The notes beneath the pieces were generated by a model. It was not told the DNA's origin and searched no databases. It saw only the letters and a list, made by a program, of their open reading frames with translations. Shown piece after piece: positions 1 through 63,785 of a DNA stretch of 63,785 bases. Every line of letters starts with the position of its first letter. The first letter of the stretch is position 1. A program made the position numbers and the translations under genes. Source of the stretch: a virus; the IMG/VR virus record IMGVR_UViG_3300046318_000369, positions 1 through 63,785 of that record; one strand, 5' to 3'.

Positions 1-5
1 AATAA

Positions 6-1187
6 ATGTCACAACTATTAAATGAAAGATGGTCAGAGACCAAAGAAGCTCTGCTTGAAGGCCTATCAGGTAACCGTAAGTCTTCTATGAGCGTTTGCTT
101 AGAGAATACCCGTCGTTATTTGGGTGAGTCTGCAACAGCAGGTGCAACAAGCGCAGGTAACATCGCTACATTAAACCGTGTTATTCTTCCAGTAATCCGT
201 CGTGTTATGCCGACAGTTATTGCTAATGAAATCATCGGTGTTCAGCCAATGACAGGACCTGTTGCACAGATCCACACTCTACGTGTTCGTTACGCAGACG
301 GTGTTGGTTCCGGTGATACAGTTACTGCTGGTGAAGAAGCACTAAGCCCATTCAAGATTGCTCAAGCTTACTCCGGTAACAATGCATCTAACGGTGGCGC
401 CCAAGTAACTTCTGCTCTAGAAGGCACACCAGGTAAGCGTTTAAGCATTCAAATCTTGAAGAGCCCAGTTGAAGCTAAGTCTCGTAAACTAAGCGCACGC
501 TGGACTTTTGAAGCTGCTCAAGATGCACAAGCTCAACAAGGCATTGACATCGAAGCAGAAATCATGGCTGCTCTAGCACAAGAAATTACTGCTGAAATCG
601 ATCAAGAAGTTTTAACTTCTCTACGTTCTTTAGCAAGTGTTGAAGAAACATATGACCAGGCTCTAGTTTCTGGTACAGCTACATTCGTTGGTGACGAGCA
701 CGCTGCTCTAGCTATCCAGATTAATCGCGTAAGCAACTTGATTGCTCAGCGTACACGTCGTGGTTCTGGTAACTGGGCTGTTGTTTCTAACCAAGCACTA
801 ACAATTCTTCAGTCTGCTACTACCAGCGCATTTGCTCGTACAACAGAAGGCACATTCGAAGCTCCCACAAACACCAAGTTTGTTGGTACATTGAATGGCG
901 CAATGAGAATTTATGTTGATGCATATAAGTCTGATACAGACGACAACAACCAAGTTCTAATTGGATATAAAGGTACAAGCGAAGCAGATGCTGCTGCGTT
1001 CTACTGCCCATACATTCCTCTAATGAGCTCTGGTGTTGTTCTAGATCCAGCAACATTCGAGCCAGTAGTTGGCTTCTTAACACGTTACGGATATGTTGAG
1101 TTAACAAACACAGCATCTTCTTTAGGTAACGCTGCTGACTATCTAGGTAAAGTTGCAATTACTTCTGCAAACGTAAGTTTCAAGTAA
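6..1187 (+). CDS. 23: Major capsid protein, T4 gp23 family
   Basis: Forms the hexameric lattice of the T4-type head. The 393-residue product is shorter than T4 gp23 (about 520) but has the family's layout: a short N-terminal delta region, then a stretch beginning near residue 50 (NIATLNRVILPVIRRVMP) that is characteristic of gp23. An L-G-E tripeptide at residues 39-41 fits the (L/I)-x-E rule of the gp21 prohead protease, predicting cleavage after E41 during maturation. The start is only five bases from the window edge, so its Shine-Dalgarno sequence and promoter are not visible. It is followed directly by a strong terminator, so it probably ends a transcription unit. Identification is by recognised sequence pattern; gp20, gp21 and gp22 expected upstream lie outside the window. 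Confidence 0.95.
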   Translation: MSQLLNERWSETKEALLEGLSGNRKSSMSVCLENTRRYLGESATAGATSAGNIATLNRVILPVIRRVMPTVIANEIIGVQPMTGPVAQIHTLRVRYADGVGSGDTVTAGEEALSPFKIAQAYSGNNASNGGAQVTSALEGTPGKRLSIQILKSPVEAKSRKLSARWTFEAAQDAQAQQGIDIEAEIMAALAQEITAEIDQEVLTSLRSLASVEETYDQALVSGTATFVGDEHAALAIQINRVSNLIAQRTRRGSGNWAVVSNQALTILQSATTSAFARTTEGTFEAPTNTKFVGTLNGAMRIYVDAYKSDTDDNNQVLIGYKGTSEADAAAFYCPYIPLMSSGVVLDPATFEPVVGFLTRYGYVELTNTASSLGNAADYLGKVAITSANVSFK

Positions 1188-1211
1188 TCAACTGCTTAAT
1201 AGCAATTCAAG

Positions 1212-1235
1212 AAACCCGCTTCAGCGGGTTTTTTG
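1212..1235 (+). terminator. Rho-independent terminator after gp23
   Basis: An 8-bp perfect stem (AAACCCGC / GCGGGTTT) with a TTCA loop runs into a T-rich tail. It lies 25 bases after the gp23 stop and before the next late promoter, so it should insulate gp23 from the downstream unit. Confidence 0.93.
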
Positions 1236-1245
1236 TTATCTGTAT

Positions 1246-1253
1246 TATAAATA
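1246..1253 (+). promoter_or_regulatory. T4-type late promoter (TATAAATA)
   Basis: Perfect match to the T4 late -10 octamer, sitting between the gp23 terminator and the 1326 gene. Transcription should start near 1259, giving a leader of about 67 bases with an AAGGAG ribosome site. The leader contains a small GC-rich hairpin (GCGGT / ACCGC, 1272-1286). Confidence 0.85.
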
Positions 1254-1325
1254 ACATGTCTAGATTATTATGCGGTTACCCACCGCGTAGGGCCTAGAAC
1301 GCTCATATTATTCAAGGAGAAACAA

Positions 1326-1988
1326 ATGGGACGTCCGATTAAATCAAAGTACTTTGGTACCCGCAAAGGCCAAGGTGTAGGTGGTGAAGGTGTAAGTTTA
1401 GTTACATTATCAACATCGTCATTAGCAGTTTCTACACTAACTGTTACTGTTGCATTCAGCGCGCCAACGATTTCTGGTGGTACACAAGCCACAGGTACTG
1501 TTGTTAAGACAGGAAATACTGTAACCAGCGTTGTTATTTCTGAAGCAGGTAGCGGTTACTTATCTGCACCTACTGTAACATTCACCGGTACAAACATGAC
1601 TACACAAGGTGCTGCAACTGCATCTTTAACCACTTCTGTGTTAAATGTTATTGCATGTGAGGCATATATTCCAACAGTTAATGGTGGCAGTTCTCGCGTA
1701 GTTGGTGATATTCAAGAACAAGTTGCTAGTAAAAAATATCGTGTTGTTACTGCTCAAGGAACAGGTCCATGCTTGCTAGTTACTACTAGTACATTAGCTG
1801 CTGGACAGATGCTAATGCTTGCAACAGATACAAATGGTAGTTCATATTTTGTAAAGAAATTAACTGCTCGTCGTGCTGTAATTGTACAATCTACTGCAAG
1901 TGGAAGTTTCTTATTCGATTCTAACGACGCGGTAGGCTGGACATTAGGTTCTGCAAGTGCAGGTGTTGTAAGTATCTCTAATAGATAA
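1326..1988 (+). CDS. Putative virion (head-associated) protein of unknown function
   Basis: A 220-residue protein dominated by Thr, Ser, Val and Gly, with alternating hydrophobic residues typical of beta-sandwich capsid or fibre proteins. A motif around residues 70-85 (EAGSGYLSAPTVTFTG) recurs in many phage structural proteins. The basic N-terminus (MGRPIKSKYFGTRKG) suggests binding to an acidic partner or to the capsid. No signal peptide or transmembrane segment is visible. It has its own perfect late promoter, an AAGGAG ribosome site, and terminators on both sides, so it is a monocistronic late gene. Position directly after gp23 makes a head decoration or accessory role plausible, but that is inference. 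Confidence 0.6.
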   Translation: MGRPIKSKYFGTRKGQGVGGEGVSLVTLSTSSLAVSTLTVTVAFSAPTISGGTQATGTVVKTGNTVTSVVISEAGSGYLSAPTVTFTGTNMTTQGAATASLTTSVLNVIACEAYIPTVNGGSSRVVGDIQEQVASKKYRVVTAQGTGPCLLVTTSTLAAGQMLMLATDTNGSSYFVKKLTARRAVIVQSTASGSFLFDSNDAVGWTLGSASAGVVSISNR

Positions 1989-2005
1989 TTTTCAATTTTA
2001 CAAAC

Positions 2006-2035
2006 AAAATAGGGGGCAATGCCCCCTATTTTCTT
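2006..2035 (+). terminator. Strong Rho-independent terminator
   Basis: A perfect 12-bp stem (AAAATAGGGGGC / GCCCCCTATTTT) with a three-base AAT loop ends in T-rich sequence. It starts 18 bases after the stop of the 1326 gene. The A-rich left arm could also let it work in the opposite direction. Confidence 0.94.
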
Positions 2036-2040
2036 ATATA

Positions 2041-2048
2041 GGTAAATA
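2041..2048 (+). promoter_or_regulatory. Late promoter variant (GGTAAATA) five bases before a start codon
   Basis: Matches the TAAATA core of the late octamer, directly after the terminator and with only CTGAT before the ATG at 2054. By T4 geometry (octamer at about -13 to -6) the transcript would begin at the A of the ATG. Confidence 0.6.
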
Positions 2049-2053
2049 CTGAT

Positions 2054-2578
2054 ATGATATCAAATTGGGCATTACCTAACACTGTTACTCAATATTCGGA
2101 AGAAGGAGGCGAAGACGCTCATATTTCGTGGATAGAGAAAGACAACTTTAGTGGATTAAAAACAGTAGATGGAAAATCAATACAAACATCTACGGACCTA
2201 TTGCATATTGCAAGAGACCCAAAGCACGATATAAAACAGAAAACTTATTTTTTAAAAATAACAAATTTTAATTTTGTAAATCTTCCTAGTACATTAAATG
2301 GTATAGAATTAAAACTAACTATGAAACGATTTGGAAGAATAACAGATGATACAATACAACTTTGCATGAATAATGTACTAATAGGTATTAACCAGGCTAC
2401 TGCAAATCTGGATCCTATAAAAATATACGGCGGCGAAAATTTGTTATGGAATTCTAATTTAACTATTTCGGATATAAGTCAAGAATCATTTGGGATAATT
2501 CTAAGATTTCAAAGTCATCCATATTGGCCTCATAAATGTAGTCCAATGATTGATTCTGTAGAATTAAGGATTCATTAA
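2054..2578 (+). CDS. Putative structural protein with a single beta-sandwich-like domain
   Basis: A 174-residue protein with no catalytic motif that I recognise. The pattern resembles a recurrent phage/bacterial surface-protein family: an N-terminal W-x-x-P, a central L-P-x-x-x-x-G-I-E-L-x-L strand pair (residues about 75-90), then Y-G-G-x-x-x-L-W near residue 125 and S-F-G-I-x-L further on. Comparable proteins are small beta-sandwich domains of phage tails or secreted adhesins. There is no Shine-Dalgarno sequence; the start codon lies five bases after a late promoter core, suggesting a leaderless mRNA. It stands alone between a terminator and the next promoter. Function not established. Confidence 0.6.
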   Translation: MISNWALPNTVTQYSEEGGEDAHISWIEKDNFSGLKTVDGKSIQTSTDLLHIARDPKHDIKQKTYFLKITNFNFVNLPSTLNGIELKLTMKRFGRITDDTIQLCMNNVLIGINQATANLDPIKIYGGENLLWNSNLTISDISQESFGIILRFQSHPYWPHKCSPMIDSVELRIH

Positions 2579-2581
2579 AAA

Positions 2582-2589
2582 AATAAATA
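2582..2589 (+). promoter_or_regulatory. Late promoter (AATAAATA) of the fibre gene block
   Basis: Seven of eight match to TATAAATA, just after the stop of the 2054 gene. It leaves a leader of about 13 bases holding TGAGGA as ribosome site for the ATG at 2608. It probably drives the tightly spaced genes from 2608 to 15921. Confidence 0.8.
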
Positions 2590-2607
2590 CATCTGAGGAT
2601 CTATTAA

Positions 2608-5600
2608 ATGGCAAAAACTTATTACTCTACAAGACCACCGTTAACTACTGCTGTAGTTACTGCTTCTGCATATACCAGTACTCCTGTTAATAGCGTAAAC
2701 ATTCCCGGAGATTATTATATCACTGTTAATACTGACGACGGTAATATTACACTTGATGCCGGAAAGTTGGTACTTGTAGATTCTCCCGAATCTGAACTTA
2801 GAAGTGATGAAATATTATTCGGTGCTAGTACTGCAACTAGCACCATAGAATTAAAATCTAGATTCATTTCAACTCTTTTGCCAAAAACAGATGCAGAATA
2901 TGATATCGGTGAAGCAGAAACTACTTGGAATAAATCATACCTCCAGGAAGGAACGTATTACAGTGAAACAAACGTAGGTAACCCGTTTGGTTTTGAATAC
3001 GATCCAGATGATGTTTACGGAGCAGAATTTTTAAATGGTGATACTGAGGCTGCAAATTTACAGCGTTCTACAGCATCTGTTGTAGTCAACGGCGGTATGG
3101 GTATCCAAAAGGATCTTAATGTCGGCGGTCATATTTACGGTAGAATTACAATAGCACAAACTTCATTAAGTGTGTTAATTACTGCAACAAATAATGACAT
3201 TGAATATTATCCGTTATTTGTAAGAAACACAGGACAACAATTTCTTTGGTTAGACGAAGAAGGTATCGAAGGCGGATTAACATATAATCCAGCACTTGGA
3301 AAAATTACTACCGATAGAATGTATGTTGCTGAATTTGATGAAGCCACTACTTCTACTGCTGCGCTAGAAGTATCAGGGGGCGCATTAATAAGACAAAATG
3401 TTCGTATTAATTCAACTGCCACTGCTACAACTAGTTCCGGTGCATTATTAGTCGAAGGCGGAGTAAGCATAGGTAAAAATGTATATGTAAAAGACGAAAC
3501 AGAAACCGATGCAGTAATTCCACACGACGATGATACAGGAACTATAGGAACTACATCATCTCAGTGGGCAGAGGCGTATGTTAATGATCTATATACAAAA
3601 GTTATTAGATCAACTACAGGAACTATTCAAATCGCTCCATCTGATCCATTAGTAGATATATACGGTGACATTAGAGTACGTGGAACAAATCCAATAGGAA
3701 CAGCACCAGTTGTTACTAATGTTTTATATGTTACTATGGACGGTGATGACACTAATGATGGCCGTGCACAAGATCCTAGCCGTGCTTGCAGAACAGTTGC
3801 AGGTGCAGTTAACAGCCCTTATTATAAACCTGGTACACAAATTAGAGTTAGCGCCGGCCGCTACTATGAAGATAATCCTATTAGATTAAAACCATATACA
3901 TCTGTAATGGGTTCTGATATTAGAACAACATTCTTAGAACCTATTAATAAAACACAAGATTTATTCCATGTTGATAGCGGATGTTATCTTGCATTTATGA
4001 ATTTTTTAAACGGCCGTTCAGGATTGCTCGAAGGTGAATATGCAAATGGGTTCAATAGAGGAGCATATTGTACAGCATTTCCACCATTAGCCGGTGATGA
4101 TCGAATAGATTTATTTCAGTCGCCTTATGTACAGAATTGCACAAATCAAAGCGGACCGTGGTTAAAAGATGGAACATTGTTTGTTCCTAATCAAACTGTA
4201 CAAATTCCTGAAGCAGTTGCCATCGGATCGTGGCCAGCAAATACTACAACCATTGTAGTAAATGTTAGTACAGGTACAATTTCTAATGGAATGGCAGTAA
4301 ATGCAGGACAACAAAATCCTGGGTTCTTTAATGCTCGTACACTTATGCTTGCTAATAAGCCATTCTTGCAAGAGCAAGTAGTTGCATATGTTGATGATGC
4401 ATTTAATAGTGGATCATTTACTTACGATTCTGTTGCATGTCAGCGAGATCTGAGTGTTATAGTAGATTCTATTGCAATGGACCTACTATACAACAGCGAC
4501 AGTGATAGTATTTTTGCTGGTCTGCAATACTGGAGTCAAGGAAATATTTCATTCCCTGCTGAAAAAGATGAATCTATAGCTGCAATAAACTATCTAAAAA
4601 CATTAGCATCTACTACTGCTACTGCCGGTGGCGGCAGTGTAACATTTGGTGACACCGTTAATACTTTGTTTGATAAGTTAACATCGATACTTACTACATC
4701 GACATCATTAATTGGCATTACTAACGAAATAGAATCAAATCCAAATGGACTTGCATCAACAACTCCTGCTGATATTAATGCATATAATGCATTGATTAAC
4801 TATAAAGCTACTATGCAATCTTCTGTAATTGGGTGGATTGATTCGCAAATTGCAGGAAATATATCTCCATTTACTAGCACGTTTACCTATAATACAGCTA
4901 CTTGTGCAAGAGATGTAGGTTATATTATCGATAGTGTAGCGTTTGACTTATTGCATGGCGGAAATAAACAAACTATTAAATCTGCAATTTATTATTACGA
5001 TTACGATGCAGATGTTACACAAATTGCAAATGAAGTTCCACAGGTTACTGCTGCATACAATTATTTAAAGAGCATTATACCGAATATTGTTAAAGGCGAA
5101 GCACTATCAACTACATATCAAACTGGAGTTGAACAACAAATTTCAGGGTTAGCAATTGCTGGAAATTATGAAGCTGATCAATTAAGTAATAGATTGGATA
5201 TAATTACAGACATTATACGTAACGGTCCGTCTGGCATTACAAAAATTCCAATGAATTTAACTGTTAATCCTAGTATGGAAGCAGAAAATGCATATTTGAT
5301 GCTAAATGCAAATAAAGCGTTTATTAAAGCAGAAGTAACTGCATATATTAATTCAACAGCAAATTCATTTGATTATTCGAGAGAATTTTGCTATAGGGAT
5401 GTAGGTATTCTTGTTGAAAATGTTGCATATGATGCAGCATTTGGCGGAAATGAAAAATCTGTAGAAAGTGGTCTTGCATATTACGACGGTGTAATTAGTA
5501 AAATCACAGGGCAAGAAACTCAAACTATATCTGCAATTGATTATTTAAATCAAATGGTACAAAGTGTTATTACCAATAGCACATGGACTAACATACTGCC

Positions 5601-8600
5601 TGTTCCAGCTTCGGTATCTGCAAGCGGAACACATTCTCAAGTTAGAAATACTGTAGTAACAGGCGGCGCTGTTGCATCTGACTCTATTAATAATTTGTTC
5701 AACATTATTACAAATATTATAGGAAATGGCCCAGATGCTGCACCTGTAAAATATGTAAGTTCAGGACCAGATGCTGCATATGTTAGTGCAGAAATTTTAC
5801 TACAGGCAAATCGTAAATTCATTCAAGAAGATACTATTAATTATATAAACAATCTAGTGCAATCATTTCCTTATAGTGAAAGGAAATGCCGTCGCGATAC
5901 TAAATTAATAGTTGATGCAATTAGCCAAGATTTAAGATGGCCAACTACAGGAATGAGTCAAAGTACTTTTGCTGGTCTTCAGTATTGGAGTCAAGGTAAT
6001 TATACTGGCGATATTGAGGCACAACTGCAACCAACTATTGATGCTGTTGCATACCTAAAAGATCTAGCAGTAAAAATTATACAAAATATTACTCCAGAAA
6101 TTGATCTAGTAAATAGATATCAATCTGTTGTAGCACAAAACACTAGCACCGAAGCAGCTGGAATAACAGAGGCAACTATAATTTCTAGTGATTTTGATAT
6201 TGTATTAGATATTCTAGGAGGTAATAAAGACGGATGGACTGATAGAATCATTCCAAATGCCGAATTAACAGTATTACCTAGTGTATTAAATGCGTATGAA
6301 TCATTGCAACTCAATAAGAATTACATGGCAGCAGAAGTCTTGGCTTATGTAGATGCAACTCATCCTGATTTTACTTTTAGCACATCTACATGTGCAAGAG
6401 ATGTTGGATATATTATTGATTCTATATGTTATGATCTAACACATAATGGAAATAGACAAGCTATTCAAGCAGGTCTTTACTATTACGGATACAATGGTAG
6501 CGGAACTATACAAGGGCAAGAATCTGCAACAGTTGATGCATACAACAGAATTTATGATATTGTTGGTGATATCTTAGTTAATTCTCCAGTGCAAATATCA
6601 ACTGGTAATACTGCAATTCAGGTATTAAATTTACCTGCTGCCTCTGCCGCAGAAGTTACTGAAGTTAGAAGAGCACTCACTACTATAACAAATATTATTA
6701 CTAGTGGGCCAAGTATTGCAGCAGCCAGAAGTCCGATTTCTTTAGTAGAATCATCTAGTACAAATATTCAACATGCATATGCAATATTGCAAGCAAATAG
6801 AGATTTTATTGCTGAAGAAATAATTGCATATGTTGATTTTACATATAATAATGGGTCTTTCAACTATAATGAAGAATTATGCTACAGAGATACTGGATTA
6901 ATCATCGATGCGGTATCTCAAGATATCATGTTAGGTGGAAATCATAAATCTATCGAAGCAGGGTTAGCATACTGGAATCAAGGATATAACTATGTAACTG
7001 GTCAGGAAAGTACAACTACTATGGCATTGAATCATGCTAGAGATGTTGCACTAAAAGTTATTGCTAATGAAACAGTAATACCGCAAACTGGAACTGTAGA
7101 AACACAAGTTATTAATACTTACTTCCAGTACGGCGGAGACTATATGCCTCAGCAATCTATTAGAAGAAATTTTAGAATCATTACTGATATAATTGAAAGA
7201 GGCCCATTGTATGCTCCTCCTGTGTACGCAGGAAGTGGGCTATTTGCCGCAGTTGGTCTAGCAGCAGACGATGTTAAACTTGCACCAAGAGTTACATCTA
7301 TACAACCATTTACATACGATGAAACATTATGTCGTAGAGATTCTGGATATATTATCGATGGTATATATTATGATTCTGCACTTGGCACAAATTACAATGC
7401 AGTTACATCTGGAAATGCGTATCAACGAGGTGTATCTTCGGTAGTTATTAACAGTGAATTGCCACAGACTAAATCTGCAATAGAGTATTTAAAAACTAAT
7501 TCTGCAATTTTAATGTCAACTAGTACAGTAGCCGTTACTCGTGCAAGTGCATCCTATGATGAAATTATAAATATTCTCGACGGTGATTTACCATCGGCAA
7601 TAATATTTACAAATCCAACCGGAGGAAGTGCTAGTAAGATTGCAGCAAAAGACCAGTTAGTTGCAAACAAAGCATTTTTGCAAGCAGAAACTGTTGCATG
7701 GATTAATTCACAAATTAATAGTAATACATCTCCTTTTGTTGGATTTAATTACAATGACGAAACATGTGCACGAGATGTCGGATTTATTGTTGATGCATTG
7801 TGTTACGATATATTATATGGAGGAAATAGTGCAACTAGAGTATGTGCACAAGCATATTTTACACAATCAAGTTCATCATTAATTCCGGGGGAAACTGCAC
7901 AATCTGTTGCTGCATTTCAACATATGTCAGTTACTGCTCAAAATGTAATTCAAGGAATTTCTGTTACTCCTACAACAGGAACAAATGTTGTTCAGATTAT
8001 TTCAGGTAGCGTAGCATCATCGCCGGAAGTTACTATTTTAGAAAATCTAGTAACTATTATTACAAATGTTATCACAGCTGGAAATCTATCAGGGTTGCCA
8101 TCTGTTGTAAATCCTTCAATTACATGGGCCTCTTCGACTATACAGTCAGCAGTAAATTCATTAAGTTCAGGAAAATCAACATTAATTGATAATACCATAA
8201 CTTATATTAACACACAATTTACAAACACATATATTATAGGGTTAAGCACATCTACTGTTGGATTTGGATACAACTCTACGTTATATTTTGGTGATACATT
8301 AGTTTATCCTAAACAAGATATTGCTGTCCCGGATGAATGGCAACAACGTAGAGTAGATCCTATCGGGTCGATGGGAGGAAGTTTAGTAGACGGATCTGTT
8401 GTTAGCAGTCGTTCACCAATACAATCGTTTGTTTATGATGCGTTTACTCAACTTCCTCAGGGCGGAAGAGGTGTTCATATTATTAACGACGGATACGCAC
8501 AGTTAGTTTCTGTGTTTACAATTTTCTGTTCTACTGGTGTAGAAGTAGAATCTGGTGGAATTGCATCTATTGTTAATAGTAACGCTAACTTTGGCAATAT

Positions 8601-10158
8601 TTGTTTACAAGCAAAAGGTTACGGAACACGTAAATTTAGCGGGCATGTATACAATCCTATAAACAAGGCATATCCAGAAAGCCCAGATCCTGCAATTGCA
8701 ACGTCATTTCCTGAAAGTGAATATTTTGACCAATATTATCCAACAGGTTTTTGGCCAAATAATGCACAAGTAAGAGTATTTTTGCCTGACACAGAAGATA
8801 GACCCCACATTTCTTTAGTTATGGAGATAGTTCCTCCTGAAACTATTACTGATTATACAGGTGCAAAAGTTCCTCAAATAAACGAGCAAGGATTTCCTGG
8901 ATTTTTAAATGCAGTTCCTACTACCTCTACATTAACAACTGGTACAATTACAATTACTGGAATAGACACAACAGGAATAGCAGTCGGTAATGCTGTATAT
9001 GTTAGGGATCTTAATAATAGTTTTACAGGAACCGACGGAGTATATTATTGTGCGACAGGCACAGTAGTTTCAAATGTTGGATATCAAAGTGTTACATTGA
9101 GCAAAGCGTTAACATCCGGCGGATTTGATCCTGAAGACCCAACAAATTCTGATTATTTTAATTTATATTTCTGCGGAAATGCATACTATACAGTATTAAG
9201 TAGCGAAGTTGGTAACAGTCCTACTTATAACAGGGCAGGTGGAGTTATTTCTTTAGGAACTAATGTTCTTTCAACGGCATCAACTGGGCTTTCTACCAGT
9301 CAAGTTGCAGCTCATATTAGCTCTATACAACGATTAAAAACAGTTGTAGGCCAGATTATTAATAATGAAACTGTATTAGTTACTACTGGAAATACATCAA
9401 TACAAACTATCAATTTATTGGTTACAGGTGGCGGCGAAGCAGAAACATTTATTGATCAAAGATTTGATGATATGATTAATATTATCGGGGCTTTGACTTT
9501 AACAGCAGCAGAAGCAGTAGTTAAGCCGTCACAAAGAACCAAAGAAGGACCGACTGTACAAGGTGCCGGAAGTGCAATTACACTAATTAAATCTAATATA
9601 GAATTCCTAGCCGATGAGATTAGTGCATATGTTCAACAGACATTTGGATATGTTCCTTATGTTGACTACGATGATTCGAAATGTCAAAGAGATTCTAAAA
9701 TTATATTAGAAAGACTAATATACGACATTGAAACAGGCGGAAGATATAATTCTGTCATGGCAGGACTAAGTTATTGGAACAGAGCAGGAACATATCACAT
9801 TGTACAGTTAGGTGAAAATGTAACTAGAACTGATTTGTTCCCTGATGGTGCAACTGTTAATTTTTATCAACGTTCATACATTAGCGCATCTGGCTATGTA
9901 TTTGAATATGTAGGAGCAGGAACTAACTACGGTGCATTACCTCAACGAGGTGTTGCAGACCCAGTGCAAGGCAAAGAGGTTGTTATGCTGGATAGTGGTA
10001 AAGTATTCTTCACATCAACGGACCAAAACGGTGATTTCCGAATTGGTCCAGGATTAGTAATTAGCCAGGCAACTGGTGTTCTAAGTGGTAGAACATTTAC
10101 TAAATCGTTATTTGCTAATATGACTCCGTTTATATTAGCTATTGAGGCCGGAGGCTAA
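2608..10158 (+). CDS. Giant repeat-bearing virion structural protein (fibre/baseplate-associated)
   Basis: A 2516-residue protein. Residues about 150-300 hold three diverged copies of the GALLVEGGVSIGKNVYV cassette shared with the next genes. Residues about 370-480 resemble the start of a pectin-lyase-like parallel beta-helix (VTMDGDDTNDGRAQDPSRAC). From about residue 600 on there are nine repeats of roughly 160 residues, each centred on an aromatic-Y-x(4)-C-x-R-D motif followed by I-I-D-x-x-x-x-D and G-G-N. The C-terminus (FTSTDQNGDFRIGPG, then ATGVLSG) is typical of large structural proteins of T4-like cyanophages. No enzymatic motif is evident. It is the first gene of a co-directional block. 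A role as a fibre or peripheral baseplate protein is inferred from size, repetition and neighbours. Confidence 0.75.
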   Translation: MAKTYYSTRPPLTTAVVTASAYTSTPVNSVNIPGDYYITVNTDDGNITLDAGKLVLVDSPESELRSDEILFGASTATSTIELKSRFISTLLPKTDAEYDIGEAETTWNKSYLQEGTYYSETNVGNPFGFEYDPDDVYGAEFLNGDTEAANLQRSTASVVVNGGMGIQKDLNVGGHIYGRITIAQTSLSVLITATNNDIEYYPLFVRNTGQQFLWLDEEGIEGGLTYNPALGKITTDRMYVAEFDEATTSTAALEVSGGALIRQNVRINSTATATTSSGALLVEGGVSIGKNVYVKDETETDAVIPHDDDTGTIGTTSSQWAEAYVNDLYTKVIRSTTGTIQIAPSDPLVDIYGDIRVRGTNPIGTAPVVTNVLYVTMDGDDTNDGRAQDPSRACRTVAGAVNSPYYKPGTQIRVSAGRYYEDNPIRLKPYTSVMGSDIRTTFLEPINKTQDLFHVDSGCYLAFMNFLNGRSGLLEGEYANGFNRGAYCTAFPPLAGDDRIDLFQSPYVQNCTNQSGPWLKDGTLFVPNQTVQIPEAVAIGSWPANTTTIVVNVSTGTISNGMAVNAGQQNPGFFNARTLMLANKPFLQEQVVAYVDDAFNSGSFTYDSVACQRDLSVIVDSIAMDLLYNSDSDSIFAGLQYWSQGNISFPAEKDESIAAINYLKTLASTTATAGGGSVTFGDTVNTLFDKLTSILTTSTSLIGITNEIESNPNGLASTTPADINAYNALINYKATMQSSVIGWIDSQIAGNISPFTSTFTYNTATCARDVGYIIDSVAFDLLHGGNKQTIKSAIYYYDYDADVTQIANEVPQVTAAYNYLKSIIPNIVKGEALSTTYQTGVEQQISGLAIAGNYEADQLSNRLDIITDIIRNGPSGITKIPMNLTVNPSMEAENAYLMLNANKAFIKAEVTAYINSTANSFDYSREFCYRDVGILVENVAYDAAFGGNEKSVESGLAYYDGVISKITGQETQTISAIDYLNQMVQSVITNSTWTNILPVPASVSASGTHSQVRNTVVTGGAVASDSINNLFNIITNIIGNGPDAAPVKYVSSGPDAAYVSAEILLQANRKFIQEDTINYINNLVQSFPYSERKCRRDTKLIVDAISQDLRWPTTGMSQSTFAGLQYWSQGNYTGDIEAQLQPTIDAVAYLKDLAVKIIQNITPEIDLVNRYQSVVAQNTSTEAAGITEATIISSDFDIVLDILGGNKDGWTDRIIPNAELTVLPSVLNAYESLQLNKNYMAAEVLAYVDATHPDFTFSTSTCARDVGYIIDSICYDLTHNGNRQAIQAGLYYYGYNGSGTIQGQESATVDAYNRIYDIVGDILVNSPVQISTGNTAIQVLNLPAASAAEVTEVRRALTTITNIITSGPSIAAARSPISLVESSSTNIQHAYAILQANRDFIAEEIIAYVDFTYNNGSFNYNEELCYRDTGLIIDAVSQDIMLGGNHKSIEAGLAYWNQGYNYVTGQESTTTMALNHARDVALKVIANETVIPQTGTVETQVINTYFQYGGDYMPQQSIRRNFRIITDIIERGPLYAPPVYAGSGLFAAVGLAADDVKLAPRVTSIQPFTYDETLCRRDSGYIIDGIYYDSALGTNYNAVTSGNAYQRGVSSVVINSELPQTKSAIEYLKTNSAILMSTSTVAVTRASASYDEIINILDGDLPSAIIFTNPTGGSASKIAAKDQLVANKAFLQAETVAWINSQINSNTSPFVGFNYNDETCARDVGFIVDALCYDILYGGNSATRVCAQAYFTQSSSSLIPGETAQSVAAFQHMSVTAQNVIQGISVTPTTGTNVVQIISGSVASSPEVTILENLVTIITNVITAGNLSGLPSVVNPSITWASSTIQSAVNSLSSGKSTLIDNTITYINTQFTNTYIIGLSTSTVGFGYNSTLYFGDTLVYPKQDIAVPDEWQQRRVDPIGSMGGSLVDGSVVSSRSPIQSFVYDAFTQLPQGGRGVHIINDGYAQLVSVFTIFCSTGVEVESGGIASIVNSNANFGNICLQAKGYGTRKFSGHVYNPINKAYPESPDPAIATSFPESEYFDQYYPTGFWPNNAQVRVFLPDTEDRPHISLVMEIVPPETITDYTGAKVPQINEQGFPGFLNAVPTTSTLTTGTITITGIDTTGIAVGNAVYVRDLNNSFTGTDGVYYCATGTVVSNVGYQSVTLSKALTSGGFDPEDPTNSDYFNLYFCGNAYYTVLSSEVGNSPTYNRAGGVISLGTNVLSTASTGLSTSQVAAHISSIQRLKTVVGQIINNETVLVTTGNTSIQTINLLVTGGGEAETFIDQRFDDMINIIGALTLTAAEAVVKPSQRTKEGPTVQGAGSAITLIKSNIEFLADEISAYVQQTFGYVPYVDYDDSKCQRDSKIILERLIYDIETGGRYNSVMAGLSYWNRAGTYHIVQLGENVTRTDLFPDGATVNFYQRSYISASGYVFEYVGAGTNYGALPQRGVADPVQGKEVVMLDSGKVFFTSTDQNGDFRIGPGLVISQATGVLSGRTFTKSLFANMTPFILAIEAGG
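4411..9786 (+). repeat. Nine degenerate protein-level repeats with C-x-R-D signature
   Basis: Copies begin near 4411, 4882, 5368, 5866, 6370, 6858, 7310, 7743 and 9661. The first eight have a period of about 430-500 bp; a non-repeat insert of about 1.5 kb precedes the ninth. Each encodes F-x-Y-x(4)-C-x-R-D followed by a helix-like stretch and Y-Y/Y-W-x-x-G. They are diverged at the nucleotide level, so this is an old expansion. Confidence 0.8.
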
Positions 10159-10169
10159 AAGGAAAAATT

Positions 10170-10565
10170 ATGGCATTAATTCCATTAAACACGTTTAAAA
10201 CAAAAACAAAGTTGTTGACGGGATACTCAGCAACAACTGCTACTATTACATCGTATGTAGCACCTATTGGTGTTACTTCGATTATCCTAATGGCACAGGT
10301 ATCTAATTTAACAACTGAAACACAGTATGTAAATTTTATACACTACAGAAAACGTCCTGTATTATCTGATGCGCAAGGTAATGGATATCAAGCACCTAAT
10401 ACCGAAACATATATGGTTAAAGATTTTGCTATTCCTGCCGGTGATGCAGGAACGGTACTAAGTGGAAAACTTATTATTGAAAGTCTTGATAGTGTTAGAG
10501 CATATACCAGTAACTCAGGAACATGTCATTTAACATTAAGCATTTTAGAAACTGCTAACAATTAA
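10170..10565 (+). CDS. Small putative virion protein
   Basis: A 131-residue protein, rich in Thr, Val and Ile, with alternating hydrophobic residues suggesting a single beta-sandwich (QVSNLTTETQYVNFIHYRK in the middle, a KLIIESLDSVRAY strand near the end). No enzymatic motif, signal peptide or membrane segment. It lies 11 bases after the giant 2608 gene with an AAAGGA ribosome site and is followed 11 bases later by the next fibre gene, so it is co-transcribed with them. Small proteins of this type sit among tail-fibre genes in T4-like marine phages; a trimerisation, capping or baseplate-decoration role is only a guess. Confidence 0.6.
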   Translation: MALIPLNTFKTKTKLLTGYSATTATITSYVAPIGVTSIILMAQVSNLTTETQYVNFIHYRKRPVLSDAQGNGYQAPNTETYMVKDFAIPAGDAGTVLSGKLIIESLDSVRAYTSNSGTCHLTLSILETANN

Positions 10566-10576
10566 TCGAGGGTATT

Positions 10577-12580
10577 ATGCCAAGTTTATTAAGCGGATCA
10601 ACCTTACGCCGTGGCGGCAGCGGAGAATTTATCGATTTACCTGGGGCACAGCCACAGTTGCCTGCTACGGATACTACTTTAACTGGTTTCACATTAGTAA
10701 CCGATAATGTCCTAAGAACTTCATATAGATCTAGTTTAGGATTTATAGAATTTAATTCGGCTACAATGTATAGTTCATTACCCAGTGGGACTATAAAAAT
10801 TCTTGCCACAGGTACAGGTATTATATCGACTGGAACAACTACAGGATTATTAGTTGTAAATGGTGATACCGGTATCGGCGGTACAATGAACATAGGTAAA
10901 GACATTGTAGTCAATGGTATTACTATTGGTCGCGGTTACGAAGGTGTAAATAATCTTGTTTTTAGGGGAACAGCATCTCCACAAATTGATAATTATGAAA
11001 ACGGACAAGAAAGTATATCGATAGGATATGATTCATTGCTAGGATTATCATCATCCTATAAAAATTTAGCTATAGGTAGATACGCATTAAGCACTGGTAC
11101 ATTATTATCAAATAATATTGCGATTGGAGATAGTGCATTAAAATCAGTAGGAGTGAAAAAGACTTCTGTAATATCTAACATTACAGGAATTTCCTTAGCT
11201 AATCCAGTAATTGTTACGTCTCCTAGCCACGGTCTTACTAGCGGAACATATGTTAGTATTTTTAATGTTAATGGAACAACACAGTTAAACAGCGGGACTT
11301 ACTATATTAGAGTATATTCTTCGTCAACGTTCGGGCTGTATAATGATAATAATTTTTCTACACCAATTAACGGAGCAGGATTTTCAAACTATATAAGCGG
11401 CGGAACAGTTGAAGTTACAACATTTAGAGATAGTAATGTTTCTATTGGAGTAGATTCTGGATCTAAATTAATAGATGGACAACAAAACGTTTTTATTGGC
11501 CACCAAGCTGCAAATCTGTTAACAACTGGTTCTTATAATATTATTATTGGCCCATTAACTGGGCAGTATTTATATACAGGGTCAGGAATAATCAGTATAG
11601 GCGGCGACAATATTGTTGACGGTAAAGACGATCAAGTTAATATAGGTAGTGTTTTTTATTACGACGGAGAAGGATATTCGTATATTAGTGCAGAAACTAC
11701 TGTAGGGCTTGGTACCAGAGCATCTGTGATTTCTCCAGGACCATTTACATCAGCTAGTACAGTTACAGGCGGATTAGTAGTAGTCGGCGGATCATTTGTA
11801 TGGGATAATTTAATAGTAGGTGATACATTTAATATACTAGGGACTGGTTCTAATACAATTGCAGGATCTCTAATTCCAACAACATCCACAGTATCATTAG
11901 GAAGTGCAAGCAATCCATTTGGAAGTTTATACTTAAAAGGAACAACATTATATTTAAGCACAGTTACACTTAAATCATCATCTGCAAATAGTTTTAGTGT
12001 AGAAAGTCCTGCCGGATATGTGACTCAAACAGTTGGAAACCTACATCTAAATTCTGGGTTAAATTCTACAAGTTCGAGTAATGGAAGTTTACTTGTTGAT
12101 GGCGGCGTTGGTATTTTAGGAAATGTAAATATTAATGGTGAATTAAATGTTTTAGGATCGGATGACATTGAACTTAGTCCAGTCGGAGCAGTAGTTCGTA
12201 TCAAACCTACAGGTGGTGGCACCGTTGATATTAGACCGAATGTTACAGGAAGCATTGATAATGTATCAATAGGGCTAGCAGATCCATCTCATGCAAATTT
12301 TGCAACTGCTACTGTCGTAGGAAATGGTAATTCTACATCAACTCAATCTGGTGCGTTAATTGTTGCAGGTGGTGTCGGAATAAGTGGTGATATATATAGT
12401 AACACCGGTGTCCCTGATGAAAATAATCTATTATACACTCCCCGAGTATCTGTTAGCGCCGGAGTTCCACCTATTAATCCTAGATTAGGAGATGTTTGGA
12501 TCGATTCGACTATTCCTGCGTATTTGCAATATATAAAAGATGGGTCCAATAAATTTTGGATACAAATAGGTTCCGTTTAA
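10577..12580 (+). CDS. Fibre protein with YadA-like head repeats and GGVGIG cassettes
   Basis: A 667-residue putative tail fibre. Residues about 75-110 carry a first cassette (LLVVNGDTGIGGTMNIG). Residues about 150-190 contain short repeats of the form N-(L/I)-A-I-G-x-x-A-L, the left-handed coiled repeat of YadA/Hia-type trimeric adhesin heads. Three more cassettes follow, one degenerate (GGLVVVGG) and two clearer (GSLLVDGGVGILG, GALIVAGGVGISG). The C-terminus (PRLGDVWIDST, then KFWIQIG) looks like a compact cap domain. It is preceded by a GAGGGT ribosome site and tightly spaced with its neighbours. The combination points to a trimeric, non-enzymatic fibre; receptor specificity cannot be deduced. 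Confidence 0.72.
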   Translation: MPSLLSGSTLRRGGSGEFIDLPGAQPQLPATDTTLTGFTLVTDNVLRTSYRSSLGFIEFNSATMYSSLPSGTIKILATGTGIISTGTTTGLLVVNGDTGIGGTMNIGKDIVVNGITIGRGYEGVNNLVFRGTASPQIDNYENGQESISIGYDSLLGLSSSYKNLAIGRYALSTGTLLSNNIAIGDSALKSVGVKKTSVISNITGISLANPVIVTSPSHGLTSGTYVSIFNVNGTTQLNSGTYYIRVYSSSTFGLYNDNNFSTPINGAGFSNYISGGTVEVTTFRDSNVSIGVDSGSKLIDGQQNVFIGHQAANLLTTGSYNIIIGPLTGQYLYTGSGIISIGGDNIVDGKDDQVNIGSVFYYDGEGYSYISAETTVGLGTRASVISPGPFTSASTVTGGLVVVGGSFVWDNLIVGDTFNILGTGSNTIAGSLIPTTSTVSLGSASNPFGSLYLKGTTLYLSTVTLKSSSANSFSVESPAGYVTQTVGNLHLNSGLNSTSSSNGSLLVDGGVGILGNVNINGELNVLGSDDIELSPVGAVVRIKPTGGGTVDIRPNVTGSIDNVSIGLADPSHANFATATVVGNGNSTSTQSGALIVAGGVGISGDIYSNTGVPDENNLLYTPRVSVSAGVPPINPRLGDVWIDSTIPAYLQYIKDGSNKFWIQIGSV

Positions 12581-12601
12581 TTTTATAAGAGAAATAATTT
12601 T

Positions 12602-13453
12602 ATGGCAGATTTAAATTTTCCAACAAATCCTAACCAAGGAGATACACATGTTGTGGGTCTAAACACGTATACATGGAATGGATACGCTTGGATAGTTTCA
12701 AGGGCAACGATTACAGCTACTAGTATAACATCTATAGGATCGGTAATTATTACCGATGTTACAGATTCTACAGGTACTAGTACTGGTGCTTTACAGGTCG
12801 CAGGTGGCGCAACAATAGGCGGGGATTTATGGGTCGGCGGCGTATTACATGCTGCTGGAATGCCTGTGCTTACTACAGCTAGCTTCGTTGACGGTGTTGT
12901 TGACGGTACCGATATAGATATTGTTGATATAGGTGATAGTGTATTACGTTTTAATAATATTTCTACTCTAGAATCAGTAACTGCTAGAGGAAATTCCACA
13001 ACTAATTCTATTATAGTATCCAATAATGTAGAATCTACTTCAACTGATTCAGGGGCATTAGTTATTGCTGGAGGTTTAGGAGTAGGAAAACGTATAACCG
13101 CCGAATCAATACGTATTACTAATGCAGCAATAAATTCAACACAAACTTTGGTAAATACCACAGCAAGTACAATAGTAGATTCTTTTAGTTTAACTGAATT
13201 TAGATCTGCAAAATATCTAATTCAAATTGATGAAGGAATAGGTGCCGGTGCAGATTTTGAGCTAATAGAAATATTACTAATAGCTGATAACGATGGAGGA
13301 GTCTGGGCAACTGAGTATGGAGTAGTTACATCAAATGGTGATTTAGGAATATTCGCGGCGGAAATATCTAGTAACATGGTTAATTTATATTTTACTGCTC
13401 ATATAGAAACTAATAAAACTGTTAAAGTGTTGCGAACAGGAATGGTTATATAA
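12602..13453 (+). CDS. Fibre protein with two cassettes and the RSAKY C-terminal domain
   Basis: A 283-residue protein. The N-terminus (NFPTNPNQGDTHVVGLNTYTWNG, abbreviated; residues 5-27) resembles the short P-x-x-G-x-x-Y-x-W-x-G attachment module seen in phage fibre proteins. Two copies of the cassette follow (GALQVAGGATIGGDLWVGG and GALVIAGGLGVG). The last about 90 residues begin at F-R-S-A-K-Y and have the pattern E-I-L-L-I, T-E-Y-G, L-G-x-F-x-A. This domain also ends the next gene. No catalytic site is evident. It probably forms a beta-rich C-terminal tip or capping domain; that role is inferred. Confidence 0.68.
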   Translation: MADLNFPTNPNQGDTHVVGLNTYTWNGYAWIVSRATITATSITSIGSVIITDVTDSTGTSTGALQVAGGATIGGDLWVGGVLHAAGMPVLTTASFVDGVVDGTDIDIVDIGDSVLRFNNISTLESVTARGNSTTNSIIVSNNVESTSTDSGALVIAGGLGVGKRITAESIRITNAAINSTQTLVNTTASTIVDSFSLTEFRSAKYLIQIDEGIGAGADFELIEILLIADNDGGVWATEYGVVTSNGDLGIFAAEISSNMVNLYFTAHIETNKTVKVLRTGMVI

Positions 13454-13467
13454 GGAAAATTGATTAA

Positions 13468-15921
13468 ATGTCACTGATATCAATAAAACGCGACTTTTTT
13501 GTTAAAGCCGGCATTGCTGTGCTAGGAACCAATGAAGTTAATTCTTCCACTGGAAGTACCTCTTCACTACAAGTAAATGGTGGAGCCTCGATTGCTAAGA
13601 ATATCATTGTTGGTACAAGTGCAACTATACATGGTGTATTTACTGCGCTCGGTGATTCATATTTTAATGTTACTACTGCTTCTCAACTAACCGTAACAGG
13701 CAGTTCATCCTTAGAAGATTTAATAGTTGAAAATAGTACAGCAACACAACTAACAGTTACAGGAAATACACTCCTTGGGCCATTAACTGCTTCGATTATT
13801 ACATCGACTATGCTTACAGTTAGTGGGCAATCAACATTAGGAGAAATAACTGCCGGTATTACTACTGCTACATCATTAACTGTTGGATCAATAACAGCAG
13901 ATAATATTGTTTCTATAATTACAACAAGTAATTCAACATCCACTATTACGGGTGCATTACAAGTTGCAGGTGGTGCAGGTATTGGTGGCAATTTGTATGT
14001 AGGCGGGATCTTAAATGTTATAGATACCATAAACGGTACTTCTCGCTCTGCAAATAATCTCGAAGGCGGAGCAACTGGAAGTATTCCATATCAAACAAAT
14101 ATAGGAACAACTGCATTTATTCCTATAGGTACTTCTGGATTTTTGTTCCAATCTAATGGTACTACAGCAACATGGATATCAACTGGTTCTTTGGTAGCAG
14201 GTATTGCATCTACTGCATCTAATATTAATGGTGGTTCTCAATATCAAATTCCTTACCAAACAAACAGCGGATCAACTGCATTTGATGAAGGGCTAACCTA
14301 TAATTACATTTCTGATACCTTACAAACAGTAAATGCTATATTCTCCAGTACATCAACTGCTGGGACAACAACTACAGGAGCATTAGTTGTTGCAGGTGGA
14401 GTAGGAATTGGGAATAATTTAGTAGTAGGCGGAAGTTCGACTATTACTAACAATTTAATCTTGGGTGGTAATTTATCAGTTAATGGCGGAAATATTACGT
14501 CAGGTGCTAGTACATTTAATTTGCTAGCATCGAATATAACCACTGCAAATATCTTAAATTCTTCTACTGCAATTACTATTGGTGAATTAACTGGATATAC
14601 AGAAGTTCGCAACCAATTTACTGTAAGTAATGTTACGGCTGCGTCATCTACTTTAACAGGTGCATTACAAGTTCGCGGAGGTATCGGAATAGGTGGCAGT
14701 ATATTTGTAGGAAATACAGCAAGTATTCTAAATACCGCTGCAAGTACCGGTTCTTTACAAAGTAATGCATTATATGTAGCAGGTGGAGTTGGAATAGCAA
14801 AGTCATTATATGTTACAGGGGAAGCAGTATTTTCTAATAATGTTGTATTCAGTGGAACTACTACATATGTTTATAGCACTGTTACAGTTTATACAGATAA
14901 TCTATTAGAATTACACGCTCCTAGTAATAATACATGGTCCGTTGACGATGGCAAAGATATAGGAATTGTTTTTAACTATTATAATAATAGCGATCAAAAT
15001 GGATTTCTTGGATTAGCAAATGATACAAAATATTTAGAATGGTATAACAGTGGAGTAGAACATTCAACTTCTAGTATTTTCACCAGTGCAACATACGGAA
15101 CATTTAAAACTGGTAGCATAAAACTACAAAATACAACTACATCTATAGGAACTAATACCGGTGCATTAACTGTAGTCGGCGGAGTAGGAATTGGTGAAAA
15201 TTTATATGTAGGTGGGTTGACTAGTTTTAATGGTCTTTCTAAAATTACAAATATTTCAGAATCAACTTCAACTAATACTGGTGCATTAACTGTAGTCGGC
15301 GGAGTAGGAATTGGTGGAAATTTATATGTAGGTGGAAATGCTGCTGCCACTGAATTAATAATTACAGGTAGATCTACTCTAGGAGAGATTAATGCAAGTA
15401 TAACAACAGCTACTGCACTAACAGTAACAGGTATTGCATCTTTTACCGATTCAACAAATGCAGTAGCAACAAATGACGGCGCAATCAAGGTATCAGGCGG
15501 TGTCGGGGTTGCTCAAGATGTATACGTTGGTGGCCTAATAACCGCAGGTGCAACAGCATCGGCAACTACAGCTAATGTAGTATCGGGTGTATTTTACAAT
15601 AATACATTGCTGGCTAGTTATACCAGTAATCCTATTGCAACTTTATCTGAACAGACACTAGATATTTTTTCAGGAGCTAGTTATCGTTCTGCCAAATATT
15701 TCTGTCAGGTAGTGGCAGGCACTAGGATTCAAGTTTCTGAAATATCAGTATTTCATGATAATACAAGTGCATATATTAGTGAATACGGAGTTTCTTCAAA
15801 TACAGGCTTTCTAGGGAATTTTAATGCAACGTATACAAGTGGAAATATTGCTGTTACATGGACTGCAAATACTACAACATCGATGGTTATTAAATTAACA
15901 AGGTTAACAATAACTGCATAA
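13468..15921 (+). CDS. Fibre protein with eight GGVGIG cassettes and RSAKY tip
   Basis: An 817-residue protein built mainly from recurring units. I count eight cassettes, including two nearly identical copies of GALTVVGGVGIG (about 15163 and 15283). Between them are short N-x-T-x-A-x-x-L-T-V-x-G repeats and a module with Y-Q-I-P-Y-Q-T-N-S-G that reappears in the 16019 gene. The C-terminal domain starts at Y-R-S-A-K-Y and parallels that of the preceding protein. AAGGA precedes the start by nine bases. It appears to be a long fibre shaft with a beta-rich tip. The shared modules suggest the fibre genes exchange or duplicate segments. Confidence 0.7.
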   Translation: MSLISIKRDFFVKAGIAVLGTNEVNSSTGSTSSLQVNGGASIAKNIIVGTSATIHGVFTALGDSYFNVTTASQLTVTGSSSLEDLIVENSTATQLTVTGNTLLGPLTASIITSTMLTVSGQSTLGEITAGITTATSLTVGSITADNIVSIITTSNSTSTITGALQVAGGAGIGGNLYVGGILNVIDTINGTSRSANNLEGGATGSIPYQTNIGTTAFIPIGTSGFLFQSNGTTATWISTGSLVAGIASTASNINGGSQYQIPYQTNSGSTAFDEGLTYNYISDTLQTVNAIFSSTSTAGTTTTGALVVAGGVGIGNNLVVGGSSTITNNLILGGNLSVNGGNITSGASTFNLLASNITTANILNSSTAITIGELTGYTEVRNQFTVSNVTAASSTLTGALQVRGGIGIGGSIFVGNTASILNTAASTGSLQSNALYVAGGVGIAKSLYVTGEAVFSNNVVFSGTTTYVYSTVTVYTDNLLELHAPSNNTWSVDDGKDIGIVFNYYNNSDQNGFLGLANDTKYLEWYNSGVEHSTSSIFTSATYGTFKTGSIKLQNTTTSIGTNTGALTVVGGVGIGENLYVGGLTSFNGLSKITNISESTSTNTGALTVVGGVGIGGNLYVGGNAAATELIITGRSTLGEINASITTATALTVTGIASFTDSTNAVATNDGAIKVSGGVGVAQDVYVGGLITAGATASATTANVVSGVFYNNTLLASYTSNPIATLSEQTLDIFSGASYRSAKYFCQVVAGTRIQVSEISVFHDNTSAYISEYGVSSNTGFLGNFNATYTSGNIAVTWTANTTTSMVIKLTRLTITA

Positions 15922-15973
15922 TTAATGCAGTTTATTAAATAAAATCCGTATAGTAAGGCTTTTATTTTAATAC

Positions 15974-15981
15974 AATAAATA
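15974..15981 (+). promoter_or_regulatory. Late promoter (AATAAATA) before the S74 fibre gene
   Basis: Seven of eight match to TATAAATA in the 97-base gap before 16019. Predicted start near 15987, with a GGAAAGGGA ribosome site in the leader. A modest hairpin over the preceding stop codon (AACTGCAT / ATGCAGTT, 15912-15932) lacks a T-run. Confidence 0.78.
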
Positions 15982-16018
15982 ATTAAAAGTAACGGCTGTT
16001 ACGTGGAAAGGGATACTA

Positions 16019-19000
16019 ATGGCAAATGTAAATGATTTTAGGGTTAAAAATGGCTTGTCGGTTACGACTACTGCAACAATCGAAGGCACTAACACTGCAA
16101 CCTCAACTGCTACAGGTGCATTAGTTGTTGTAGGTGGCGTAGGAATTGGTAATAGTTTATATGTAGGTGCAAATACCACATTAGGTACCGATACATTAAA
16201 TTCATTAACTGTTAATGCAAAAACTACTATTGAAGGAATAACAGTAGGCACTGGTCCAGACACAGCAAATAACGATACTAACACAGTAGTTGGAAGAAAT
16301 TCACTGTCAGCGAATACTTCGGGAGAATCAGATACTGCCTTAGGAAATAATGCTCTATTAAGAAATACTACTGGTAATAACAATACCGCTGTTGGCGACG
16401 GAGCAATGTACTCTAACCGTAGTGGTTCTTCAAATACCACTTTAGGATCTGCGTCTCTACTGCTCAATACTACTGGTAGTAATAATACAGCAGTAGGAGT
16501 AAGTGCTCTTCAAAATTCTACCGGCTGGAGCAATACCGCAGTAGGAACAAGTGCTCTATATCAAACTACTGGATCTGATAATACAGCAATCGGCGAAGGA
16601 GCTGGCGGCTCTATTACTACTGGAAACCGCAACGTTGTTATTGGTAGGAACAACGGTTCTACTATCGCTACTTTAAGCAATAGAATAATTATCAGTGACG
16701 GTGACGGTAATATTAGAATTAGTGTTAATAATACCGGCACTGTTACTATACCTGTTGGATTACTAGTTAACGACATAACTGTTGGAAAAGGTAACTCGGA
16801 TGTTGAATCAAATACTGCACTTGGTATAAGTGCATTACTGAATAATTCTAATGATGGTTTTGAAAATACAGCAATAGGGTATCAAGCATTAAAATTCAAT
16901 ACAAGCGGATATGATAATACTGCATTAGGGTACAATAGTCTTAGAAATAATACTATAGGTACCGTTAATATTGCTATAGGTGGTAATAGTCTTCTAACAA
17001 ATACCACTGGAACTGAAAATATTGCTATAGGCTATAATAGCCTTACTGACAGCACCGGTACTACTAAAAGTATTGCTATAGGTCATTTTAGTCTTGGTTC
17101 ATCTAGAAAATCTGATAATACAGCAATCGGCTATTATTCGATGGGATCCGGAACAGTAACTGGTGACTGGAACGTAGCTGTTGGAAATTATACCTTACGG
17201 AATAATACTGGCGGGTGGTTTAATACTGCAATAGGAAATAACAGTCTTAAAAGTAATACTGTAGGTTATTCAAATGTTGCAATAGGTGTAGACAGTCTTT
17301 CATCAAATGATAACGGTACTAATAATACAGCAGTAGGTGTTCGTGCTTTGTCTAGCAATACTCAAGGAACGTCAAATATTGCTGTAGGATATGAATCATT
17401 AAGATATAATAAAACCGGTGATTATAACATAGGTATAGGTTTTCTAACTCTTAATGCAAATACTTCCGGTTGGATGAACGTTTCTCTCGGACCTTATAGC
17501 TTATATTATAATAAAACAGGCACCAAGAACATAGCAATAGGTCCTTATGCTTTGGAATCTAATGAGACTGGCTATTTTAATACTGCATTAGGATACGGTG
17601 CCGGTAGAGCCATTACTTCAGGATCAAACAATGTAGTTATTGGTAGCAATAATGGAAGTAGTATTTCCACATTAAGCAATAGAATCATTATTAGTGATGG
17701 CTCAGGTAATATTAGAATTAGTGTTAATGACACAGGAGCTGTTTCTATTCCTGCTTCAAATGCATCAACATCAGTTTCAACGGGTGCACTGGTTGTTGCA
17801 GGTGGTGTAGGTATTGGTGGAAATTTATACGTAGGTGGCTCAATTTTTGGTGCTACTAGTGTATCAGGAGTTATTACAACAGCAACTAATTTAGGTGGCG
17901 GAGCTCAATACCAGATACCGTATCAAACAGAATCGGGTGCAACATCTTTTGAATCAGATTTAACATATAATTATACATCTAATAGATTAGAAACTGTAAA
18001 TGCAAAATTAACTGGAACTACTACTTCAACATCTACAACAACAGGCGCATTGATTGTTGCAGGTGGAGTAGGAATTGGTAATAGTTTATATGTAGGTGGA
18101 AATACCACAGTAGGTATCAATACATCGCATTCACTAACTGTTAATGCAAAAACTACCATACAAGGATTAACAGTAGGTGCTGGTGCAAACAATGATGATA
18201 CAAATTCTGCATTTGGAGTTGATGCTTTATCTTCTAATCAAGGATTCTGGAATACAGCAATAGGATTCTATGCTCTTAAATCTAGTGTTTCGAGTAGAGG
18301 GCATACCGCAGTAGGAAGTTTTGCATTAACCGCTAATGACCTGGGCGAAGACAATACCGCAATAGGATATAATTCCTTAGGATCTAATACCAGTGGATTT
18401 AGCAATGCAGCAGTAGGCACTGATAGTTTAGCATCAAATGAGTCAGGTGGAAGAAACGTTGCCCTAGGATATAAATCACTAAGATCTCTGTTAGATGGTT
18501 ATCAAAATACTGCCATAGGTTATGGTGCTCTGTTTGCATCAACTAGTTCATCTCATAATATTGCACTAGGATACAACGCAGGCAATGCTATTACCACAGG
18601 ATCATACAACGTTGTTATTGGTAGCAATAACGGAAGTAGTATTTCCACATTAAGCAATAGAATCATTATTAGTGATGGCTCAGGTAATATTAGAATTAGT
18701 GTTAATGATACTGGTACTGTTACTATTTCTACTACAACTAATGCAACTTCTACTACTACAGGTGCATTAGTTGTAACAGGTGGCGTTGGAATCGGTGGTG
18801 ATTTATATGTAGGTAAAAATACCACACTAGGTATCAATACATCGCATTCACTGACTGTTAATGCTAAAACAACGCTCGAAGGTGCAACTTTAGGAGTTGG
18901 ACCAGGAACAGGGTTTGGCAATTTAGTTTTTGGTATAGAGGCATTTGAAAACAATACTACAGGATATTCAAATATTGCTATCGGTTATAGATCGTTAAGA

Positions 19001-21553
19001 GACAACGGCACCGGCCGAGAGAACGTTGCAGTAGGTTACGAAAATTTATTATATAACACTACCGGTGTTCATAATACCGCACTTGGCCATCAAAGCATGA
19101 TGCTAAACGAAACCGGCGAACAAAATTCAGCAGTTGGTTACGCAAGTTTATATTATAATACTTCTGGTGCTAGAAATGCAGCATTTGGATTTGCTGCTTT
19201 AGAAGCAAACGGTACTGGAAATAATAATTCTGCATTTGGTTACTACGCATTAAGGAGTGTAAGTGGTTCTAATAATACCGGTATAGGTTATAATTCAGGT
19301 AATTTAATTACCACCGGATCAAAAAACGTTGTTATTGGTAGCAATAGCGGAAGTTCTATAGCAGAATTAAGCAATAGAATTATTATCAGTGACGGTGACG
19401 GTAATATTAGAATTAGTGTTAATGACACAGGAGTTGTATCTATACCATCAACTTCAACATCAACCTCGACTACTACAGGTGCATTAGTTGTAACAGGTGG
19501 CGTCGGAATTGGCAATAATTTATATGTGGGTAAAAATACCACACTAGGTATCAATACATCGCATTTATTAACTGTTAATGCAAAAACTACTATTGAAGGA
19601 ATAACAGTAGGTACAGGAGGAGGAAATCAGACTACTAACACAGCATTTGGTCGAAATGCGTTAGTGTCGAACTCTACTTGGACCTATGCAACAGATAATG
19701 TTGCAATAGGATACAATGCACTTACTACCAATACTAACGGAAGTTCGAATGTAGCAGTAGGTAGTCACACGCTTGAATCTAATATTGACGGTGATTGGAA
19801 TACAGGATTAGGTTATTATGCGCTCAATGCTAATAGTGATGGAGAGGAAAATACTGCTGTAGGCAGTTATTCGTTACAAGCAAATATATCTGGTACTTAT
19901 AATACAGCTTTAGGTAGTCGTGCTCTTCAAACAAACAATAGTGGTATGGAAAATACCGCAGTAGGATTTAGTGCATTAGATAAAAATACCGACGGATTTT
20001 ATAATACCGCAGTTGGAGGCAACGCTCTTTCTACTAACACTACAGGAACTTACAACACAGCAGTAGGGCGAGAAGCACTTGCACTATCTACTGGGTCTTA
20101 TAATATTGCTATTGGAGCCGGCGCTGGCCTATTTATGAGTCAAGGATCATACAACGTTGTTATTGGTAGCAATGACGGAAGTAGTATTTCCACATTAAGC
20201 AATAGAATTATTATCAGTGATGGTGCTGGTACCATTAGAATTAGTGTTAATGACACAGGAGTTGTATCTATACCATCAACAACTACTGCAACTTCTACTA
20301 CTACAGGTGCATTAGTTGTAACAGGTGGTACTGGAATCGGTGGTGATTTATATGTGGGTAAAAATACCACACTAGGTATCAATACATCGCATTCACTGAC
20401 TGTTAATGCAAAAACAACAATAGAAGGGTTAACAGTAGGTACCGGTTCGGGTAACATTACATCTAATGTAGTATTTGGACTCAGTGCATTTACAACAAAT
20501 ATTGACGGTGCAGATAACATTGCAATAGGTGAATCTGCATTAGAGTTGAATGAGTACGGAACAGACAATATAGCAATGGGGTCTTTTGCGTTATGCTCTA
20601 ATACAGATGGATATTATAATATAGCAATTGGTAGCTCGGCGTTAAGTTCTAGTGGAATTGCACATGACAATATAGCAATAGGTAGACGTGCTTTATCTAT
20701 AAATGATTCAGGAAACAACAATTTAGCAATCGGCAATGATACATTAAATGATAATGATACAGGAAGTAATAACATTGCTATCGGTTATCAAGCGTTAAAC
20801 AGATTGTTCAGCGGAAACAATAATATTGGCATAGGACATTTTGCGGCCTATCTATTAACTTCGGGTTCAAACAACGTAGTCATTGGCGGAAACGACGGAA
20901 GTTCGATAGCTGGATTAAGCAATAGAATAATTATCAGTGACGGTGCTGGAAATATTAGAATTAGTGTTAATAATACCGGCACTGTTACTATTTCTACTAC
21001 AACTAATGCAACTTCCACTGCAACTGGTGCATTGGTTGTTGCAGGTGGTGTAGGTATTGGTGGTGATTTATATGTAGGAGGTACCATAAATTTTGCCGGA
21101 ACCATTACTGGCATTTCTACAGATATTACCATAAGCGATGATACAGAATCGACTACACTTTATCCGGTTATGGTAAATGCCGCAGGTTCTGCACAACCAC
21201 TAAAAGTTACAACACCCAAGTTATACTTTAATGCATCAACTGGAGATTTATCGGCTACTAACTTTAATTCATTATCTGATATAACATTAAAGGAAAATAT
21301 AGAACCTATATTAAATTCTTTTGATATATTAGAAAAAATAAACGTGGTCCAATTTAATTGGAAAGATACTGGAAAACGTGCATACGGAGTAATAGCACAA
21401 GAAATAGAAAAAATATTACCAGAAATTGTGCATAGCACAGATGATAATTTAAAAAGTGTATCTTATACACAGCTAATGGCATTCATGATCAATGTAATAA
21501 AAGACCAACAATCAGAAATTGCAAACATTAAAAAAATTCTAGGAAATAAATAG
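16019..21553 (+). CDS. Giant trimeric-adhesin-like tail fibre with S74 intramolecular chaperone
   Basis: An 1844-residue putative fibre. It contains six long modules, each made of a GALVVAGGVGIG cassette, an N-A-K-T-T-I-E-G link, many short N-T-A-(I/V)-G-x-x-(A/S)-L repeats of the YadA head type, and a closing NNVVIGSNNGSSISTLSNR then RISVND segment. The last 92 residues (from S1753) match the peptidase S74 / endosialidase-type chaperone: S-D-x-x-x-K (S1753, K1758), F-N-W-K, Y-G-V-I-A-Q-E-I, and a final coiled-coil. In characterised members this domain directs trimerisation and then cuts itself off just before the Ser. The conserved Ser-Lys pair predicts a processed shaft of about 1752 residues. 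No depolymerase motif is seen. Confidence 0.85.
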   Translation: MANVNDFRVKNGLSVTTTATIEGTNTATSTATGALVVVGGVGIGNSLYVGANTTLGTDTLNSLTVNAKTTIEGITVGTGPDTANNDTNTVVGRNSLSANTSGESDTALGNNALLRNTTGNNNTAVGDGAMYSNRSGSSNTTLGSASLLLNTTGSNNTAVGVSALQNSTGWSNTAVGTSALYQTTGSDNTAIGEGAGGSITTGNRNVVIGRNNGSTIATLSNRIIISDGDGNIRISVNNTGTVTIPVGLLVNDITVGKGNSDVESNTALGISALLNNSNDGFENTAIGYQALKFNTSGYDNTALGYNSLRNNTIGTVNIAIGGNSLLTNTTGTENIAIGYNSLTDSTGTTKSIAIGHFSLGSSRKSDNTAIGYYSMGSGTVTGDWNVAVGNYTLRNNTGGWFNTAIGNNSLKSNTVGYSNVAIGVDSLSSNDNGTNNTAVGVRALSSNTQGTSNIAVGYESLRYNKTGDYNIGIGFLTLNANTSGWMNVSLGPYSLYYNKTGTKNIAIGPYALESNETGYFNTALGYGAGRAITSGSNNVVIGSNNGSSISTLSNRIIISDGSGNIRISVNDTGAVSIPASNASTSVSTGALVVAGGVGIGGNLYVGGSIFGATSVSGVITTATNLGGGAQYQIPYQTESGATSFESDLTYNYTSNRLETVNAKLTGTTTSTSTTTGALIVAGGVGIGNSLYVGGNTTVGINTSHSLTVNAKTTIQGLTVGAGANNDDTNSAFGVDALSSNQGFWNTAIGFYALKSSVSSRGHTAVGSFALTANDLGEDNTAIGYNSLGSNTSGFSNAAVGTDSLASNESGGRNVALGYKSLRSLLDGYQNTAIGYGALFASTSSSHNIALGYNAGNAITTGSYNVVIGSNNGSSISTLSNRIIISDGSGNIRISVNDTGTVTISTTTNATSTTTGALVVTGGVGIGGDLYVGKNTTLGINTSHSLTVNAKTTLEGATLGVGPGTGFGNLVFGIEAFENNTTGYSNIAIGYRSLRDNGTGRENVAVGYENLLYNTTGVHNTALGHQSMMLNETGEQNSAVGYASLYYNTSGARNAAFGFAALEANGTGNNNSAFGYYALRSVSGSNNTGIGYNSGNLITTGSKNVVIGSNSGSSIAELSNRIIISDGDGNIRISVNDTGVVSIPSTSTSTSTTTGALVVTGGVGIGNNLYVGKNTTLGINTSHLLTVNAKTTIEGITVGTGGGNQTTNTAFGRNALVSNSTWTYATDNVAIGYNALTTNTNGSSNVAVGSHTLESNIDGDWNTGLGYYALNANSDGEENTAVGSYSLQANISGTYNTALGSRALQTNNSGMENTAVGFSALDKNTDGFYNTAVGGNALSTNTTGTYNTAVGREALALSTGSYNIAIGAGAGLFMSQGSYNVVIGSNDGSSISTLSNRIIISDGAGTIRISVNDTGVVSIPSTTTATSTTTGALVVTGGTGIGGDLYVGKNTTLGINTSHSLTVNAKTTIEGLTVGTGSGNITSNVVFGLSAFTTNIDGADNIAIGESALELNEYGTDNIAMGSFALCSNTDGYYNIAIGSSALSSSGIAHDNIAIGRRALSINDSGNNNLAIGNDTLNDNDTGSNNIAIGYQALNRLFSGNNNIGIGHFAAYLLTSGSNNVVIGGNDGSSIAGLSNRIIISDGAGNIRISVNNTGTVTISTTTNATSTATGALVVAGGVGIGGDLYVGGTINFAGTITGISTDITISDDTESTTLYPVMVNAAGSAQPLKVTTPKLYFNASTGDLSATNFNSLSDITLKENIEPILNSFDILEKINVVQFNWKDTGKRAYGVIAQEIEKILPEIVHSTDDNLKSVSYTQLMAFMINVIKDQQSEIANIKKILGNK
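16085..21085 (+). repeat. Six tandem fibre modules with near-identical DNA segments
   Basis: The module-closing segment recurs near 16680, 17680, 18660, 19380, 20205 and 20925. About 90 bases from 17641 and from 18619 differ by a single base over most of their length. The segment coding for the start of the N-A-K-T-T link recurs almost unchanged near 18830, 19535 and 20361. High nucleotide identity implies recent duplication or ongoing gene conversion. Confidence 0.85.
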
Positions 21554-21565
21554 AAAATTCATTAT

Positions 21566-21611
21566 AATTAACTGAGTATTTTATAAAAATAAATACAAAA
21601 CTCAGTTAATT
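21566..21611. promoter_or_regulatory. 12-bp inverted repeat enclosing a late promoter
   Basis: Arms AATTAACTGAGT (21566-21577) and ACTCAGTTAATT (21600-21611) are perfectly complementary; the 22-base interval contains AATAAATA at 21588-21595. The right arm ends two bases before the ATG at 21613. As RNA from the upstream gene it can form a hairpin; as DNA it brackets the promoter. There is no T-run, so simple termination is uncertain. Confidence 0.7.
21588..21595 (+). promoter_or_regulatory. Late promoter (AATAAATA) of the first modification block
   Basis: Seven of eight match to the late octamer. Predicted start near 21601, inside the right arm of the surrounding inverted repeat, leaving a leader of about 12 bases without a Shine-Dalgarno sequence. 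Confidence 0.75.
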
Positions 21612-21612
21612 T

Positions 21613-22590
21613 ATGAACTCTCTTGCAAACTTTGCTCTCGAGCACGGTGGAAGCATCCACCCTCTTATACTACCTTCATCTGTTACTAACGGAACTGGCA
21701 TAATGAATCCGTCGATTTTAATCGACAATGGAAAAATATTAGTTAACATACGGCATGTTAACTATACATTTTATCATTCTGAGGCTAAGTTATTCCAACA
21801 CCCATGGGGGCCATTAACATATCTGCATCCTGAAAATGATATACATTTACGAACAGACAATTATTATTGCGAATTAGATACTAATTTTAATATTACTAGA
21901 TTTAATAAAATAGATACTAGCAAATTTGATACTTATGAACCGAAATGGGATTTTGTAGGACTCGAAGATGCACGATTAGTTAGGTGGGATAATAAATTAT
22001 ACATCACCGGAGTTAGAAGAGATACCACTACTACTGGCCAAGGAAGAATGGAATTAAGTGAAATTGTGGTATCTGATAATGATGTAAAAGAAATTTCTAG
22101 AGTTAGAATACCGCCACCGAACGATTTAACTTCTTACTGTGAGAAGAATTGGATGCCAGTTATTGATAAACCATTTAATTATGTTAAATGGACAAATCCG
22201 ACAGAATTGGTTAGTGTCGACATTGCTAACAAAACTAGCAAAACTGAATTTTTAGGAAATCCTATACAATTACCTAGAGATTTAAGAGGCGGCACACAAG
22301 TAATATCATTTGACGAATATTATATAACATTAACTCATGAAGTTGATCTATTTAATAGCGAGGTAGGAAGAAAAGATGCTGTTTATAGACACAGATTTAT
22401 CATTTGGGATAAGAATTGGAATATTTTAAAATATACAAATGACTTTTCAATGATGGATGCTCATGTAGAATTTTCTGTAGGAATGTGTCAATATAATGAT
22501 GACCTGCTGATTACATTTGGGTTTCAGGATAACGCTGCATATTTACTAAGACTACCTATTTCTGCATTTAAAAAATTTATTACTATATAA
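21613..22590 (+). CDS. GH130-like beta-propeller glycosidase/phosphorylase-type protein
   Basis: A 325-residue protein with the sequence pattern of five-bladed GH130/GH43-type propellers. Visible features are M-N-P-S-I near residue 35, a G-L-E-D-A-R-L motif near residue 117 where GH130 enzymes carry their E-D-x-R site, then K-N-W-x-P, L-R-G-G-T-Q, H-E, and Y-x-H-R-F. GH130 enzymes cleave or phosphorolyse mannosides; related domains occur beside or fused to glycosyltransferases in phages and giant viruses, where the substrate is unknown. No signal peptide is present, so it acts in the infected cell or on the virion. It leads the modification block and is four bases from the next gene. Confidence 0.65.
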   Translation: MNSLANFALEHGGSIHPLILPSSVTNGTGIMNPSILIDNGKILVNIRHVNYTFYHSEAKLFQHPWGPLTYLHPENDIHLRTDNYYCELDTNFNITRFNKIDTSKFDTYEPKWDFVGLEDARLVRWDNKLYITGVRRDTTTTGQGRMELSEIVVSDNDVKEISRVRIPPPNDLTSYCEKNWMPVIDKPFNYVKWTNPTELVSVDIANKTSKTEFLGNPIQLPRDLRGGTQVISFDEYYITLTHEVDLFNSEVGRKDAVYRHRFIIWDKNWNILKYTNDFSMMDAHVEFSVGMCQYNDDLLITFGFQDNAAYLLRLPISAFKKFITI

Positions 22591-22594
22591 TCAT

Positions 22595-24544
22595 ATGAAT
22601 GATATCCCATTAAATACATTACTGAGCAATTTTATTATAAATCCAAATAATGATGAAAATAACTTTCAATTAGCATTATATTATAATAATATAGGACAAA
22701 CTGCATCTGCTGTATCTTATTACATTAGAACCGCAGAAAGAACCAATGATGAAAATTTGAAATATGAATGCTTAATAAAAACAGCATTGTGCTTTGAACA
22801 ACAAGGAACTCGTGGATTTTCTGTTAAAGGATTAATGCAACATGCAATTGCATTATTACCTAAAAGACCAGAGGCATATTTTTTATTAAGTAGATTTCAC
22901 GAGAGAGAAGCTAAAGAAGGAGATTGGTTTATTTCCTATATGTTAGCATCTATCGGACTAGAAGTATGCGATTTTAATGTTCCAAAATTAAGAACGGAAA
23001 TTCCATATCCTGGAAAATATGGATTATTATTTGAGAAAGCAGTAAGCAGTTGGTGGTGTGGATTATGCGAAGAATCTAAAAATATATTCAAAGATTTATT
23101 GAAAAATTATGAATTAGATGAATCTCATAGGTCTGCTGTTATTAAAAATCTTCAAATGTATAATGAATTTAATTCCAAAGAATTAATATTATTTGAAAAT
23201 TTAAAATATCCAAGACTAAAATATAAGTTTCCAGATTCTGAAAATGTTAAACGTAATTATTCTGAAGCATACCAGGACATGTTTGTTTTAACAATGTTAA
23301 ATGGAAAACGCAATGGAACTTATTTAGAAATAGGAGCAGGTAATCCATTTTATGGAAATAATACCGCATTATTAGAGAAAGAATTTAACTGGACAGGAAT
23401 CTCTGTAGATGTTGATCAACAATTCGTTGATGCATTTACTAAGGAAAGAAAAAATCCGTGTGTATTAAAAGATGCAACATTAATAGATTATAATAGATTT
23501 CTATCAGGATTAAATTTTTCATCAACAATAGACTATCTACAACTCGATTGCGATCCTCCGGAAGTTACTTATAAAATACTATTATCTATTCCTTTTGAAA
23601 AATATAAATTTGGAGTAATTACATACGAACATGATTATTATTGCGATGTATCTAAAAGTTTTAGAGAAAAGTCTAGGAAATATCTAGAATCATTTGGGTA
23701 TATTATGGTAGTAGGTGATATAGCACCAGATGAATGGAGAAACTATGAAGACTGGTGGATACATCCTGATCTAATTGACCCTGTAATTTTAAATAGTATG
23801 TTAACTAAACAGTCTGGCACAAAACGTGCAGAAGACTATATGTTGGGAAATATTAAAGAAAATTTCGATTGGGGACAAATTGCAGAAAATCCATGGTTCC
23901 TCGGTGTTGTTAATGATGAAATTTTTGTACAAGATGTATATCAAAAGTTTTTCAAGGTAGAAAAAGATGATGTAGTATTAGATGTAGGTGCAAGTGTTGG
24001 TCCGTTTACGTATCATATAATGAAGCAGTCTCCTTCGAAGGTAATATGCTTAGAGCCTCAAAAAGATCTATACCAAACTCTTTGTAAAAATTTAAGTAAT
24101 TATAATAATGTGGTATGCATTAATAAAGCTGTAGCAAATGTCAATACTGTTTTTAAAACTCGTGGACTATTCGACAAAGACGTGCAAGAAATTTGGGGGA
24201 AAGAAGCAGAAGCTGATGGAATTCAGTTTTCTACAATACTAAATGATAATGCAATTACCCATATAGATTTTTTAAAAACAGATTGTGAAGGCGGTGAATA
24301 TGATATATTCACAGACGAAAATAAATCTTGGATTTTAAAAAATGTTAAAAAAATTGCAGGAGAATTTCACCTCAGTAATAAAGAATTAAAAGAAAAATTT
24401 AGAAAATTTAGAAACAGCTACTTAGGTGATTTTAAAACTGTTAAAGTATTTTCCATGGATAATATTGATATAACTTGGGATTTATGGAATGATCACTTTA
24501 TTGAATATTACGGAGCAATAACCGTTTATATACAGAATGACTAA
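22595..24544 (+). CDS. TPR-like protein with two FkbM-type methyltransferase domains
   Basis: A 649-residue fusion. Residues 1-200 form helical TPR-like repeats (YYIRTAERTND, then RPEAYFLLSRFHERE), a module commonly attached to viral glycosyltransferases. Residues about 215-395 resemble an FkbM-like SAM fold: T-Y-L-E-I-G-A-G-N-P near 247, then D-Y-L-Q-L-D-C-D. Residues about 430-649 form a second, clearer FkbM domain: V-V-L-D-V-G-A-S-V-G-P near 465, C-L-E-P, and D-F-L-K-T-D-C-E-G-G-E. FkbM enzymes O-methylate sugars or polyketides using S-adenosylmethionine. The gene overlaps the radical SAM gene by eight bases, indicating translational coupling. Likely role: methyl-capping of a glycan; the acceptor is unknown. 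Confidence 0.72.
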   Translation: MNDIPLNTLLSNFIINPNNDENNFQLALYYNNIGQTASAVSYYIRTAERTNDENLKYECLIKTALCFEQQGTRGFSVKGLMQHAIALLPKRPEAYFLLSRFHEREAKEGDWFISYMLASIGLEVCDFNVPKLRTEIPYPGKYGLLFEKAVSSWWCGLCEESKNIFKDLLKNYELDESHRSAVIKNLQMYNEFNSKELILFENLKYPRLKYKFPDSENVKRNYSEAYQDMFVLTMLNGKRNGTYLEIGAGNPFYGNNTALLEKEFNWTGISVDVDQQFVDAFTKERKNPCVLKDATLIDYNRFLSGLNFSSTIDYLQLDCDPPEVTYKILLSIPFEKYKFGVITYEHDYYCDVSKSFREKSRKYLESFGYIMVVGDIAPDEWRNYEDWWIHPDLIDPVILNSMLTKQSGTKRAEDYMLGNIKENFDWGQIAENPWFLGVVNDEIFVQDVYQKFFKVEKDDVVLDVGASVGPFTYHIMKQSPSKVICLEPQKDLYQTLCKNLSNYNNVVCINKAVANVNTVFKTRGLFDKDVQEIWGKEAEADGIQFSTILNDNAITHIDFLKTDCEGGEYDIFTDENKSWILKNVKKIAGEFHLSNKELKEKFRKFRNSYLGDFKTVKVFSMDNIDITWDLWNDHFIEYYGAITVYIQND

Positions 24545-25457
24545 CAAAATAAAAGTATTTCCAGGAGCGTATGTAGAAAAATGGAGGCTGTCTCGTGCAC
24601 CAACATTAGAAATTACTACTATTATTCCAGCAAAAGGATGTGTAATAGATTGTGTATTTTGCCCTCAACGTATATTAGAAACTAGATATAAGGGTGATAG
24701 AATTTTATCAGTTGACGGATTTAAATTTTTAATAGATAAAGTTCCTTCGGAAGTACGGATTACATTTGCAGGATTCACAGAACCGTGGATGAACAAGAAT
24801 TGTACAGACATGATTTTGTATGCCCATGAAAAAGGGCATCCTATATCAATTTTTACAACTGGTATAGGAATGTCAATTGAAGATATTAGTAGAATTAAAC
24901 ATATTCCGTTTGCAGGATATCCAAATGGAGGGTTTGTTCTACATCTGCCCGATCAAGAAAAAAGAGCAAAACATCCTATAACAAAGTCCTATATTGAATT
25001 ATTACAGCATATAAAAAATATTCAATCTGAAATTACTAATTTACATATTATGGCAATGGGTCCAGTGCACGAAAGTGTAAAACATATTTTTTCAGATGCT
25101 TCTGTTCCAGAAATGTGGAGCAGGGCTGGAAATTTAATAGGAGAAGCACTGTTAAAACCTGAATTAGAAAAATTAAGCGGCAGTTATAAAGCTATATTTC
25201 ATGGTAATAAAGATATGACATGTAATTGTGAAGAAAAAATGTACCATAATGTACTTTTGCCCAACGGCGATGTTTCTCTTTGCTGCATGGATTATGGATT
25301 AGAAAATATCTTAGGCAATCTATATGATCAAAGTTACGATGATATTGTTCCTAATCCTTATGCTACATTCAAAATATGCAGATCTTGTGAAAATGGTATA
25401 GATGTTAATTCAGAAAAAATTATACAAGAAAAAAATTTTTTAAAATTAGAAAAATAA
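24537..25457 (+). CDS. Radical SAM protein with SPASM-like C-terminal cysteine cluster
   Basis: A 306-residue enzyme. The cluster-binding motif C-x3-C-x2-C is at C35, C39 and C42 (GCVIDCVFCPQ), the hallmark of the [4Fe-4S]-SAM site. A C-terminal region around residues 225-285 has C-N-C, a L-L-P-N-G-D-V-S-L-C-C-M-D-Y pattern and C-R-S-C, as in SPASM/twitch domains that hold further Fe-S clusters. Such enzymes modify peptides, sugars or other small molecules by radical chemistry. It overlaps the upstream methyltransferase and is three bases from the next glycosyltransferase, so it probably acts in the same pathway. Substrate unknown. It would need host Fe-S assembly and a reductant. Confidence 0.8.
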   Translation: MTNKIKVFPGAYVEKWRLSRAPTLEITTIIPAKGCVIDCVFCPQRILETRYKGDRILSVDGFKFLIDKVPSEVRITFAGFTEPWMNKNCTDMILYAHEKGHPISIFTTGIGMSIEDISRIKHIPFAGYPNGGFVLHLPDQEKRAKHPITKSYIELLQHIKNIQSEITNLHIMAMGPVHESVKHIFSDASVPEMWSRAGNLIGEALLKPELEKLSGSYKAIFHGNKDMTCNCEEKMYHNVLLPNGDVSLCCMDYGLENILGNLYDQSYDDIVPNPYATFKICRSCENGIDVNSEKIIQEKNFLKLEK

Positions 25458-25460
25458 AGA

Positions 25461-26993
25461 ATGAATAAATTAGAAAATTTTCCTCCGGTATATTGGTTAA
25501 CCTTAAAAGGTTCATCAAGGCAGGAATACATGATTAAACAATTTGAAGAGTATGGTATCAAAAATCATAAAATGATAGAAGGATACGATGCTAGGGAAAT
25601 TGATTTAAAAAATAGTGAAATAGTTTCAGGATCTTATTTTCATCAATTAGATAATGGACAAATAGGGTGTACAATTTCTCATTTAAAAATGATCAAGGAA
25701 TGGTATGAAAATTCTGATAGTCCATGCGCAATTTTTTTCGAAGATGATATAAATTTTAATTCAGTTAATTATTGGAATTTTACCTGGAATGATGTATTGG
25801 AAAATTTGCCAAAAAATTGGAATTGTGTTCAATTATGCCTAGTAAAACATAAAAAAATATCAGGAGTTAACCTGCATCTTAGAACCAATATGAATTGGTC
25901 AGCAGCAGCATATATTATAACTAGAGAATATGCAAAAAGATTAATTGATAATTATTGCATAGGAGATGATAAATTTATATTAAGAATTACCGGTGATCCC
26001 CGCGCTATTCCATTTATTGAAAATGTAATTTATTTTTTAGAATATGGTGATGTATATACCTTGCCTATTTTTACAGAACAAATTTCATTGGTATCTTATT
26101 TTTACGGGCATTTTAGAGAAATGGAAACAATAGATGAAAATAAACGCTCATCTATTAATGTGTTAGCATGGTGGAAGAAAAACGGAAAGAAAACATCCAT
26201 AGAGGAAATTATGAATAAAGTAAAATCAATTCCTGTCATAGGAACATCTGTTATAGATAATACATTTTGGGTCAATAGGCTTTTAATGAGTATTGATTAT
26301 CCTGTAGATAATTTTGTTATTATCAATAATAACGGAAGGGGTGAATTGGATCAAGAATTAGATAGATTAAAAAGCATAGATCACCCATATGTTAAGAATA
26401 TAATAGTAACAACATTACCTGCTAATATAGGAACTGCTGGCAGTTGGAATCTTATCATTAAATGTTTTATGAATAGTCCATATTGGATAATAGTTAAGGA
26501 TGATGTTGCATTTACTCCTGGCATTCTTGAAGAAATGATGATTAATGCAGATTCGGATCCATTAATAGGTCTGATACATGGATATGCGGGCGATTTTGGA
26601 GTCGGGTGCTGGGATTTCTTTTTTATTAGAGATATTATTATTCAAGAATTTGGGTTGTTTGATGAAAATTTATATCCTATGTTCTGCGAGGACGTTGATT
26701 ATATGATTAGATTTATGCATCGTCCTATTAGAAAAGTAATTTCTTTAAGTAAACCATATTATAGAAAATTTGTTGAAAGAAAAGATCATAAGGATAGCAG
26801 CGACATAGATCCGTTACTCAAGGATCAATTAGATGCATCTACTAGTTTAAACATAGATTATCTTAATAAAAAATGGGGTACAGATTGGAGATTATCTGCT
26901 CCAACAATATTACCATTTGAAAATACACCTAATCATGTTTCTAGAACAACTTATGATTTAAATTTTGTAAGAAAAAAGAATTTAGGATTTTGA
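25461..26993 (+). CDS. Bifunctional glycosyltransferase: GT25-like plus GT2-like domains
   Basis: A 510-residue fusion. Residues 1-215 match GT25 (LPS biosynthesis type): P-P-V-Y-W-L-T-L-K at the N-terminus, G-C-T-I-S-H-L near residue 72, F-F-E-D-D-I near 94, and a late Y-I-I-T-R-E-Y-A segment. Residues about 250-460 resemble a GT-A/GT2 domain: V-I-G-T-S-V-I-D, N-N-N-G-R-G, N-I-G-T-A-G-S-W-N, I-V-K-D-D-V near 350 as the metal-binding acidic motif, and F-C-E-D-V-D-Y further on. It would transfer two sugars from nucleotide donors. It starts three bases after the radical SAM stop and is followed closely by the oxygenase-like gene. Acceptor not known. Confidence 0.78.
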   Translation: MNKLENFPPVYWLTLKGSSRQEYMIKQFEEYGIKNHKMIEGYDAREIDLKNSEIVSGSYFHQLDNGQIGCTISHLKMIKEWYENSDSPCAIFFEDDINFNSVNYWNFTWNDVLENLPKNWNCVQLCLVKHKKISGVNLHLRTNMNWSAAAYIITREYAKRLIDNYCIGDDKFILRITGDPRAIPFIENVIYFLEYGDVYTLPIFTEQISLVSYFYGHFREMETIDENKRSSINVLAWWKKNGKKTSIEEIMNKVKSIPVIGTSVIDNTFWVNRLLMSIDYPVDNFVIINNNGRGELDQELDRLKSIDHPYVKNIIVTTLPANIGTAGSWNLIIKCFMNSPYWIIVKDDVAFTPGILEEMMINADSDPLIGLIHGYAGDFGVGCWDFFFIRDIIIQEFGLFDENLYPMFCEDVDYMIRFMHRPIRKVISLSKPYYRKFVERKDHKDSSDIDPLLKDQLDASTSLNIDYLNKKWGTDWRLSAPTILPFENTPNHVSRTTYDLNFVRKKNLGF

Positions 26994-26995
26994 CT

Positions 26996-27586
26996 ATGTT
27001 ATTTAATGTAAATCCACAACTTGATAAAAGAGTATTTATAGTTGATAATTTTTATAGTGATCCATATGCTGTTAGAGAGTATGCATTACAACAGGAATTT
27101 TTTGATGATGAAGGCTATATAGGAAATAGGACTAGAAAACAATTCTTTATTCCGGGTGTTAAAGAAGCATTTGAGAATATTATTGGAGAAAAAATAAAAG
27201 GTTGGCTTCCTGAAGACGATTGGGGAAGATACGGAATGAATGCCAGATTTCAATATAATGTATCTGGTCAGCCATTGGTATATCATTGCGATGCACAAAA
27301 GTGGGCAGCTATGATATATCTTACACCTGATGCACCATTTGAAGCTGGCACTAGCATGTATGCTCATAAAAAAACAAGGATTAGACATATGCATGAGCCT
27401 GAGCCTATGAGAGCATTTAATCAAAAGACTTTTTTAGATCCTACTCCATATCAACCGGTGGATGTAGTAGGTAATGTTTTTAACAGATTGGTTATTTTTG
27501 ATGGACAAATGATACATGCTGCATCATGCTACTTTGGTGATAATATAACAAACTGTAGGTTATGGCATATGTTTTTCTTTGATTGA
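26996..27586 (+). CDS. Putative 2-oxoglutarate/Fe(II)-type oxygenase (DUF6445-like)
   Basis: About 196 residues when started at the ATG at 26996. A TTG at 26990 in the same frame would overlap the preceding stop and is less likely; TTAGGA upstream can serve as ribosome site. The N-terminus (V-F-I-V-D-N-F-Y-S-D-P) and Y-H-C-D-A-Q-K-W-A near residue 95 resemble oxygenase-like DUF6445 proteins, with H-x-D as likely iron ligands. A distal H lies in D-G-Q-M-I-H-A-A-S, followed by N-C-R-L, whose Arg could bind 2-oxoglutarate. Marine phages often carry such genes. It closes the first modification block and could hydroxylate a protein or sugar; family assignment is from pattern only. Confidence 0.6.
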   Translation: MLFNVNPQLDKRVFIVDNFYSDPYAVREYALQQEFFDDEGYIGNRTRKQFFIPGVKEAFENIIGEKIKGWLPEDDWGRYGMNARFQYNVSGQPLVYHCDAQKWAAMIYLTPDAPFEAGTSMYAHKKTRIRHMHEPEPMRAFNQKTFLDPTPYQPVDVVGNVFNRLVIFDGQMIHAASCYFGDNITNCRLWHMFFFD

Positions 27587-27591
27587 TATTG

Positions 27592-27599
27592 CATAAATA
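27592..27599 (+). promoter_or_regulatory. Late promoter (CATAAATA) of the propeller genes
   Basis: Contains the complete ATAAATA core, five bases after the preceding stop. Predicted start near 27605, with AAGGAG at 27616-27621 as a near-ideal ribosome site for the ATG at 27627. It probably drives all three propeller genes and the genes beyond, since the gaps are 9-15 bases. Confidence 0.83.
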
Positions 27600-27626
27600 A
27601 TATTGCCGAGTTCATAAGGAGCGAAG

Positions 27627-30600
27627 ATGGCAATAAAAATTGCAGGAACGAGTGTAATTGATAATAGTAAATCTATAGTCAATCCAAACAAAATATATTT
27701 CAATCCAACATTTCAAACATTACCCGCAGGAGTTAACCAGTCAGTACCCTCAAGCGTGTTGTTGTCGATAATTGACAATCCAAATTCTTATGACACCAGT
27801 CAATATGATTTGTTTGGTCATTCAGTAGCCATATCTGGTAAATATGCTATCGTTGGTGCATATCAAGAAGAAGACGCAGGTGGTGCGTTTTCAGGAAAAG
27901 CATATATCTTCGAAGTAACAACTGGCCAATTACTTTGGAGACTAAACAATCCTAACGCTTATAGCACAAGTGCAAGTGATTATTTTGGTAGTCCGGTAGC
28001 AATATCAGACAACTATGCTATTGTTGGTGCATTTCAAGAAGATGATGCAGGTGGTTTTAGTTCCGGTAAAGCATATATTTTCAACGTAACAACCAGTGCA
28101 CTAGTCTGGACACTAAACAATCCTAATGCTTATAGTACCGGTTCTAATGACTATTTTGGTTTCTCAGTAGGAATATCGGGCAATTATGCTATTGTCGGTG
28201 CATATAATGAAAGTGATGCAGGCGGTGCTGGTTCTGGAAAAGCCTATATCTTTAATGTAACTACTGGTCAATTAGTATGGACATTAAACAATCCTAATGC
28301 TTATAGTTCAAGTGGATATGATTATTTTGGTTATTCAGCAGCAATAGATGGTAACTATGCTATCGTTGGCGCATACGGTGAAGATGATGCTGGTGGTGCT
28401 ATGTCTGGAAAAGCATATATTTTTAATGTTACTACTGGTCAATTAGTATGGACATTAGATAATCCTAATGCTTATGATACTTCAGATTATGATTGGTTTG
28501 GCACCAGAGTAGCGATATCCGGTAACTATGCTATTGTTGGTTCGTCCGAGGACGATGCAGTTGGAGAAAGTTCAGGAAAAGCATATATTTTCGACGTAAC
28601 AACTGGTCAATTACTATGGACACTAAATAATCCTAATGCGTATGGTACAGGTGAGTATGATCGGTTTGGTGAATCAGTGTCGATCTCAGGTAACTATGCT
28701 ATTGTTGGTGCATATGAAGAAGACGATCCACCATATGAATACAGTTCAGGTAAAGCATACATCTTTAATGTTACTACCGGGCAATTGCTCTGGACATTAG
28801 ATAACCCTACTGCTTATAGTACAGGTAACGCTGATAATTTTGGATGGGCCGTAGCAATATCGGGTAACTATGCTATTGTGGGCGCGCGAGGTGAATCTGA
28901 AGCAGGTGCAGGTAGTGCTTCGGGTAAGGCATATATATATGTAACAAATCAATATAACCAAGTATACGAACAATACACCTCGGTGATTGCTTCCGTAAAC
29001 GACTATGATTACGGAGCAACCCGAAAATATGTTAGAGGAACTAAACTGTGGACATTAAACAATCCTAATGCTTATAGTACAAGTGCATACGATATTTTTG
29101 GTTACTCAGTAGCAATATCAGGTAACTATGCTATCGTTGGTGCGGTTAATGAAGATGATGCGGGTGGCATTAATTCAGGTAAAGCATACATCTATAACGT
29201 TACTACTGGTGCGTTAGTCTGGACATTGAATAACCCTAATGCTTATAGTACAAGTGACAGTGATTATTTTGGTTGGTCAGTAGCAGTAGATGGTAACTAT
29301 GCTATTGTTAGTGCATATCTTGAAGATGATGCAAGTGGCTTTAATTCTGGTAAAGCATACATCTACAGCGTTACTACTGGTGCGCTAGTCTGGACACTAA
29401 ATAACCCTAATCTTTATAGTACAAGTCTAAATGATTTTTTTGGTACTTCAGTAGCAATATCGGGTAACTATGCAATCGTTGGTGCATATGGTGAAGATGA
29501 TACAGGCGGTAATGATTCAGGAAAGGCATACGTCTATAACGTCACTACTGGTGCACTGATCTGGACACTAAATAACCCTAATCCTTATGGTACAAGTGCA
29601 AGTGATAACTTTGGTCAATCAGTAGCAATATCAGGTAACTATGCTATTGTTGGTGCAGTTGGTGAGGATGATGCAAGTGGTACTTTTTCTGGTAAAGCCT
29701 ACATCTATAATGTAACTACAGGTGCACTGGTCTGGACACTGAATAATCCCAATCCTTATAGCACATCGTTATATGATTATTTTGGTTCTTCAGTAGCAAT
29801 ATCAGGTAACTATGCTATCGTTGGTGCATGTTTTGAAGATGATGCAAGTGGTACTGATTCTGGAAAGGCATACATCTATAACGTTACTACAGGTGCACTA
29901 TTGTGGACATTGAATAATCCTAATCCATATAGTACAAGTCAAAATGATAATTTTGGTGTTTCAGTAGCAATATCGGGTAACTATGCAATCGTTGGTGCAT
30001 ATCAAGAAGAAGACGCAGGTGGCACTGATTCTGGAAAAGCATACATCTACAATGTTACTACTGGCCAATTACTTTGGACATTGAATAATCCTAATGCGTA
30101 TAGTACAAGTTTCGGCGATTATTTTGGTAATTCGGTAGCCATATCCGGTAACTATGCTATTGTTGGTGTATACTACGAAGATGATGCGGGTGGTAATCAA
30201 TCGGGTAAAGCCTACATCTTTGCAGTAAATGACGTTTATGCTCTTAACAATGTAGATTCAGTAAAACTTGCAAATGGGTTTACACTTGACGGTGGTGGCA
30301 AGTTGTTGCAACCAAGTGTACCTGCAGGAGCACTTCTGAAGACTTTTGATAATCCGAATGCTTATAGTACAAGTGCAAATGATAATTTTGGTGTTTCGGT
30401 GGCAATAGATGGTAACTATGCCATTGTGGGTGCATACTGGGAAGATAACATTAGTGGTTCTGATTCGGGTAAAGCATACATTTTTAATGTCACTACTGGT
30501 GCACTACTCTTTACATTAAATAATCCTAATGCATATAGCACAGGTGCAAATGATTATTTTGGTTACTCAGTAGCTGTATCAGGTAATTATGCTATTATTG

Positions 30601-31562
30601 GTGCACGGACCGAAAGTGATGCTAGCGGTACTTCTTCTGGTAAAGCATACATCTATAATGTTACTACTGGTCAATTAATATGGACATTAGATAATCCTAA
30701 TGCTTATAGCACCGGTCAAAGTGATAATTTTGGTTATTCGATGGCAATATCAGGTAATTATGCTATTATTGGTGCAGTATACGAAGATGATTCTAGTGGC
30801 ACCCAATCGGGTAAAGCATATATTTTTAATGTCACTACTGGTGCATTACTTTGGACACTAACTAACCCTAATGCATATAGTACAAGTTCAGGAGATTGGT
30901 TTGGTAATTCAGTAGCAGTATCAGGCAACTATGCTATAGTCAGTGCAGTTCAAGAAGAAGATGCAGGTGGGTCATATTCTGGTAAAGCATACATCTATAA
31001 TGTAACTACAGGCGCTCTAGTCTGGACACTAAATGATCCTAATGCATATAGTACAAGTACCGGCGACAGGTTTGGATACTCGGTGGCAATATCAGGCAAT
31101 TATGCCATTGTTGGCGCAGCGGATGAAGGTGATACAGGTGGTGCGTATTCAGGAAAAGCATACATCTACAATGTTACTACAGGTGAATTACTATATACTT
31201 TAAATAATCCCAATGCATATGGTACACGTGCTAATGACGGGTTTGGTGTTTCGGCAGCAATATCGGGTAACTATGCTATCGTTGGTGCAACAGGGGAAGA
31301 TGATGCAGGCGGTAATGGTTCGGGTAAAGCATACATCTTTAATGTTACTACTGGCGCATTAGTGTGGACATTGGATAATCCTAATGCTTATGATACAAGT
31401 ACAGCTGATATGTTCGGTGGGTTGATAGGAATGTCAGGTGACTACGCTATCATTAGTGCATATGCTGAAGATGATGCAGGTGGCACTACTTCCGGTAAAG
31501 CATACTTATTCTCCGTACGTGATCTGACATATTTGGATCGGTTAGTTCAAATGGTTTCTTAA
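27627..31562 (+). CDS. FG-GAP repeat protein predicted to fold as three seven-bladed propellers (1)
   Basis: A 1311-residue putative adhesin. The N-terminal 40 residues (MAIKIAGTSVIDNSK) resemble the short attachment module of phage fibre proteins. The rest is 21 repeats of about 55-57 residues with the form N-P-N-A-Y-S-T-S-x-x-D-x-F-G-x-S-V-A-I-S-G-N-Y-A-I-V-G-A, then E-D-D-A-G-G, S-G-K-A-Y-I-F, T-T-G-x-L-x-W-T-L. This matches FG-GAP-type blades. Long irregular linkers after blade 7 (around 28960-29050) and blade 14 (around 30220-30350) divide it into 7+7+7. Acidic D-x-F-G and E-D-D loops could bind calcium. No signal peptide, anchor or catalytic motif. Likely a virion receptor-binding protein. 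Confidence 0.72.
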   Translation: MAIKIAGTSVIDNSKSIVNPNKIYFNPTFQTLPAGVNQSVPSSVLLSIIDNPNSYDTSQYDLFGHSVAISGKYAIVGAYQEEDAGGAFSGKAYIFEVTTGQLLWRLNNPNAYSTSASDYFGSPVAISDNYAIVGAFQEDDAGGFSSGKAYIFNVTTSALVWTLNNPNAYSTGSNDYFGFSVGISGNYAIVGAYNESDAGGAGSGKAYIFNVTTGQLVWTLNNPNAYSSSGYDYFGYSAAIDGNYAIVGAYGEDDAGGAMSGKAYIFNVTTGQLVWTLDNPNAYDTSDYDWFGTRVAISGNYAIVGSSEDDAVGESSGKAYIFDVTTGQLLWTLNNPNAYGTGEYDRFGESVSISGNYAIVGAYEEDDPPYEYSSGKAYIFNVTTGQLLWTLDNPTAYSTGNADNFGWAVAISGNYAIVGARGESEAGAGSASGKAYIYVTNQYNQVYEQYTSVIASVNDYDYGATRKYVRGTKLWTLNNPNAYSTSAYDIFGYSVAISGNYAIVGAVNEDDAGGINSGKAYIYNVTTGALVWTLNNPNAYSTSDSDYFGWSVAVDGNYAIVSAYLEDDASGFNSGKAYIYSVTTGALVWTLNNPNLYSTSLNDFFGTSVAISGNYAIVGAYGEDDTGGNDSGKAYVYNVTTGALIWTLNNPNPYGTSASDNFGQSVAISGNYAIVGAVGEDDASGTFSGKAYIYNVTTGALVWTLNNPNPYSTSLYDYFGSSVAISGNYAIVGACFEDDASGTDSGKAYIYNVTTGALLWTLNNPNPYSTSQNDNFGVSVAISGNYAIVGAYQEEDAGGTDSGKAYIYNVTTGQLLWTLNNPNAYSTSFGDYFGNSVAISGNYAIVGVYYEDDAGGNQSGKAYIFAVNDVYALNNVDSVKLANGFTLDGGGKLLQPSVPAGALLKTFDNPNAYSTSANDNFGVSVAIDGNYAIVGAYWEDNISGSDSGKAYIFNVTTGALLFTLNNPNAYSTGANDYFGYSVAVSGNYAIIGARTESDASGTSSGKAYIYNVTTGQLIWTLDNPNAYSTGQSDNFGYSMAISGNYAIIGAVYEDDSSGTQSGKAYIFNVTTGALLWTLTNPNAYSTSSGDWFGNSVAVSGNYAIVSAVQEEDAGGSYSGKAYIYNVTTGALVWTLNDPNAYSTSTGDRFGYSVAISGNYAIVGAADEGDTGGAYSGKAYIYNVTTGELLYTLNNPNAYGTRANDGFGVSAAISGNYAIVGATGEDDAGGNGSGKAYIFNVTTGALVWTLDNPNAYDTSTADMFGGLIGMSGDYAIISAYAEDDAGGTTSGKAYLFSVRDLTYLDRLVQMVS

Positions 31563-34500
31563 GGACAAAAAATGGCGATACAAATAAACGGTACAACAGT
31601 TATAAACAACAACCGCCGCGCACTTGCAATCAACAACATTCAATTTGCCGATGGTACTGTACAATCTACTGCGAATCTTGATGCTGCTAAATTGGGAGAG
31701 AATGTAGGAACCGCAGGTGCTCTTATATTCACATTAAATAATCCAGGTACAAATGTAATTTTAAATTCAAATAATGATTATTTTGGTGACCCGGTGGCGA
31801 TAGATGGTAACTATGCTATTGTCGGTGCACCTGAAGAAGATGATGCAAGTGGTGATTCTTCAGGTAAGGCATATATTTTCGACATAACAACCGGTGCATT
31901 AATTCGTACATTAAACAATCCTAATGCTTATGATACAGCTTCGGGGGATTTGTTTGGTAATTCAGTAGCAATATCTGGTAATTATGCTATTGTTGGTGCA
32001 CAGTACGAAGATATTGTTGGTGGTACTAGTTCAGGTAAAGTTTACGTTTTTAACGTAACAACTGGTCAATTACTATGGACATTAAACAACCCTAATGCTT
32101 ACAGTACAAGTTCAGGAGATCGGTTTGGTAATTCAGTAGCCGTATCTGGTAATTATGCTATTGTTGGTGCATATTTTGAGTCTGATGCAAGCGGCGCTAC
32201 TTCCGGTAAAGCATATATTTTCAACGTAACAACTGGCCAACTAGCGTGGATATTAGATAATCCTAATCTATATGGTACTAGCGCAAATGATCAATTTGGT
32301 AATTCAGTATCAATCTCGGGTAACTATGCTATTGTTGGTGCATCTTCAGAAGACGATGCCAGCGGCCTTGGTTCTGGTAAAGCATATATTTTCGACGTAA
32401 CAACTGGCCAATTACTATGGACATTAGATAATCCCAATGCTTACAGTACAAGTGCACTTGATTATTTTGGTTTCTCAGTAGCTGTATCTGGTAACTATGC
32501 AATTGTTGGTGCATATCAAGAAGGTGATACAGGCGGTGCGTATTCAGGAAAAGCATACATCTACAATGTTACTACTGGTACACTACTGTTTACATTGAAT
32601 AACCCTAGTGCTTATAGTACCGGTGCAGATGATAATTTTGGTGAATCAGTATCAATCTCAGATAACTATGCTATCGTTGGCGCATCTTTTGAGTCTGATG
32701 CAGGTGGTTTTAGTTCCGGTAAAGCATATATTTTCGACGTAACAACTGGCCAACTACTATGGACACTAAACAATCCTAATGCTTATAGTACCAGTGCCAA
32801 TGACAGATTTGGTAACAGGGTGGCAATATCCGGCGACTATGCCATTGTTGGCGTATGGGGTGAAGGTGATACAAGCGGTAATCGATCAGGTAAAGTGTAC
32901 ACATTTAGTGCAAGTTCCGGAGTGTATCTCAAAACAATTGATAATCCTAATGTGTACGGTGCAACGATCTATGACCGGTTTGGCAACTCAGTATCAATAT
33001 CAGGTAACTATGCTATCGTTGGTGCATGGACCGAATCCGATGCAACAGGCTTCAATTCAGGAAAAGCATACATTTTCAACGTAACAACCGGTCAATTACT
33101 ATGGACATTAGATAATCCCAATGCTTATAGTACAGGTGCTAATGACAATTTTGGCCAATCAGTTGCAATATCAGGTAACTATGCTATTGTTAGTGCACCG
33201 GGTGAAGCCGAGGCAGGTGGCGGTATTACTTCTGGTAAAGCATACATCTATAATGTTACTAACGGCGCAGTACTTTGGACACTAAACAATCCTAATGCTT
33301 ATAGTACAAGCTTGAATGATAATTTTGGATGGGCCGTAGCAATATCAGGTAACTATGCTATCGTTAATGCATGGGGTGAAGACGATGCAGGTGGTACGTA
33401 CTCGGGAAAAGCTTACATCTATAACGTCACTACTGGTCAATTAGTATGGACACTAAACAATCCGAATGCTTATAGTACAAGCTTGAATGATTATTTTGGT
33501 TATTCAGTAGCCGTATCGGGTAACTATGCTATTGTTGGTGCACATGAAGAAGATGATGCTAGAGGTACTTCTTCTGGTAAAGCCTACATCTATAATGTTA
33601 CTACTGGTCAATTAGTATGGACACTAAACAACCCTAATATATATGGTACTGGAATATCAGATAGATTTGGATTTTCAGTAGCCGTATCGGGTAACTATGC
33701 TATTGTTGGTGCATATCAAGAAGATGAAGGACAAACTGTTTCTCAATCTGGCAAAGCATACATCTATAATGTTACTAACGGCGCATTACTTTGGACACTA
33801 AACAATCCTAATGCTTATAGTACCGGGCTAAATGATGAGTTTGGCTCCAGAGTAGCGATATCCGGTAACTATGCTATTGTTAGTGCATACAACGAAGATG
33901 ATGCTAGCGGTACTTCTTCTGGTAAAGCCTACATCTATAATGTTACTACTGGTGCATTAATTCGTACATTAAACAATCCTAGTGCTTATAGTACAGGTAA
34001 CGGTGATCAATTTGGTAATTCAGTAGCCGTATCAGGTAACTATGCCATTGTCGGTGTACAAACCGAAGATGATGTAGGCGGAGTTGATTCCGGTAAAGCT
34101 TACATATTCCAGATATCTCAGGCAGTAGATTCTGCATATGTTGAAGAAATCAACTTTTCTTCCGGAGCATCTTTAAACTTACTAACGCATAAAGCGTTTC
34201 AAGTAGCACACCCTGCAGGAGGATTAGTGTGGACTTTAGATAATCCAAATGCTTACAGTACAAGCTTCAATGATCAGTTCGGTTACTCATCAGCAATATC
34301 TGGTAATTATGCTATTGTTGGTGCATTTCAGGAAGTTGCACCGTACGGATTAGACTTTTTATATGACTCTGGAACTGCATACATTTATAATGTTGCAACG
34401 GGACAATTGTTGCATACATTAATTAATCCAAATCCTTTAATCCCTAACATATATGATACTGATTATTTTGGTTATTCGGTAGCAATATCAGGAAATTATG

Positions 34501-37500
34501 CTATTGTTGGTGCATATACCGAATACAATGCAGCCGGCAGCACAAATTCCGGTAAAGCATATATTTTCAACGTAACAACTGGCCAATTATTATGGACATT
34601 AGATAATCCTAATGCATATAGTACAAGTGCAGGTGATCAGTTTGGTTATTCAGTAGCAATATCAGGTAACTATGCTATCGTTGGCGCATGGCAAGAAGAT
34701 GATGCAAGTGGTACTTCTTCTGGTAAAGCATATATTTTTAATGTCACTACTGGTGCATTACTTTGGACACTAACTAACCCTAATGCATATAGTACAAGTG
34801 CTAATGACGGGTTTGGTGCTTCAGTGGCAATATCAGGTAACTATGCTATTGTTAGTGCAAGTTACGAAGATGATGTACGTGGTTTTAGTTCCGGTAAAGC
34901 ATATATTTTCAACGTAACAACCGGTGCACTAGTCTGGACACTAAACAATCCTAATGCTTATAGTTCAGGTGGATACGATGGGTTTGGCGTGTCGGTGGCA
35001 ATATCAGGCAACTATGCCATTGTTGGATCGTTTGAGGATGATGCTAGTGGTCAAAATTCAGGAAAAGCATATATTTTCAACGTAACTACTGGTCAATTAG
35101 TATGGACACTAAACAATCCTAATGCTTATGGTACAGGTAACGGTGATCAATTTGGTACTGTGGTGGCAATATCTGGTAATTATGCTATTGTTGGTGCATA
35201 CTACGAAGATGATGCAGGTGGTACTGAATCAGGAAAAGCATACATTTTCGACATAACAACTGGTCAATTAATATGTACATTAGATAACCCTAATGCGTAT
35301 GATTTTGCAGGAAGCGATGTTTTTGGTTGGTCAGTAGCCATATCGGGTAACTATGCTATTGTTGGTGCATATCAAGAAGATGATGCTAGCGGTTCTGGTT
35401 CTGGTAAATCATACATCTTTTCAATTACTGATCAAACGTATCTTGACAAAATACTTACTGTATCACAATCTATTTTCTAAGAGAATATTATGGCAATAAA
35501 AGTAAACGGGTATAACGCGATTGATGATAGTAGAAATATGTACTTAAGAAGCATTCAATTTGCAGACGGTACAACACAAACTAGTGATGTAATTGCTAGC
35601 TCAAATATTACAACGACTCCAGGAGGGTCGTTACTACAAACAATAAACTATCCTCAATTTTTAAGCCAACTTAGCAGTAACGGCGACAGATTTGGTGTTT
35701 CAGTGGCCGTATCGGGTAACTATGCTATTGTTGGTGCATATAGGGAAGATGATGCAGACGGTAATGATTCAGGAAAAGCATATATCTTTAATGTCACTAC
35801 TGGCGCATTAGTGTGGACACTAAACAATCCTAGTGCTTATAGTACCGGGTTCGATGATGAGTTTGGCTACTCAGTTGCAATATCAGGTAACTATGCTATT
35901 GTTAGTGCAATAAATGAAAGTGATGCAGGTGGTTATAGTTCAGGAAAAGTATACATCTACAATGTTACCACTGGCGCGCTACTATATACTTTAAATAATC
36001 CCAATGCTTATAGTACAAGTCGAAATGACTATTTTGGTTACTCAGTAGCAATATCAGGTAATTATGCTATCGTTGGTGCGAATTGGGAAGGTGATGCTGG
36101 CGGTGCGTATTCAGGTAAAGCATATATTTTTGATGTAACAACTGGCCTACTACTTTGGACATTAGATAATCCTAATGCTTATGGTACCAGTGCCGGAGAC
36201 GGGTTTGGTGACTCTGTGGCCGTATCTGGTAACTATGCTATTGTTGGTGCAAGTTACGAAGCCGATGTAGGTGGTAATAGTTCGGGTAAAGCATATATCT
36301 TTAATGTCACTACTGGCGCATTAGTGTGGACATTGGATAATCCTAATGCTTATAGTACAAGTGAGAATGATAGATTTGGATGGGCTGTAGCAATATCAGG
36401 TAACTATGCTGCTGTCGGTGCAATAAATGAAAGTGATACATCTGGCATATATTCCGGTAAAGCCTATATCTATAACGTCACTACCGGTGCACTACTCTTT
36501 ACACTAAATGATCCTAATGCATATAGTACAAGTACCGGCGACAGGTTTGGATACTCAGTTGCAATATCAGGTAACTATGCCATTGTTGGTGCACCTGAAG
36601 AAGCTGATGTCAACGGCATTGGTTCAGGTAAAGCATACATCTATAACGTCACTACCGGTGCATTACTCTTTACACTAAACAATCCTAATGCGTACGGCAC
36701 CAGTTCGTATGATTATTTTGGTAATTCAGTAGCCGTATCTGGCAATTATGCAATCATTGGTGCATATCAAGAAGCTGATGCTAGTGGGTCACAATCAGGA
36801 AAAGCATACATCTATAATGTTACTACAGGTGTTCGATATTTAACAATTGATAATCCAAATAAGTTTAACGCTAATGGTGCATCATCATATCACGGACGAT
36901 CAGTAGCAATATCAGGTAACTATGCTATCGTTGGCGCACATGGTGAAGATGACATTAGTAGTCCTGATTCGGGTAAAGCATACATCTATAATGTCACTAC
37001 TGGTGAACTAGTCTGGGCACTAGATAATCCTAATGCTTATAGCACAATAACAAATGATAATTTTGGTTTATCAGTCGCAATATCAGGCAACTATGCTGCT
37101 GTCGGTGCAATAAATGAAGATGATGCAAGTGGTATTAGTTCTGGTAAAGCATACATCTTTAATGTTACTACTGGTCAATTAGTATGTACACTAAACAATC
37201 CGAATGCTTATAGTACAAGCGTATTTGATTCTTTTTCAAATAGTTTAGCGATCTCTGGAAATTATGCTATCGTTACTGCATGGGGTGAAGATCAAGCAAG
37301 TACAGGCAGCGGGTCCGGTAAAGCATACATCTTTAATGTCACTACTGGTCAATTAATATGGACACTAAACAATCCAAATGCTTATAGTACAAGTCAAGAT
37401 GATAATTTTGGTACTTCGGTTGCAATATCTGGCAACTATGCTATATTAGGAGCAAATAATGAAGATGCTGCCGATGGTTTACAATCAGGTAAAGCATACA

Positions 37501-39330
37501 TCTATAATGTTACTACTGGTGCCTTAGTTCATACACTAAACAATCCTAATGCTTATAGCACCGGGCTAAATGATAATTTTGGTTTCTCAGTAGGAATATC
37601 GGGCAATTATGCTATTGTTGGTGCATTTAATGAAGATGATGCAAGTGGTACTACATCAGGAAAAGTATACATCTACAATGTTACTACAGGTGCATTACTT
37701 TGGACACTAAACAATCCAACTGCTTATAGTACAGGTGCTGATGATAATTTTGGTTACTCAGTAGCAATATCAGGTAATTATGCTATTGTTGGAGCAGGGT
37801 ACGAAGATGATGAAAGTGGAACTACATCAGGAAAAGTATACATCTACAATGTTACTACAGGTGCATTACTATATACTTTAAATAATCCCAATGCATATGG
37901 TACAGGTGCTGGTGATTATTTCGGTCAGCCTCTAGCAATATCAGGTAACTATGTTATCGTTAGTGCATATAATGAAGATGATATTAGTGGTATTGGTTTA
38001 GGAAAAGCATACATCTTTAACGTAAATAAAAATTACACATACAATAATCCCATTGTAATTGGTGGATACGAAAAGTTAGTAGATGCTAATATATATCAGA
38101 CTTCATATGCCCCTTACGTAAATCCACTGAAGTTTGTGTTGGGTAATCCTAATGCTTACAGTACAGGTGCTAGTGACGGTTTTGGACAATCGGTGGCAAT
38201 ATCTGGTAACTATGCTATTGTTGGTGCAGGGTACGAAGATGATGCAAGTGGTGCTAGCTCAGGCAAAGCATACATCTACAATGTTACTACCGGCGCATTA
38301 CTTTGGACACTAAACAATCCTAATGATTATAGCACTGGTTCATATGATTATTTTGGATCTTCAGTTGGAATATCTAGCAACTATGCTATTGTAGGCGCAT
38401 GGGGCGAAGATGATCCAGGTGGTGTAGATTCAGGTAAAGCATACATCTACAATGTTACTACCGGTCAATTAATATGGACACTAACTAATCCTAATGCTTA
38501 TAGTACTAGTGCAGATGATGAGTTCGGGGCTTCGGTAGCAATATCAGGTAACTATGCTATCGTTGGTGCAGGTTACGAAGATGACATAACTGGTACAGTT
38601 TCAGGTAAAGCATACATCTATAATGTTGCTACCGGTGCAATAGTCTGGATATTGGACAACCCTAATGCATACGGAACCGGTTTAAATGATATTTTTGGTA
38701 TATCGGTAGCAATATCTGGTAATTATGCAATGGTTAGTGCAGCATACGAAGACACCGCCACTGGGCTCGAATCAGGAAAAGTATACATTTATAATGTCAC
38801 TACAGGGGCACTGCTCTTTACACTGAACAATCCTAATGCATATGGTACTACAGAGTTTGATTATTTCGGCTCTTCTATTGCAATATCGGGCAATTATGCA
38901 ATTGTTGGTGCATATCAAGAAGACGACGCAACAGGTTCCAGTTCGGGAAAAGCATACATCTATAACGTAACAAACGGCCTCCTTATGCAAACACTACATA
39001 ATCCTAATACTTTTAGTACAGGTGAGTATGATAATTTTGGTATTTCGGTAGCAATATCTGGTAATTACGCAATTGTATCTGCAGATGAAGAAGATAGCGC
39101 CGGTCCTGTTTATAATACAGGAAAAGTATACATCTACAATGTTACTACAGGTGAATTACTATATACTTTAAATAATCCCAATGCATATGGTACAGGTGCT
39201 GATGATTATTTTGGAACGGTAGCAATATCAGATAACTACGTTATCGTCGGTGTAGCCAACGAGGATGATGCAAGTGGAACATCTTCTGGTAAAGCCTACA
39301 TATATGATATACGACAAAATTCGCCGACAC
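27747..39330 (+). repeat. 63 FG-GAP-type blades in three genes (3 x 3 x 7)
   Basis: Unit length is about 165-174 bp. Core DNA words such as GTAACTATGCTATTGTTGG and GGTAAAGCATACATCTA recur dozens of times, interrupted only by the gene starts, gene ends and six inter-propeller linkers. Between blades the most variable codons fall just after N-A-Y-S-T and around the E-D-D-A-G-G turn. Confidence 0.88.
31572..35480 (+). CDS. FG-GAP repeat protein predicted to fold as three seven-bladed propellers (2)
   Basis: A 1302-residue paralogue. The N-terminus reads MAIQINGTTVINNN, then I-Q-F-A-D-G-T-V-Q-S, a fibre-type leader shared with the third gene. I count 21 blades. The first group ends near 32940, where blade 7 closes with F-S-A-S-S-G-V-Y-L-K-T-I in place of the usual T-T-G. 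The second ends with a linker near 34110-34225. Blade 2 of the third group has an insertion (N-P-L-I-P-N-I-Y-D-T). It starts nine bases after the first gene with AAGGA as ribosome site. Same interpretation: beta-propeller adhesin of the virion. It most likely arose by duplication of a whole 21-blade gene. Confidence 0.72.
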   Translation: MAIQINGTTVINNNRRALAINNIQFADGTVQSTANLDAAKLGENVGTAGALIFTLNNPGTNVILNSNNDYFGDPVAIDGNYAIVGAPEEDDASGDSSGKAYIFDITTGALIRTLNNPNAYDTASGDLFGNSVAISGNYAIVGAQYEDIVGGTSSGKVYVFNVTTGQLLWTLNNPNAYSTSSGDRFGNSVAVSGNYAIVGAYFESDASGATSGKAYIFNVTTGQLAWILDNPNLYGTSANDQFGNSVSISGNYAIVGASSEDDASGLGSGKAYIFDVTTGQLLWTLDNPNAYSTSALDYFGFSVAVSGNYAIVGAYQEGDTGGAYSGKAYIYNVTTGTLLFTLNNPSAYSTGADDNFGESVSISDNYAIVGASFESDAGGFSSGKAYIFDVTTGQLLWTLNNPNAYSTSANDRFGNRVAISGDYAIVGVWGEGDTSGNRSGKVYTFSASSGVYLKTIDNPNVYGATIYDRFGNSVSISGNYAIVGAWTESDATGFNSGKAYIFNVTTGQLLWTLDNPNAYSTGANDNFGQSVAISGNYAIVSAPGEAEAGGGITSGKAYIYNVTNGAVLWTLNNPNAYSTSLNDNFGWAVAISGNYAIVNAWGEDDAGGTYSGKAYIYNVTTGQLVWTLNNPNAYSTSLNDYFGYSVAVSGNYAIVGAHEEDDARGTSSGKAYIYNVTTGQLVWTLNNPNIYGTGISDRFGFSVAVSGNYAIVGAYQEDEGQTVSQSGKAYIYNVTNGALLWTLNNPNAYSTGLNDEFGSRVAISGNYAIVSAYNEDDASGTSSGKAYIYNVTTGALIRTLNNPSAYSTGNGDQFGNSVAVSGNYAIVGVQTEDDVGGVDSGKAYIFQISQAVDSAYVEEINFSSGASLNLLTHKAFQVAHPAGGLVWTLDNPNAYSTSFNDQFGYSSAISGNYAIVGAFQEVAPYGLDFLYDSGTAYIYNVATGQLLHTLINPNPLIPNIYDTDYFGYSVAISGNYAIVGAYTEYNAAGSTNSGKAYIFNVTTGQLLWTLDNPNAYSTSAGDQFGYSVAISGNYAIVGAWQEDDASGTSSGKAYIFNVTTGALLWTLTNPNAYSTSANDGFGASVAISGNYAIVSASYEDDVRGFSSGKAYIFNVTTGALVWTLNNPNAYSSGGYDGFGVSVAISGNYAIVGSFEDDASGQNSGKAYIFNVTTGQLVWTLNNPNAYGTGNGDQFGTVVAISGNYAIVGAYYEDDAGGTESGKAYIFDITTGQLICTLDNPNAYDFAGSDVFGWSVAISGNYAIVGAYQEDDASGSGSGKSYIFSITDQTYLDKILTVSQSIF

Positions 39331-39401
39331 GCAGGTTGAGTGTCGAGGATAAATTAATTAGTCTATTTGCGCAAGATCCTCGCAAGACTATTTCTTTCTA
39401 A
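35490..39401 (+). CDS. FG-GAP repeat protein predicted to fold as three seven-bladed propellers (3)
   Basis: A 1303-residue paralogue, again with 21 blades. Group one ends near 36850 (T-T-G-V-R-Y-L-T-I). Group two begins with an atypical blade lacking the F-G (S-S-Y-H-G-R-S-V-A-I-S) and ends with a linker near 38020-38140 rich in Tyr and Asn. Group three ends at about 39310. The C-terminal 25 residues (R-R-L-S-V-E-D-K-L-I) differ from the other two paralogues. Keeping exactly seven blades per group in three long diverged genes argues that the closed ring is selected. Its weak ribosome site (AAGAGAA) suggests lower expression or translational coupling to gene two. Confidence 0.72.
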   Translation: MAIKVNGYNAIDDSRNMYLRSIQFADGTTQTSDVIASSNITTTPGGSLLQTINYPQFLSQLSSNGDRFGVSVAVSGNYAIVGAYREDDADGNDSGKAYIFNVTTGALVWTLNNPSAYSTGFDDEFGYSVAISGNYAIVSAINESDAGGYSSGKVYIYNVTTGALLYTLNNPNAYSTSRNDYFGYSVAISGNYAIVGANWEGDAGGAYSGKAYIFDVTTGLLLWTLDNPNAYGTSAGDGFGDSVAVSGNYAIVGASYEADVGGNSSGKAYIFNVTTGALVWTLDNPNAYSTSENDRFGWAVAISGNYAAVGAINESDTSGIYSGKAYIYNVTTGALLFTLNDPNAYSTSTGDRFGYSVAISGNYAIVGAPEEADVNGIGSGKAYIYNVTTGALLFTLNNPNAYGTSSYDYFGNSVAVSGNYAIIGAYQEADASGSQSGKAYIYNVTTGVRYLTIDNPNKFNANGASSYHGRSVAISGNYAIVGAHGEDDISSPDSGKAYIYNVTTGELVWALDNPNAYSTITNDNFGLSVAISGNYAAVGAINEDDASGISSGKAYIFNVTTGQLVCTLNNPNAYSTSVFDSFSNSLAISGNYAIVTAWGEDQASTGSGSGKAYIFNVTTGQLIWTLNNPNAYSTSQDDNFGTSVAISGNYAILGANNEDAADGLQSGKAYIYNVTTGALVHTLNNPNAYSTGLNDNFGFSVGISGNYAIVGAFNEDDASGTTSGKVYIYNVTTGALLWTLNNPTAYSTGADDNFGYSVAISGNYAIVGAGYEDDESGTTSGKVYIYNVTTGALLYTLNNPNAYGTGAGDYFGQPLAISGNYVIVSAYNEDDISGIGLGKAYIFNVNKNYTYNNPIVIGGYEKLVDANIYQTSYAPYVNPLKFVLGNPNAYSTGASDGFGQSVAISGNYAIVGAGYEDDASGASSGKAYIYNVTTGALLWTLNNPNDYSTGSYDYFGSSVGISSNYAIVGAWGEDDPGGVDSGKAYIYNVTTGQLIWTLTNPNAYSTSADDEFGASVAISGNYAIVGAGYEDDITGTVSGKAYIYNVATGAIVWILDNPNAYGTGLNDIFGISVAISGNYAMVSAAYEDTATGLESGKVYIYNVTTGALLFTLNNPNAYGTTEFDYFGSSIAISGNYAIVGAYQEDDATGSSSGKAYIYNVTNGLLMQTLHNPNTFSTGEYDNFGISVAISGNYAIVSADEEDSAGPVYNTGKVYIYNVTTGELLYTLNNPNAYGTGADDYFGTVAISDNYVIVGVANEDDASGTSSGKAYIYDIRQNSPTRRLSVEDKLISLFAQDPRKTISF

Positions 39402-39415
39402 CATAGGAGTTAAAA

Positions 39416-39643
39416 ATGGCATTAATTACAGAACAAATTTTAAGTGAAACAGATACTCAATTGACAATCAAGTTTTCTAACAAAACTGGTCGTTCGTTGA
39501 CAAAGATAATTAATAAAGTAGATGGAATGACAAACGAAGACATGCTAAGACGTTGGCACCGTCGTATGACCCTTGAATATTTACAACGTCCATTTAAGTT
39601 CAAAGTAGATAACACCATAGACACTAGTACCATCGACGTATAA
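39416..39643 (+). CDS. Small conserved-looking protein after the propeller genes, function unknown
   Basis: A 75-residue protein, not recognised. It has a beta-like N-terminal half (E-T-D-T-Q-L-T-I-K-F-S-N-K-T-G-R) and a basic helical centre (M-L-R-R-W-H-R-R-M-T-L-E-Y-L-Q-R), without cysteines, membrane segments or signal peptide. A TAGGAG ribosome site lies seven bases before the start. It sits 14 bases after the third propeller gene and 15 bases before a glycosyltransferase, so it is co-expressed with both. A fibre-assembly or chaperone role would fit its place next to giant adhesin genes, but nothing in the sequence demonstrates it. Confidence 0.55.
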   Translation: MALITEQILSETDTQLTIKFSNKTGRSLTKIINKVDGMTNEDMLRRWHRRMTLEYLQRPFKFKVDNTIDTSTIDV

Positions 39644-39658
39644 GTAAGGTACTAGATT

Positions 39659-40612
39659 ATGGGAATTGTTTATGACCCTGTAAGTGTAAATGCAGCAAGT
39701 GGTACAGAACTAATGATGAGAGGATTAGAGAAAAGACTTGATTTGTCCTTCTCTAATCACTTCTCCATTGGTCGAGCTATCATGTTGTTTCCAAAAGACA
39801 ATAAGACAAAAATCTATTGGACACACAATCTTCCAGGACAGATGAATATATCTGAAGTGTCGGAGAGTGCTGCATTACATGTATCAAATCGTTGGAAGTT
39901 TGTTGACAAGATTGTTTATGTTTCAGAATGGCAAAAGCAATTTTATCAACGTCACTATCAATTTAACGAAGCTGACCAATCAAGGTTCAAGGTATTGCGT
40001 AATGCAATAACACCAATACCACAACACACCAAGCCAACAGATAAGATTCGGTTAATCTATATGTCTGTTCCTGAACGCGGTCTGTTTTTGTTATTAAATG
40101 CATTTGATAAGATTGCACCGAAATATCCAAACGTCGAATTGGAAGTATTTTCCTCATACAAGATTTATGGTATACCGGGGAGAGATCATGATTTTAGGAA
40201 TCTGTTTGCAAGAATGCAGTCAAATCCTCAAATCAAATATAATGGCACTGTAAGCAATCAAGAAATTCACAACGCTCTTCAACGCGCTCATATATTTGCT
40301 TACCCATCAACGTTTATGGAAACATCTTGTATTGCGTTAGTTGAAGCAATGAGTGCAGGTTGTTTGTGTGTGCATTCTAACATTGCTGCTCTTCCTGAAA
40401 CTGCCAAAGGTTTCACAAATATGTATGATTATTCAAACAATCGTGCTATGCACGAAGTAATGTTTGAGAAAAAACTTGAAGAAGCAATCCTTCAGGTACA
40501 ATCTGGAAATACAGGGCATCTAAATAAACAAAAAGAATATACAGACGCAAACTATTCTTGGGATACCCGTATACAAGAATGGAATGATTATTTAATAAGT
40601 AATGCAAAATGA
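39659..40612 (+). CDS. GT4-type (GT-B fold) glycosyltransferase
   Basis: A 317-residue retaining-type glycosyltransferase. The acceptor half includes K-I-Y-W-T-H-N-L-P-G-Q near residue 56 and V-Y-V-S-E-W-Q-K near 82. The donor half includes R-L-I-Y-M-S-V-P-E-R-G near 145 and, near residues 214-246, A-H-I-F-A-Y-P-S-T-F-M-E-T-S-C-I-A-L-V-E-A-M, the E-x7-E region that binds the nucleotide sugar. It is short for GT4 but both halves are present. It starts the second modification block and overlaps the next methyltransferase by four bases. Probable role: sugar transfer onto the same unknown acceptor served by the neighbouring methyl- and glycosyltransferases. Confidence 0.82.
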   Translation: MGIVYDPVSVNAASGTELMMRGLEKRLDLSFSNHFSIGRAIMLFPKDNKTKIYWTHNLPGQMNISEVSESAALHVSNRWKFVDKIVYVSEWQKQFYQRHYQFNEADQSRFKVLRNAITPIPQHTKPTDKIRLIYMSVPERGLFLLLNAFDKIAPKYPNVELEVFSSYKIYGIPGRDHDFRNLFARMQSNPQIKYNGTVSNQEIHNALQRAHIFAYPSTFMETSCIALVEAMSAGCLCVHSNIAALPETAKGFTNMYDYSNNRAMHEVMFEKKLEEAILQVQSGNTGHLNKQKEYTDANYSWDTRIQEWNDYLISNAK

Positions 40613-41274
40613 TACAAAGTTTGGTTAATGTACATAGAGCAGATCTTCTTCCGAAAAGTCATGTTAATTATATAAATTCCATTAAAGACATAAATCCTTC
40701 TGTCATATACGATATCGGGTCATGTGTGTTACATTGGCACAGAAAGGCAAAACTTGTTTGGCCACACGCAAGATTCATTTGTTTCGATGCACTAACCGAA
40801 CTTAGCTTTCTGTATAATGGAATCGAATTTGAAAATTGTATATTGTCTGATCGAGATGGTAAAGAAGTAGGATTTTATTATAGTCTCGAGTATCCAGGAG
40901 GATGTTCTTACTATCAGGAAAATGAAAAAATCAATAGCAAAGCTTCCGCAATATATACAGAATCTCATAAAAGGATGCTGAAGACTGTAACGCTGGATAC
41001 AATAGTGCAATCAAAGAACTATCCATTACCTGATTTGATTAAGATGGACATTCAGGGCGCCGAGTTAGATGTTATAAAAGGTGCCCCTATTTGTATCAAT
41101 CATGTAAGGGACATAATTTTAGAACTTCAAGTGGTTGATTATAACAAAGGAGCACCAAAGGCACCTGAAGTAATTGAATACATGAAATCGATTGGGTTTG
41201 TTTGTGTTGCAAAACAGTTCAGCAAGAACTACGCAGACTCGGATTATCATTTTAAGAATGAAAGATTATTATGA
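40609..41274 (+). CDS. FkbM-family methyltransferase
   Basis: A 221-residue SAM-dependent enzyme. The motif I region is degenerate (S-V-I-Y-D-I-G-S-C-V-L-H-W near residue 34), followed by A-R-F-I-C-F-D-A near residue 60, T-L-D-T-I-V near 124 and L-P-D-L-I-K-M-D-I-Q-G-A-E-L-D-V-I near 140, the diagnostic FkbM stretch. It overlaps both neighbours by four bases (ATGA), so translation is coupled to the GT4 and the following methyltransferase. Family function is sugar O-methylation. It is smaller than and clearly different from the double FkbM protein in the first block, so the two may act at different positions. Confidence 0.8.
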   Translation: MIQSLVNVHRADLLPKSHVNYINSIKDINPSVIYDIGSCVLHWHRKAKLVWPHARFICFDALTELSFLYNGIEFENCILSDRDGKEVGFYYSLEYPGGCSYYQENEKINSKASAIYTESHKRMLKTVTLDTIVQSKNYPLPDLIKMDIQGAELDVIKGAPICINHVRDIILELQVVDYNKGAPKAPEVIEYMKSIGFVCVAKQFSKNYADSDYHFKNERLL

Positions 41275-41894
41275 AATTTTTGGAGATTGCAGGAAATTAT
41301 AAGAGAAACGCTAGCTGGGATGTTATTCGTGATATGCGAGTTCGGGGCGGTATTGTTTATGACATGACCAACCTTCCAATTCCTGGAATTGACAATGATA
41401 CATATGATGGAACATACAGCGAACACTTCCTTGAGCATCTAACTAAAGATCAGGGAATTGCGTTCTTGAAAGAGATGCATAGAGTAATGAAGCCTGGGGC
41501 AACGATCAGGACTATTTGGCCATCAATGAATTTCGTTGATATGTTGAATAGCGATCAAGATCATAATGGACATCCGTTTGTTGTAATGTACAACCAGTAC
41601 ATTATCGATAGAGAAAATCCATTTAATAATCCATATTATAGACAGTTCTTTAGTATTCAGGAAGTTACTAATATGAGTAAACAAAAGAAAGCTGCATTGC
41701 GATTACTTCATCAAGAAGGCGAACACAAGCATCTTTGGTATACTCAAGAATTAATTGACTGTATGTGCGATTTAGGTTTTAAAGATGTTAAGGAACATCC
41801 GTATCGTCGAAGTAGATTAGTTGAATTTAATAATCTAGATAGAGATGATCCAATGAGGACTTTGCATTCAACAGTAGTTGAAGCAACAAAATGA
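41271..41894 (+). CDS. Class I SAM-dependent methyltransferase (type 11-like)
   Basis: A 207-residue protein. It lacks a clear glycine-rich motif I at the N-terminus, but has the downstream half of a type 11 fold: D-G-T-Y-S-E-H-F-L-E-H-L near residue 46, then F-L-K-E-M-H-R-V-M-K-P-G-A-T-I-R near residue 64. Proteins of this shape are common beside glycan genes in bacteria and phages. It shares an ATGA junction with the preceding FkbM gene and stops 13 bases before the GT25-like gene. The weak motif I means SAM binding, and therefore catalytic activity, should be treated as probable rather than certain. Confidence 0.72.
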   Translation: MKFLEIAGNYKRNASWDVIRDMRVRGGIVYDMTNLPIPGIDNDTYDGTYSEHFLEHLTKDQGIAFLKEMHRVMKPGATIRTIWPSMNFVDMLNSDQDHNGHPFVVMYNQYIIDRENPFNNPYYRQFFSIQEVTNMSKQKKAALRLLHQEGEHKHLWYTQELIDCMCDLGFKDVKEHPYRRSRLVEFNNLDRDDPMRTLHSTVVEATK

Positions 41895-41907
41895 ATTAAG
41901 GTGTATT

Positions 41908-42609
41908 ATGAAAGTTGATCGCGCATTGATTATTAGAAGAGTTCGGGTTCAAGAGTCAATTGAATATGCGAATATGTGTGCAGCAGGTTGCAAGAAGCAC
42001 GGCGTTCCTTATGAATTCATTGATGGAATTGAGTTTATGACTTCTGAAGATGCAATGAAAACAGTAGGTGTATGGTTACATCCTAATAATGTAAAAAAAC
42101 GAGTATCTGTTGGAAATAACAATTGCCACGCATCTCATATTAAAGCATGGAGACGTATCGTTGAATTAAATAAAGCATGTGTTATATTTGAACATGATAT
42201 GATTGTCAAAGGAAATATTTGCAATGTTGATATTATTGATATGGCAATAAATGTGTTCGGTCTTAGGATCGGTAATTCTGATATGTATGACCCAGTTGGA
42301 CCAATAAAAGAAATGGTTTCCATTCCTGTATCAACAGGCGGCCATGCCTATGCGCTAACACCGACTACAGCACAATGGTTTATAGAGGATGCAGAAAAGA
42401 ATGGTGTTGATATTAATGTTGATCAATTGATTAACACATCTTGCGGATTACCGTTGTATTTGAGCGATCCTCCGCAAGCAGTTTGTTGGCCAAGAATGTC
42501 AACAAGAGAATGGCAAAAAGAAGGACATAAACATATGACACCTGGATCTAATACAATTGACATTAGGTCTACGACGCAAAACTACATTAACGGATTCAAA
42601 TCACTATGA
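41908..42609 (+). CDS. GT25-like glycosyltransferase, copy 1
   Basis: A 233-residue protein from the ATG at 41908, chosen because it aligns with the next gene's start and has TAAGG upstream; a longer frame opens at 41878 inside the preceding gene. Recognisable GT25-type features are A-L-I-I-R-R at the start, H-G-V-P-Y-E-F-I-D-G, N-N-C-H-A-S-H-I-K-A-W near residue 71, and F-E-H-D-M-I-V in place of the usual E-D-D acidic motif. GT25 enzymes add hexoses to LPS or to protein hydroxylysine. The H in the acidic motif is unusual and also appears in copy 2. The gene overlaps copy 2 by four bases. Confidence 0.7.
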   Translation: MKVDRALIIRRVRVQESIEYANMCAAGCKKHGVPYEFIDGIEFMTSEDAMKTVGVWLHPNNVKKRVSVGNNNCHASHIKAWRRIVELNKACVIFEHDMIVKGNICNVDIIDMAINVFGLRIGNSDMYDPVGPIKEMVSIPVSTGGHAYALTPTTAQWFIEDAEKNGVDINVDQLINTSCGLPLYLSDPPQAVCWPRMSTREWQKEGHKHMTPGSNTIDIRSTTQNYINGFKSL

Positions 42610-43307
42610 GTAAAATTGATAGAGCTTTAATTATTCGTCGCTTAAAAGTCGACTTATCTATGGAATATGCACAAATATGTGCAGAGTCATGCGAGAGGCA
42701 CGGCGTTCCTTATGAATTCATTGACGGTATTGAGTTTATGAGTAGTGACGATGCATTTAAAGCAGTCGGAACCTGGAAACGTCCTGAATACATTGGTATG
42801 CCCGGTCATAATAATTGTCATGCATCGCACATCAAATCTTGGCGTAGAATTGTAGAAATTGGAAAACCATGTTTGATACTGGAACATGACGCTATTGTTA
42901 AGGGCGACGTAAGAAACATTGACATTCCTGATATGGCAGTGATTACATTCGGTCATAGAGTCGGGTTACCACAGATGTACGAACCAATTGGACCTATTAA
43001 ATCTCTTGTAAGAATACCGAGGGCAATGGGTGTTCATGCGTGTGGGTTGTCTCCTGCTACTGCTCAATGGTTAATCAGCGATGTTGAAAAGAATGGTGTT
43101 GGTAACAACGTTGACGAATGGTTGATTATGAAGACAGATTCTGGATTACCATTATATGTCACTGAGCCTCCTCAGGTAATATGTTGGCCGAGAGTTAGTA
43201 CTCGAGAATGGACAGACGAAAATAAACGAAGGCAAGAAATGGGTGCAACCTGGACATTTGCCGATGCGTGTACTCCTGGCTGGACAGCAGGATTTAATGT
43301 AATATGA
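42606..43307 (+). CDS. GT25-like glycosyltransferase, copy 2
   Basis: A 233-residue paralogue of the preceding protein with identical length and roughly half its residues the same by eye. Shared landmarks include H-G-V-P-Y-E-F-I-D-G-I-E-F-M, N-N-C-H-A-S-H-I-K-S-W, E-H-D-A-I-V-K-G and G-P-I-K. The acidic motif is L-E-H-D-A, again with His. The C-terminal third differs most, which is where acceptor specificity often lies. It begins within the stop of copy 1 (ATGA) and is the last gene before a 340-base gene-free gap. The pair reads as a tandem duplication, perhaps for two successive transfers. Confidence 0.7.
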   Translation: MSKIDRALIIRRLKVDLSMEYAQICAESCERHGVPYEFIDGIEFMSSDDAFKAVGTWKRPEYIGMPGHNNCHASHIKSWRRIVEIGKPCLILEHDAIVKGDVRNIDIPDMAVITFGHRVGLPQMYEPIGPIKSLVRIPRAMGVHACGLSPATAQWLISDVEKNGVGNNVDEWLIMKTDSGLPLYVTEPPQVICWPRVSTREWTDENKRRQEMGATWTFADACTPGWTAGFNVI

Positions 43308-43647
43308 ACATCTGAGATTTTAACATTTAGATAATATACAATCGATACATTGTGCACATATGATATATATTCGTAGGTGCAGCGTGTCTTTATGAATATA
43401 TAAAGGTTAAATATATTACAAAGTCTTATATGATTAGGATGACATTTCCTGAACTTCCTATGATATGAAACATTGGTATAACTAAAAAGAAATAATTATG
43501 GTATAATATCAGAATTAATTGCTTTAGTAATCTAACTTATCATTTTAAAAGACGAATAGATGTAATTAAATAATATAAACAACTAAATCAGATTATAGAC
43601 ATGTTGTCTCGTTTGATTAGTAAATAAGGAGCTCGCTAGAGAAACGT
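43308..43647. other. 340-base AT-rich gene-free interval
   Basis: No reading frame longer than about ten codons with a start codon, no convincing stem-loop with a T-run and no tRNA-like fold was seen. It contains a TATAAT hexamer at 43502-43507 without a matching -35 and a late-type AGTAAATA near its right end. It may hold regulatory or small-RNA sequence, or be the scar of a lost gene. Confidence 0.5.
43619..43626 (+). promoter_or_regulatory. Possible late promoter variant (AGTAAATA)
   Basis: Carries the TAAATA core with non-consensus second base, as in the GTAAATA variants before the sheath and tube genes. Predicted start near 43632. It merges with an AAGGAG ribosome site at 43626-43631, which would fall at or before the transcript start, so the assignment is tentative. 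Confidence 0.4.
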
Positions 43648-43893
43648 ATGGCAATATTACCAGCAACAGGATCAGCAATTTCGATGGGAAAAGTTCATCG
43701 AGCATATACAAATATTGTGCCAGGTACAGTAGGTAATGCTAACCTTACAGGAACCGGCGGCGGACAGAATATTAAATTAAGTGCAATTTTAGGTACAGGA
43801 TCTGCATTTGGAGCTCAAGCAGCTCCCGCTGGCACACTAATTAGATTTTCATTTACGTTCGGTGGCGACACAACTCCTTATGGATACTTATAA
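43648..43893 (+). CDS. Small putative structural protein
   Basis: An 81-residue, Gly/Ala/Thr-rich protein. The N-terminus (L-P-A-T-G-S-A-I-S-M-G-K-V) follows the pattern L-P-A-S-G-x-I-S-x-x-x-V found at the start of many short T4-like tail or fibre proteins. The remainder is low-complexity with a Phe-containing end (I-R-F-S-F-T-F-G-G-D). No catalytic motif, signal peptide or membrane helix. It opens a short run of three overlapping genes, sharing TAATG with the next. Virion location is plausible, but function is unknown. Confidence 0.55.
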   Translation: MAILPATGSAISMGKVHRAYTNIVPGTVGNANLTGTGGGQNIKLSAILGTGSAFGAQAAPAGTLIRFSFTFGGDTTPYGYL

Positions 43894-44363
43894 TGAATAC
43901 AACACAAATAGATAAATTATTAGAGAAAATAAAAATTAGCCCAAGCAAGTGGGAATTGGATAACATTATATATTTTGACAGGACTACTAATCCTAAGACA
44001 TTATTTAATTTCCTTCAACGAATTAAATTTTTACAAGAATATTCATCTGCATCATTAGCTGAACAGCAAGAATTAAGCCATTTAATAGAACTATTAGATG
44101 AGATTGATGATTACGACATAGAAGATATAGTGGATCAATCAGACGACGATGCAAAAGATGTGTTTCTTGAAAATTTAGCAAGAATTAGTGCAATTGAAGT
44201 GCTAACTAATAAACAAATATCTTTTGATACAATGACTACGGCTTGCAAATTGAGCCCTACTGACTTTATAATATGTGCTAAACGTACTCAAGATTTAATT
44301 AATTCTATTAGAGGGTTGGTAATCAAGGGTGAAACACTTAGTCAAGATGTAGCAGGCGCATGA
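43893..44363 (+). CDS. Acidic helical protein of unknown function
   Basis: A 156-residue protein, not recognised. It is predicted mostly helical and strongly acidic in the middle (L-D-E-I-D-D-Y-D-I-E-D-I-V, then D-Q-S-D-D-D-A-K-D). There are no transmembrane segments and only two cysteines. Its start overlaps the preceding stop by one base, and its end overlaps the next gene by four, so the three are translated together. An acidic helical protein beside small structural genes could be an assembly factor or chaperone; the neighbouring GT-A gene gives no clearer hint. Confidence that it is a real gene is high because of the overlaps and length. Confidence 0.6.
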   Translation: MNTTQIDKLLEKIKISPSKWELDNIIYFDRTTNPKTLFNFLQRIKFLQEYSSASLAEQQELSHLIELLDEIDDYDIEDIVDQSDDDAKDVFLENLARISAIEVLTNKQISFDTMTTACKLSPTDFIICAKRTQDLINSIRGLVIKGETLSQDVAGA

Positions 44364-45016
44364 AAAATAAATCAGTATTTTCTTCAAGTAAATGGTCAAA
44401 AAAAATTAATAAACTGGCAGTGTGTATTCCTACTAGGGACACACTGCATTCTGCACATGCGTTAAGTTTAGCAGAATTGGTAAAATTTAATACCATGAAT
44501 GATTTAGATACTCATGTATTCATGGATGCTAGTACAATTTTATTGACACAACGTGAGAGATTAGCTACCATGGCTGTTGAATTAGAATCTGATTATATAC
44601 TATGGTTAGATAGTGATATTGTGTTTCCTGCAACGACAGCATTAAGATTACTATCTCATAATGAACCTGTAGTTGCTGCAAATTATGTAAGGCGACAATT
44701 TCCTGCCAAGGGAATTGCCTATAAAAAAATTGGTAGTTGGGAAGACCCATTACCTTTTGATGTACAAAATAATTTGGTAACAGTCGAGGGTATGGGTATG
44801 GGATGTATGTTGATAAAAACTAGTATTTTTCGAGAATTAGAAAAACCTTGGTTTAATTTTCAATGGACTCCTGAATCAAACGATTTCCTTGGTGAAGATA
44901 TGTATCTATGCAAGAAAATTTCAGAAGCTGGATATAGTATTAAAGTAGATACTGCGTTGAGTCAGGAACTACGGCATTTAGGAACATACGGGTTTGGTCC
45001 CCGAGATCTAAAGTAA
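44360..45016 (+). CDS. GT-A fold glycosyltransferase
   Basis: A 218-residue inverting-type glycosyltransferase domain. Features are L-A-V-C-I-P-T-R-D near residue 18, Q-R-E-R-L near 64, Y-I-L-W-L-D-S-D-I-V-F at about residues 79-89 with D-S-D as the metal/nucleotide-sugar motif, then A-A-N-Y-V-R-R, G-M-G-C-M-L-I and an acidic F-L-G-E-D-M-Y-L near residue 174 that matches the E-D catalytic region. Similar stand-alone domains are common in T4-like marine phages. It overlaps the upstream gene by four bases and its 3' end overlaps the convergent Nudix gene by nine. Substrate unknown. Confidence 0.78.
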   Translation: MKNKSVFSSSKWSKKINKLAVCIPTRDTLHSAHALSLAELVKFNTMNDLDTHVFMDASTILLTQRERLATMAVELESDYILWLDSDIVFPATTALRLLSHNEPVVAANYVRRQFPAKGIAYKKIGSWEDPLPFDVQNNLVTVEGMGMGCMLIKTSIFRELEKPWFNFQWTPESNDFLGEDMYLCKKISEAGYSIKVDTALSQELRHLGTYGFGPRDLK

Positions 45017-45448
45017 CGCTAGCAATAGTTCTATTTTTGCACGAATAATTTTGTTAGACAATGAAGTTTTAACTCCCTGGTGCAACGGCTTCGGCCATTG
45101 ATCAAACCCTACCCACGCATATCCTGAATGCTCGTTATTAAGCTTTGGTATAAATTCTTTTTCGACTAACAGTAAGTACGTGTTATATTGAAAATTTTGA
45201 TCGTTGCTAACAAATAATTCCAACGGAATTATCTTTTCAATTGACGAAGTTTTTCCAACTTCCTCAGAAATTTCTCTAGTAAGGGTATCTACGGGTGTAA
45301 TATCGCTAGGTTCTTTTTTTCCTCCTACTAGTCCCCAGGTTCCTGCTGTTTTACCCTGTGTCCTTAGTAAAAATAAAAACCTTTTAGTATCTTTAGAGAA
45401 AAATAGCCCCCCGCTGCACGTTATTTGATTTATAAAACTAGTCTCCAT
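45008..45448 (-). CDS. Nudix hydrolase
   Basis: A 146-residue protein. The Nudix box spans residues 42-65: G-G-K-K-E-P at the start and R-E-I-S-E-E-V-G at 58-65, which holds the metal-binding glutamates. Compared with the usual 23-residue pattern there is one extra residue between E-P and the R-E-x-x-E-E part, leaving Ile where the first Glu is expected and Asp one place earlier. Nudix enzymes hydrolyse X-linked nucleoside diphosphates; T4 encodes NudE. Possible substrates are nucleotide sugars, ADP-ribose or dinucleoside polyphosphates. It is last in the minus-strand block, overlapping the end of gp15 by 19 bases. Confidence 0.82.
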   Translation of the reverse strand: METSFINQITCSGGLFFSKDTKRFLFLLRTQGKTAGTWGLVGGKKEPSDITPVDTLTREISEEVGKTSSIEKIIPLELFVSNDQNFQYNTYLLLVEKEFIPKLNNEHSGYAWVGFDQWPKPLHQGVKTSLSNKIIRAKIELLLALL

Positions 45449-46779
45449 ACCTGTTTATCGTATATACCTTCGTACGTTTTGGACCATGCTCCTTGGTCCC
45501 ATTTATACTGAGTTCCTGTATACGAATTAGTTATGTAAATAATTTCACTAATAGCGGCAGAATTGAAAACAACAGACCATGAACTTCCGTTCCATTCTAT
45601 AATATCATTTGCATGTGCTTGAAAATCTGAATTATCATTATTTTTCCAAGCATCTGGACCATCATACCCTACATTTCCAAAAGCTGAATTTACATTTATA
45701 TCTTCTAATATTAAGAATCGTGTGCCTGCTGATAAATTTATAGGTTTATAAGTTTCTGGATTTATAACAGCATCTACTGTTCCTCTGCCTAATATTACAG
45801 TGTTACTAGGAATGGTATCTGTGTCAATATTTAAAATCATAGAAAAATCATCAGCTGGATTTAAACTGATATATGCAATAACTTCACTATCATCTGGTTG
45901 CGTAAATCTCAACTGACTTAACCCTGCTCTAAATTTACCAGGATATAAATCCAACAGCTTATGCCACGACGCAACATTTCCCGGCGAACTGATATCTATT
46001 TCTTCACCGCGTCCGTTAGATTTAATTAATCTCGCAGTGTTATTTAAAACTAATAAATCGTAATTTCCTGGAGTTACAACTATTGATGTATCAGGGCTAA
46101 TATTGCCAAAAAGTTCAGCTGCTCCATCTTTATCATAGCTAGAGTTAATGACTCCGTTACCGACTGCATATACATTAGAAATAATTTTTGTGATAATTCC
46201 TAATTTTTTAACTTTAGCAGGCGGCGTAATCCATACAGGTGCTGTAAAAGTCATTGTAAGTATATCTATATCTTCGCTAACTCCTTGGGGAATAGTCCTT
46301 GAGCTCCAAACTTGTCCTGCTAAATCTAACACACTTAACGAAGTCCAATCTACATAATTATCTGTAGTTTGTATCTCAAAACTAGGATTGAATAATACAG
46401 ATAATTGCTCCCATATTTGAAATTTCATATCTGTATTAGTTGTCCAAATATCTGCGGCAAAAGTAATAACCCACGGACTAGGCATTATTCTTTCTACTGT
46501 ATAGTTACTACCTTGAGTATTTAGATATTCCTGTCCTGCCTCGTCCCATGCCCTCTCTCTAATATGTATCTTACTAACAAATGTAGGGTCTTGCATACGA
46601 GGGCGATCGAATTGCAAGTCTTTGATATAACATGCAATAAATGGTGCACTAGGAATTGTGTTTTCACTATTCTTTTTAAGAATTTGCGAAACTTGTCTAG
46701 TCATGTCTCCATACCTAACAGGCACTTGAGTTAACTGACCTTTAGCATCTTTGTAAGCAAAGTTGCTCATTACATTCAT
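45430..46779 (-). CDS. 15: Tail completion / sheath stabiliser protein, T4 gp15 family
   Basis: At least 449 residues from the first in-frame ATG. The first about 200 residues match T4 gp15, which caps the tail and joins it to the head: V-P-V-R-Y-G near residue 19, M-P-S-P-W-V-I-T-F-A-A-D-I-W near 100 (compare N-P-S-P-I-K-M in T4), then I-W-E-Q-L-S-V-L-F-N-P. T4 gp15 is about 270 residues; the extra C-terminal 180 or more form additional beta-rich domains. The reading frame remains open upstream to 46842 and encodes W-F-Y-D-A-Q-V-R-R-Y-L-T-Q-F, which matches the missing gp15 N-terminus, but no ATG, GTG or TTG is available in frame there. The true start may be an ATT/ATA near 46827-46830. Confidence 0.85.
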   Translation of the reverse strand: MNVMSNFAYKDAKGQLTQVPVRYGDMTRQVSQILKKNSENTIPSAPFIACYIKDLQFDRPRMQDPTFVSKIHIRERAWDEAGQEYLNTQGSNYTVERIMPSPWVITFAADIWTTNTDMKFQIWEQLSVLFNPSFEIQTTDNYVDWTSLSVLDLAGQVWSSRTIPQGVSEDIDILTMTFTAPVWITPPAKVKKLGIITKIISNVYAVGNGVINSSYDKDGAAELFGNISPDTSIVVTPGNYDLLVLNNTARLIKSNGRGEEIDISSPGNVASWHKLLDLYPGKFRAGLSQLRFTQPDDSEVIAYISLNPADDFSMILNIDTDTIPSNTVILGRGTVDAVINPETYKPINLSAGTRFLILEDINVNSAFGNVGYDGPDAWKNNDNSDFQAHANDIIEWNGSSWSVVFNSAAISEIIYITNSYTGTQYKWDQGAWSKTYEGIYDKQVWRLVL

Positions 46780-46842
46780 GAATTGTGTAAGATATCTTCT
46801 TACTTGCGCGTCATAAAACCAATCTATAATAGTACATCGGTA

Positions 46843-47095
46843 TTAAACCGAAGCCTCCTTTTCTATTTTTTGAAGTTTATTTTTTGCTCTACGATTTGCA
46901 GCACCTTCGACTCCATAAATTTCTTCCCACGTCATTCCTTTTTTCTTACCTTTATTAGCCATGCCTACTTTCTGTTTATGAGATTCGGAACAATTTTTCC
47001 CCTTCATAGGACCGCCATCTCTACGAGTCCATCCCCCCGTCTTTACCTATATAACACCTATCTGTTGGTATGTGTGTAAATTTATAGATATACAT
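46843..47095 (-). pseudogene. Decayed GIY-YIG homing endonuclease with NUMOD3-like tail
   Basis: Read on the minus strand, an ATG at 47095 opens M-Y-I-Y-K-F-T-H-I-P-T-D-R-C-Y-I-G-K-D, a textbook GIY-YIG amino end, but the frame stops after 24 codons. In the neighbouring frame, after a run of six G (plus-strand C at 47033-47038), comes G-W-T-R-R-D-G-G-P-M-K-G-K-N, S-E-S-H-K-Q-K and M-T-W-E-E-I-Y-G, a NUMOD3-like DNA-binding tail, ending at 46843. Removing one G would join the two into about 83 codons. Even joined, most of the catalytic GIY-YIG domain is absent, so the gene has suffered both an internal deletion and a frameshift. It begins two bases after gp14 and ends just before gp15. Confidence 0.75.
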
Positions 47096-47096
47096 T

Positions 47097-48290
47097 TTAA
47101 TTATCTGCTCTCGGTTTTAAGGCTTTACTCAATGCTTGACGTTCTTGTACAACTTCTCCTGCAATAGTAGCAGTAGTGGTATTGTTGATAAACGTACCTT
47201 TTTGTGTCTTTTTAACTTTATCTGGATCGGTAGTTTGAGTTTCTCCAGTTTGATTAATAGTCATTCTTACATTATCTTCAAATTTAATCCAATGTCTGCC
47301 ATCATATCTAAATAATCTGTTAGGAAGATAATCTGTCCTGAGATAAAATTGCCCTGTAATAGCAGACGATGGAAAAGTTATGCCAAATCCATAGGGTGCT
47401 CCGTTAGGAGGAACTGCATCGCCTGTTAAATATCCGACGTAGTAATTGTGATCAGGAGAATTTAATACAATGCTTGCATCAAATCCAGTGTTTTCTAAAC
47501 TTGCATCAATAGTAGCATCAGATGCATCTGCAACATCAACAGTTTCCATATTTTTCAATGGCACTACATATAAATGCTCAGTGTCGTATCCGCTTTTTCC
47601 TACATCTGTTTCAGCTTGTGCAATTATTTGATTATTAATATCTATGCTATTTTGGTATGTTGATAACAAATCTCTAATAGTGCCACCATCTTCTGCTCCT
47701 GACTCTTTGTCAAGAATTTCTTTAAATTCTTGAGTATCAACTAACGGAGCACATTTGGCTCTTAATAAATGAGGATACCAAGTCTGGCTGTATCCGCTAG
47801 CAGGTCGTGTTACTTCCGATATCACATAAAATCTTTTTAAGGCAACTAAACTATCGTCGAGCGCATACTCATCTTTCTGGTGTGGCAATTCAATAACATC
47901 ACCTGCCATAATTTTCCGTCCTACTGCTTCTACACTACCACGTAAATGGAAGGTTACCATTATATTATCATTTTGTAAAAATAGACCAAATTGGCTTAGA
48001 TTAAAATCTATATCTTGTAATGTATAAATTCCTCTTAACACATAAACATCTGTATCGTAATGTCTATCTCTATTCTCCATGAATAGTAAATCTTGAATGC
48101 CTAATTCAGGAATTTCTCCAGTATTATTAGGTAATGCTGGTGTACTAGTGCCTGCTTCGGGGTTAACTGGTCCGAGGTACTTATGAAGAAATACATCAGT
48201 TCCTCCGATTTGGAACTGTTGATAAATTGCACGATCCAAAAATTTAAAATCGTTGCCCTTTTCGGGTTTGTAAAGTGATAAGCGAGGCAT
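47097..48290 (-). CDS. 14: Neck protein, T4 gp14 family
   Basis: A 397-residue head-completion/neck protein. The first about 240 residues match gp14 of T4-like marine phages: F-L-D-R-A-I-Y-Q-Q-F-Q-I-G-G-T near residue 17, H-K-Y-L-G-P, L-G-I-Q-D-L-L-F-M-E-N-R-D-R near 65, F-G-L-F-L-Q, G-R-K-I-M-A-G-D-V, and W-Y-P-H-L-L-R. The C-terminal extension includes F-Y-L-R-T-D-Y-L-P-N-R-L-F-R-Y-D-G, also a family trait. With gp13 it seals the DNA-filled head for tail joining. The start has no Shine-Dalgarno sequence and lies seven bases after a minus-strand late octamer. Orientation is opposite to gp13, unlike T4. Confidence 0.9.
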   Translation of the reverse strand: MPRLSLYKPEKGNDFKFLDRAIYQQFQIGGTDVFLHKYLGPVNPEAGTSTPALPNNTGEIPELGIQDLLFMENRDRHYDTDVYVLRGIYTLQDIDFNLSQFGLFLQNDNIMVTFHLRGSVEAVGRKIMAGDVIELPHQKDEYALDDSLVALKRFYVISEVTRPASGYSQTWYPHLLRAKCAPLVDTQEFKEILDKESGAEDGGTIRDLLSTYQNSIDINNQIIAQAETDVGKSGYDTEHLYVVPLKNMETVDVADASDATIDASLENTGFDASIVLNSPDHNYYVGYLTGDAVPPNGAPYGFGITFPSSAITGQFYLRTDYLPNRLFRYDGRHWIKFEDNVRMTINQTGETQTTDPDKVKKTQKGTFINNTTTATIAGEVVQERQALSKALKPRADN

Positions 48291-48297
48291 AGTCTTG

Positions 48298-48305
48298 TAT
48301 TTATT
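48298..48305 (-). promoter_or_regulatory. Minus-strand late promoter (AATAAATA) before gp14
   Basis: Read on the minus strand as AATAAATA followed by CAAGACT and the gp14 ATG. The predicted transcript starts about two bases before the start codon, so it is nearly leaderless. Confidence 0.72.
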
Positions 48306-48939
48306 TAAGATTTAATTTACAATTATCACCGTGCCATCTAAAATAATTAGCGCCTGCAACAAGAACTCTGCAATAATTACAAGAATATTTTTTTCTATTT
48401 TTTGCCTTGGCAATAATTTTTTCGAGAGTATTAGTTGAATGTTTAATTCCTAAGTTCCACGCTCCTACTTTTTCAGCAGTCTCTTTTCGTTTTGCTGACA
48501 TTAACGATTTTTCTTCTTCGGAGCGTGGAATACCTTTATTCCACGCTTCTTTTCCCTTGTTTGCAAATGAAATTTTTTCTTTTGTTTTTAAAGGGGTAAT
48601 AATTCCTTTTCTTAAACTTCCGTATTTTAATCTCAGAGACTCATATATTTTAGAATTTGGCTTATATCTATCTTGTAAATCAGAACCTTTAACTAACATC
48701 CTCCAAAGTGCTCTTTGCATTTTGATTAAATTATCTCCTTCGACCATTTTAACTAACAACCAGTGACAAATAAAATGTTCTCGAGCAGTTAAAACTACTA
48801 AATTATATTTTTTATTGCTACCACCGAGACTTTTTGGAATTATATGATGTTTCTCAGTATAATTATTAACTAATGGTCTAGTCAATGCTTTATTAATTAT
48901 ATTGTTATACCAATGAGTATATTTGTTAGATAAATACAT
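48301..48939 (-). CDS. HNH homing endonuclease with NUMOD3-like repeats
   Basis: A 212-residue protein from the ATG at 48939, chosen because a GGAG ribosome site lies nine bases upstream and the HNH domain follows directly; a longer frame back to 49047 runs over the promoter region. The nuclease core is H-H-I-I-P-K-S-L-G-G-S at residues 31-41, N46 in Y-N-L-V-V-L, and H55/H59 in A-R-E-H-F-I-C-H-W. The C-terminal half has G-K-E-A-W-N-K-G-I and G-A-W-N-L-G-I-K-H-S motifs of NUMOD3 DNA-binding repeats, and a final C-x-x-C with H-x-x-x-C. It is a free-standing mobile gene inserted between gp13 and gp14. Confidence 0.87.
   Translation of the reverse strand: MYLSNKYTHWYNNIINKALTRPLVNNYTEKHHIIPKSLGGSNKKYNLVVLTAREHFICHWLLVKMVEGDNLIKMQRALWRMLVKGSDLQDRYKPNSKIYESLRLKYGSLRKGIITPLKTKEKISFANKGKEAWNKGIPRSEEEKSLMSAKRKETAEKVGAWNLGIKHSTNTLEKIIAKAKNRKKYSCNYCRVLVAGANYFRWHGDNCKLNLK
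48929..48936 (+). promoter_or_regulatory. Plus-strand late promoter (GATAAATA) for gp13, inside the HNH gene start
   Basis: Plus-strand GATAAATA whose complement encodes the second to fourth codons of the minus-strand HNH gene. Predicted start near 48942, giving a leader of about 79 bases to the gp13 ATG at 49021. Confidence 0.7.
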
Positions 48940-49001
48940 CTGCTGATGCTCCGTATAAGCGTTAGAGTAGTTGGGAATCCCCATTCCGCGAACTACAACA
49001 C

Positions 49002-49009
49002 TATTTATA
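49002..49009 (-). promoter_or_regulatory. Minus-strand late promoter (perfect TATAAATA) for the HNH-gp14 block
   Basis: Plus-strand TATTTATA reads TATAAATA on the minus strand. Predicted start near 48996, 57 bases before the HNH ATG. Together with the plus promoter at 48929 it makes the transcripts overlap in antisense over about 55 bases. Confidence 0.8.
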
Positions 49010-49020
49010 AAAAAATATCT

Positions 49021-49779
49021 ATGACTGAAAATGAAAACGAACGTCAAAAAATTGTAGATTATTGTTATACAATGCTAGGCGGATCCATGATTGACGTAGA
49101 GTTAGACCCTGCACATTATAATGTTGCAATTGACCGTGCCTTGAATAAATTTCGACAACGAAGCAGTAATGCAGTAGAGGAAAGTTTTGCGTTTTTAACT
49201 ATTGAAGTTGACAAAAACGATTATACCTTGCCTCAAGAAGTTACTAATGTTCGTCAAATTTTTAGACGCAGCATAGGTTCTAGATCGGGTGGGGGGCAAG
49301 GCGGCACATTGTTTGAACCGTTTAATCTTGCATATTCTAACACTTATTTGCTAACGGCTACAAACATGGGCGGATTGGCTACATATTATGCGTTTGCAAG
49401 TTATCAAAAGCAAGTTGGAAAAATGTTCGGAAGTGAAATTAACTTCACTTTTAACAAGACCACTAAGAAGCTTACCTTAATGCAACGCCCTCGAAGTGAA
49501 GAAGAGGTGCTACTTTGGGTGTACAACTATAGACCAGATTTTAATTTAATGCAAGATCCTTTTGCAAATCAATGGCTAAAAGATTACAGTTTAGCAACAT
49601 GCAAAATGATGCTAGGCGAAGCAAGAGAAAAGTTTAATCAAATTGCAAGTCCACAAGGCGGAACAAGCTTGAACGGAACTGCATTAAAAAGCGAAGCAAA
49701 GGCCGAGCTAGATGCATTGGAACTAGATCTAATAAATTACAAAGATGGTTCCACTCCACTTTCGTTTATCATAGGCTAA
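49021..49779 (+). CDS. 13: Neck protein, T4 gp13 family
   Basis: A 252-residue head-completion protein from the ATG at 49021. The N-terminus (E-R-Q-K-I-V-D-Y-C-Y-T-M-L-G-G) followed by V-E-L-D-P-A-H-Y-N-V-A-I-D-R-A-L matches gp13 family starts, so the 25 extra in-frame codons back to 48946 are probably not used. Later landmarks are Y-T-L-P-Q-E-V-T-N-V-R-Q-I-F near residue 64, W-V-Y-N-Y-R-P-D near 165 and L-K-D-Y-S-L-A-T-C-K near 185. Works with gp14 at the portal to allow tail attachment. No Shine-Dalgarno sequence precedes the start. It is flanked by homing-endonuclease genes on both sides. Confidence 0.9.
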   Translation: MTENENERQKIVDYCYTMLGGSMIDVELDPAHYNVAIDRALNKFRQRSSNAVEESFAFLTIEVDKNDYTLPQEVTNVRQIFRRSIGSRSGGGQGGTLFEPFNLAYSNTYLLTATNMGGLATYYAFASYQKQVGKMFGSEINFTFNKTTKKLTLMQRPRSEEEVLLWVYNYRPDFNLMQDPFANQWLKDYSLATCKMMLGEAREKFNQIASPQGGTSLNGTALKSEAKAELDALELDLINYKDGSTPLSFIIG

Positions 49780-49796
49780 CTTATGTAGTAGGATAA

Positions 49797-49804
49797 GATA
49801 AATA
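49797..49804 (+). promoter_or_regulatory. Late promoter (GATAAATA) five bases before a start codon
   Basis: Full ATAAATA core, followed by AAAGT and the ATG at 49810. T4 geometry places the transcript start on the A of the ATG; no ribosome site is possible in the leader. Confidence 0.75.
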
Positions 49805-49809
49805 AAAGT

Positions 49810-50616
49810 ATGAAAAATATACTTTTGATTATTATCTCTAACGATGCATCCTACAATAAATCTGCTACTCGTTACCTATATAAGACTCATCCGGAGTTAT
49901 GGGATCAGATAGTAGAAAAAACTAACTTTTTACCTTATGATTCAATGCCTAAGCAACGAGTATGGCATATATTAAATGATGTATGGGAAATACCTAAATG
50001 TCCTATTGAAGGAGTTAATCTTAGATGGAATGAAAAAGCATATTTAGAAACATCTAGTCGCACCGCTAGAATAACAAGGCAACATCTGCGAGGGGATTTT
50101 AAAAATAGTTTCACAGACGAAGTAAATGAAAAACGCAAACAAGGAAATCTTAAAGCAGTTGCTACTGGTAGAAAATACAGATCTAAAGAAACCTATACCG
50201 CAGAACAAAAAGAAAAACAACGACAAACATTCCTTAAAAAATATGGTGTAGATAATCCTAGCAAACACCTTGATATAAGAAAAAAAATTTCTGATATACA
50301 AATACAAAATGGTGCAACGCCAAAACATCTAAGAAGTTTAAGACAATTGTATTATGATCGTGTGATATATTTTACAAAATTAAACTGGAAAGCAGAGTTT
50401 GATAAAATAAACTCTACTAGGCTAAATCGTAGTGAAGTAGATCTAGACCATATCTACAGTATACAACAGGGATTTAGAGACAGCATTCCGCCCTACATAA
50501 TTGGACATTGGACAAATCTTAGAATGTTAGAAAAAACTAAAAATTATTCAAAAGGTATGAGGTGCGACAAAACTCAAGATCAGTTATTTTATGATTTCTT
50601 TTCTACAATTTGTTAA
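49810..50616 (+). CDS. HNH-like homing endonuclease
   Basis: A 268-residue protein. The C-terminal nuclease-like region has V-D-L-D-H-I-Y-S-I near residue 213, then I-P-P-Y-I-I-G-H-W-T-N-L-R-M-L near 230 and K-N-Y-S-K-G, a spacing seen in phage HNH variants. The middle contains K-Y-G-V-D-N-P-S-K-H-L near residue 143, a short element that recurs in phage mobile endonucleases. The N-terminal part has P-K-C-P-I-E, without a paired cysteine cluster. Standing alone between gp13 and gp1, it is a likely mobile gene. Its start follows a late promoter by five bases, implying leaderless expression late in infection. Confidence 0.7.
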   Translation: MKNILLIIISNDASYNKSATRYLYKTHPELWDQIVEKTNFLPYDSMPKQRVWHILNDVWEIPKCPIEGVNLRWNEKAYLETSSRTARITRQHLRGDFKNSFTDEVNEKRKQGNLKAVATGRKYRSKETYTAEQKEKQRQTFLKKYGVDNPSKHLDIRKKISDIQIQNGATPKHLRSLRQLYYDRVIYFTKLNWKAEFDKINSTRLNRSEVDLDHIYSIQQGFRDSIPPYIIGHWTNLRMLEKTKNYSKGMRCDKTQDQLFYDFFSTIC

Positions 50617-50652
50617 TAAAAATATTGACATTGTAGTATAACTGTAATAAAT

Positions 50653-50658
50653 TATAAT
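50653..50658 (+). promoter_or_regulatory. Possible early/middle promoter -10 (TATAAT) before the kinase gene
   Basis: A perfect TATAAT in the 57-base gap before the gp1-like gene. TTGACA lies at 50635-50640 but only 12 bases upstream, too close for a normal sigma-70 pair. No late octamer is present, consistent with nucleotide-metabolism timing. Confidence 0.4.
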
Positions 50659-50673
50659 ATCCTCGGAGGTATT

Positions 50674-51327
50674 ATGATTGTAGGTTTTGTAGGGTTTATA
50701 GGCAGTGGTAAAGATACCGCCGCTGATTACTTGGTTAATTTTCACGAATTTAGACGCGATAGTTTTGCAAATACATTAAAGGACGCAGTTGCAGCAGTCT
50801 TTGGATGGGACCGTGTTTTACTAGAAGGTCGAACAGCAGAAGCAAGAGCTTGGAGAGAACAAAAAGACGAGTGGTGGTCAAATAGACTAGGCAAGGCCAT
50901 TACTCCTCGTTGGGTTCTACAATACTGGGGCACGGAAGTATGCAGAACTGGATTCCACGACGATATTTGGATTGCTAGTTTAGAAAATAAAATGAGAAAA
51001 ACTACAGATAATATTGTTATTAGTGATGTACGTTTTCCTAACGAAATTAAAGCAATTCACAACGCAGGCGGAATGGTTGTTCGTATTAAAAGAGGACAAG
51101 ACCCTGAATGGTATGATGCCGCAGCATCAGCTAATCGAGGACCAGTTGGAAATTCAAGTTGGTCTATTAGTTTAGAAAAACTTAAAAGATTAAATATCCA
51201 CGCTAGCGAAACTGCATGGGTAGGCGGCAATATTGATCATACGGTCTATAACGATAATTCAATTGACGGATTGTTTGATCAACTTAGAAGTCTGGTGTTA
51301 AATCTCCCTGTCGCCATGGCAGCTTGA
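50674..51327 (+). CDS. 1: Deoxynucleoside monophosphate kinase, T4 gp1 family
   Basis: A 217-residue kinase that phosphorylates dNMPs for phage DNA synthesis. A P-loop G-F-I-G-S-G-K-D-T occupies residues 7-15. Further family landmarks are F-R-R-D-S-F-A near residue 27, W-W-S-N-R-L-G near 67, L-Q-Y-W-G-T-E-V-C-R near 83 (compare L-Q-x-x-G-T-E-x-x-R in related kinases), and I-S-D-V-R-F-P-N-E near residue 116. It has a strong TCGGAGG ribosome site and no late promoter, unlike its structural neighbours. Its last 44 bases overlap the convergent minus-strand gene ending at 51284. Confidence 0.9.
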   Translation: MIVGFVGFIGSGKDTAADYLVNFHEFRRDSFANTLKDAVAAVFGWDRVLLEGRTAEARAWREQKDEWWSNRLGKAITPRWVLQYWGTEVCRTGFHDDIWIASLENKMRKTTDNIVISDVRFPNEIKAIHNAGGMVVRIKRGQDPEWYDAAASANRGPVGNSSWSISLEKLKRLNIHASETAWVGGNIDHTVYNDNSIDGLFDQLRSLVLNLPVAMAA

Positions 51328-51622
51328 GTTTATGTAAGATTCGTTGACAGTTTGCACATACTGTTTTTAGATTAGCATATCTACAGTTTGCAGGATTACC
51401 GTCAACATAAAAGACATTAAATTGCTCACTATACTTTGATGTAAAGCCGCATTTATCGCATGCGGCTTTTTTCTTATAACCGGCTTTTTGCCAAAGAGGA
51501 ATACCCGACTTTCTTTTTTTCGCACAATGATCACATTTTGATCTATAGTATGGCTTTCCTTCTTTGTAGTAATTTACAGCTACCGGTCTATTTCCGCAGC
51601 ATTTACATATATTCCTAATCAT
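51284..51622 (-). CDS. Zinc-ribbon protein with degenerate HNH motif
   Basis: A 112-residue, Cys- and Lys-rich protein. Four cysteine pairs are visible: C-K-C-C-G at residues 6-10, C-D-H-C near 30, C-D-K-C near 55 and C-A-N-C near 89. The segment F-Y-V-D-G-N-P-A-N-C-R-Y-A-N-L-K-T-V-C-A-N-C-Q (residues about 71-93, listed by residue) follows the HNH pattern H-x-D-G-N-x-x-N-x-x-x-N-L but has Tyr-Val where the first D-H is expected and Gln at the final His, so nuclease activity is doubtful. It may bind DNA or RNA. It has its own minus-strand late promoter and an AAAAGGG ribosome site. Confidence 0.7.
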   Translation of the reverse strand: MIRNICKCCGNRPVAVNYYKEGKPYYRSKCDHCAKKRKSGIPLWQKAGYKKKAACDKCGFTSKYSEQFNVFYVDGNPANCRYANLKTVCANCQRILHKLKLPWRQGDLTPDF

Positions 51623-51648
51623 ACGCCCTTTTAATACCCTTTTCGTAG

Positions 51649-51656
51649 TATTTAAT
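51649..51656 (-). promoter_or_regulatory. Minus-strand late promoter (ATTAAATA)
   Basis: Plus-strand TATTTAAT reads ATTAAATA on the minus strand. Predicted start near 51643, 21 bases before the ATG at 51622. It is divergent from the sheath promoter 22 bases away. Confidence 0.65.
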
Positions 51657-51678
51657 CCGCGTTTTTTTTACAGGAAGT

Positions 51679-51686
51679 GGTAAATA
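51679..51686 (+). promoter_or_regulatory. Late promoter variant (GGTAAATA) for the tail sheath gene
   Basis: TAAATA core with the same GG start as at 2041 and 54714. Predicted start near 51692, with AAGGAG at 51703-51708 before the ATG at 51718. Confidence 0.7.
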
Positions 51687-51717
51687 ACTCAAAGTAATCC
51701 ATTAAGGAGACCATAGA

Positions 51718-54711
51718 ATGGCAACATTGCAATCACCAGGCGTACAAGTTCAAGTTATAGATGAGAGTTTTTATACTCCATCGGCACCAGGCACGGTGCC
51801 CATGATATTTGTAGCGTCAGCAGAAGATAAAACAACACCTAGTGGCAGTATTGCCCAAGGAACAACAGCAGCAAACGCTGGAAAAGTTTGGTTAATTACT
51901 GGCCAACGAGAATTAACTGACACCTTTGGAACACCATTGTTCTACACCGATGCTAGTGGTAATGCTCAACATGGTAATGAATTAAATGAATATGGCTTGC
52001 AAGCAGCATACAGCTTATTGGGTGTTAGCTCAAGAGCTTACATTGTTAGAGCAGATCTAGATCTAGCACAATTAGTGCCTACTAGTTCAGAACCAGTAGG
52101 AAGTCCTGTCTCTGGAACATATTGGGTAGATACCGATGCTTCTTTATATGGCATCAAAGAGTGGAACGCATCTACATTAAAATTTACATCTAAGACTCCT
52201 ATTGTATTAAATGATGATAGTTCGAGTGTAGACTTAGTAGCAGGTGCACCAGCATCTGCGGTTGGTCAACGAGGTGATTATTGCATTGTTGTTACTAGCG
52301 ACAATACAAATAAGTTGCATTACAAAACAGCCGCCGGAACATGGGTCGCTGTTCAAAGTGGATTCGATAGCGGAAAACATCTCCAAGTATCACCACATTA
52401 TTCTTATCCATCGACCTTTAATGTAAGTACTGCAACTGGTAGCGTGTGGGTAACAACTACAACACCGTCAAACGGCGCAAACTGGTCTGTAAAGTACTAT
52501 AACGGAGCATCACAATCTTGGTCAACGGTATCTGCACCAATTTATAGCAGTATAGAAGCAGCTAATTACGGGCTTGATGCAACAGGTGGAAAAAATATTC
52601 CAACAGGATCTATTATAGTTGAAAGTAACTATACACACGATGCAGCAACTCCAAATGCAGATTTTAAATTATGGAGAAGAAACGCAATTGGTGCAACTAG
52701 CATTACTAGCGAAGCCAGTACAACCCTTGCGACTACATCGAGTTTTTCTACATTTAATGTTAGAGAAACACTAGCAAATGGATCATGGAGTAATTCAGTT
52801 GCAATTAGCTTAGACGGAACAGGTGCACCAAAAGTTGGCGCATTAGTTTCCACAGGACTTGCAGCAAGCACCTTGTCAAATGTTATATCTACATTTGATC
52901 CTGTGACTAATAAATTAACAATTAGCCATAAGTTAGGTGGAAACATTGAATTTACAGACGGAATTAACACACCGTTAACAAATGCAGGATTTAGTACTAG
53001 TGCTACTGCTAATTTATATTCGGCACCTTCAGGTGACTCTCCATTTACATTGGTAGCTACTAATTGGAAACCTTTAGTTTATGAAGCAAGTAATTCTGCT
53101 CCATTTACTACTCCTGCCGATGGATCTTTATGGTATACTCCTGTAGTTGATGAAGTTGATATCATGATCCATGATGGAACAAAATGGGTAGGCTACAGAT
53201 CATCATCTAGTCCATATTATTCTGGTACAGAATCACAAAAAACAGACCCAGCAGGTCCTATTGTTTCTGCAACCGAACCCGTTGCTGCAACTGGACAAAG
53301 TGATGGAACAGCATTAGTAACAGGTGATATTTGGATTGACACTAGCGATATAGAAAATTATGGTAAAAATATCTATGTATACAATAGCACCATTACTTCT
53401 GGTAGCAAGTGGGTATTGCAAGATACCACAGATCAATCTACTCCTGACGGTTGGTTATTTGCAGATGCTAGATGGGCCACTTCGGGTTCAACACTAACAG
53501 CTAGTAGCATATCATCCTTGTTATCTAGTAATTATGTCGATCCTGATGCACCTGATCCTGCTTTATATCCAAAGGGTATGAAATTATGGAATACTCGTAG
53601 AAGCGGTGGTAATGTTAAGAAGTATATTTCTGGACATATTGATTTAAATGCTAACAGCGGAACAAATGCTAGATATCCACATGGTGCTGGTGAATCAATG
53701 AGCTCATATAAAGCAGATCGTTGGGTTAGCCAATATACCGTAGCAGAGGACGGAAGTCCACGTTTACTACGTAAGTCGCAACGATCACAGGTAGTTAATG
53801 CATTTAAAGAATTAATCGATGCAAATACCGCAATTCGAGATACAGATACATTGACATTTAATTTGATAGCAACTCCTGGATATTCAGAAGCAATTCAAAA
53901 TATGATTGGTTTCAACACTGATAGAGGCCTAACAGCATTTGTTGTAGGTGATACACCATTCCGTTTATCACCATCTGGCACATCGTTATCCGAGTACGGA
54001 TTAAACACAAATAATGCGTTCGACAATGACGATACTGGTGCAGTTAGCTATGACGAATACATGGCAATGTATTATCCAAGTGGATACACCAATGACAATA
54101 CAGGAAACTATATTGTTGTACCACCGAGCCATATGATGTTGCGCACTATTACAAATAGTGATGCAAAGAGTTACCCATGGTTTGCTCCAGCAGGTACACG
54201 TCGCGGTGGCGTTGACAACGCAACATCCGTTGGATATATTACAGCAGAAGGGGAATTCAAGACAGTGGCATTGCATCAAGGACTTCGTGATGTATTAGAC
54301 GATGTTAAGATTAACCCAATTGCTACATTAACAGGTGTAGGTGTACTTGCATATGGTCAACGTACTCGTGCAAGAAATGCTAGTGCTTTAGATAGAATTA
54401 ACGTATCTCGTTTAGTTTGCTACCTACGCAGACAGTTAGACATTATGGCTCGACCATTCTTATTTGAGCCAAATGATGCACAAACACGTAGAGAAATAAA
54501 GGCTGCTGCTGAAAGCTTACTATTAGAACTAGTAGGACAACGAGCATTGTATGATTTCATTGTAGTTTGCGATGAAACAAACAATACTCCTGCAAGAATT
54601 GACCGTAGCGAATTATATCTTGACATTGCAATTGAACCAGTTAAGGCTGTGGAGTTTATCTATATTCCATTAAGATTGAAAAATACTGGTGATATTGCAG
54701 CCGGGCTATAA
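51718..54711 (+). CDS. 18: Tail sheath protein, T4 gp18 family
   Basis: A 997-residue contractile sheath subunit, much longer than T4 gp18 (about 660). N-terminal landmarks are S-P-G-V-Q-V-Q-V-I-D-E-S near residue 6 and a Y-G-L-Q-A-A-Y-S-L-L-G-V-S-S-R-A-Y stretch near 96. The C-terminal 300 residues carry the conserved sheath core: W-F-A-P-A-G-T-R-R-G near residue 822, then L-T-G-V-G-V-L-A-Y-G-Q-R-T-R near 875 and I-N-V-S-R-L-V-C-Y-L-R-R. Between about residues 130 and 640 lie inserted, surface-exposed-type domains with repeated G-x-x-W-x-D / W-x-x-x-x patterns. Forms helical rings around the gp19 tube. Good AAGGAG ribosome site. Confidence 0.95.
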   Translation: MATLQSPGVQVQVIDESFYTPSAPGTVPMIFVASAEDKTTPSGSIAQGTTAANAGKVWLITGQRELTDTFGTPLFYTDASGNAQHGNELNEYGLQAAYSLLGVSSRAYIVRADLDLAQLVPTSSEPVGSPVSGTYWVDTDASLYGIKEWNASTLKFTSKTPIVLNDDSSSVDLVAGAPASAVGQRGDYCIVVTSDNTNKLHYKTAAGTWVAVQSGFDSGKHLQVSPHYSYPSTFNVSTATGSVWVTTTTPSNGANWSVKYYNGASQSWSTVSAPIYSSIEAANYGLDATGGKNIPTGSIIVESNYTHDAATPNADFKLWRRNAIGATSITSEASTTLATTSSFSTFNVRETLANGSWSNSVAISLDGTGAPKVGALVSTGLAASTLSNVISTFDPVTNKLTISHKLGGNIEFTDGINTPLTNAGFSTSATANLYSAPSGDSPFTLVATNWKPLVYEASNSAPFTTPADGSLWYTPVVDEVDIMIHDGTKWVGYRSSSSPYYSGTESQKTDPAGPIVSATEPVAATGQSDGTALVTGDIWIDTSDIENYGKNIYVYNSTITSGSKWVLQDTTDQSTPDGWLFADARWATSGSTLTASSISSLLSSNYVDPDAPDPALYPKGMKLWNTRRSGGNVKKYISGHIDLNANSGTNARYPHGAGESMSSYKADRWVSQYTVAEDGSPRLLRKSQRSQVVNAFKELIDANTAIRDTDTLTFNLIATPGYSEAIQNMIGFNTDRGLTAFVVGDTPFRLSPSGTSLSEYGLNTNNAFDNDDTGAVSYDEYMAMYYPSGYTNDNTGNYIVVPPSHMMLRTITNSDAKSYPWFAPAGTRRGGVDNATSVGYITAEGEFKTVALHQGLRDVLDDVKINPIATLTGVGVLAYGQRTRARNASALDRINVSRLVCYLRRQLDIMARPFLFEPNDAQTRREIKAAAESLLLELVGQRALYDFIVVCDETNNTPARIDRSELYLDIAIEPVKAVEFIYIPLRLKNTGDIAAGL

Positions 54712-54713
54712 TA

Positions 54714-54721
54714 GGTAAATA
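54714..54721 (+). promoter_or_regulatory. Late promoter variant (GGTAAATA) for the tail tube gene
   Basis: Immediately after the sheath stop. Predicted start near 54727, with AAGGAG just before the ATG at 54743. This allows the tube to be made independently of the sheath. Confidence 0.7.
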
Positions 54722-54742
54722 AAAGAGATTAAGGAGCATTAA

Positions 54743-55390
54743 ATGCCAATTGCAAGTTTAAATAGATTCACAGTACCATTGAGTGCTACTCAGGCAGCAA
54801 CTACACAAGGACTGTTAATGCCGAAACTAAAGTATCGCTTCCGTGTTACTTTAGATCAATTTGGAGTGGCAGGAACTCCTTCAACAGAGCTAACCAAGCA
54901 GGTTATGAACGTAAGTCGACCTGAAGTTAGCTTTGAAGAAATTAAATTACCTGTTTACAACAGTACTGTAAAAATCGCAGGAAAACACAGTTTTGCTGAT
55001 GCAAAACTAACTATCCGCGATGATGCAAGTGGTGTTGTTAGCAAGAAAATTGGAGAACAATTGCAGAAACAATTTGATTTCTTTGAACAAAGTGGTGCTG
55101 CAAGTGCAATCGATTATAAATTTAGAATGAGAGTAGAAATTCTTGATGGCGGCAATGGAGCATTCGAACCTGTTACATTGGAAAGTTTTGAATTTTTAGG
55201 ATGCTTCATTAAACAAGCAACTTATCAAGGCGGTGACTACGGTAGCAATGATCCTATGGATATTGCATTAACCATTACCTTTGATAATGCGATTCAGTTA
55301 GAAGCACCTGGCGGAGCAGCTAGTGGAATTGGATTAGAGGTAGGTAGAATTGTAAGACCTGCAAATTCACAAGGGTTAGCAACTGGTTAA
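54743..55390 (+). CDS. 19: Tail tube protein, T4 gp19 family
   Basis: A 215-residue subunit of the inner tube through which DNA passes. T4 gp19 is about 163 residues. Family features are L-M-P-K-L-K-Y-R-F-R-V near residue 26, S-R-P-E-V-S-F-E-E-I-K-L-P-V-Y-N-S near 54, K-H-S-F-A-D-A-K-L-T-I-R-D-D near 77, and an F-E-F-L-G-C-F-I-K end pattern near residue 148. It follows the sheath gene with its own promoter and ends at a clear terminator. The position and sequence make this assignment secure. Confidence 0.94.
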   Translation: MPIASLNRFTVPLSATQAATTQGLLMPKLKYRFRVTLDQFGVAGTPSTELTKQVMNVSRPEVSFEEIKLPVYNSTVKIAGKHSFADAKLTIRDDASGVVSKKIGEQLQKQFDFFEQSGAASAIDYKFRMRVEILDGGNGAFEPVTLESFEFLGCFIKQATYQGGDYGSNDPMDIALTITFDNAIQLEAPGGAASGIGLEVGRIVRPANSQGLATG

Positions 55391-55409
55391 TAGTTAATGA
55401 CCGTTTATA

Positions 55410-55437
55410 AAAGCCTGGCATAACCCCCAGGCTTTTT
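55410..55437 (+). terminator. Rho-independent terminator after the tail tube gene
   Basis: A perfect 9-bp stem (AAAGCCTGG / CCAGGCTTT) with an 8-base loop and following T-run, 19 bases after the gp19 stop. Confidence 0.93.
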
Positions 55438-55442
55438 CTTTG

Positions 55443-55450
55443 ACTAAATA
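55443..55450 (+). promoter_or_regulatory. Late promoter variant (ACTAAATA) five bases before a start codon
   Basis: TAAATA core between the gp19 terminator and the ATG at 55456, with only TTATT between. The transcript would begin at the start codon. Confidence 0.65.
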
Positions 55451-55455
55451 TTATT

Positions 55456-56607
55456 ATGAGTACAGCCTTCAACAATTTTTTGACCTTATCTGATAATACT
55501 ATTATGAGAGATTACCAACATGCAAGTAAATTGTATGTTAGTAGCAATTATGCAAAGACTCCAAAATTAGGATTCATTTATTTTGTTCAATTAAATATTA
55601 ATACTTCTGCAATAGTTGATCAATCCTGGGCCAAAGATAAAAATGAAATAGGATTACTAGCAAAAAGAGCAGATCTTCCGAAATTTACTATTGGAACAGA
55701 AACCGTAAATCAATACAACAGAAAAACAGTGGTTCAAACAAAATTGAACTATTCAAATGTTACTATAGAATTACATGATGACAACAGCGACTTAACACAT
55801 AATTTATGGGTTAATTATTATAAACACTATTATGCAGATAGTAATTATAATGATGCTAGTGTAAGTAGTATTAATACAAAAAATACTCCTGAATCTTTTA
55901 CAGATACTAAATTTGGAACGGTTGATTATACATACGGCAGATATGATAGAGGAAATATTGGAGAATTTTTTCAATCTATTGATATTTTTGTCTTACATCA
56001 AGGGAAGTTTACAAAATATACTCTAGTGAATCCGAAAATTGTAGATTGGGCACACGATTCTGTAAATCAATCAGAAACAAGCAAAATTTTACAAAATAAA
56101 ATGACCATTGCATATGAAAATGTATTATATGAAGATGGTGCAATTGTTCCTGGACAACAACCAGAATCATGGGCAGTAGCATATTATGATAATGCAGGAA
56201 GTCCATTAAAAATTGCAGGTAATTCGAAGAATAATACTACTTACACTCGAGCAACATCTGCGTTTGATCAGCCCGGCAAACCTAGAGTATTTGGAGTAGT
56301 CGGTGGTAATTATAAATCACCGAACCCATTATTAAATATTGGCGTAATAGTAGCAAAAAACTATTTAAACAAAAACGGATTAGGAAGAGCAGGTGCTGTA
56401 GGATATAACATTGCTGGTGGCGTGCTCGGTGCGTTAGGTGATGCAGGAGCAGGAAAATATGCATCGCCGCCATCTACTGAAAATCAACCTGGGATATTTA
56501 ACTTACCAGGCGGCGTAGGTATTAATATTTTCAAAGGACTGAATACAAGTGTTGATGGAAAAATTAGAGCCAATCCTGCTTCTATTTTATTTCCTCCTAA
56601 AGGCTAA
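55456..56607 (+). CDS. Tail-tube-like structural protein (second gp19-type fold, putative)
   Basis: A 383-residue protein. Residues about 45-200 recall gp19-type tube proteins: F-I-Y-F-V-Q-L-N-I, L-P-K-F-T-I-G-T-E-T-V-N-Q-Y-N-R-K near residue 75, then K-L-N-Y-S-N-V-T-I-E-L-H-D-D, and T-I-A-Y-E-N-V-L-Y-E-D-G-A near residue 216. T4 uses tube-fold proteins such as gp54 and gp48 to join tube and baseplate, so this may be a tube initiator or baseplate-tube connector. The C-terminal 130 residues are Gly/Ala-rich and probably flexible. Leaderless-type start after a late octamer. Assignment is by pattern and position. Confidence 0.6.
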   Translation: MSTAFNNFLTLSDNTIMRDYQHASKLYVSSNYAKTPKLGFIYFVQLNINTSAIVDQSWAKDKNEIGLLAKRADLPKFTIGTETVNQYNRKTVVQTKLNYSNVTIELHDDNSDLTHNLWVNYYKHYYADSNYNDASVSSINTKNTPESFTDTKFGTVDYTYGRYDRGNIGEFFQSIDIFVLHQGKFTKYTLVNPKIVDWAHDSVNQSETSKILQNKMTIAYENVLYEDGAIVPGQQPESWAVAYYDNAGSPLKIAGNSKNNTTYTRATSAFDQPGKPRVFGVVGGNYKSPNPLLNIGVIVAKNYLNKNGLGRAGAVGYNIAGGVLGALGDAGAGKYASPPSTENQPGIFNLPGGVGINIFKGLNTSVDGKIRANPASILFPPKG

Positions 56608-56609
56608 TT

Positions 56610-57818
56610 ATGAGCTCTACCTATAATAATATTCCATTTACACAATCTAGCAATCAGACAGTACAAGCGTTTGACAATTACTATTCTGCACCTATTGAAT
56701 TAAATGCATCGGTAGTTGCAGCAATGACCGGATATTTTACTAACAGAGGTTTCGGAGAAGTTTCGGCAGAATCTATTGCAGTTACAATTATAAAACAGGC
56801 TAAGAAAGATAATTATAATCCTATGCAAATTTTAGACACATTAAAAGGTCTTAATGATGTCGAATTATCGGGGTTGGTATCTGAAATTTTAAATTATAAT
56901 AGATTTAAATCAAGTAGTTTAGGGTACGCACAAACATTTCAACCCAACCCTGATATTGCAAGAAATATTATTGATAATACTCCTTTAGTTCCTTTGTATT
57001 ATATAACATCATCTGTATCGACAGCAGATGAAGGAGATTTAATAACATTTACTATTAATACTGTTAATGTAAAAAGTAATACAATATTATACTGGGACGT
57101 TGAAGGAGTTTCTGCTTCTGATTTTGACGAAAATATATCAAGCGGAACAGTTACTATTATTAACGGGTCGGCAACAATTTCGTTGTCTTTAAAAACTGAT
57201 AATCTTACAGAAGATGTTGAAACAATAACATTAAATCTAAGACGTGAATCACCTAATTCTTCAATAGTGGCACAGTCTTCTATTAATGTTAATGATACAT
57301 CTTTTTCTATCCTTGCAGATTATATAATAATAGAATATGCATTTGCAGATGGAAGGGATTTAGATACTAGAACTAGAATTGTAACTCCTGCCGTAGGAAC
57401 ATATGTAGGTTGGGGATTTAACGAAACTGTATCCACCATATTACTTTGGAGTGGTGATAATACTGGCATAGGAAGAGAATCTGTTCTATTAAATGTTGAT
57501 AGTTTTAAAAATAATTATCCTGGCAATGCCGAAATACTTGTTGATTGTAGGGCACAATGGTTTGGAGAAATAGGAACAGCACCAGTTGGATTGAATATTA
57601 CATTATACCAAGGCGGCGAGATGGTACAAGACGAGGGAGGATTTAAATGGAATAATCCCACAGCAATGCTAGTAAAGACCTTAGGTCTTACATTTTCACC
57701 GATTACATTATACAGTCAGGATGATACATCTATTGGTGAAAGAATAGCTACATTAAGATACAATGTATTAACAGGTGTTGGATATTTAGATTCTACAGAC
57801 ACAACAGAATATCCATAA
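56610..57818 (+). CDS. Structural protein with Calx-beta-like domain
   Basis: A 402-residue protein. The N-terminal about 115 residues are mixed helical (A-M-T-G-Y-F-T-N-R-G-F, then I-L-D-T-L-K-G-L) and may be an attachment region. Residues about 128-225 resemble a Calx-beta/Ig-like domain: S-V-S-T-A-D-E-G-D-L-I-T-F-T-I, then D-F-D-E-N-I-S-S-G-T-V-T-I and T-E-D-V-E-T-I-T-L-N-L-R. The remainder is beta-rich with F-A-D-G-R-D-L-D-T-R-T-R near residue 246. Acidic residues between strands could bind calcium. It is two bases after the tube-like gene and two before gp4. Probably a tail or baseplate accessory protein; function unknown. Confidence 0.6.
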   Translation: MSSTYNNIPFTQSSNQTVQAFDNYYSAPIELNASVVAAMTGYFTNRGFGEVSAESIAVTIIKQAKKDNYNPMQILDTLKGLNDVELSGLVSEILNYNRFKSSSLGYAQTFQPNPDIARNIIDNTPLVPLYYITSSVSTADEGDLITFTINTVNVKSNTILYWDVEGVSASDFDENISSGTVTIINGSATISLSLKTDNLTEDVETITLNLRRESPNSSIVAQSSINVNDTSFSILADYIIIEYAFADGRDLDTRTRIVTPAVGTYVGWGFNETVSTILLWSGDNTGIGRESVLLNVDSFKNNYPGNAEILVDCRAQWFGEIGTAPVGLNITLYQGGEMVQDEGGFKWNNPTAMLVKTLGLTFSPITLYSQDDTSIGERIATLRYNVLTGVGYLDSTDTTEYP

Positions 57819-57819
57819 T

Positions 57820-58266
57820 ATGAGTTTAAAATTCAGTAAAGGTGGTTATACTATTTCTAACCCTGAAAAGTATGTAGGTAATAAAGTTCCTGTATATCGT
57901 AGCAGTTGGGAATTTACTGTAATGTGTTTTTTAGATAATAATCCTTCTATTCAGCAATGGAGTAGCGAACCTGTAAAAATACCCTATAGGGACCCTCTTA
58001 CTGGCAAGCAAACTATATACCTACCAGATTTTTTAGTAGTATATATTGATAAGAATCAAAAAAAACATGCAGAATTATGGGAAATAAAACCAGCAAATCA
58101 AACGTTAAAAGAACGTGTCGGAAAAAATCCTTATAATCAAGCACAATTTGTAAAGAATCAAGCTAAGTGGGCAGCAGCATCAGCATGGTGTCAACAGCAG
58201 GGAGTAAAGTTTAGAATTATAACGGAAGCTGATATTTTTCATAATCCAAAAAAGCGGAATAAGTAA
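57820..58266 (+). CDS. 4: Head completion nuclease-like protein, T4 gp4 family
   Basis: A 148-residue protein, matching T4 gp4 (about 150 residues), which is required for head completion before tail joining. Key features are Y-R-S-S-W-E-F near residue 26, W-S-S-E-P-V-K-I-P-Y near 47, P-D at 69-70 and E-I-K at 88-90 in E-L-W-E-I-K-P. These form a PD-(D/E)xK nuclease-like core resembling the TnsA family. It may trim protruding DNA ends at the portal. Tightly packed with genes on both sides and no visible Shine-Dalgarno sequence, so probably translated by coupling. Confidence 0.88.
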   Translation: MSLKFSKGGYTISNPEKYVGNKVPVYRSSWEFTVMCFLDNNPSIQQWSSEPVKIPYRDPLTGKQTIYLPDFLVVYIDKNQKKHAELWEIKPANQTLKERVGKNPYNQAQFVKNQAKWAAASAWCQQQGVKFRIITEADIFHNPKKRNK

Positions 58267-58270
58267 TGTT

Positions 58271-58750
58271 ATGACTAAACGACTTGAGGAATTGCTAAAC
58301 ATTGATTCCGCCGAACCTATAATAGATGCAAAGCCAGTAGATGCTACACCAGTATCTACTATAGATCTACAGGAAAAATTAGAAGAATTTGATAAAATTG
58401 CAGCCGCATTGCCTAGAGTAAAAGGACTAGGGGATATGGCAGACAGTGAGTTAGATGCATTAGCAGACAAAGCTGAGAAAGCCTATGATGATTTAATGGA
58501 TCTTGGAATGAATGTAGAAGCAAGATACGGTGCAAGAATGTTCGAAGTTGCTGCAAGTATGATGACAGCGGCAATTACAGCAAAAACAAATAAAATAGAT
58601 AAAAAGTTGAAAATGGTCGATCTTCAACTAAAAAAACTTGCAATAGATAGGAAAAGCGGTGAGGGAAATAATGGAACTGTCGAAGGAGAAGGTTACATTA
58701 TTACAGATCGCAATAGCATTCTAGAAAAACTAAAGGGATTGAATAAATAA
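58271..58750 (+). CDS. 16: Terminase small subunit, T4 gp16 family
   Basis: A 159-residue, highly charged helical protein. It has the gp16 layout: a disordered acidic N-terminus, a central long helix pair (S-E-L-D-A-L-A-D-K-A-E-K-A-Y-D-D-L-M-D-L-G near residue 58, then A-R-M-F-E-V-A-A-S-M-M near 86), and a basic coiled-coil (K-T-N-K-I-D-K-K-L-K-M-V-D-L-Q). The ring-forming small subunit regulates packaging by gp17, whose gene lies 2.2 kb downstream rather than directly after it as in T4. The C-terminus (I-L-E-K-L-K) is short. Starts five bases after gp4. Confidence 0.87.
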   Translation: MTKRLEELLNIDSAEPIIDAKPVDATPVSTIDLQEKLEEFDKIAAALPRVKGLGDMADSELDALADKAEKAYDDLMDLGMNVEARYGARMFEVAASMMTAAITAKTNKIDKKLKMVDLQLKKLAIDRKSGEGNNGTVEGEGYIITDRNSILEKLKGLNK

Positions 58751-58756
58751 TATATT

Positions 58757-59353
58757 ATGAAATCATTTACAGAATACTTAACAGAGTCTACCAAAAAGTA
58801 CGATTTTCGAATCAAAATTGCAGGTGACTTTACAGCAGAACAAGAAACCGCAATGAAAACTTTGCTTGGACGATTTGCAATAGGTGAAACTCCATCGAGT
58901 TTTAAAAAATCTAAAACTCCTATACAATCGGTTCCTTTAGATTTTCCACAGGTACAAAATTGTGAAGTTAGTATTTTTGAAGTAACGTTAGATTATCCAA
59001 CTACTCAATATGAACTAAAAGAGTATTTGTCTACGGAATTAGGAGTAGGTAAACAACATCTAGTAGTACGTAGTCCAAATGAACCTAGTGAAGAATATCA
59101 ACATCAAGAAACACCTCGTACAGGTGCACTATTAAATGACCCTGATTATAAAGAAGCAGGAAGTCCTAAATTCGAAGATTATTATGGCGACAAATATAAT
59201 AGTGGATTTGTTAAAGAATTAAATGATATTCTTAAACTTCAGCGTAAAGAGCGCGGAGAAGTTATACCAGAACAAACAGAAGCAAAATATAACATTGATG
59301 CAGCTATTAATTCATCTAGTCTGCTATCTCAAGCAAAGGATCCAAGAAAATGA
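58757..59353 (+). CDS. Putative internal head protein with capsid-targeting peptide
   Basis: A 198-residue protein of unknown function. Its first eleven residues, M-K-S-F-T-E-Y-L-T-E-S, closely resemble the capsid-targeting sequence of T4 internal proteins and Alt (M-K-T-Y-Q-E-F-I-A-E-A), including the L-x-E site cut by the prohead protease gp21. This predicts packaging in the prohead core and cleavage after E10, with the mature part being carried in the head and possibly injected. The rest has an alpha/beta first half (residues about 15-105) and a charged second half. It overlaps the next gene by four bases. Confidence 0.62.
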   Translation: MKSFTEYLTESTKKYDFRIKIAGDFTAEQETAMKTLLGRFAIGETPSSFKKSKTPIQSVPLDFPQVQNCEVSIFEVTLDYPTTQYELKEYLSTELGVGKQHLVVRSPNEPSEEYQHQETPRTGALLNDPDYKEAGSPKFEDYYGDKYNSGFVKELNDILKLQRKERGEVIPEQTEAKYNIDAAINSSSLLSQAKDPRK

Positions 59354-60891
59354 ATATGATAGATGTAATCAAGCGTCTTGCCGAATTAGATGCAAAAAAT
59401 CCTAACATAATCCAGGTTAAAGAAAATACACCTGAGAATGATATGCACCGAGGGGGAATGAATGGCGCAGCATCGGCAATGACTCCGCGTGCAGATCATA
59501 ATGCCTTGATGCAGAAAGTTGCCAAGGTAGTAAACAGTCCAGAATTTACTGAAGATACGATCTTAGCAATAGTCGATGCAGGTAGTACAATAACAGACCC
59601 AGTTGGGCGTTACATTCAAAAAGAATTTAATGAACTTCAATATGATTTAGGTAGACCATATGAAGATTATCCAGAAAGAGTCGCTGATAAATTACTGTCA
59701 CAACTAACAAAAATATCTAAACAAAGTGCAGCAGAAGCTACAGGTGATGTAAAATTTGATAAGATGCTTAAAGGTATCACCGGTAAAAAAGAAGTAGCTA
59801 AACAACAAAAAACAGATACAAAGCAACAAGCACGTGATGCGTTCGGTAGTATGTTCGGTGGAGGTAATCCTGCTGATAAACTTGGCATTGGAAAGAAAGG
59901 TGTAGCAGAAGGCGACAATATTCCTAACCATGGTTACGATATTGAGCTTGAAATTCTTAATCCCAATTTCAATCCAGAAGATGAATTGAGTCCAGAAGAA
60001 ATTACAGTAGGTGTTAATTATTCTATTAGCGGATCGTATAGACCCGCTACGTACGATGATCCTGCAGAACATCCCGATTTAGAGTATGATGTGTTTAATG
60101 CTGAAACCGGTGAGCCTTTACAAAATCTAGGGCAAGAAACTGATGCAGAAATAAGAGATGCAATTTGGGCAGATGCAGAACAATCTGCAGACGATGATTT
60201 TGACATCCCCGATGATAATTATGATGATAGGTATTATGAGAGTAATGGTAATCATCCAACTAAGGAAATATCCACAATGGAAAATTTAAACTTAGCCAGC
60301 ATTAAACATTTAGCAGGCATTAAAACAAAAATTGCAGAATGTGGTATTATGCCAGAAACAGGTATGTCTATGCCATCGCAGCCACATACACCTGCAAGTA
60401 TTAGTATGACAGCATCTAGCGGGCCTGAGTTAAGTGGCATGTTAAGAGATATTATGCAATTAGCAGGAATGAATAATGCGCAAGCAGCACCTGCTCCAAT
60501 TTCTGCAACTCCGCAGGTATTAGAACCAGCACAGCCACAAGATGCTATTGGGTCAATGCGTTCAGTCATTGATAAATTAAATCCTGCATCAGATGGCACA
60601 GATGATACTGTATCACAAGACATGGGAGATCTAGACAACGATGGCGACCACGATATGGATGATCACGAACTAGAGAAAAAACAACCTGTTGATGAGTACG
60701 ACAATACTCCTGCAGATCCTAATGATAAAAACGAATTTGACGCAGATCAATACGCACATCAAGAAAATCAACCAGGGCAAGGTGATAGAATGGACGGCGA
60801 TCGACCAAAAGCATATGCAGATATGAACGAAGCAACTGCTGATTTATTTGCCCAATATAAAAAGTTTGTAAACGAATCAAAAAACAAATAA
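59350..60891 (+). CDS. Putative prohead core / internal virion protein with EF-hand-like loop
   Basis: A 513-residue acidic protein, not firmly identified. Its N-terminus (M-I-D-V-I-K-R-L-A-E-L-D) has an L-A-E site suitable for gp21 cleavage. The centre is strongly acidic (residues about 200-300). Near residue 425 is G-D-L-D-N-D-G-D-H-D-M-D-D-H-E, a good EF-hand/dockerin calcium loop. A second start-like segment, M-E-N-L-N-L-A-S-I-K-H-L-A-G-I, begins at M310 (60277) with AAGGA ten bases upstream, so a shorter internal product is possible. Acidic, Gln/Met-rich composition and its place between terminase genes fit a scaffold or core protein. Ends at a clear terminator. Confidence 0.58.
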   Translation: MNMIDVIKRLAELDAKNPNIIQVKENTPENDMHRGGMNGAASAMTPRADHNALMQKVAKVVNSPEFTEDTILAIVDAGSTITDPVGRYIQKEFNELQYDLGRPYEDYPERVADKLLSQLTKISKQSAAEATGDVKFDKMLKGITGKKEVAKQQKTDTKQQARDAFGSMFGGGNPADKLGIGKKGVAEGDNIPNHGYDIELEILNPNFNPEDELSPEEITVGVNYSISGSYRPATYDDPAEHPDLEYDVFNAETGEPLQNLGQETDAEIRDAIWADAEQSADDDFDIPDDNYDDRYYESNGNHPTKEISTMENLNLASIKHLAGIKTKIAECGIMPETGMSMPSQPHTPASISMTASSGPELSGMLRDIMQLAGMNNAQAAPAPISATPQVLEPAQPQDAIGSMRSVIDKLNPASDGTDDTVSQDMGDLDNDGDHDMDDHELEKKQPVDEYDNTPADPNDKNEFDADQYAHQENQPGQGDRMDGDRPKAYADMNEATADLFAQYKKFVNESKNK

Positions 60892-60910
60892 GCTAATTAT
60901 TTGTTTAATC

Positions 60911-60938
60911 AAATAGCTCCTTAGGGAGCTATTTTTTT
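60911..60938 (+). terminator. Rho-independent terminator before the large terminase gene
   Basis: A perfect 10-bp stem (AAATAGCTCC / GGAGCTATTT) with a TTAG loop and a T-run, 20 bases after the preceding stop. Confidence 0.94.
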
Positions 60939-60946
60939 ATTAAATA
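60939..60946 (+). promoter_or_regulatory. Late promoter (ATTAAATA) five bases before the large terminase start
   Basis: Starts directly after the terminator T-run. AGATT separates it from the ATG at 60952, so the predicted transcript begins at the start codon. Confidence 0.7.
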
Positions 60947-60951
60947 AGATT

Positions 60952-62538
60952 ATGGGAAGTAAAAATATAGATAATAAATTGGTAAAAACTGCGCATAGTA
61001 CGCAGAAATATACCGAACAAGATATTGAAGAACTGTTAAAATGTACAGATCCAATTAACGGCCCTCATTATTTTCTTGAGAACTTTTTCTTTATTCAGCA
61101 TCCAACAAAAGGCAAATTAAAATACGAACCTTTTGATTATCAACGTAGACTGATTGATAGTTATCACCAAAATAGATTCAATGTAAATTTACTTCCTCGT
61201 CAAACAGGTAAAACTACTACTGCCGCTGGTTACCTATTGTGGTATGCAATGTTTGTGCCAGACAGTACAATTCTTGTTGCTGCACACAAATACACAGGCG
61301 CACAAGAAATTATGCAACGTATAAGATATGCATACGAATTATGCCCTAATCATATACGGTGCGGCGCCACAAGTTATAATAAACAAAGTTTAGAATTTGA
61401 CAATGGTAGTCGTATTGTAGCACAAACTACAACTGAAACTACAGGTCGAGGCATGTCGTTATCGTTGTTATATGCTGACGAATTTGCATTCGTAGAACCG
61501 AATATTGCTACAGAATTCTGGACATCAATATCTCCAACTTTAGCAACTGGCGGAAAGGCAATTATTACTTCTACTCCTAACAGTGATGAAGATCAATTTG
61601 CATTAATATGGAAAGAAGCCAATTATAAATTTGACGAATTTGGCAATGAAACACCAGTAGGTAGAAATGGGTTTTGCCCATTTAGAGCATTTTGGAATGA
61701 ACACCCAGACAGGGACGAAGCATGGGCAAATACAGAACGAAGTAGAATAGGCGAAGAACGTTTTCGTCGTGAGCACGATTGTGAATTTTTGGTTTTTGAC
61801 GAAACATTAATCAATAGCATTACGCTTGCAAATCTAACTGGCGACGAACCATTTATGAAGATGGGACAAGCACGATGGTATAAAAAAATTAACCCAATGC
61901 ATTCGTACTTGTTAGCATTAGATCCTAGTTTAGGTACCGGCGGAGACCCTGCTGCGATACAAATTTTAGAAATACCTAGTTTTGAGCAAGTAGCAGAATG
62001 GCAACATAATCTAACTACAATACAAGGACAAGTTAGAATATTAAGAGATCTGTGTATGTATATTAACGACGAATGTGCTAAAAAAGGTATGCAGGCGAGT
62101 ATATATTATTCAGTCGAAAATAATAACATTGGTGAAGCAGCATTGGTTGCTATAGACGAAATTGGCGAAGAAAGTATACCGGGATTATTTTTAAGTGAAC
62201 CGATTAAAAAAGGACATGTTCGTAGATTCCGTAAAGGATTTAATACCACAAATTCTAGCAAAATTAATGCATGTGCAAAGCTTAAACATTTAGTTGAAAG
62301 TAAGAGACTAGGAATACATTCAAAAGCATTAATTAGTGAACTAAAAACTTACATTGCTAAAGGTGTTAGCTTTGAAGCAAAAGTAGGCTCTCATGACGAT
62401 TTAGTTAGTAGTACATTGCTTGCTATACGCATGGCATTAATGTTACAAGAATGGGATCCTGCAATATATGATAAAATGAGAGAGGAAAGGGATGATGAGT
62501 TTGTTATGCCGATGCCTATCTACATATCAAATTTTTAA
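60952..62538 (+). CDS. 17: Terminase large subunit, T4 gp17 family
   Basis: A 528-residue DNA-packaging motor. The ATPase domain shows Walker A L-P-R-Q-T-G-K-T at 81-88, Walker B L-L-Y-A-D-E at 172-177 and coupling motif I-T-S-T-P at 205-209. The nuclease domain shows A-L-D-P-S near D324, Y-S-V-E-N near E389 and G-S-H-D-D-L near D482/D483, in the order of T4 D401, E458 and D542. The protein is shorter than T4 gp17 (610) mainly at the N-terminus. It cuts concatemers and pumps DNA through the portal. No Shine-Dalgarno sequence; a late octamer lies five bases upstream. The start at 60952 is the first ATG after the terminator. Confidence 0.96.
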   Translation: MGSKNIDNKLVKTAHSTQKYTEQDIEELLKCTDPINGPHYFLENFFFIQHPTKGKLKYEPFDYQRRLIDSYHQNRFNVNLLPRQTGKTTTAAGYLLWYAMFVPDSTILVAAHKYTGAQEIMQRIRYAYELCPNHIRCGATSYNKQSLEFDNGSRIVAQTTTETTGRGMSLSLLYADEFAFVEPNIATEFWTSISPTLATGGKAIITSTPNSDEDQFALIWKEANYKFDEFGNETPVGRNGFCPFRAFWNEHPDRDEAWANTERSRIGEERFRREHDCEFLVFDETLINSITLANLTGDEPFMKMGQARWYKKINPMHSYLLALDPSLGTGGDPAAIQILEIPSFEQVAEWQHNLTTIQGQVRILRDLCMYINDECAKKGMQASIYYSVENNNIGEAALVAIDEIGEESIPGLFLSEPIKKGHVRRFRKGFNTTNSSKINACAKLKHLVESKRLGIHSKALISELKTYIAKGVSFEAKVGSHDDLVSSTLLAIRMALMLQEWDPAIYDKMREERDDEFVMPMPIYISNF

Positions 62539-62544
62539 TAAATA
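62537..62544 (+). promoter_or_regulatory. Late promoter (AATAAATA) overlapping the gp17 stop
   Basis: Overlaps the last bases and stop codon of gp17 and is followed by GTAATT and the ATG at 62551. Predicted start one base before the ATG. Confidence 0.7.
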
Positions 62545-62550
62545 GTAATT

Positions 62551-63785
62551 ATGCAAGCAATTCAAATAATTTCTCAAGATCTTTTCGACAAAGTAAGAAG
62601 TCGTTTCCAAAATTTAGAAATGGGTGACGAAACAGGTGCAGTAACCATTGATCCTGTTGAAGCACGTTTTTTTGATTTTGATTTTGTTAACGAAGGCGTA
62701 AATTTAGGACGAGTTAGTATCAGCTTAAATGATCTAGGAAGTCTAAAAATTTATTACAGTAGAGGTATTACAGAAAATCAAGATGATCCTAGCAAACAAA
62801 TTTGGTACGATTTTCTTAAAGAAATGAGATTATTTTCTATGCGTAGATTGCTAAGATTTGATACTAGAGATATAGCAAAAAGTAATTTAGATAAAGACGA
62901 TTTCCAACATTTAGCAACTACACAAGGCCCAAAGGAAGAAGATACTATGAACATGAATGAATCAAAATGGAACCAAAAGAGTTCTAAAAAAACTAGTCGC
63001 GCAGTAAGAGGCACAACTGAAGTTATTGTTAGACATCACAGAGCAGTAGACGAAATGGTTCCTGGAAGCAGAAGCCAGCGTAAAAATATCAAAGGCATTT
63101 ATATTCAAAATAGAGATGGCGAACGATTTAAATATCCATTTATACATCCAGCAGGCGCATTTGCTATGGCTCAACACGTTGATCACGGGGGCATTCCTCA
63201 CGATCCAGCAGGTAAAGCAATTATTAGAATGAGTGAACAAATTGCTCAATTACAAGAATTTCAACGACAAGTACAACATACACAATTGCATGATGACGCA
63301 ATGGGCATTACAGAAAGGGCCGTAGGCCGACTACAAGAACTAAAAGCACAAATAGAATCATTAAGTAAGCGTCATCATTATGAATCCTGGATGGAAACTT
63401 TCCAAGAACCGTCGGATTCTGTATTAGGCGAATTAGATGCAGTTACTATGGAAACCTATAAATCTAAATTTACCGAAACTAATTTTAAAGAAAATCTTGC
63501 AAATTTCTTTCCATTAATTCATCAAATTATGCAAGAAACAGATACAGTCGATTTAGAAGATTTTGTCAAAGAAAGTGATAGCAACAAAAAATATACAGTT
63601 CACTGTAGCCAATGCGGCAATGAATTTAAGAGAGATAAAAATGAAGGATACAGTCATTGCAAAGATCACTTTAGCGTAACAGAAAATGTATTCAACGAAT
63701 TTGAGGAATGGGCGGATGCAGTTGAACAAAGAAAATTAACAGATGATCAAATTGATGATTTAAAGCGTGGCATAGAAGAACTACC
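62551..63785 (+). CDS. Large putative virion protein, 3' end cut by window
   Basis: An open frame of at least 411 codons with no stop before the window end. The N-terminus is M-Q-A-I-Q-I-I-S-Q-D-L-F-D-K-V-R. The first about 110 residues resemble a compact alpha/beta domain. Residues about 150-230 include R-G-T-T-E-V-I-V-R-H-H-R and Y-P-F-I-H-P-A-G-A-F-A-M-A. A coiled-coil follows around 225-280 and a zinc-finger-like V-H-C-S-Q-C-G-N then H-C-K-D-H is near 350-370. Large proteins with this arrangement follow gp17 in some marine T4-like phages and are thought to be virion components. Possible leaderless start. Function unknown. Confidence 0.65.
   Translation, partial: MQAIQIISQDLFDKVRSRFQNLEMGDETGAVTIDPVEARFFDFDFVNEGVNLGRVSISLNDLGSLKIYYSRGITENQDDPSKQIWYDFLKEMRLFSMRRLLRFDTRDIAKSNLDKDDFQHLATTQGPKEEDTMNMNESKWNQKSSKKTSRAVRGTTEVIVRHHRAVDEMVPGSRSQRKNIKGIYIQNRDGERFKYPFIHPAGAFAMAQHVDHGGIPHDPAGKAIIRMSEQIAQLQEFQRQVQHTQLHDDAMGITERAVGRLQELKAQIESLSKRHHYESWMETFQEPSDSVLGELDAVTMETYKSKFTETNFKENLANFFPLIHQIMQETDTVDLEDFVKESDSNKKYTVHCSQCGNEFKRDKNEGYSHCKDHFSVTENVFNEFEEWADAVEQRKLTDDQIDDLKRGIEEL

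Follow-up and report, generated by a model that had tools for sequence, protein, structure and literature searches.

A short cassette is used 24 times in five neighbouring fibre genes of one virus. We judge it to be a beta-repeat of trimeric virus fibres that is absent from the catalogues (Pfam, NCBIfam) and often marks the joints between modules. The cassette is common in environmental viruses and is not special to this phage. On balance, it is probably a short trimeric-fibre repeat, a likely gp12-type helix segment that links modules and also serves as a recombination joint.

The window, i.e. the whole stretch of DNA that was analysed, is one virus record of 63,785 bases. Its first gene encodes a T4-like major head protein (phrog_138), for which the nearest phage record is Sinorhizobium phage Phosso, a 469 kb phage (71.5%), and the window is therefore most likely a piece of a large T4-like phage. 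Glycan/modification genes adjoin the fibre genes at 21613-27586 and 39659-41894 (FkbM methyltransferase, radical SAM with SPASM, glycosyltransferase families 25 and 1, DUF6445 and another methyltransferase). Three successive large genes of 1311, 1302 and 1303 residues occupy 27627-39401, the first with 21 FG-GAP_2 repeats according to Pfam, and their near-equal lengths suggest a putative tandem triplication.

To count the cassettes, an ungapped position-specific scan of the five proteins was iterated until convergence. Its threshold was the best score reached in 50 sets of shuffled proteins and came to 5.6-8.4 bits in the final two rounds. The initial annotation had listed about 24 copies, distributed 3/4/2/8/7 over the five genes, and this proved exact: the scan finds 3 (2608), 4 (10577), 2 (12602), 8 (13468) and 7 (16019), named here after the start of each gene. 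The 24 copies score 34.8 to 64.8 bits, values that are partly self-trained as the seeds were drawn from the same proteins, and no sub-threshold candidates are left. According to six-frame scans, the cassettes are confined to these five ORFs within the window. The actual sequence is looser than the formula first proposed for it: among 37 columns a single one, a glycine, is invariant, and a strict regular expression finds few copies, so that it was replaced by the profile scan.

The five fibre genes and the features within them lie on the plus strand. The first gene (2608..10158) encodes a fibre/structural protein of 2516 residues, recognised by the profile scan and PHROG tail-fibre families, with three cassettes close to the N-terminus at 3058..3138 (44.6 bits), 3343..3423 (35.1 bits) and 3424..3504 (50.4 bits). 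The same protein contains about ten copies of another motif, C-x-R-D-x-G-x-I-I-D-x-x-x-Y-D-L-x-x-G-G-N. The second gene (10577..12580, 667 residues), also fibre/structural by profile scan and PHROG comparison, has cassettes at 10829..10909 (41.2 bits), 11753..11833 (40.4 bits), 12068..12148 (39.3 bits) and 12335..12415 (43.6 bits). A Phycobilisome match in the 2608 protein and an E1_FCCH near-hit in the 10577 protein, both from Pfam, were judged spurious or marginal.

The two following genes both end in a C-terminal RSAKY domain, as seen from the profile scan and the predicted structures. The fibre connector-like gene 12602 (12602..13453, 283 residues) has two cassettes, at 12770..12850 (54.7 bits) and 13037..13117 (34.8 bits). 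The fibre gene 13468 (13468..15921, 817 residues) has eight: 13546..13626 (35.3 bits), 13936..14016 (60.2 bits), 14362..14442 (52.6 bits), 14644..14724 (46.2 bits), 14749..14829 (46.8 bits), 15145..15225 (53.5 bits), 15265..15345 (61.5 bits) and 15463..15543 (40.6 bits). The last gene, 16019 (16019..21553, 1844 residues), is a long fibre gene by profile scan and Pfam, with YadA-head-like repeats and a C-terminal Peptidase_S74 intramolecular chaperone (21275..21430) that passes the Pfam cut-off with 62 bits against 22 (E 4.5e-18). Its seven cassettes are at 16100..16180 (58.4 bits), 17768..17848 (61.8 bits), 18029..18109 (60.8 bits), 18746..18826 (64.8 bits), 19463..19543 (63.6 bits), 20291..20371 (61.6 bits) and 21011..21091 (64.1 bits). 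A whole-gene search of viral contigs with 16019 found no relative.

In the cassette profile, an S/T-rich lead of about 8-10 residues precedes G-A-L-x-V-x-G-G-V-G-I-G-G-N-L-Y-V-G-G, and the part after the lead can be read as four hexads of the type hydrophobic-x-hydrophobic-x-Gly-Gly (hxhxGG). Among 262 non-redundant proteins the hydrophobic residues fall in columns 13/15, 19/21, 25/27 and, more weakly, 31/33 of the 37-residue profile, which is a six-residue period. The distances between copies follow the same step: 68 of the 107 distances of 26-49 residues equal 4 modulo 6, where 18 are expected, an excess that should not be read as a probability, as each distance was counted once per protein and some proteins are related or from one contig. 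The main peaks are at 34 and 40 residues, the next at 46 and 28, and the effect fades beyond 50 residues.

Such simple G/S/T/V-rich fibre sequence could in principle converge through its composition, without common descent. The cassette is indeed of low complexity, and a filtered tblastn search of phage records with one extended 57-residue cassette gave no match, for which the low-complexity filter is probably responsible. However, the cassette scores far exceed those of shuffles of the same proteins, the 27-residue motif is ordered and its glycines are about 97-99% conserved across many viral proteins, and codon sharing between copies within genes is 0.544 vs 0.393 predicted by codon usage. 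We regard convergence as largely refuted and highly improbable.

AlphaFold2, run on single chains, is confident only for the RSAKY domains, at 13118..13450 in 12602, with a pLDDT of 84-97 across most of the domain, and at 15598..15918 in 13468. A structure search that covered the C-terminal domains of the 12602 and 13468 models matched both to 1qex, the former at Z 14.1 (108 residues, rmsd 1.9) and the latter at Z 12.5 (105 residues, rmsd 2.1). Both RSAKY domains are predicted to share the beta-sandwich fold of T4 gp9 residues 169-284. In the 12602 model the alignment to gp9 is confined to residues 173-283 and leaves the baseplate-binding N-terminal domain of gp9 outside the match; the N-termini and cassettes of 12602 and 13468 are without a match. 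It is to this C-terminal part of gp9 that the T4 long tail fibres attach (PMC3004832), and because of the predicted fold the 12602 and 13468 proteins may chain fibre segments.

For the cassettes themselves, the comparison we favour is with T4 gp12, whose beta-helix makes a turn about every six residues around a hydrophobic interior (PMC3004832). This type of narrow triple beta-helix, found also in the stalk of the K1F endosialidase, belongs to trimeric phage fibres, and the hexads and six-residue steps of the cassette are alike in sequence periodicity. It is by this periodicity that the two are set side by side: the cassette profile, 13468 and the 12602 family, used as sequence queries against solved structures (PDB), returned nothing meaningful, and gp12 is without a well-defined sequence repeat, whereas the cassette has one. 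A trimeric context is suggested by the Peptidase_S74 chaperone, a sequence match to a long-tail-fibre distal subunit (6f45) and the gp9-like C-terminal domains. From the hexads, the spacing ruler, this context and the turn length reported for gp12, we infer a narrow, gp12-like trimeric beta-helix, in which the cassette looks like a rigid rod joint. The trimeric beta-prism that the initial annotation had considered is plausible in that the hexads and the ruler suit a narrow triple beta-helix. Against this stand the single-chain AlphaFold2 models, which over the cassettes are of low confidence and have few strands, and which neither bear out nor contradict a fold shared by all copies.

Six-residue periodicity would also suit a hexapeptide beta-helix, and the cassette could instead be a coil of a single-chain left-handed beta-roll or beta-helix that continues the YadA-like head repeats, rather than part of an intertwined three-chain helix. 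In 16019 the cassettes do adjoin YadA-like repeats directly, and one copy weakly matches the Pfam left-handed beta-helix model (E 0.15). However, many cassettes adjoin modules other than YadA, and the classical hexapeptide signature is missing from the motif. Furthermore AlphaFold2, which is able to build single-chain beta-rolls, gives no confident cassette fold, with few strands and a confidence of 41-75 in 12602 and about 30-55 in 13468, both from shallow alignments (27 and 21 sequences). We therefore consider the single-chain fold unlikely.

The profile HMM suggested with the initial annotation was built from the 24 copies and recovers at least 918 copies in 195 ORFs on 123 loci, a count that includes the 24 of the window and in which most loci had been chosen by the cassette DNA pattern. 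In total there are at least 1,497 copies in at least 333 proteins on at least 160 loci, and the highest number in a single protein is 26 among the loci scanned with the HMM. At least 120 stretches of viral contigs match the cassette DNA pattern. Since the pattern-fetched loci were selected for the motif, these counts show breadth, not frequency. Where loci were fetched with nothing but the head protein, 11 of 80 carry the cassette; many of these loci are short contigs.

The cassette is also found in the cyanophages P-RSM6 and S-SSM5 and in ten genome contigs, mostly from Bacteroidota. The Bacteroidota proteins come from Spirosoma and Saprospiraceae (L245, L246, L251, L243, L248, L249), and one of them, a 957-residue protein of Spirosoma luteum DSM 19990 (L245:3408-6281), has a signal-peptide-like N-terminus. 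Weak matches to the Peptidase_G2 autoproteolysis domain are seen in two of the five scanned bacterial cassette proteins (L243 and L244). In one locus, the protein in the position of 13468 (L217:11038-15816) has 25 cassettes in 1593 residues, compared with eight in the window.

No Pfam family matches the cassette above the curated cut-off, the best E-values being 0.15 and 0.3 for one copy each, and in NCBIfam nothing comes near a cut-off in the five proteins. A text search of papers for the motif letters found none. PHROGs 697, 3018 and 8215 contain the cassette inside whole-protein profiles: at E <= 1, single cassettes match PHROG 697 in 19 of 24 cases (best 4.3e-07) and PHROG 3018 in 17 of 24 (best 6e-06). 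These families are, however, named for the whole proteins (structural, head decoration, baseplate wedge initiator) and do not describe the repeat as a unit.

The proposal that the cassette is an interchangeable connector is supported: modules unrelated to one another are linked by it, both in the window and in many other viruses, and orthologues carry different numbers of copies, e.g. 2 to 5 in most full-length relatives of 10577 and 1 to 3 in relatives of 12602. The S/T-rich lead and the four hexads would most likely form a single segment of a narrow, T4 gp12-type triple-stranded beta-helix, joining larger modules end to end (YadA-like head repeats, QIPYQT units, gp9-like tips). Any two modules bounded by such a segment would fit one another, and because the copies also share DNA, the cassettes would serve as joints for recombination that adds, removes or exchanges modules. 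In this reading the segment would be trimeric, the mechanism would be homologous recombination, and there may be a benefit for host range.

Within the window, one case is found in 13468, where the inner 60 nt of cassette 6 (15145..15225) are identical to cassette 7 (15265..15345) at 58 positions, while the flanks are similar only at chance level. From its sequence, this pair is best read as a cassette-sized copying event. The suggestion of recombination among the five fibre genes is not supported as a recent process, as codon sharing between copies of different genes is only slightly above what codon usage predicts (0.444 vs 0.385).

The homology around the copies differs between genes. In 16019 most copies, including the fourth to sixth (18746..18826, 19463..19543, 20291..20371), belong to a supermodule that recurs every 717-978 nt, and the homology extends about 100 nt upstream and about 150 nt downstream of the cassette; in the other genes it ends at the edges of the cassette of about 27 residues. 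The supermodules speak for an ordinary fibre repeat, spread by the duplication of larger units, found at module borders because it is ubiquitous, and with recombination independent of it. The identity of cassettes 6 and 7 in 13468, limited to the cassette, speaks against this. We hold the ordinary repeat to be possible, at clearly lower probability than a joint that takes part in recombination, and the comparison of relatives bears on both.

We analysed 1,763 indels in 1,346 protein pairs, with random placement at kept indel lengths as control. In-phase indels from cassette to cassette number 71 of the 1,763, compared with 13 ± 3.5 expected (5.5-fold), and 181 indels have both ends in cassettes (89 expected), numbers to which alignment may contribute by dragging gap ends toward conserved cassettes. 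The excess is not what an ordinary repeat predicts. However, two thirds of the indels (1,177 of 1,763, 1,235 by chance) have neither end in a cassette, as an ordinary repeat would have it. Among relatives with the same gene order as the window, one (L206) carries a further cassette unit in its 12602 gene, 53 residues long and in phase, at the first cassette (12770..12850), and five (L137, L127, L140, L208, L043) are without a block between the second (11753..11833) and fourth (12335..12415) cassettes of 10577; this block is not exactly in phase, because the window has about ten extra residues at one border.

Two events in other viruses are located on cassettes, again in disagreement with recombination independent of them. 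The fibre of L008 is of the L003 type (93.3% over 3.56 kb) up to the end of a cassette and thereafter of the L027 type (85.9% vs 44.1%). Between -198 and -30, L008 agrees with L003 at 19 of the 20 informative sites; from -15 on it always agrees with L027, and one site, at -18, is unassigned. The crossover thus falls within a 15-nt interval, and since the informative sites change there, the switch is placed where the cassette core (-89 to -8) ends. In the second case, L039 is distinguished from L087 by exactly one cassette unit of 34 residues, in DNA that is 97-99% identical.

Mapping of breakpoints, as the initial annotation had suggested, gave a divided result. A first high-identity set was small (5/11) and a second set was then collected. 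In one family, fetched by its fibre protein, 11 of 29 breakpoints are at cassettes compared with 1.7 ± 1.3 expected; in a second (F87) the number is 6 of 31 compared with 2.5 ± 1.2, not clearly enriched, and many F87 breakpoints fall at other conserved fibre repeats, e.g. LDVDG or LNITG, which an ordinary repeat would also lead one to expect. In these counts the events of one family go back to common ancestors and cannot be treated as independent, related events enter repeatedly despite deduplication, the L003 and L087 family seeds were originally fetched by the cassette pattern, and all relatives are metagenomic contigs, in which any single junction may be a chimera. Taken as a recombination site, the cassette is upheld by the particular events (L008, L039/L087 and the pair in 13468) and the in-phase indels, but not as an exclusive hotspot, given how many indels lie elsewhere.

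Changes in fibres through small units have a precedent. Tetart et al. are said to have reported in 1996 that a small adhesin domain is duplicated in T4 (as cited in PMC12906663). That would likewise be a change in the copy number of a small repeated unit in fibre evolution; however, the T4 unit sits in the tail fibre adhesin, while the cassette sits along the rod between modules. According to part of a study on mosaic receptor-binding proteins, protein fragments of phage tail fibres and tail spikes are still being shuffled (Smug et al. 2023, PMC10684548). The module shuffling is as here, but that part of the study names no common joint repeat.

How fibre genes trade modules while the trimer stays continuous and folded is an open question in the evolution of phage host range. 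Tentatively, and with more doubt than belief, the cassette could be a portable, uncatalogued trimeric-fibre joint with a six-residue register, used in unrelated viruses and some Bacteroidota surface proteins, whose conserved DNA makes it a preferred crossover point. If this is true, fibres could swap or add modules without breaking the rod. A shared repeat at module borders, with a length ruler of six residues, would answer the question in a concrete and testable way, and it would be a landmark for dividing fibre proteins into modules in metagenomic data. Even as an ordinary rod repeat and no more, the cassette is an abundant family that Pfam and NCBIfam lack.
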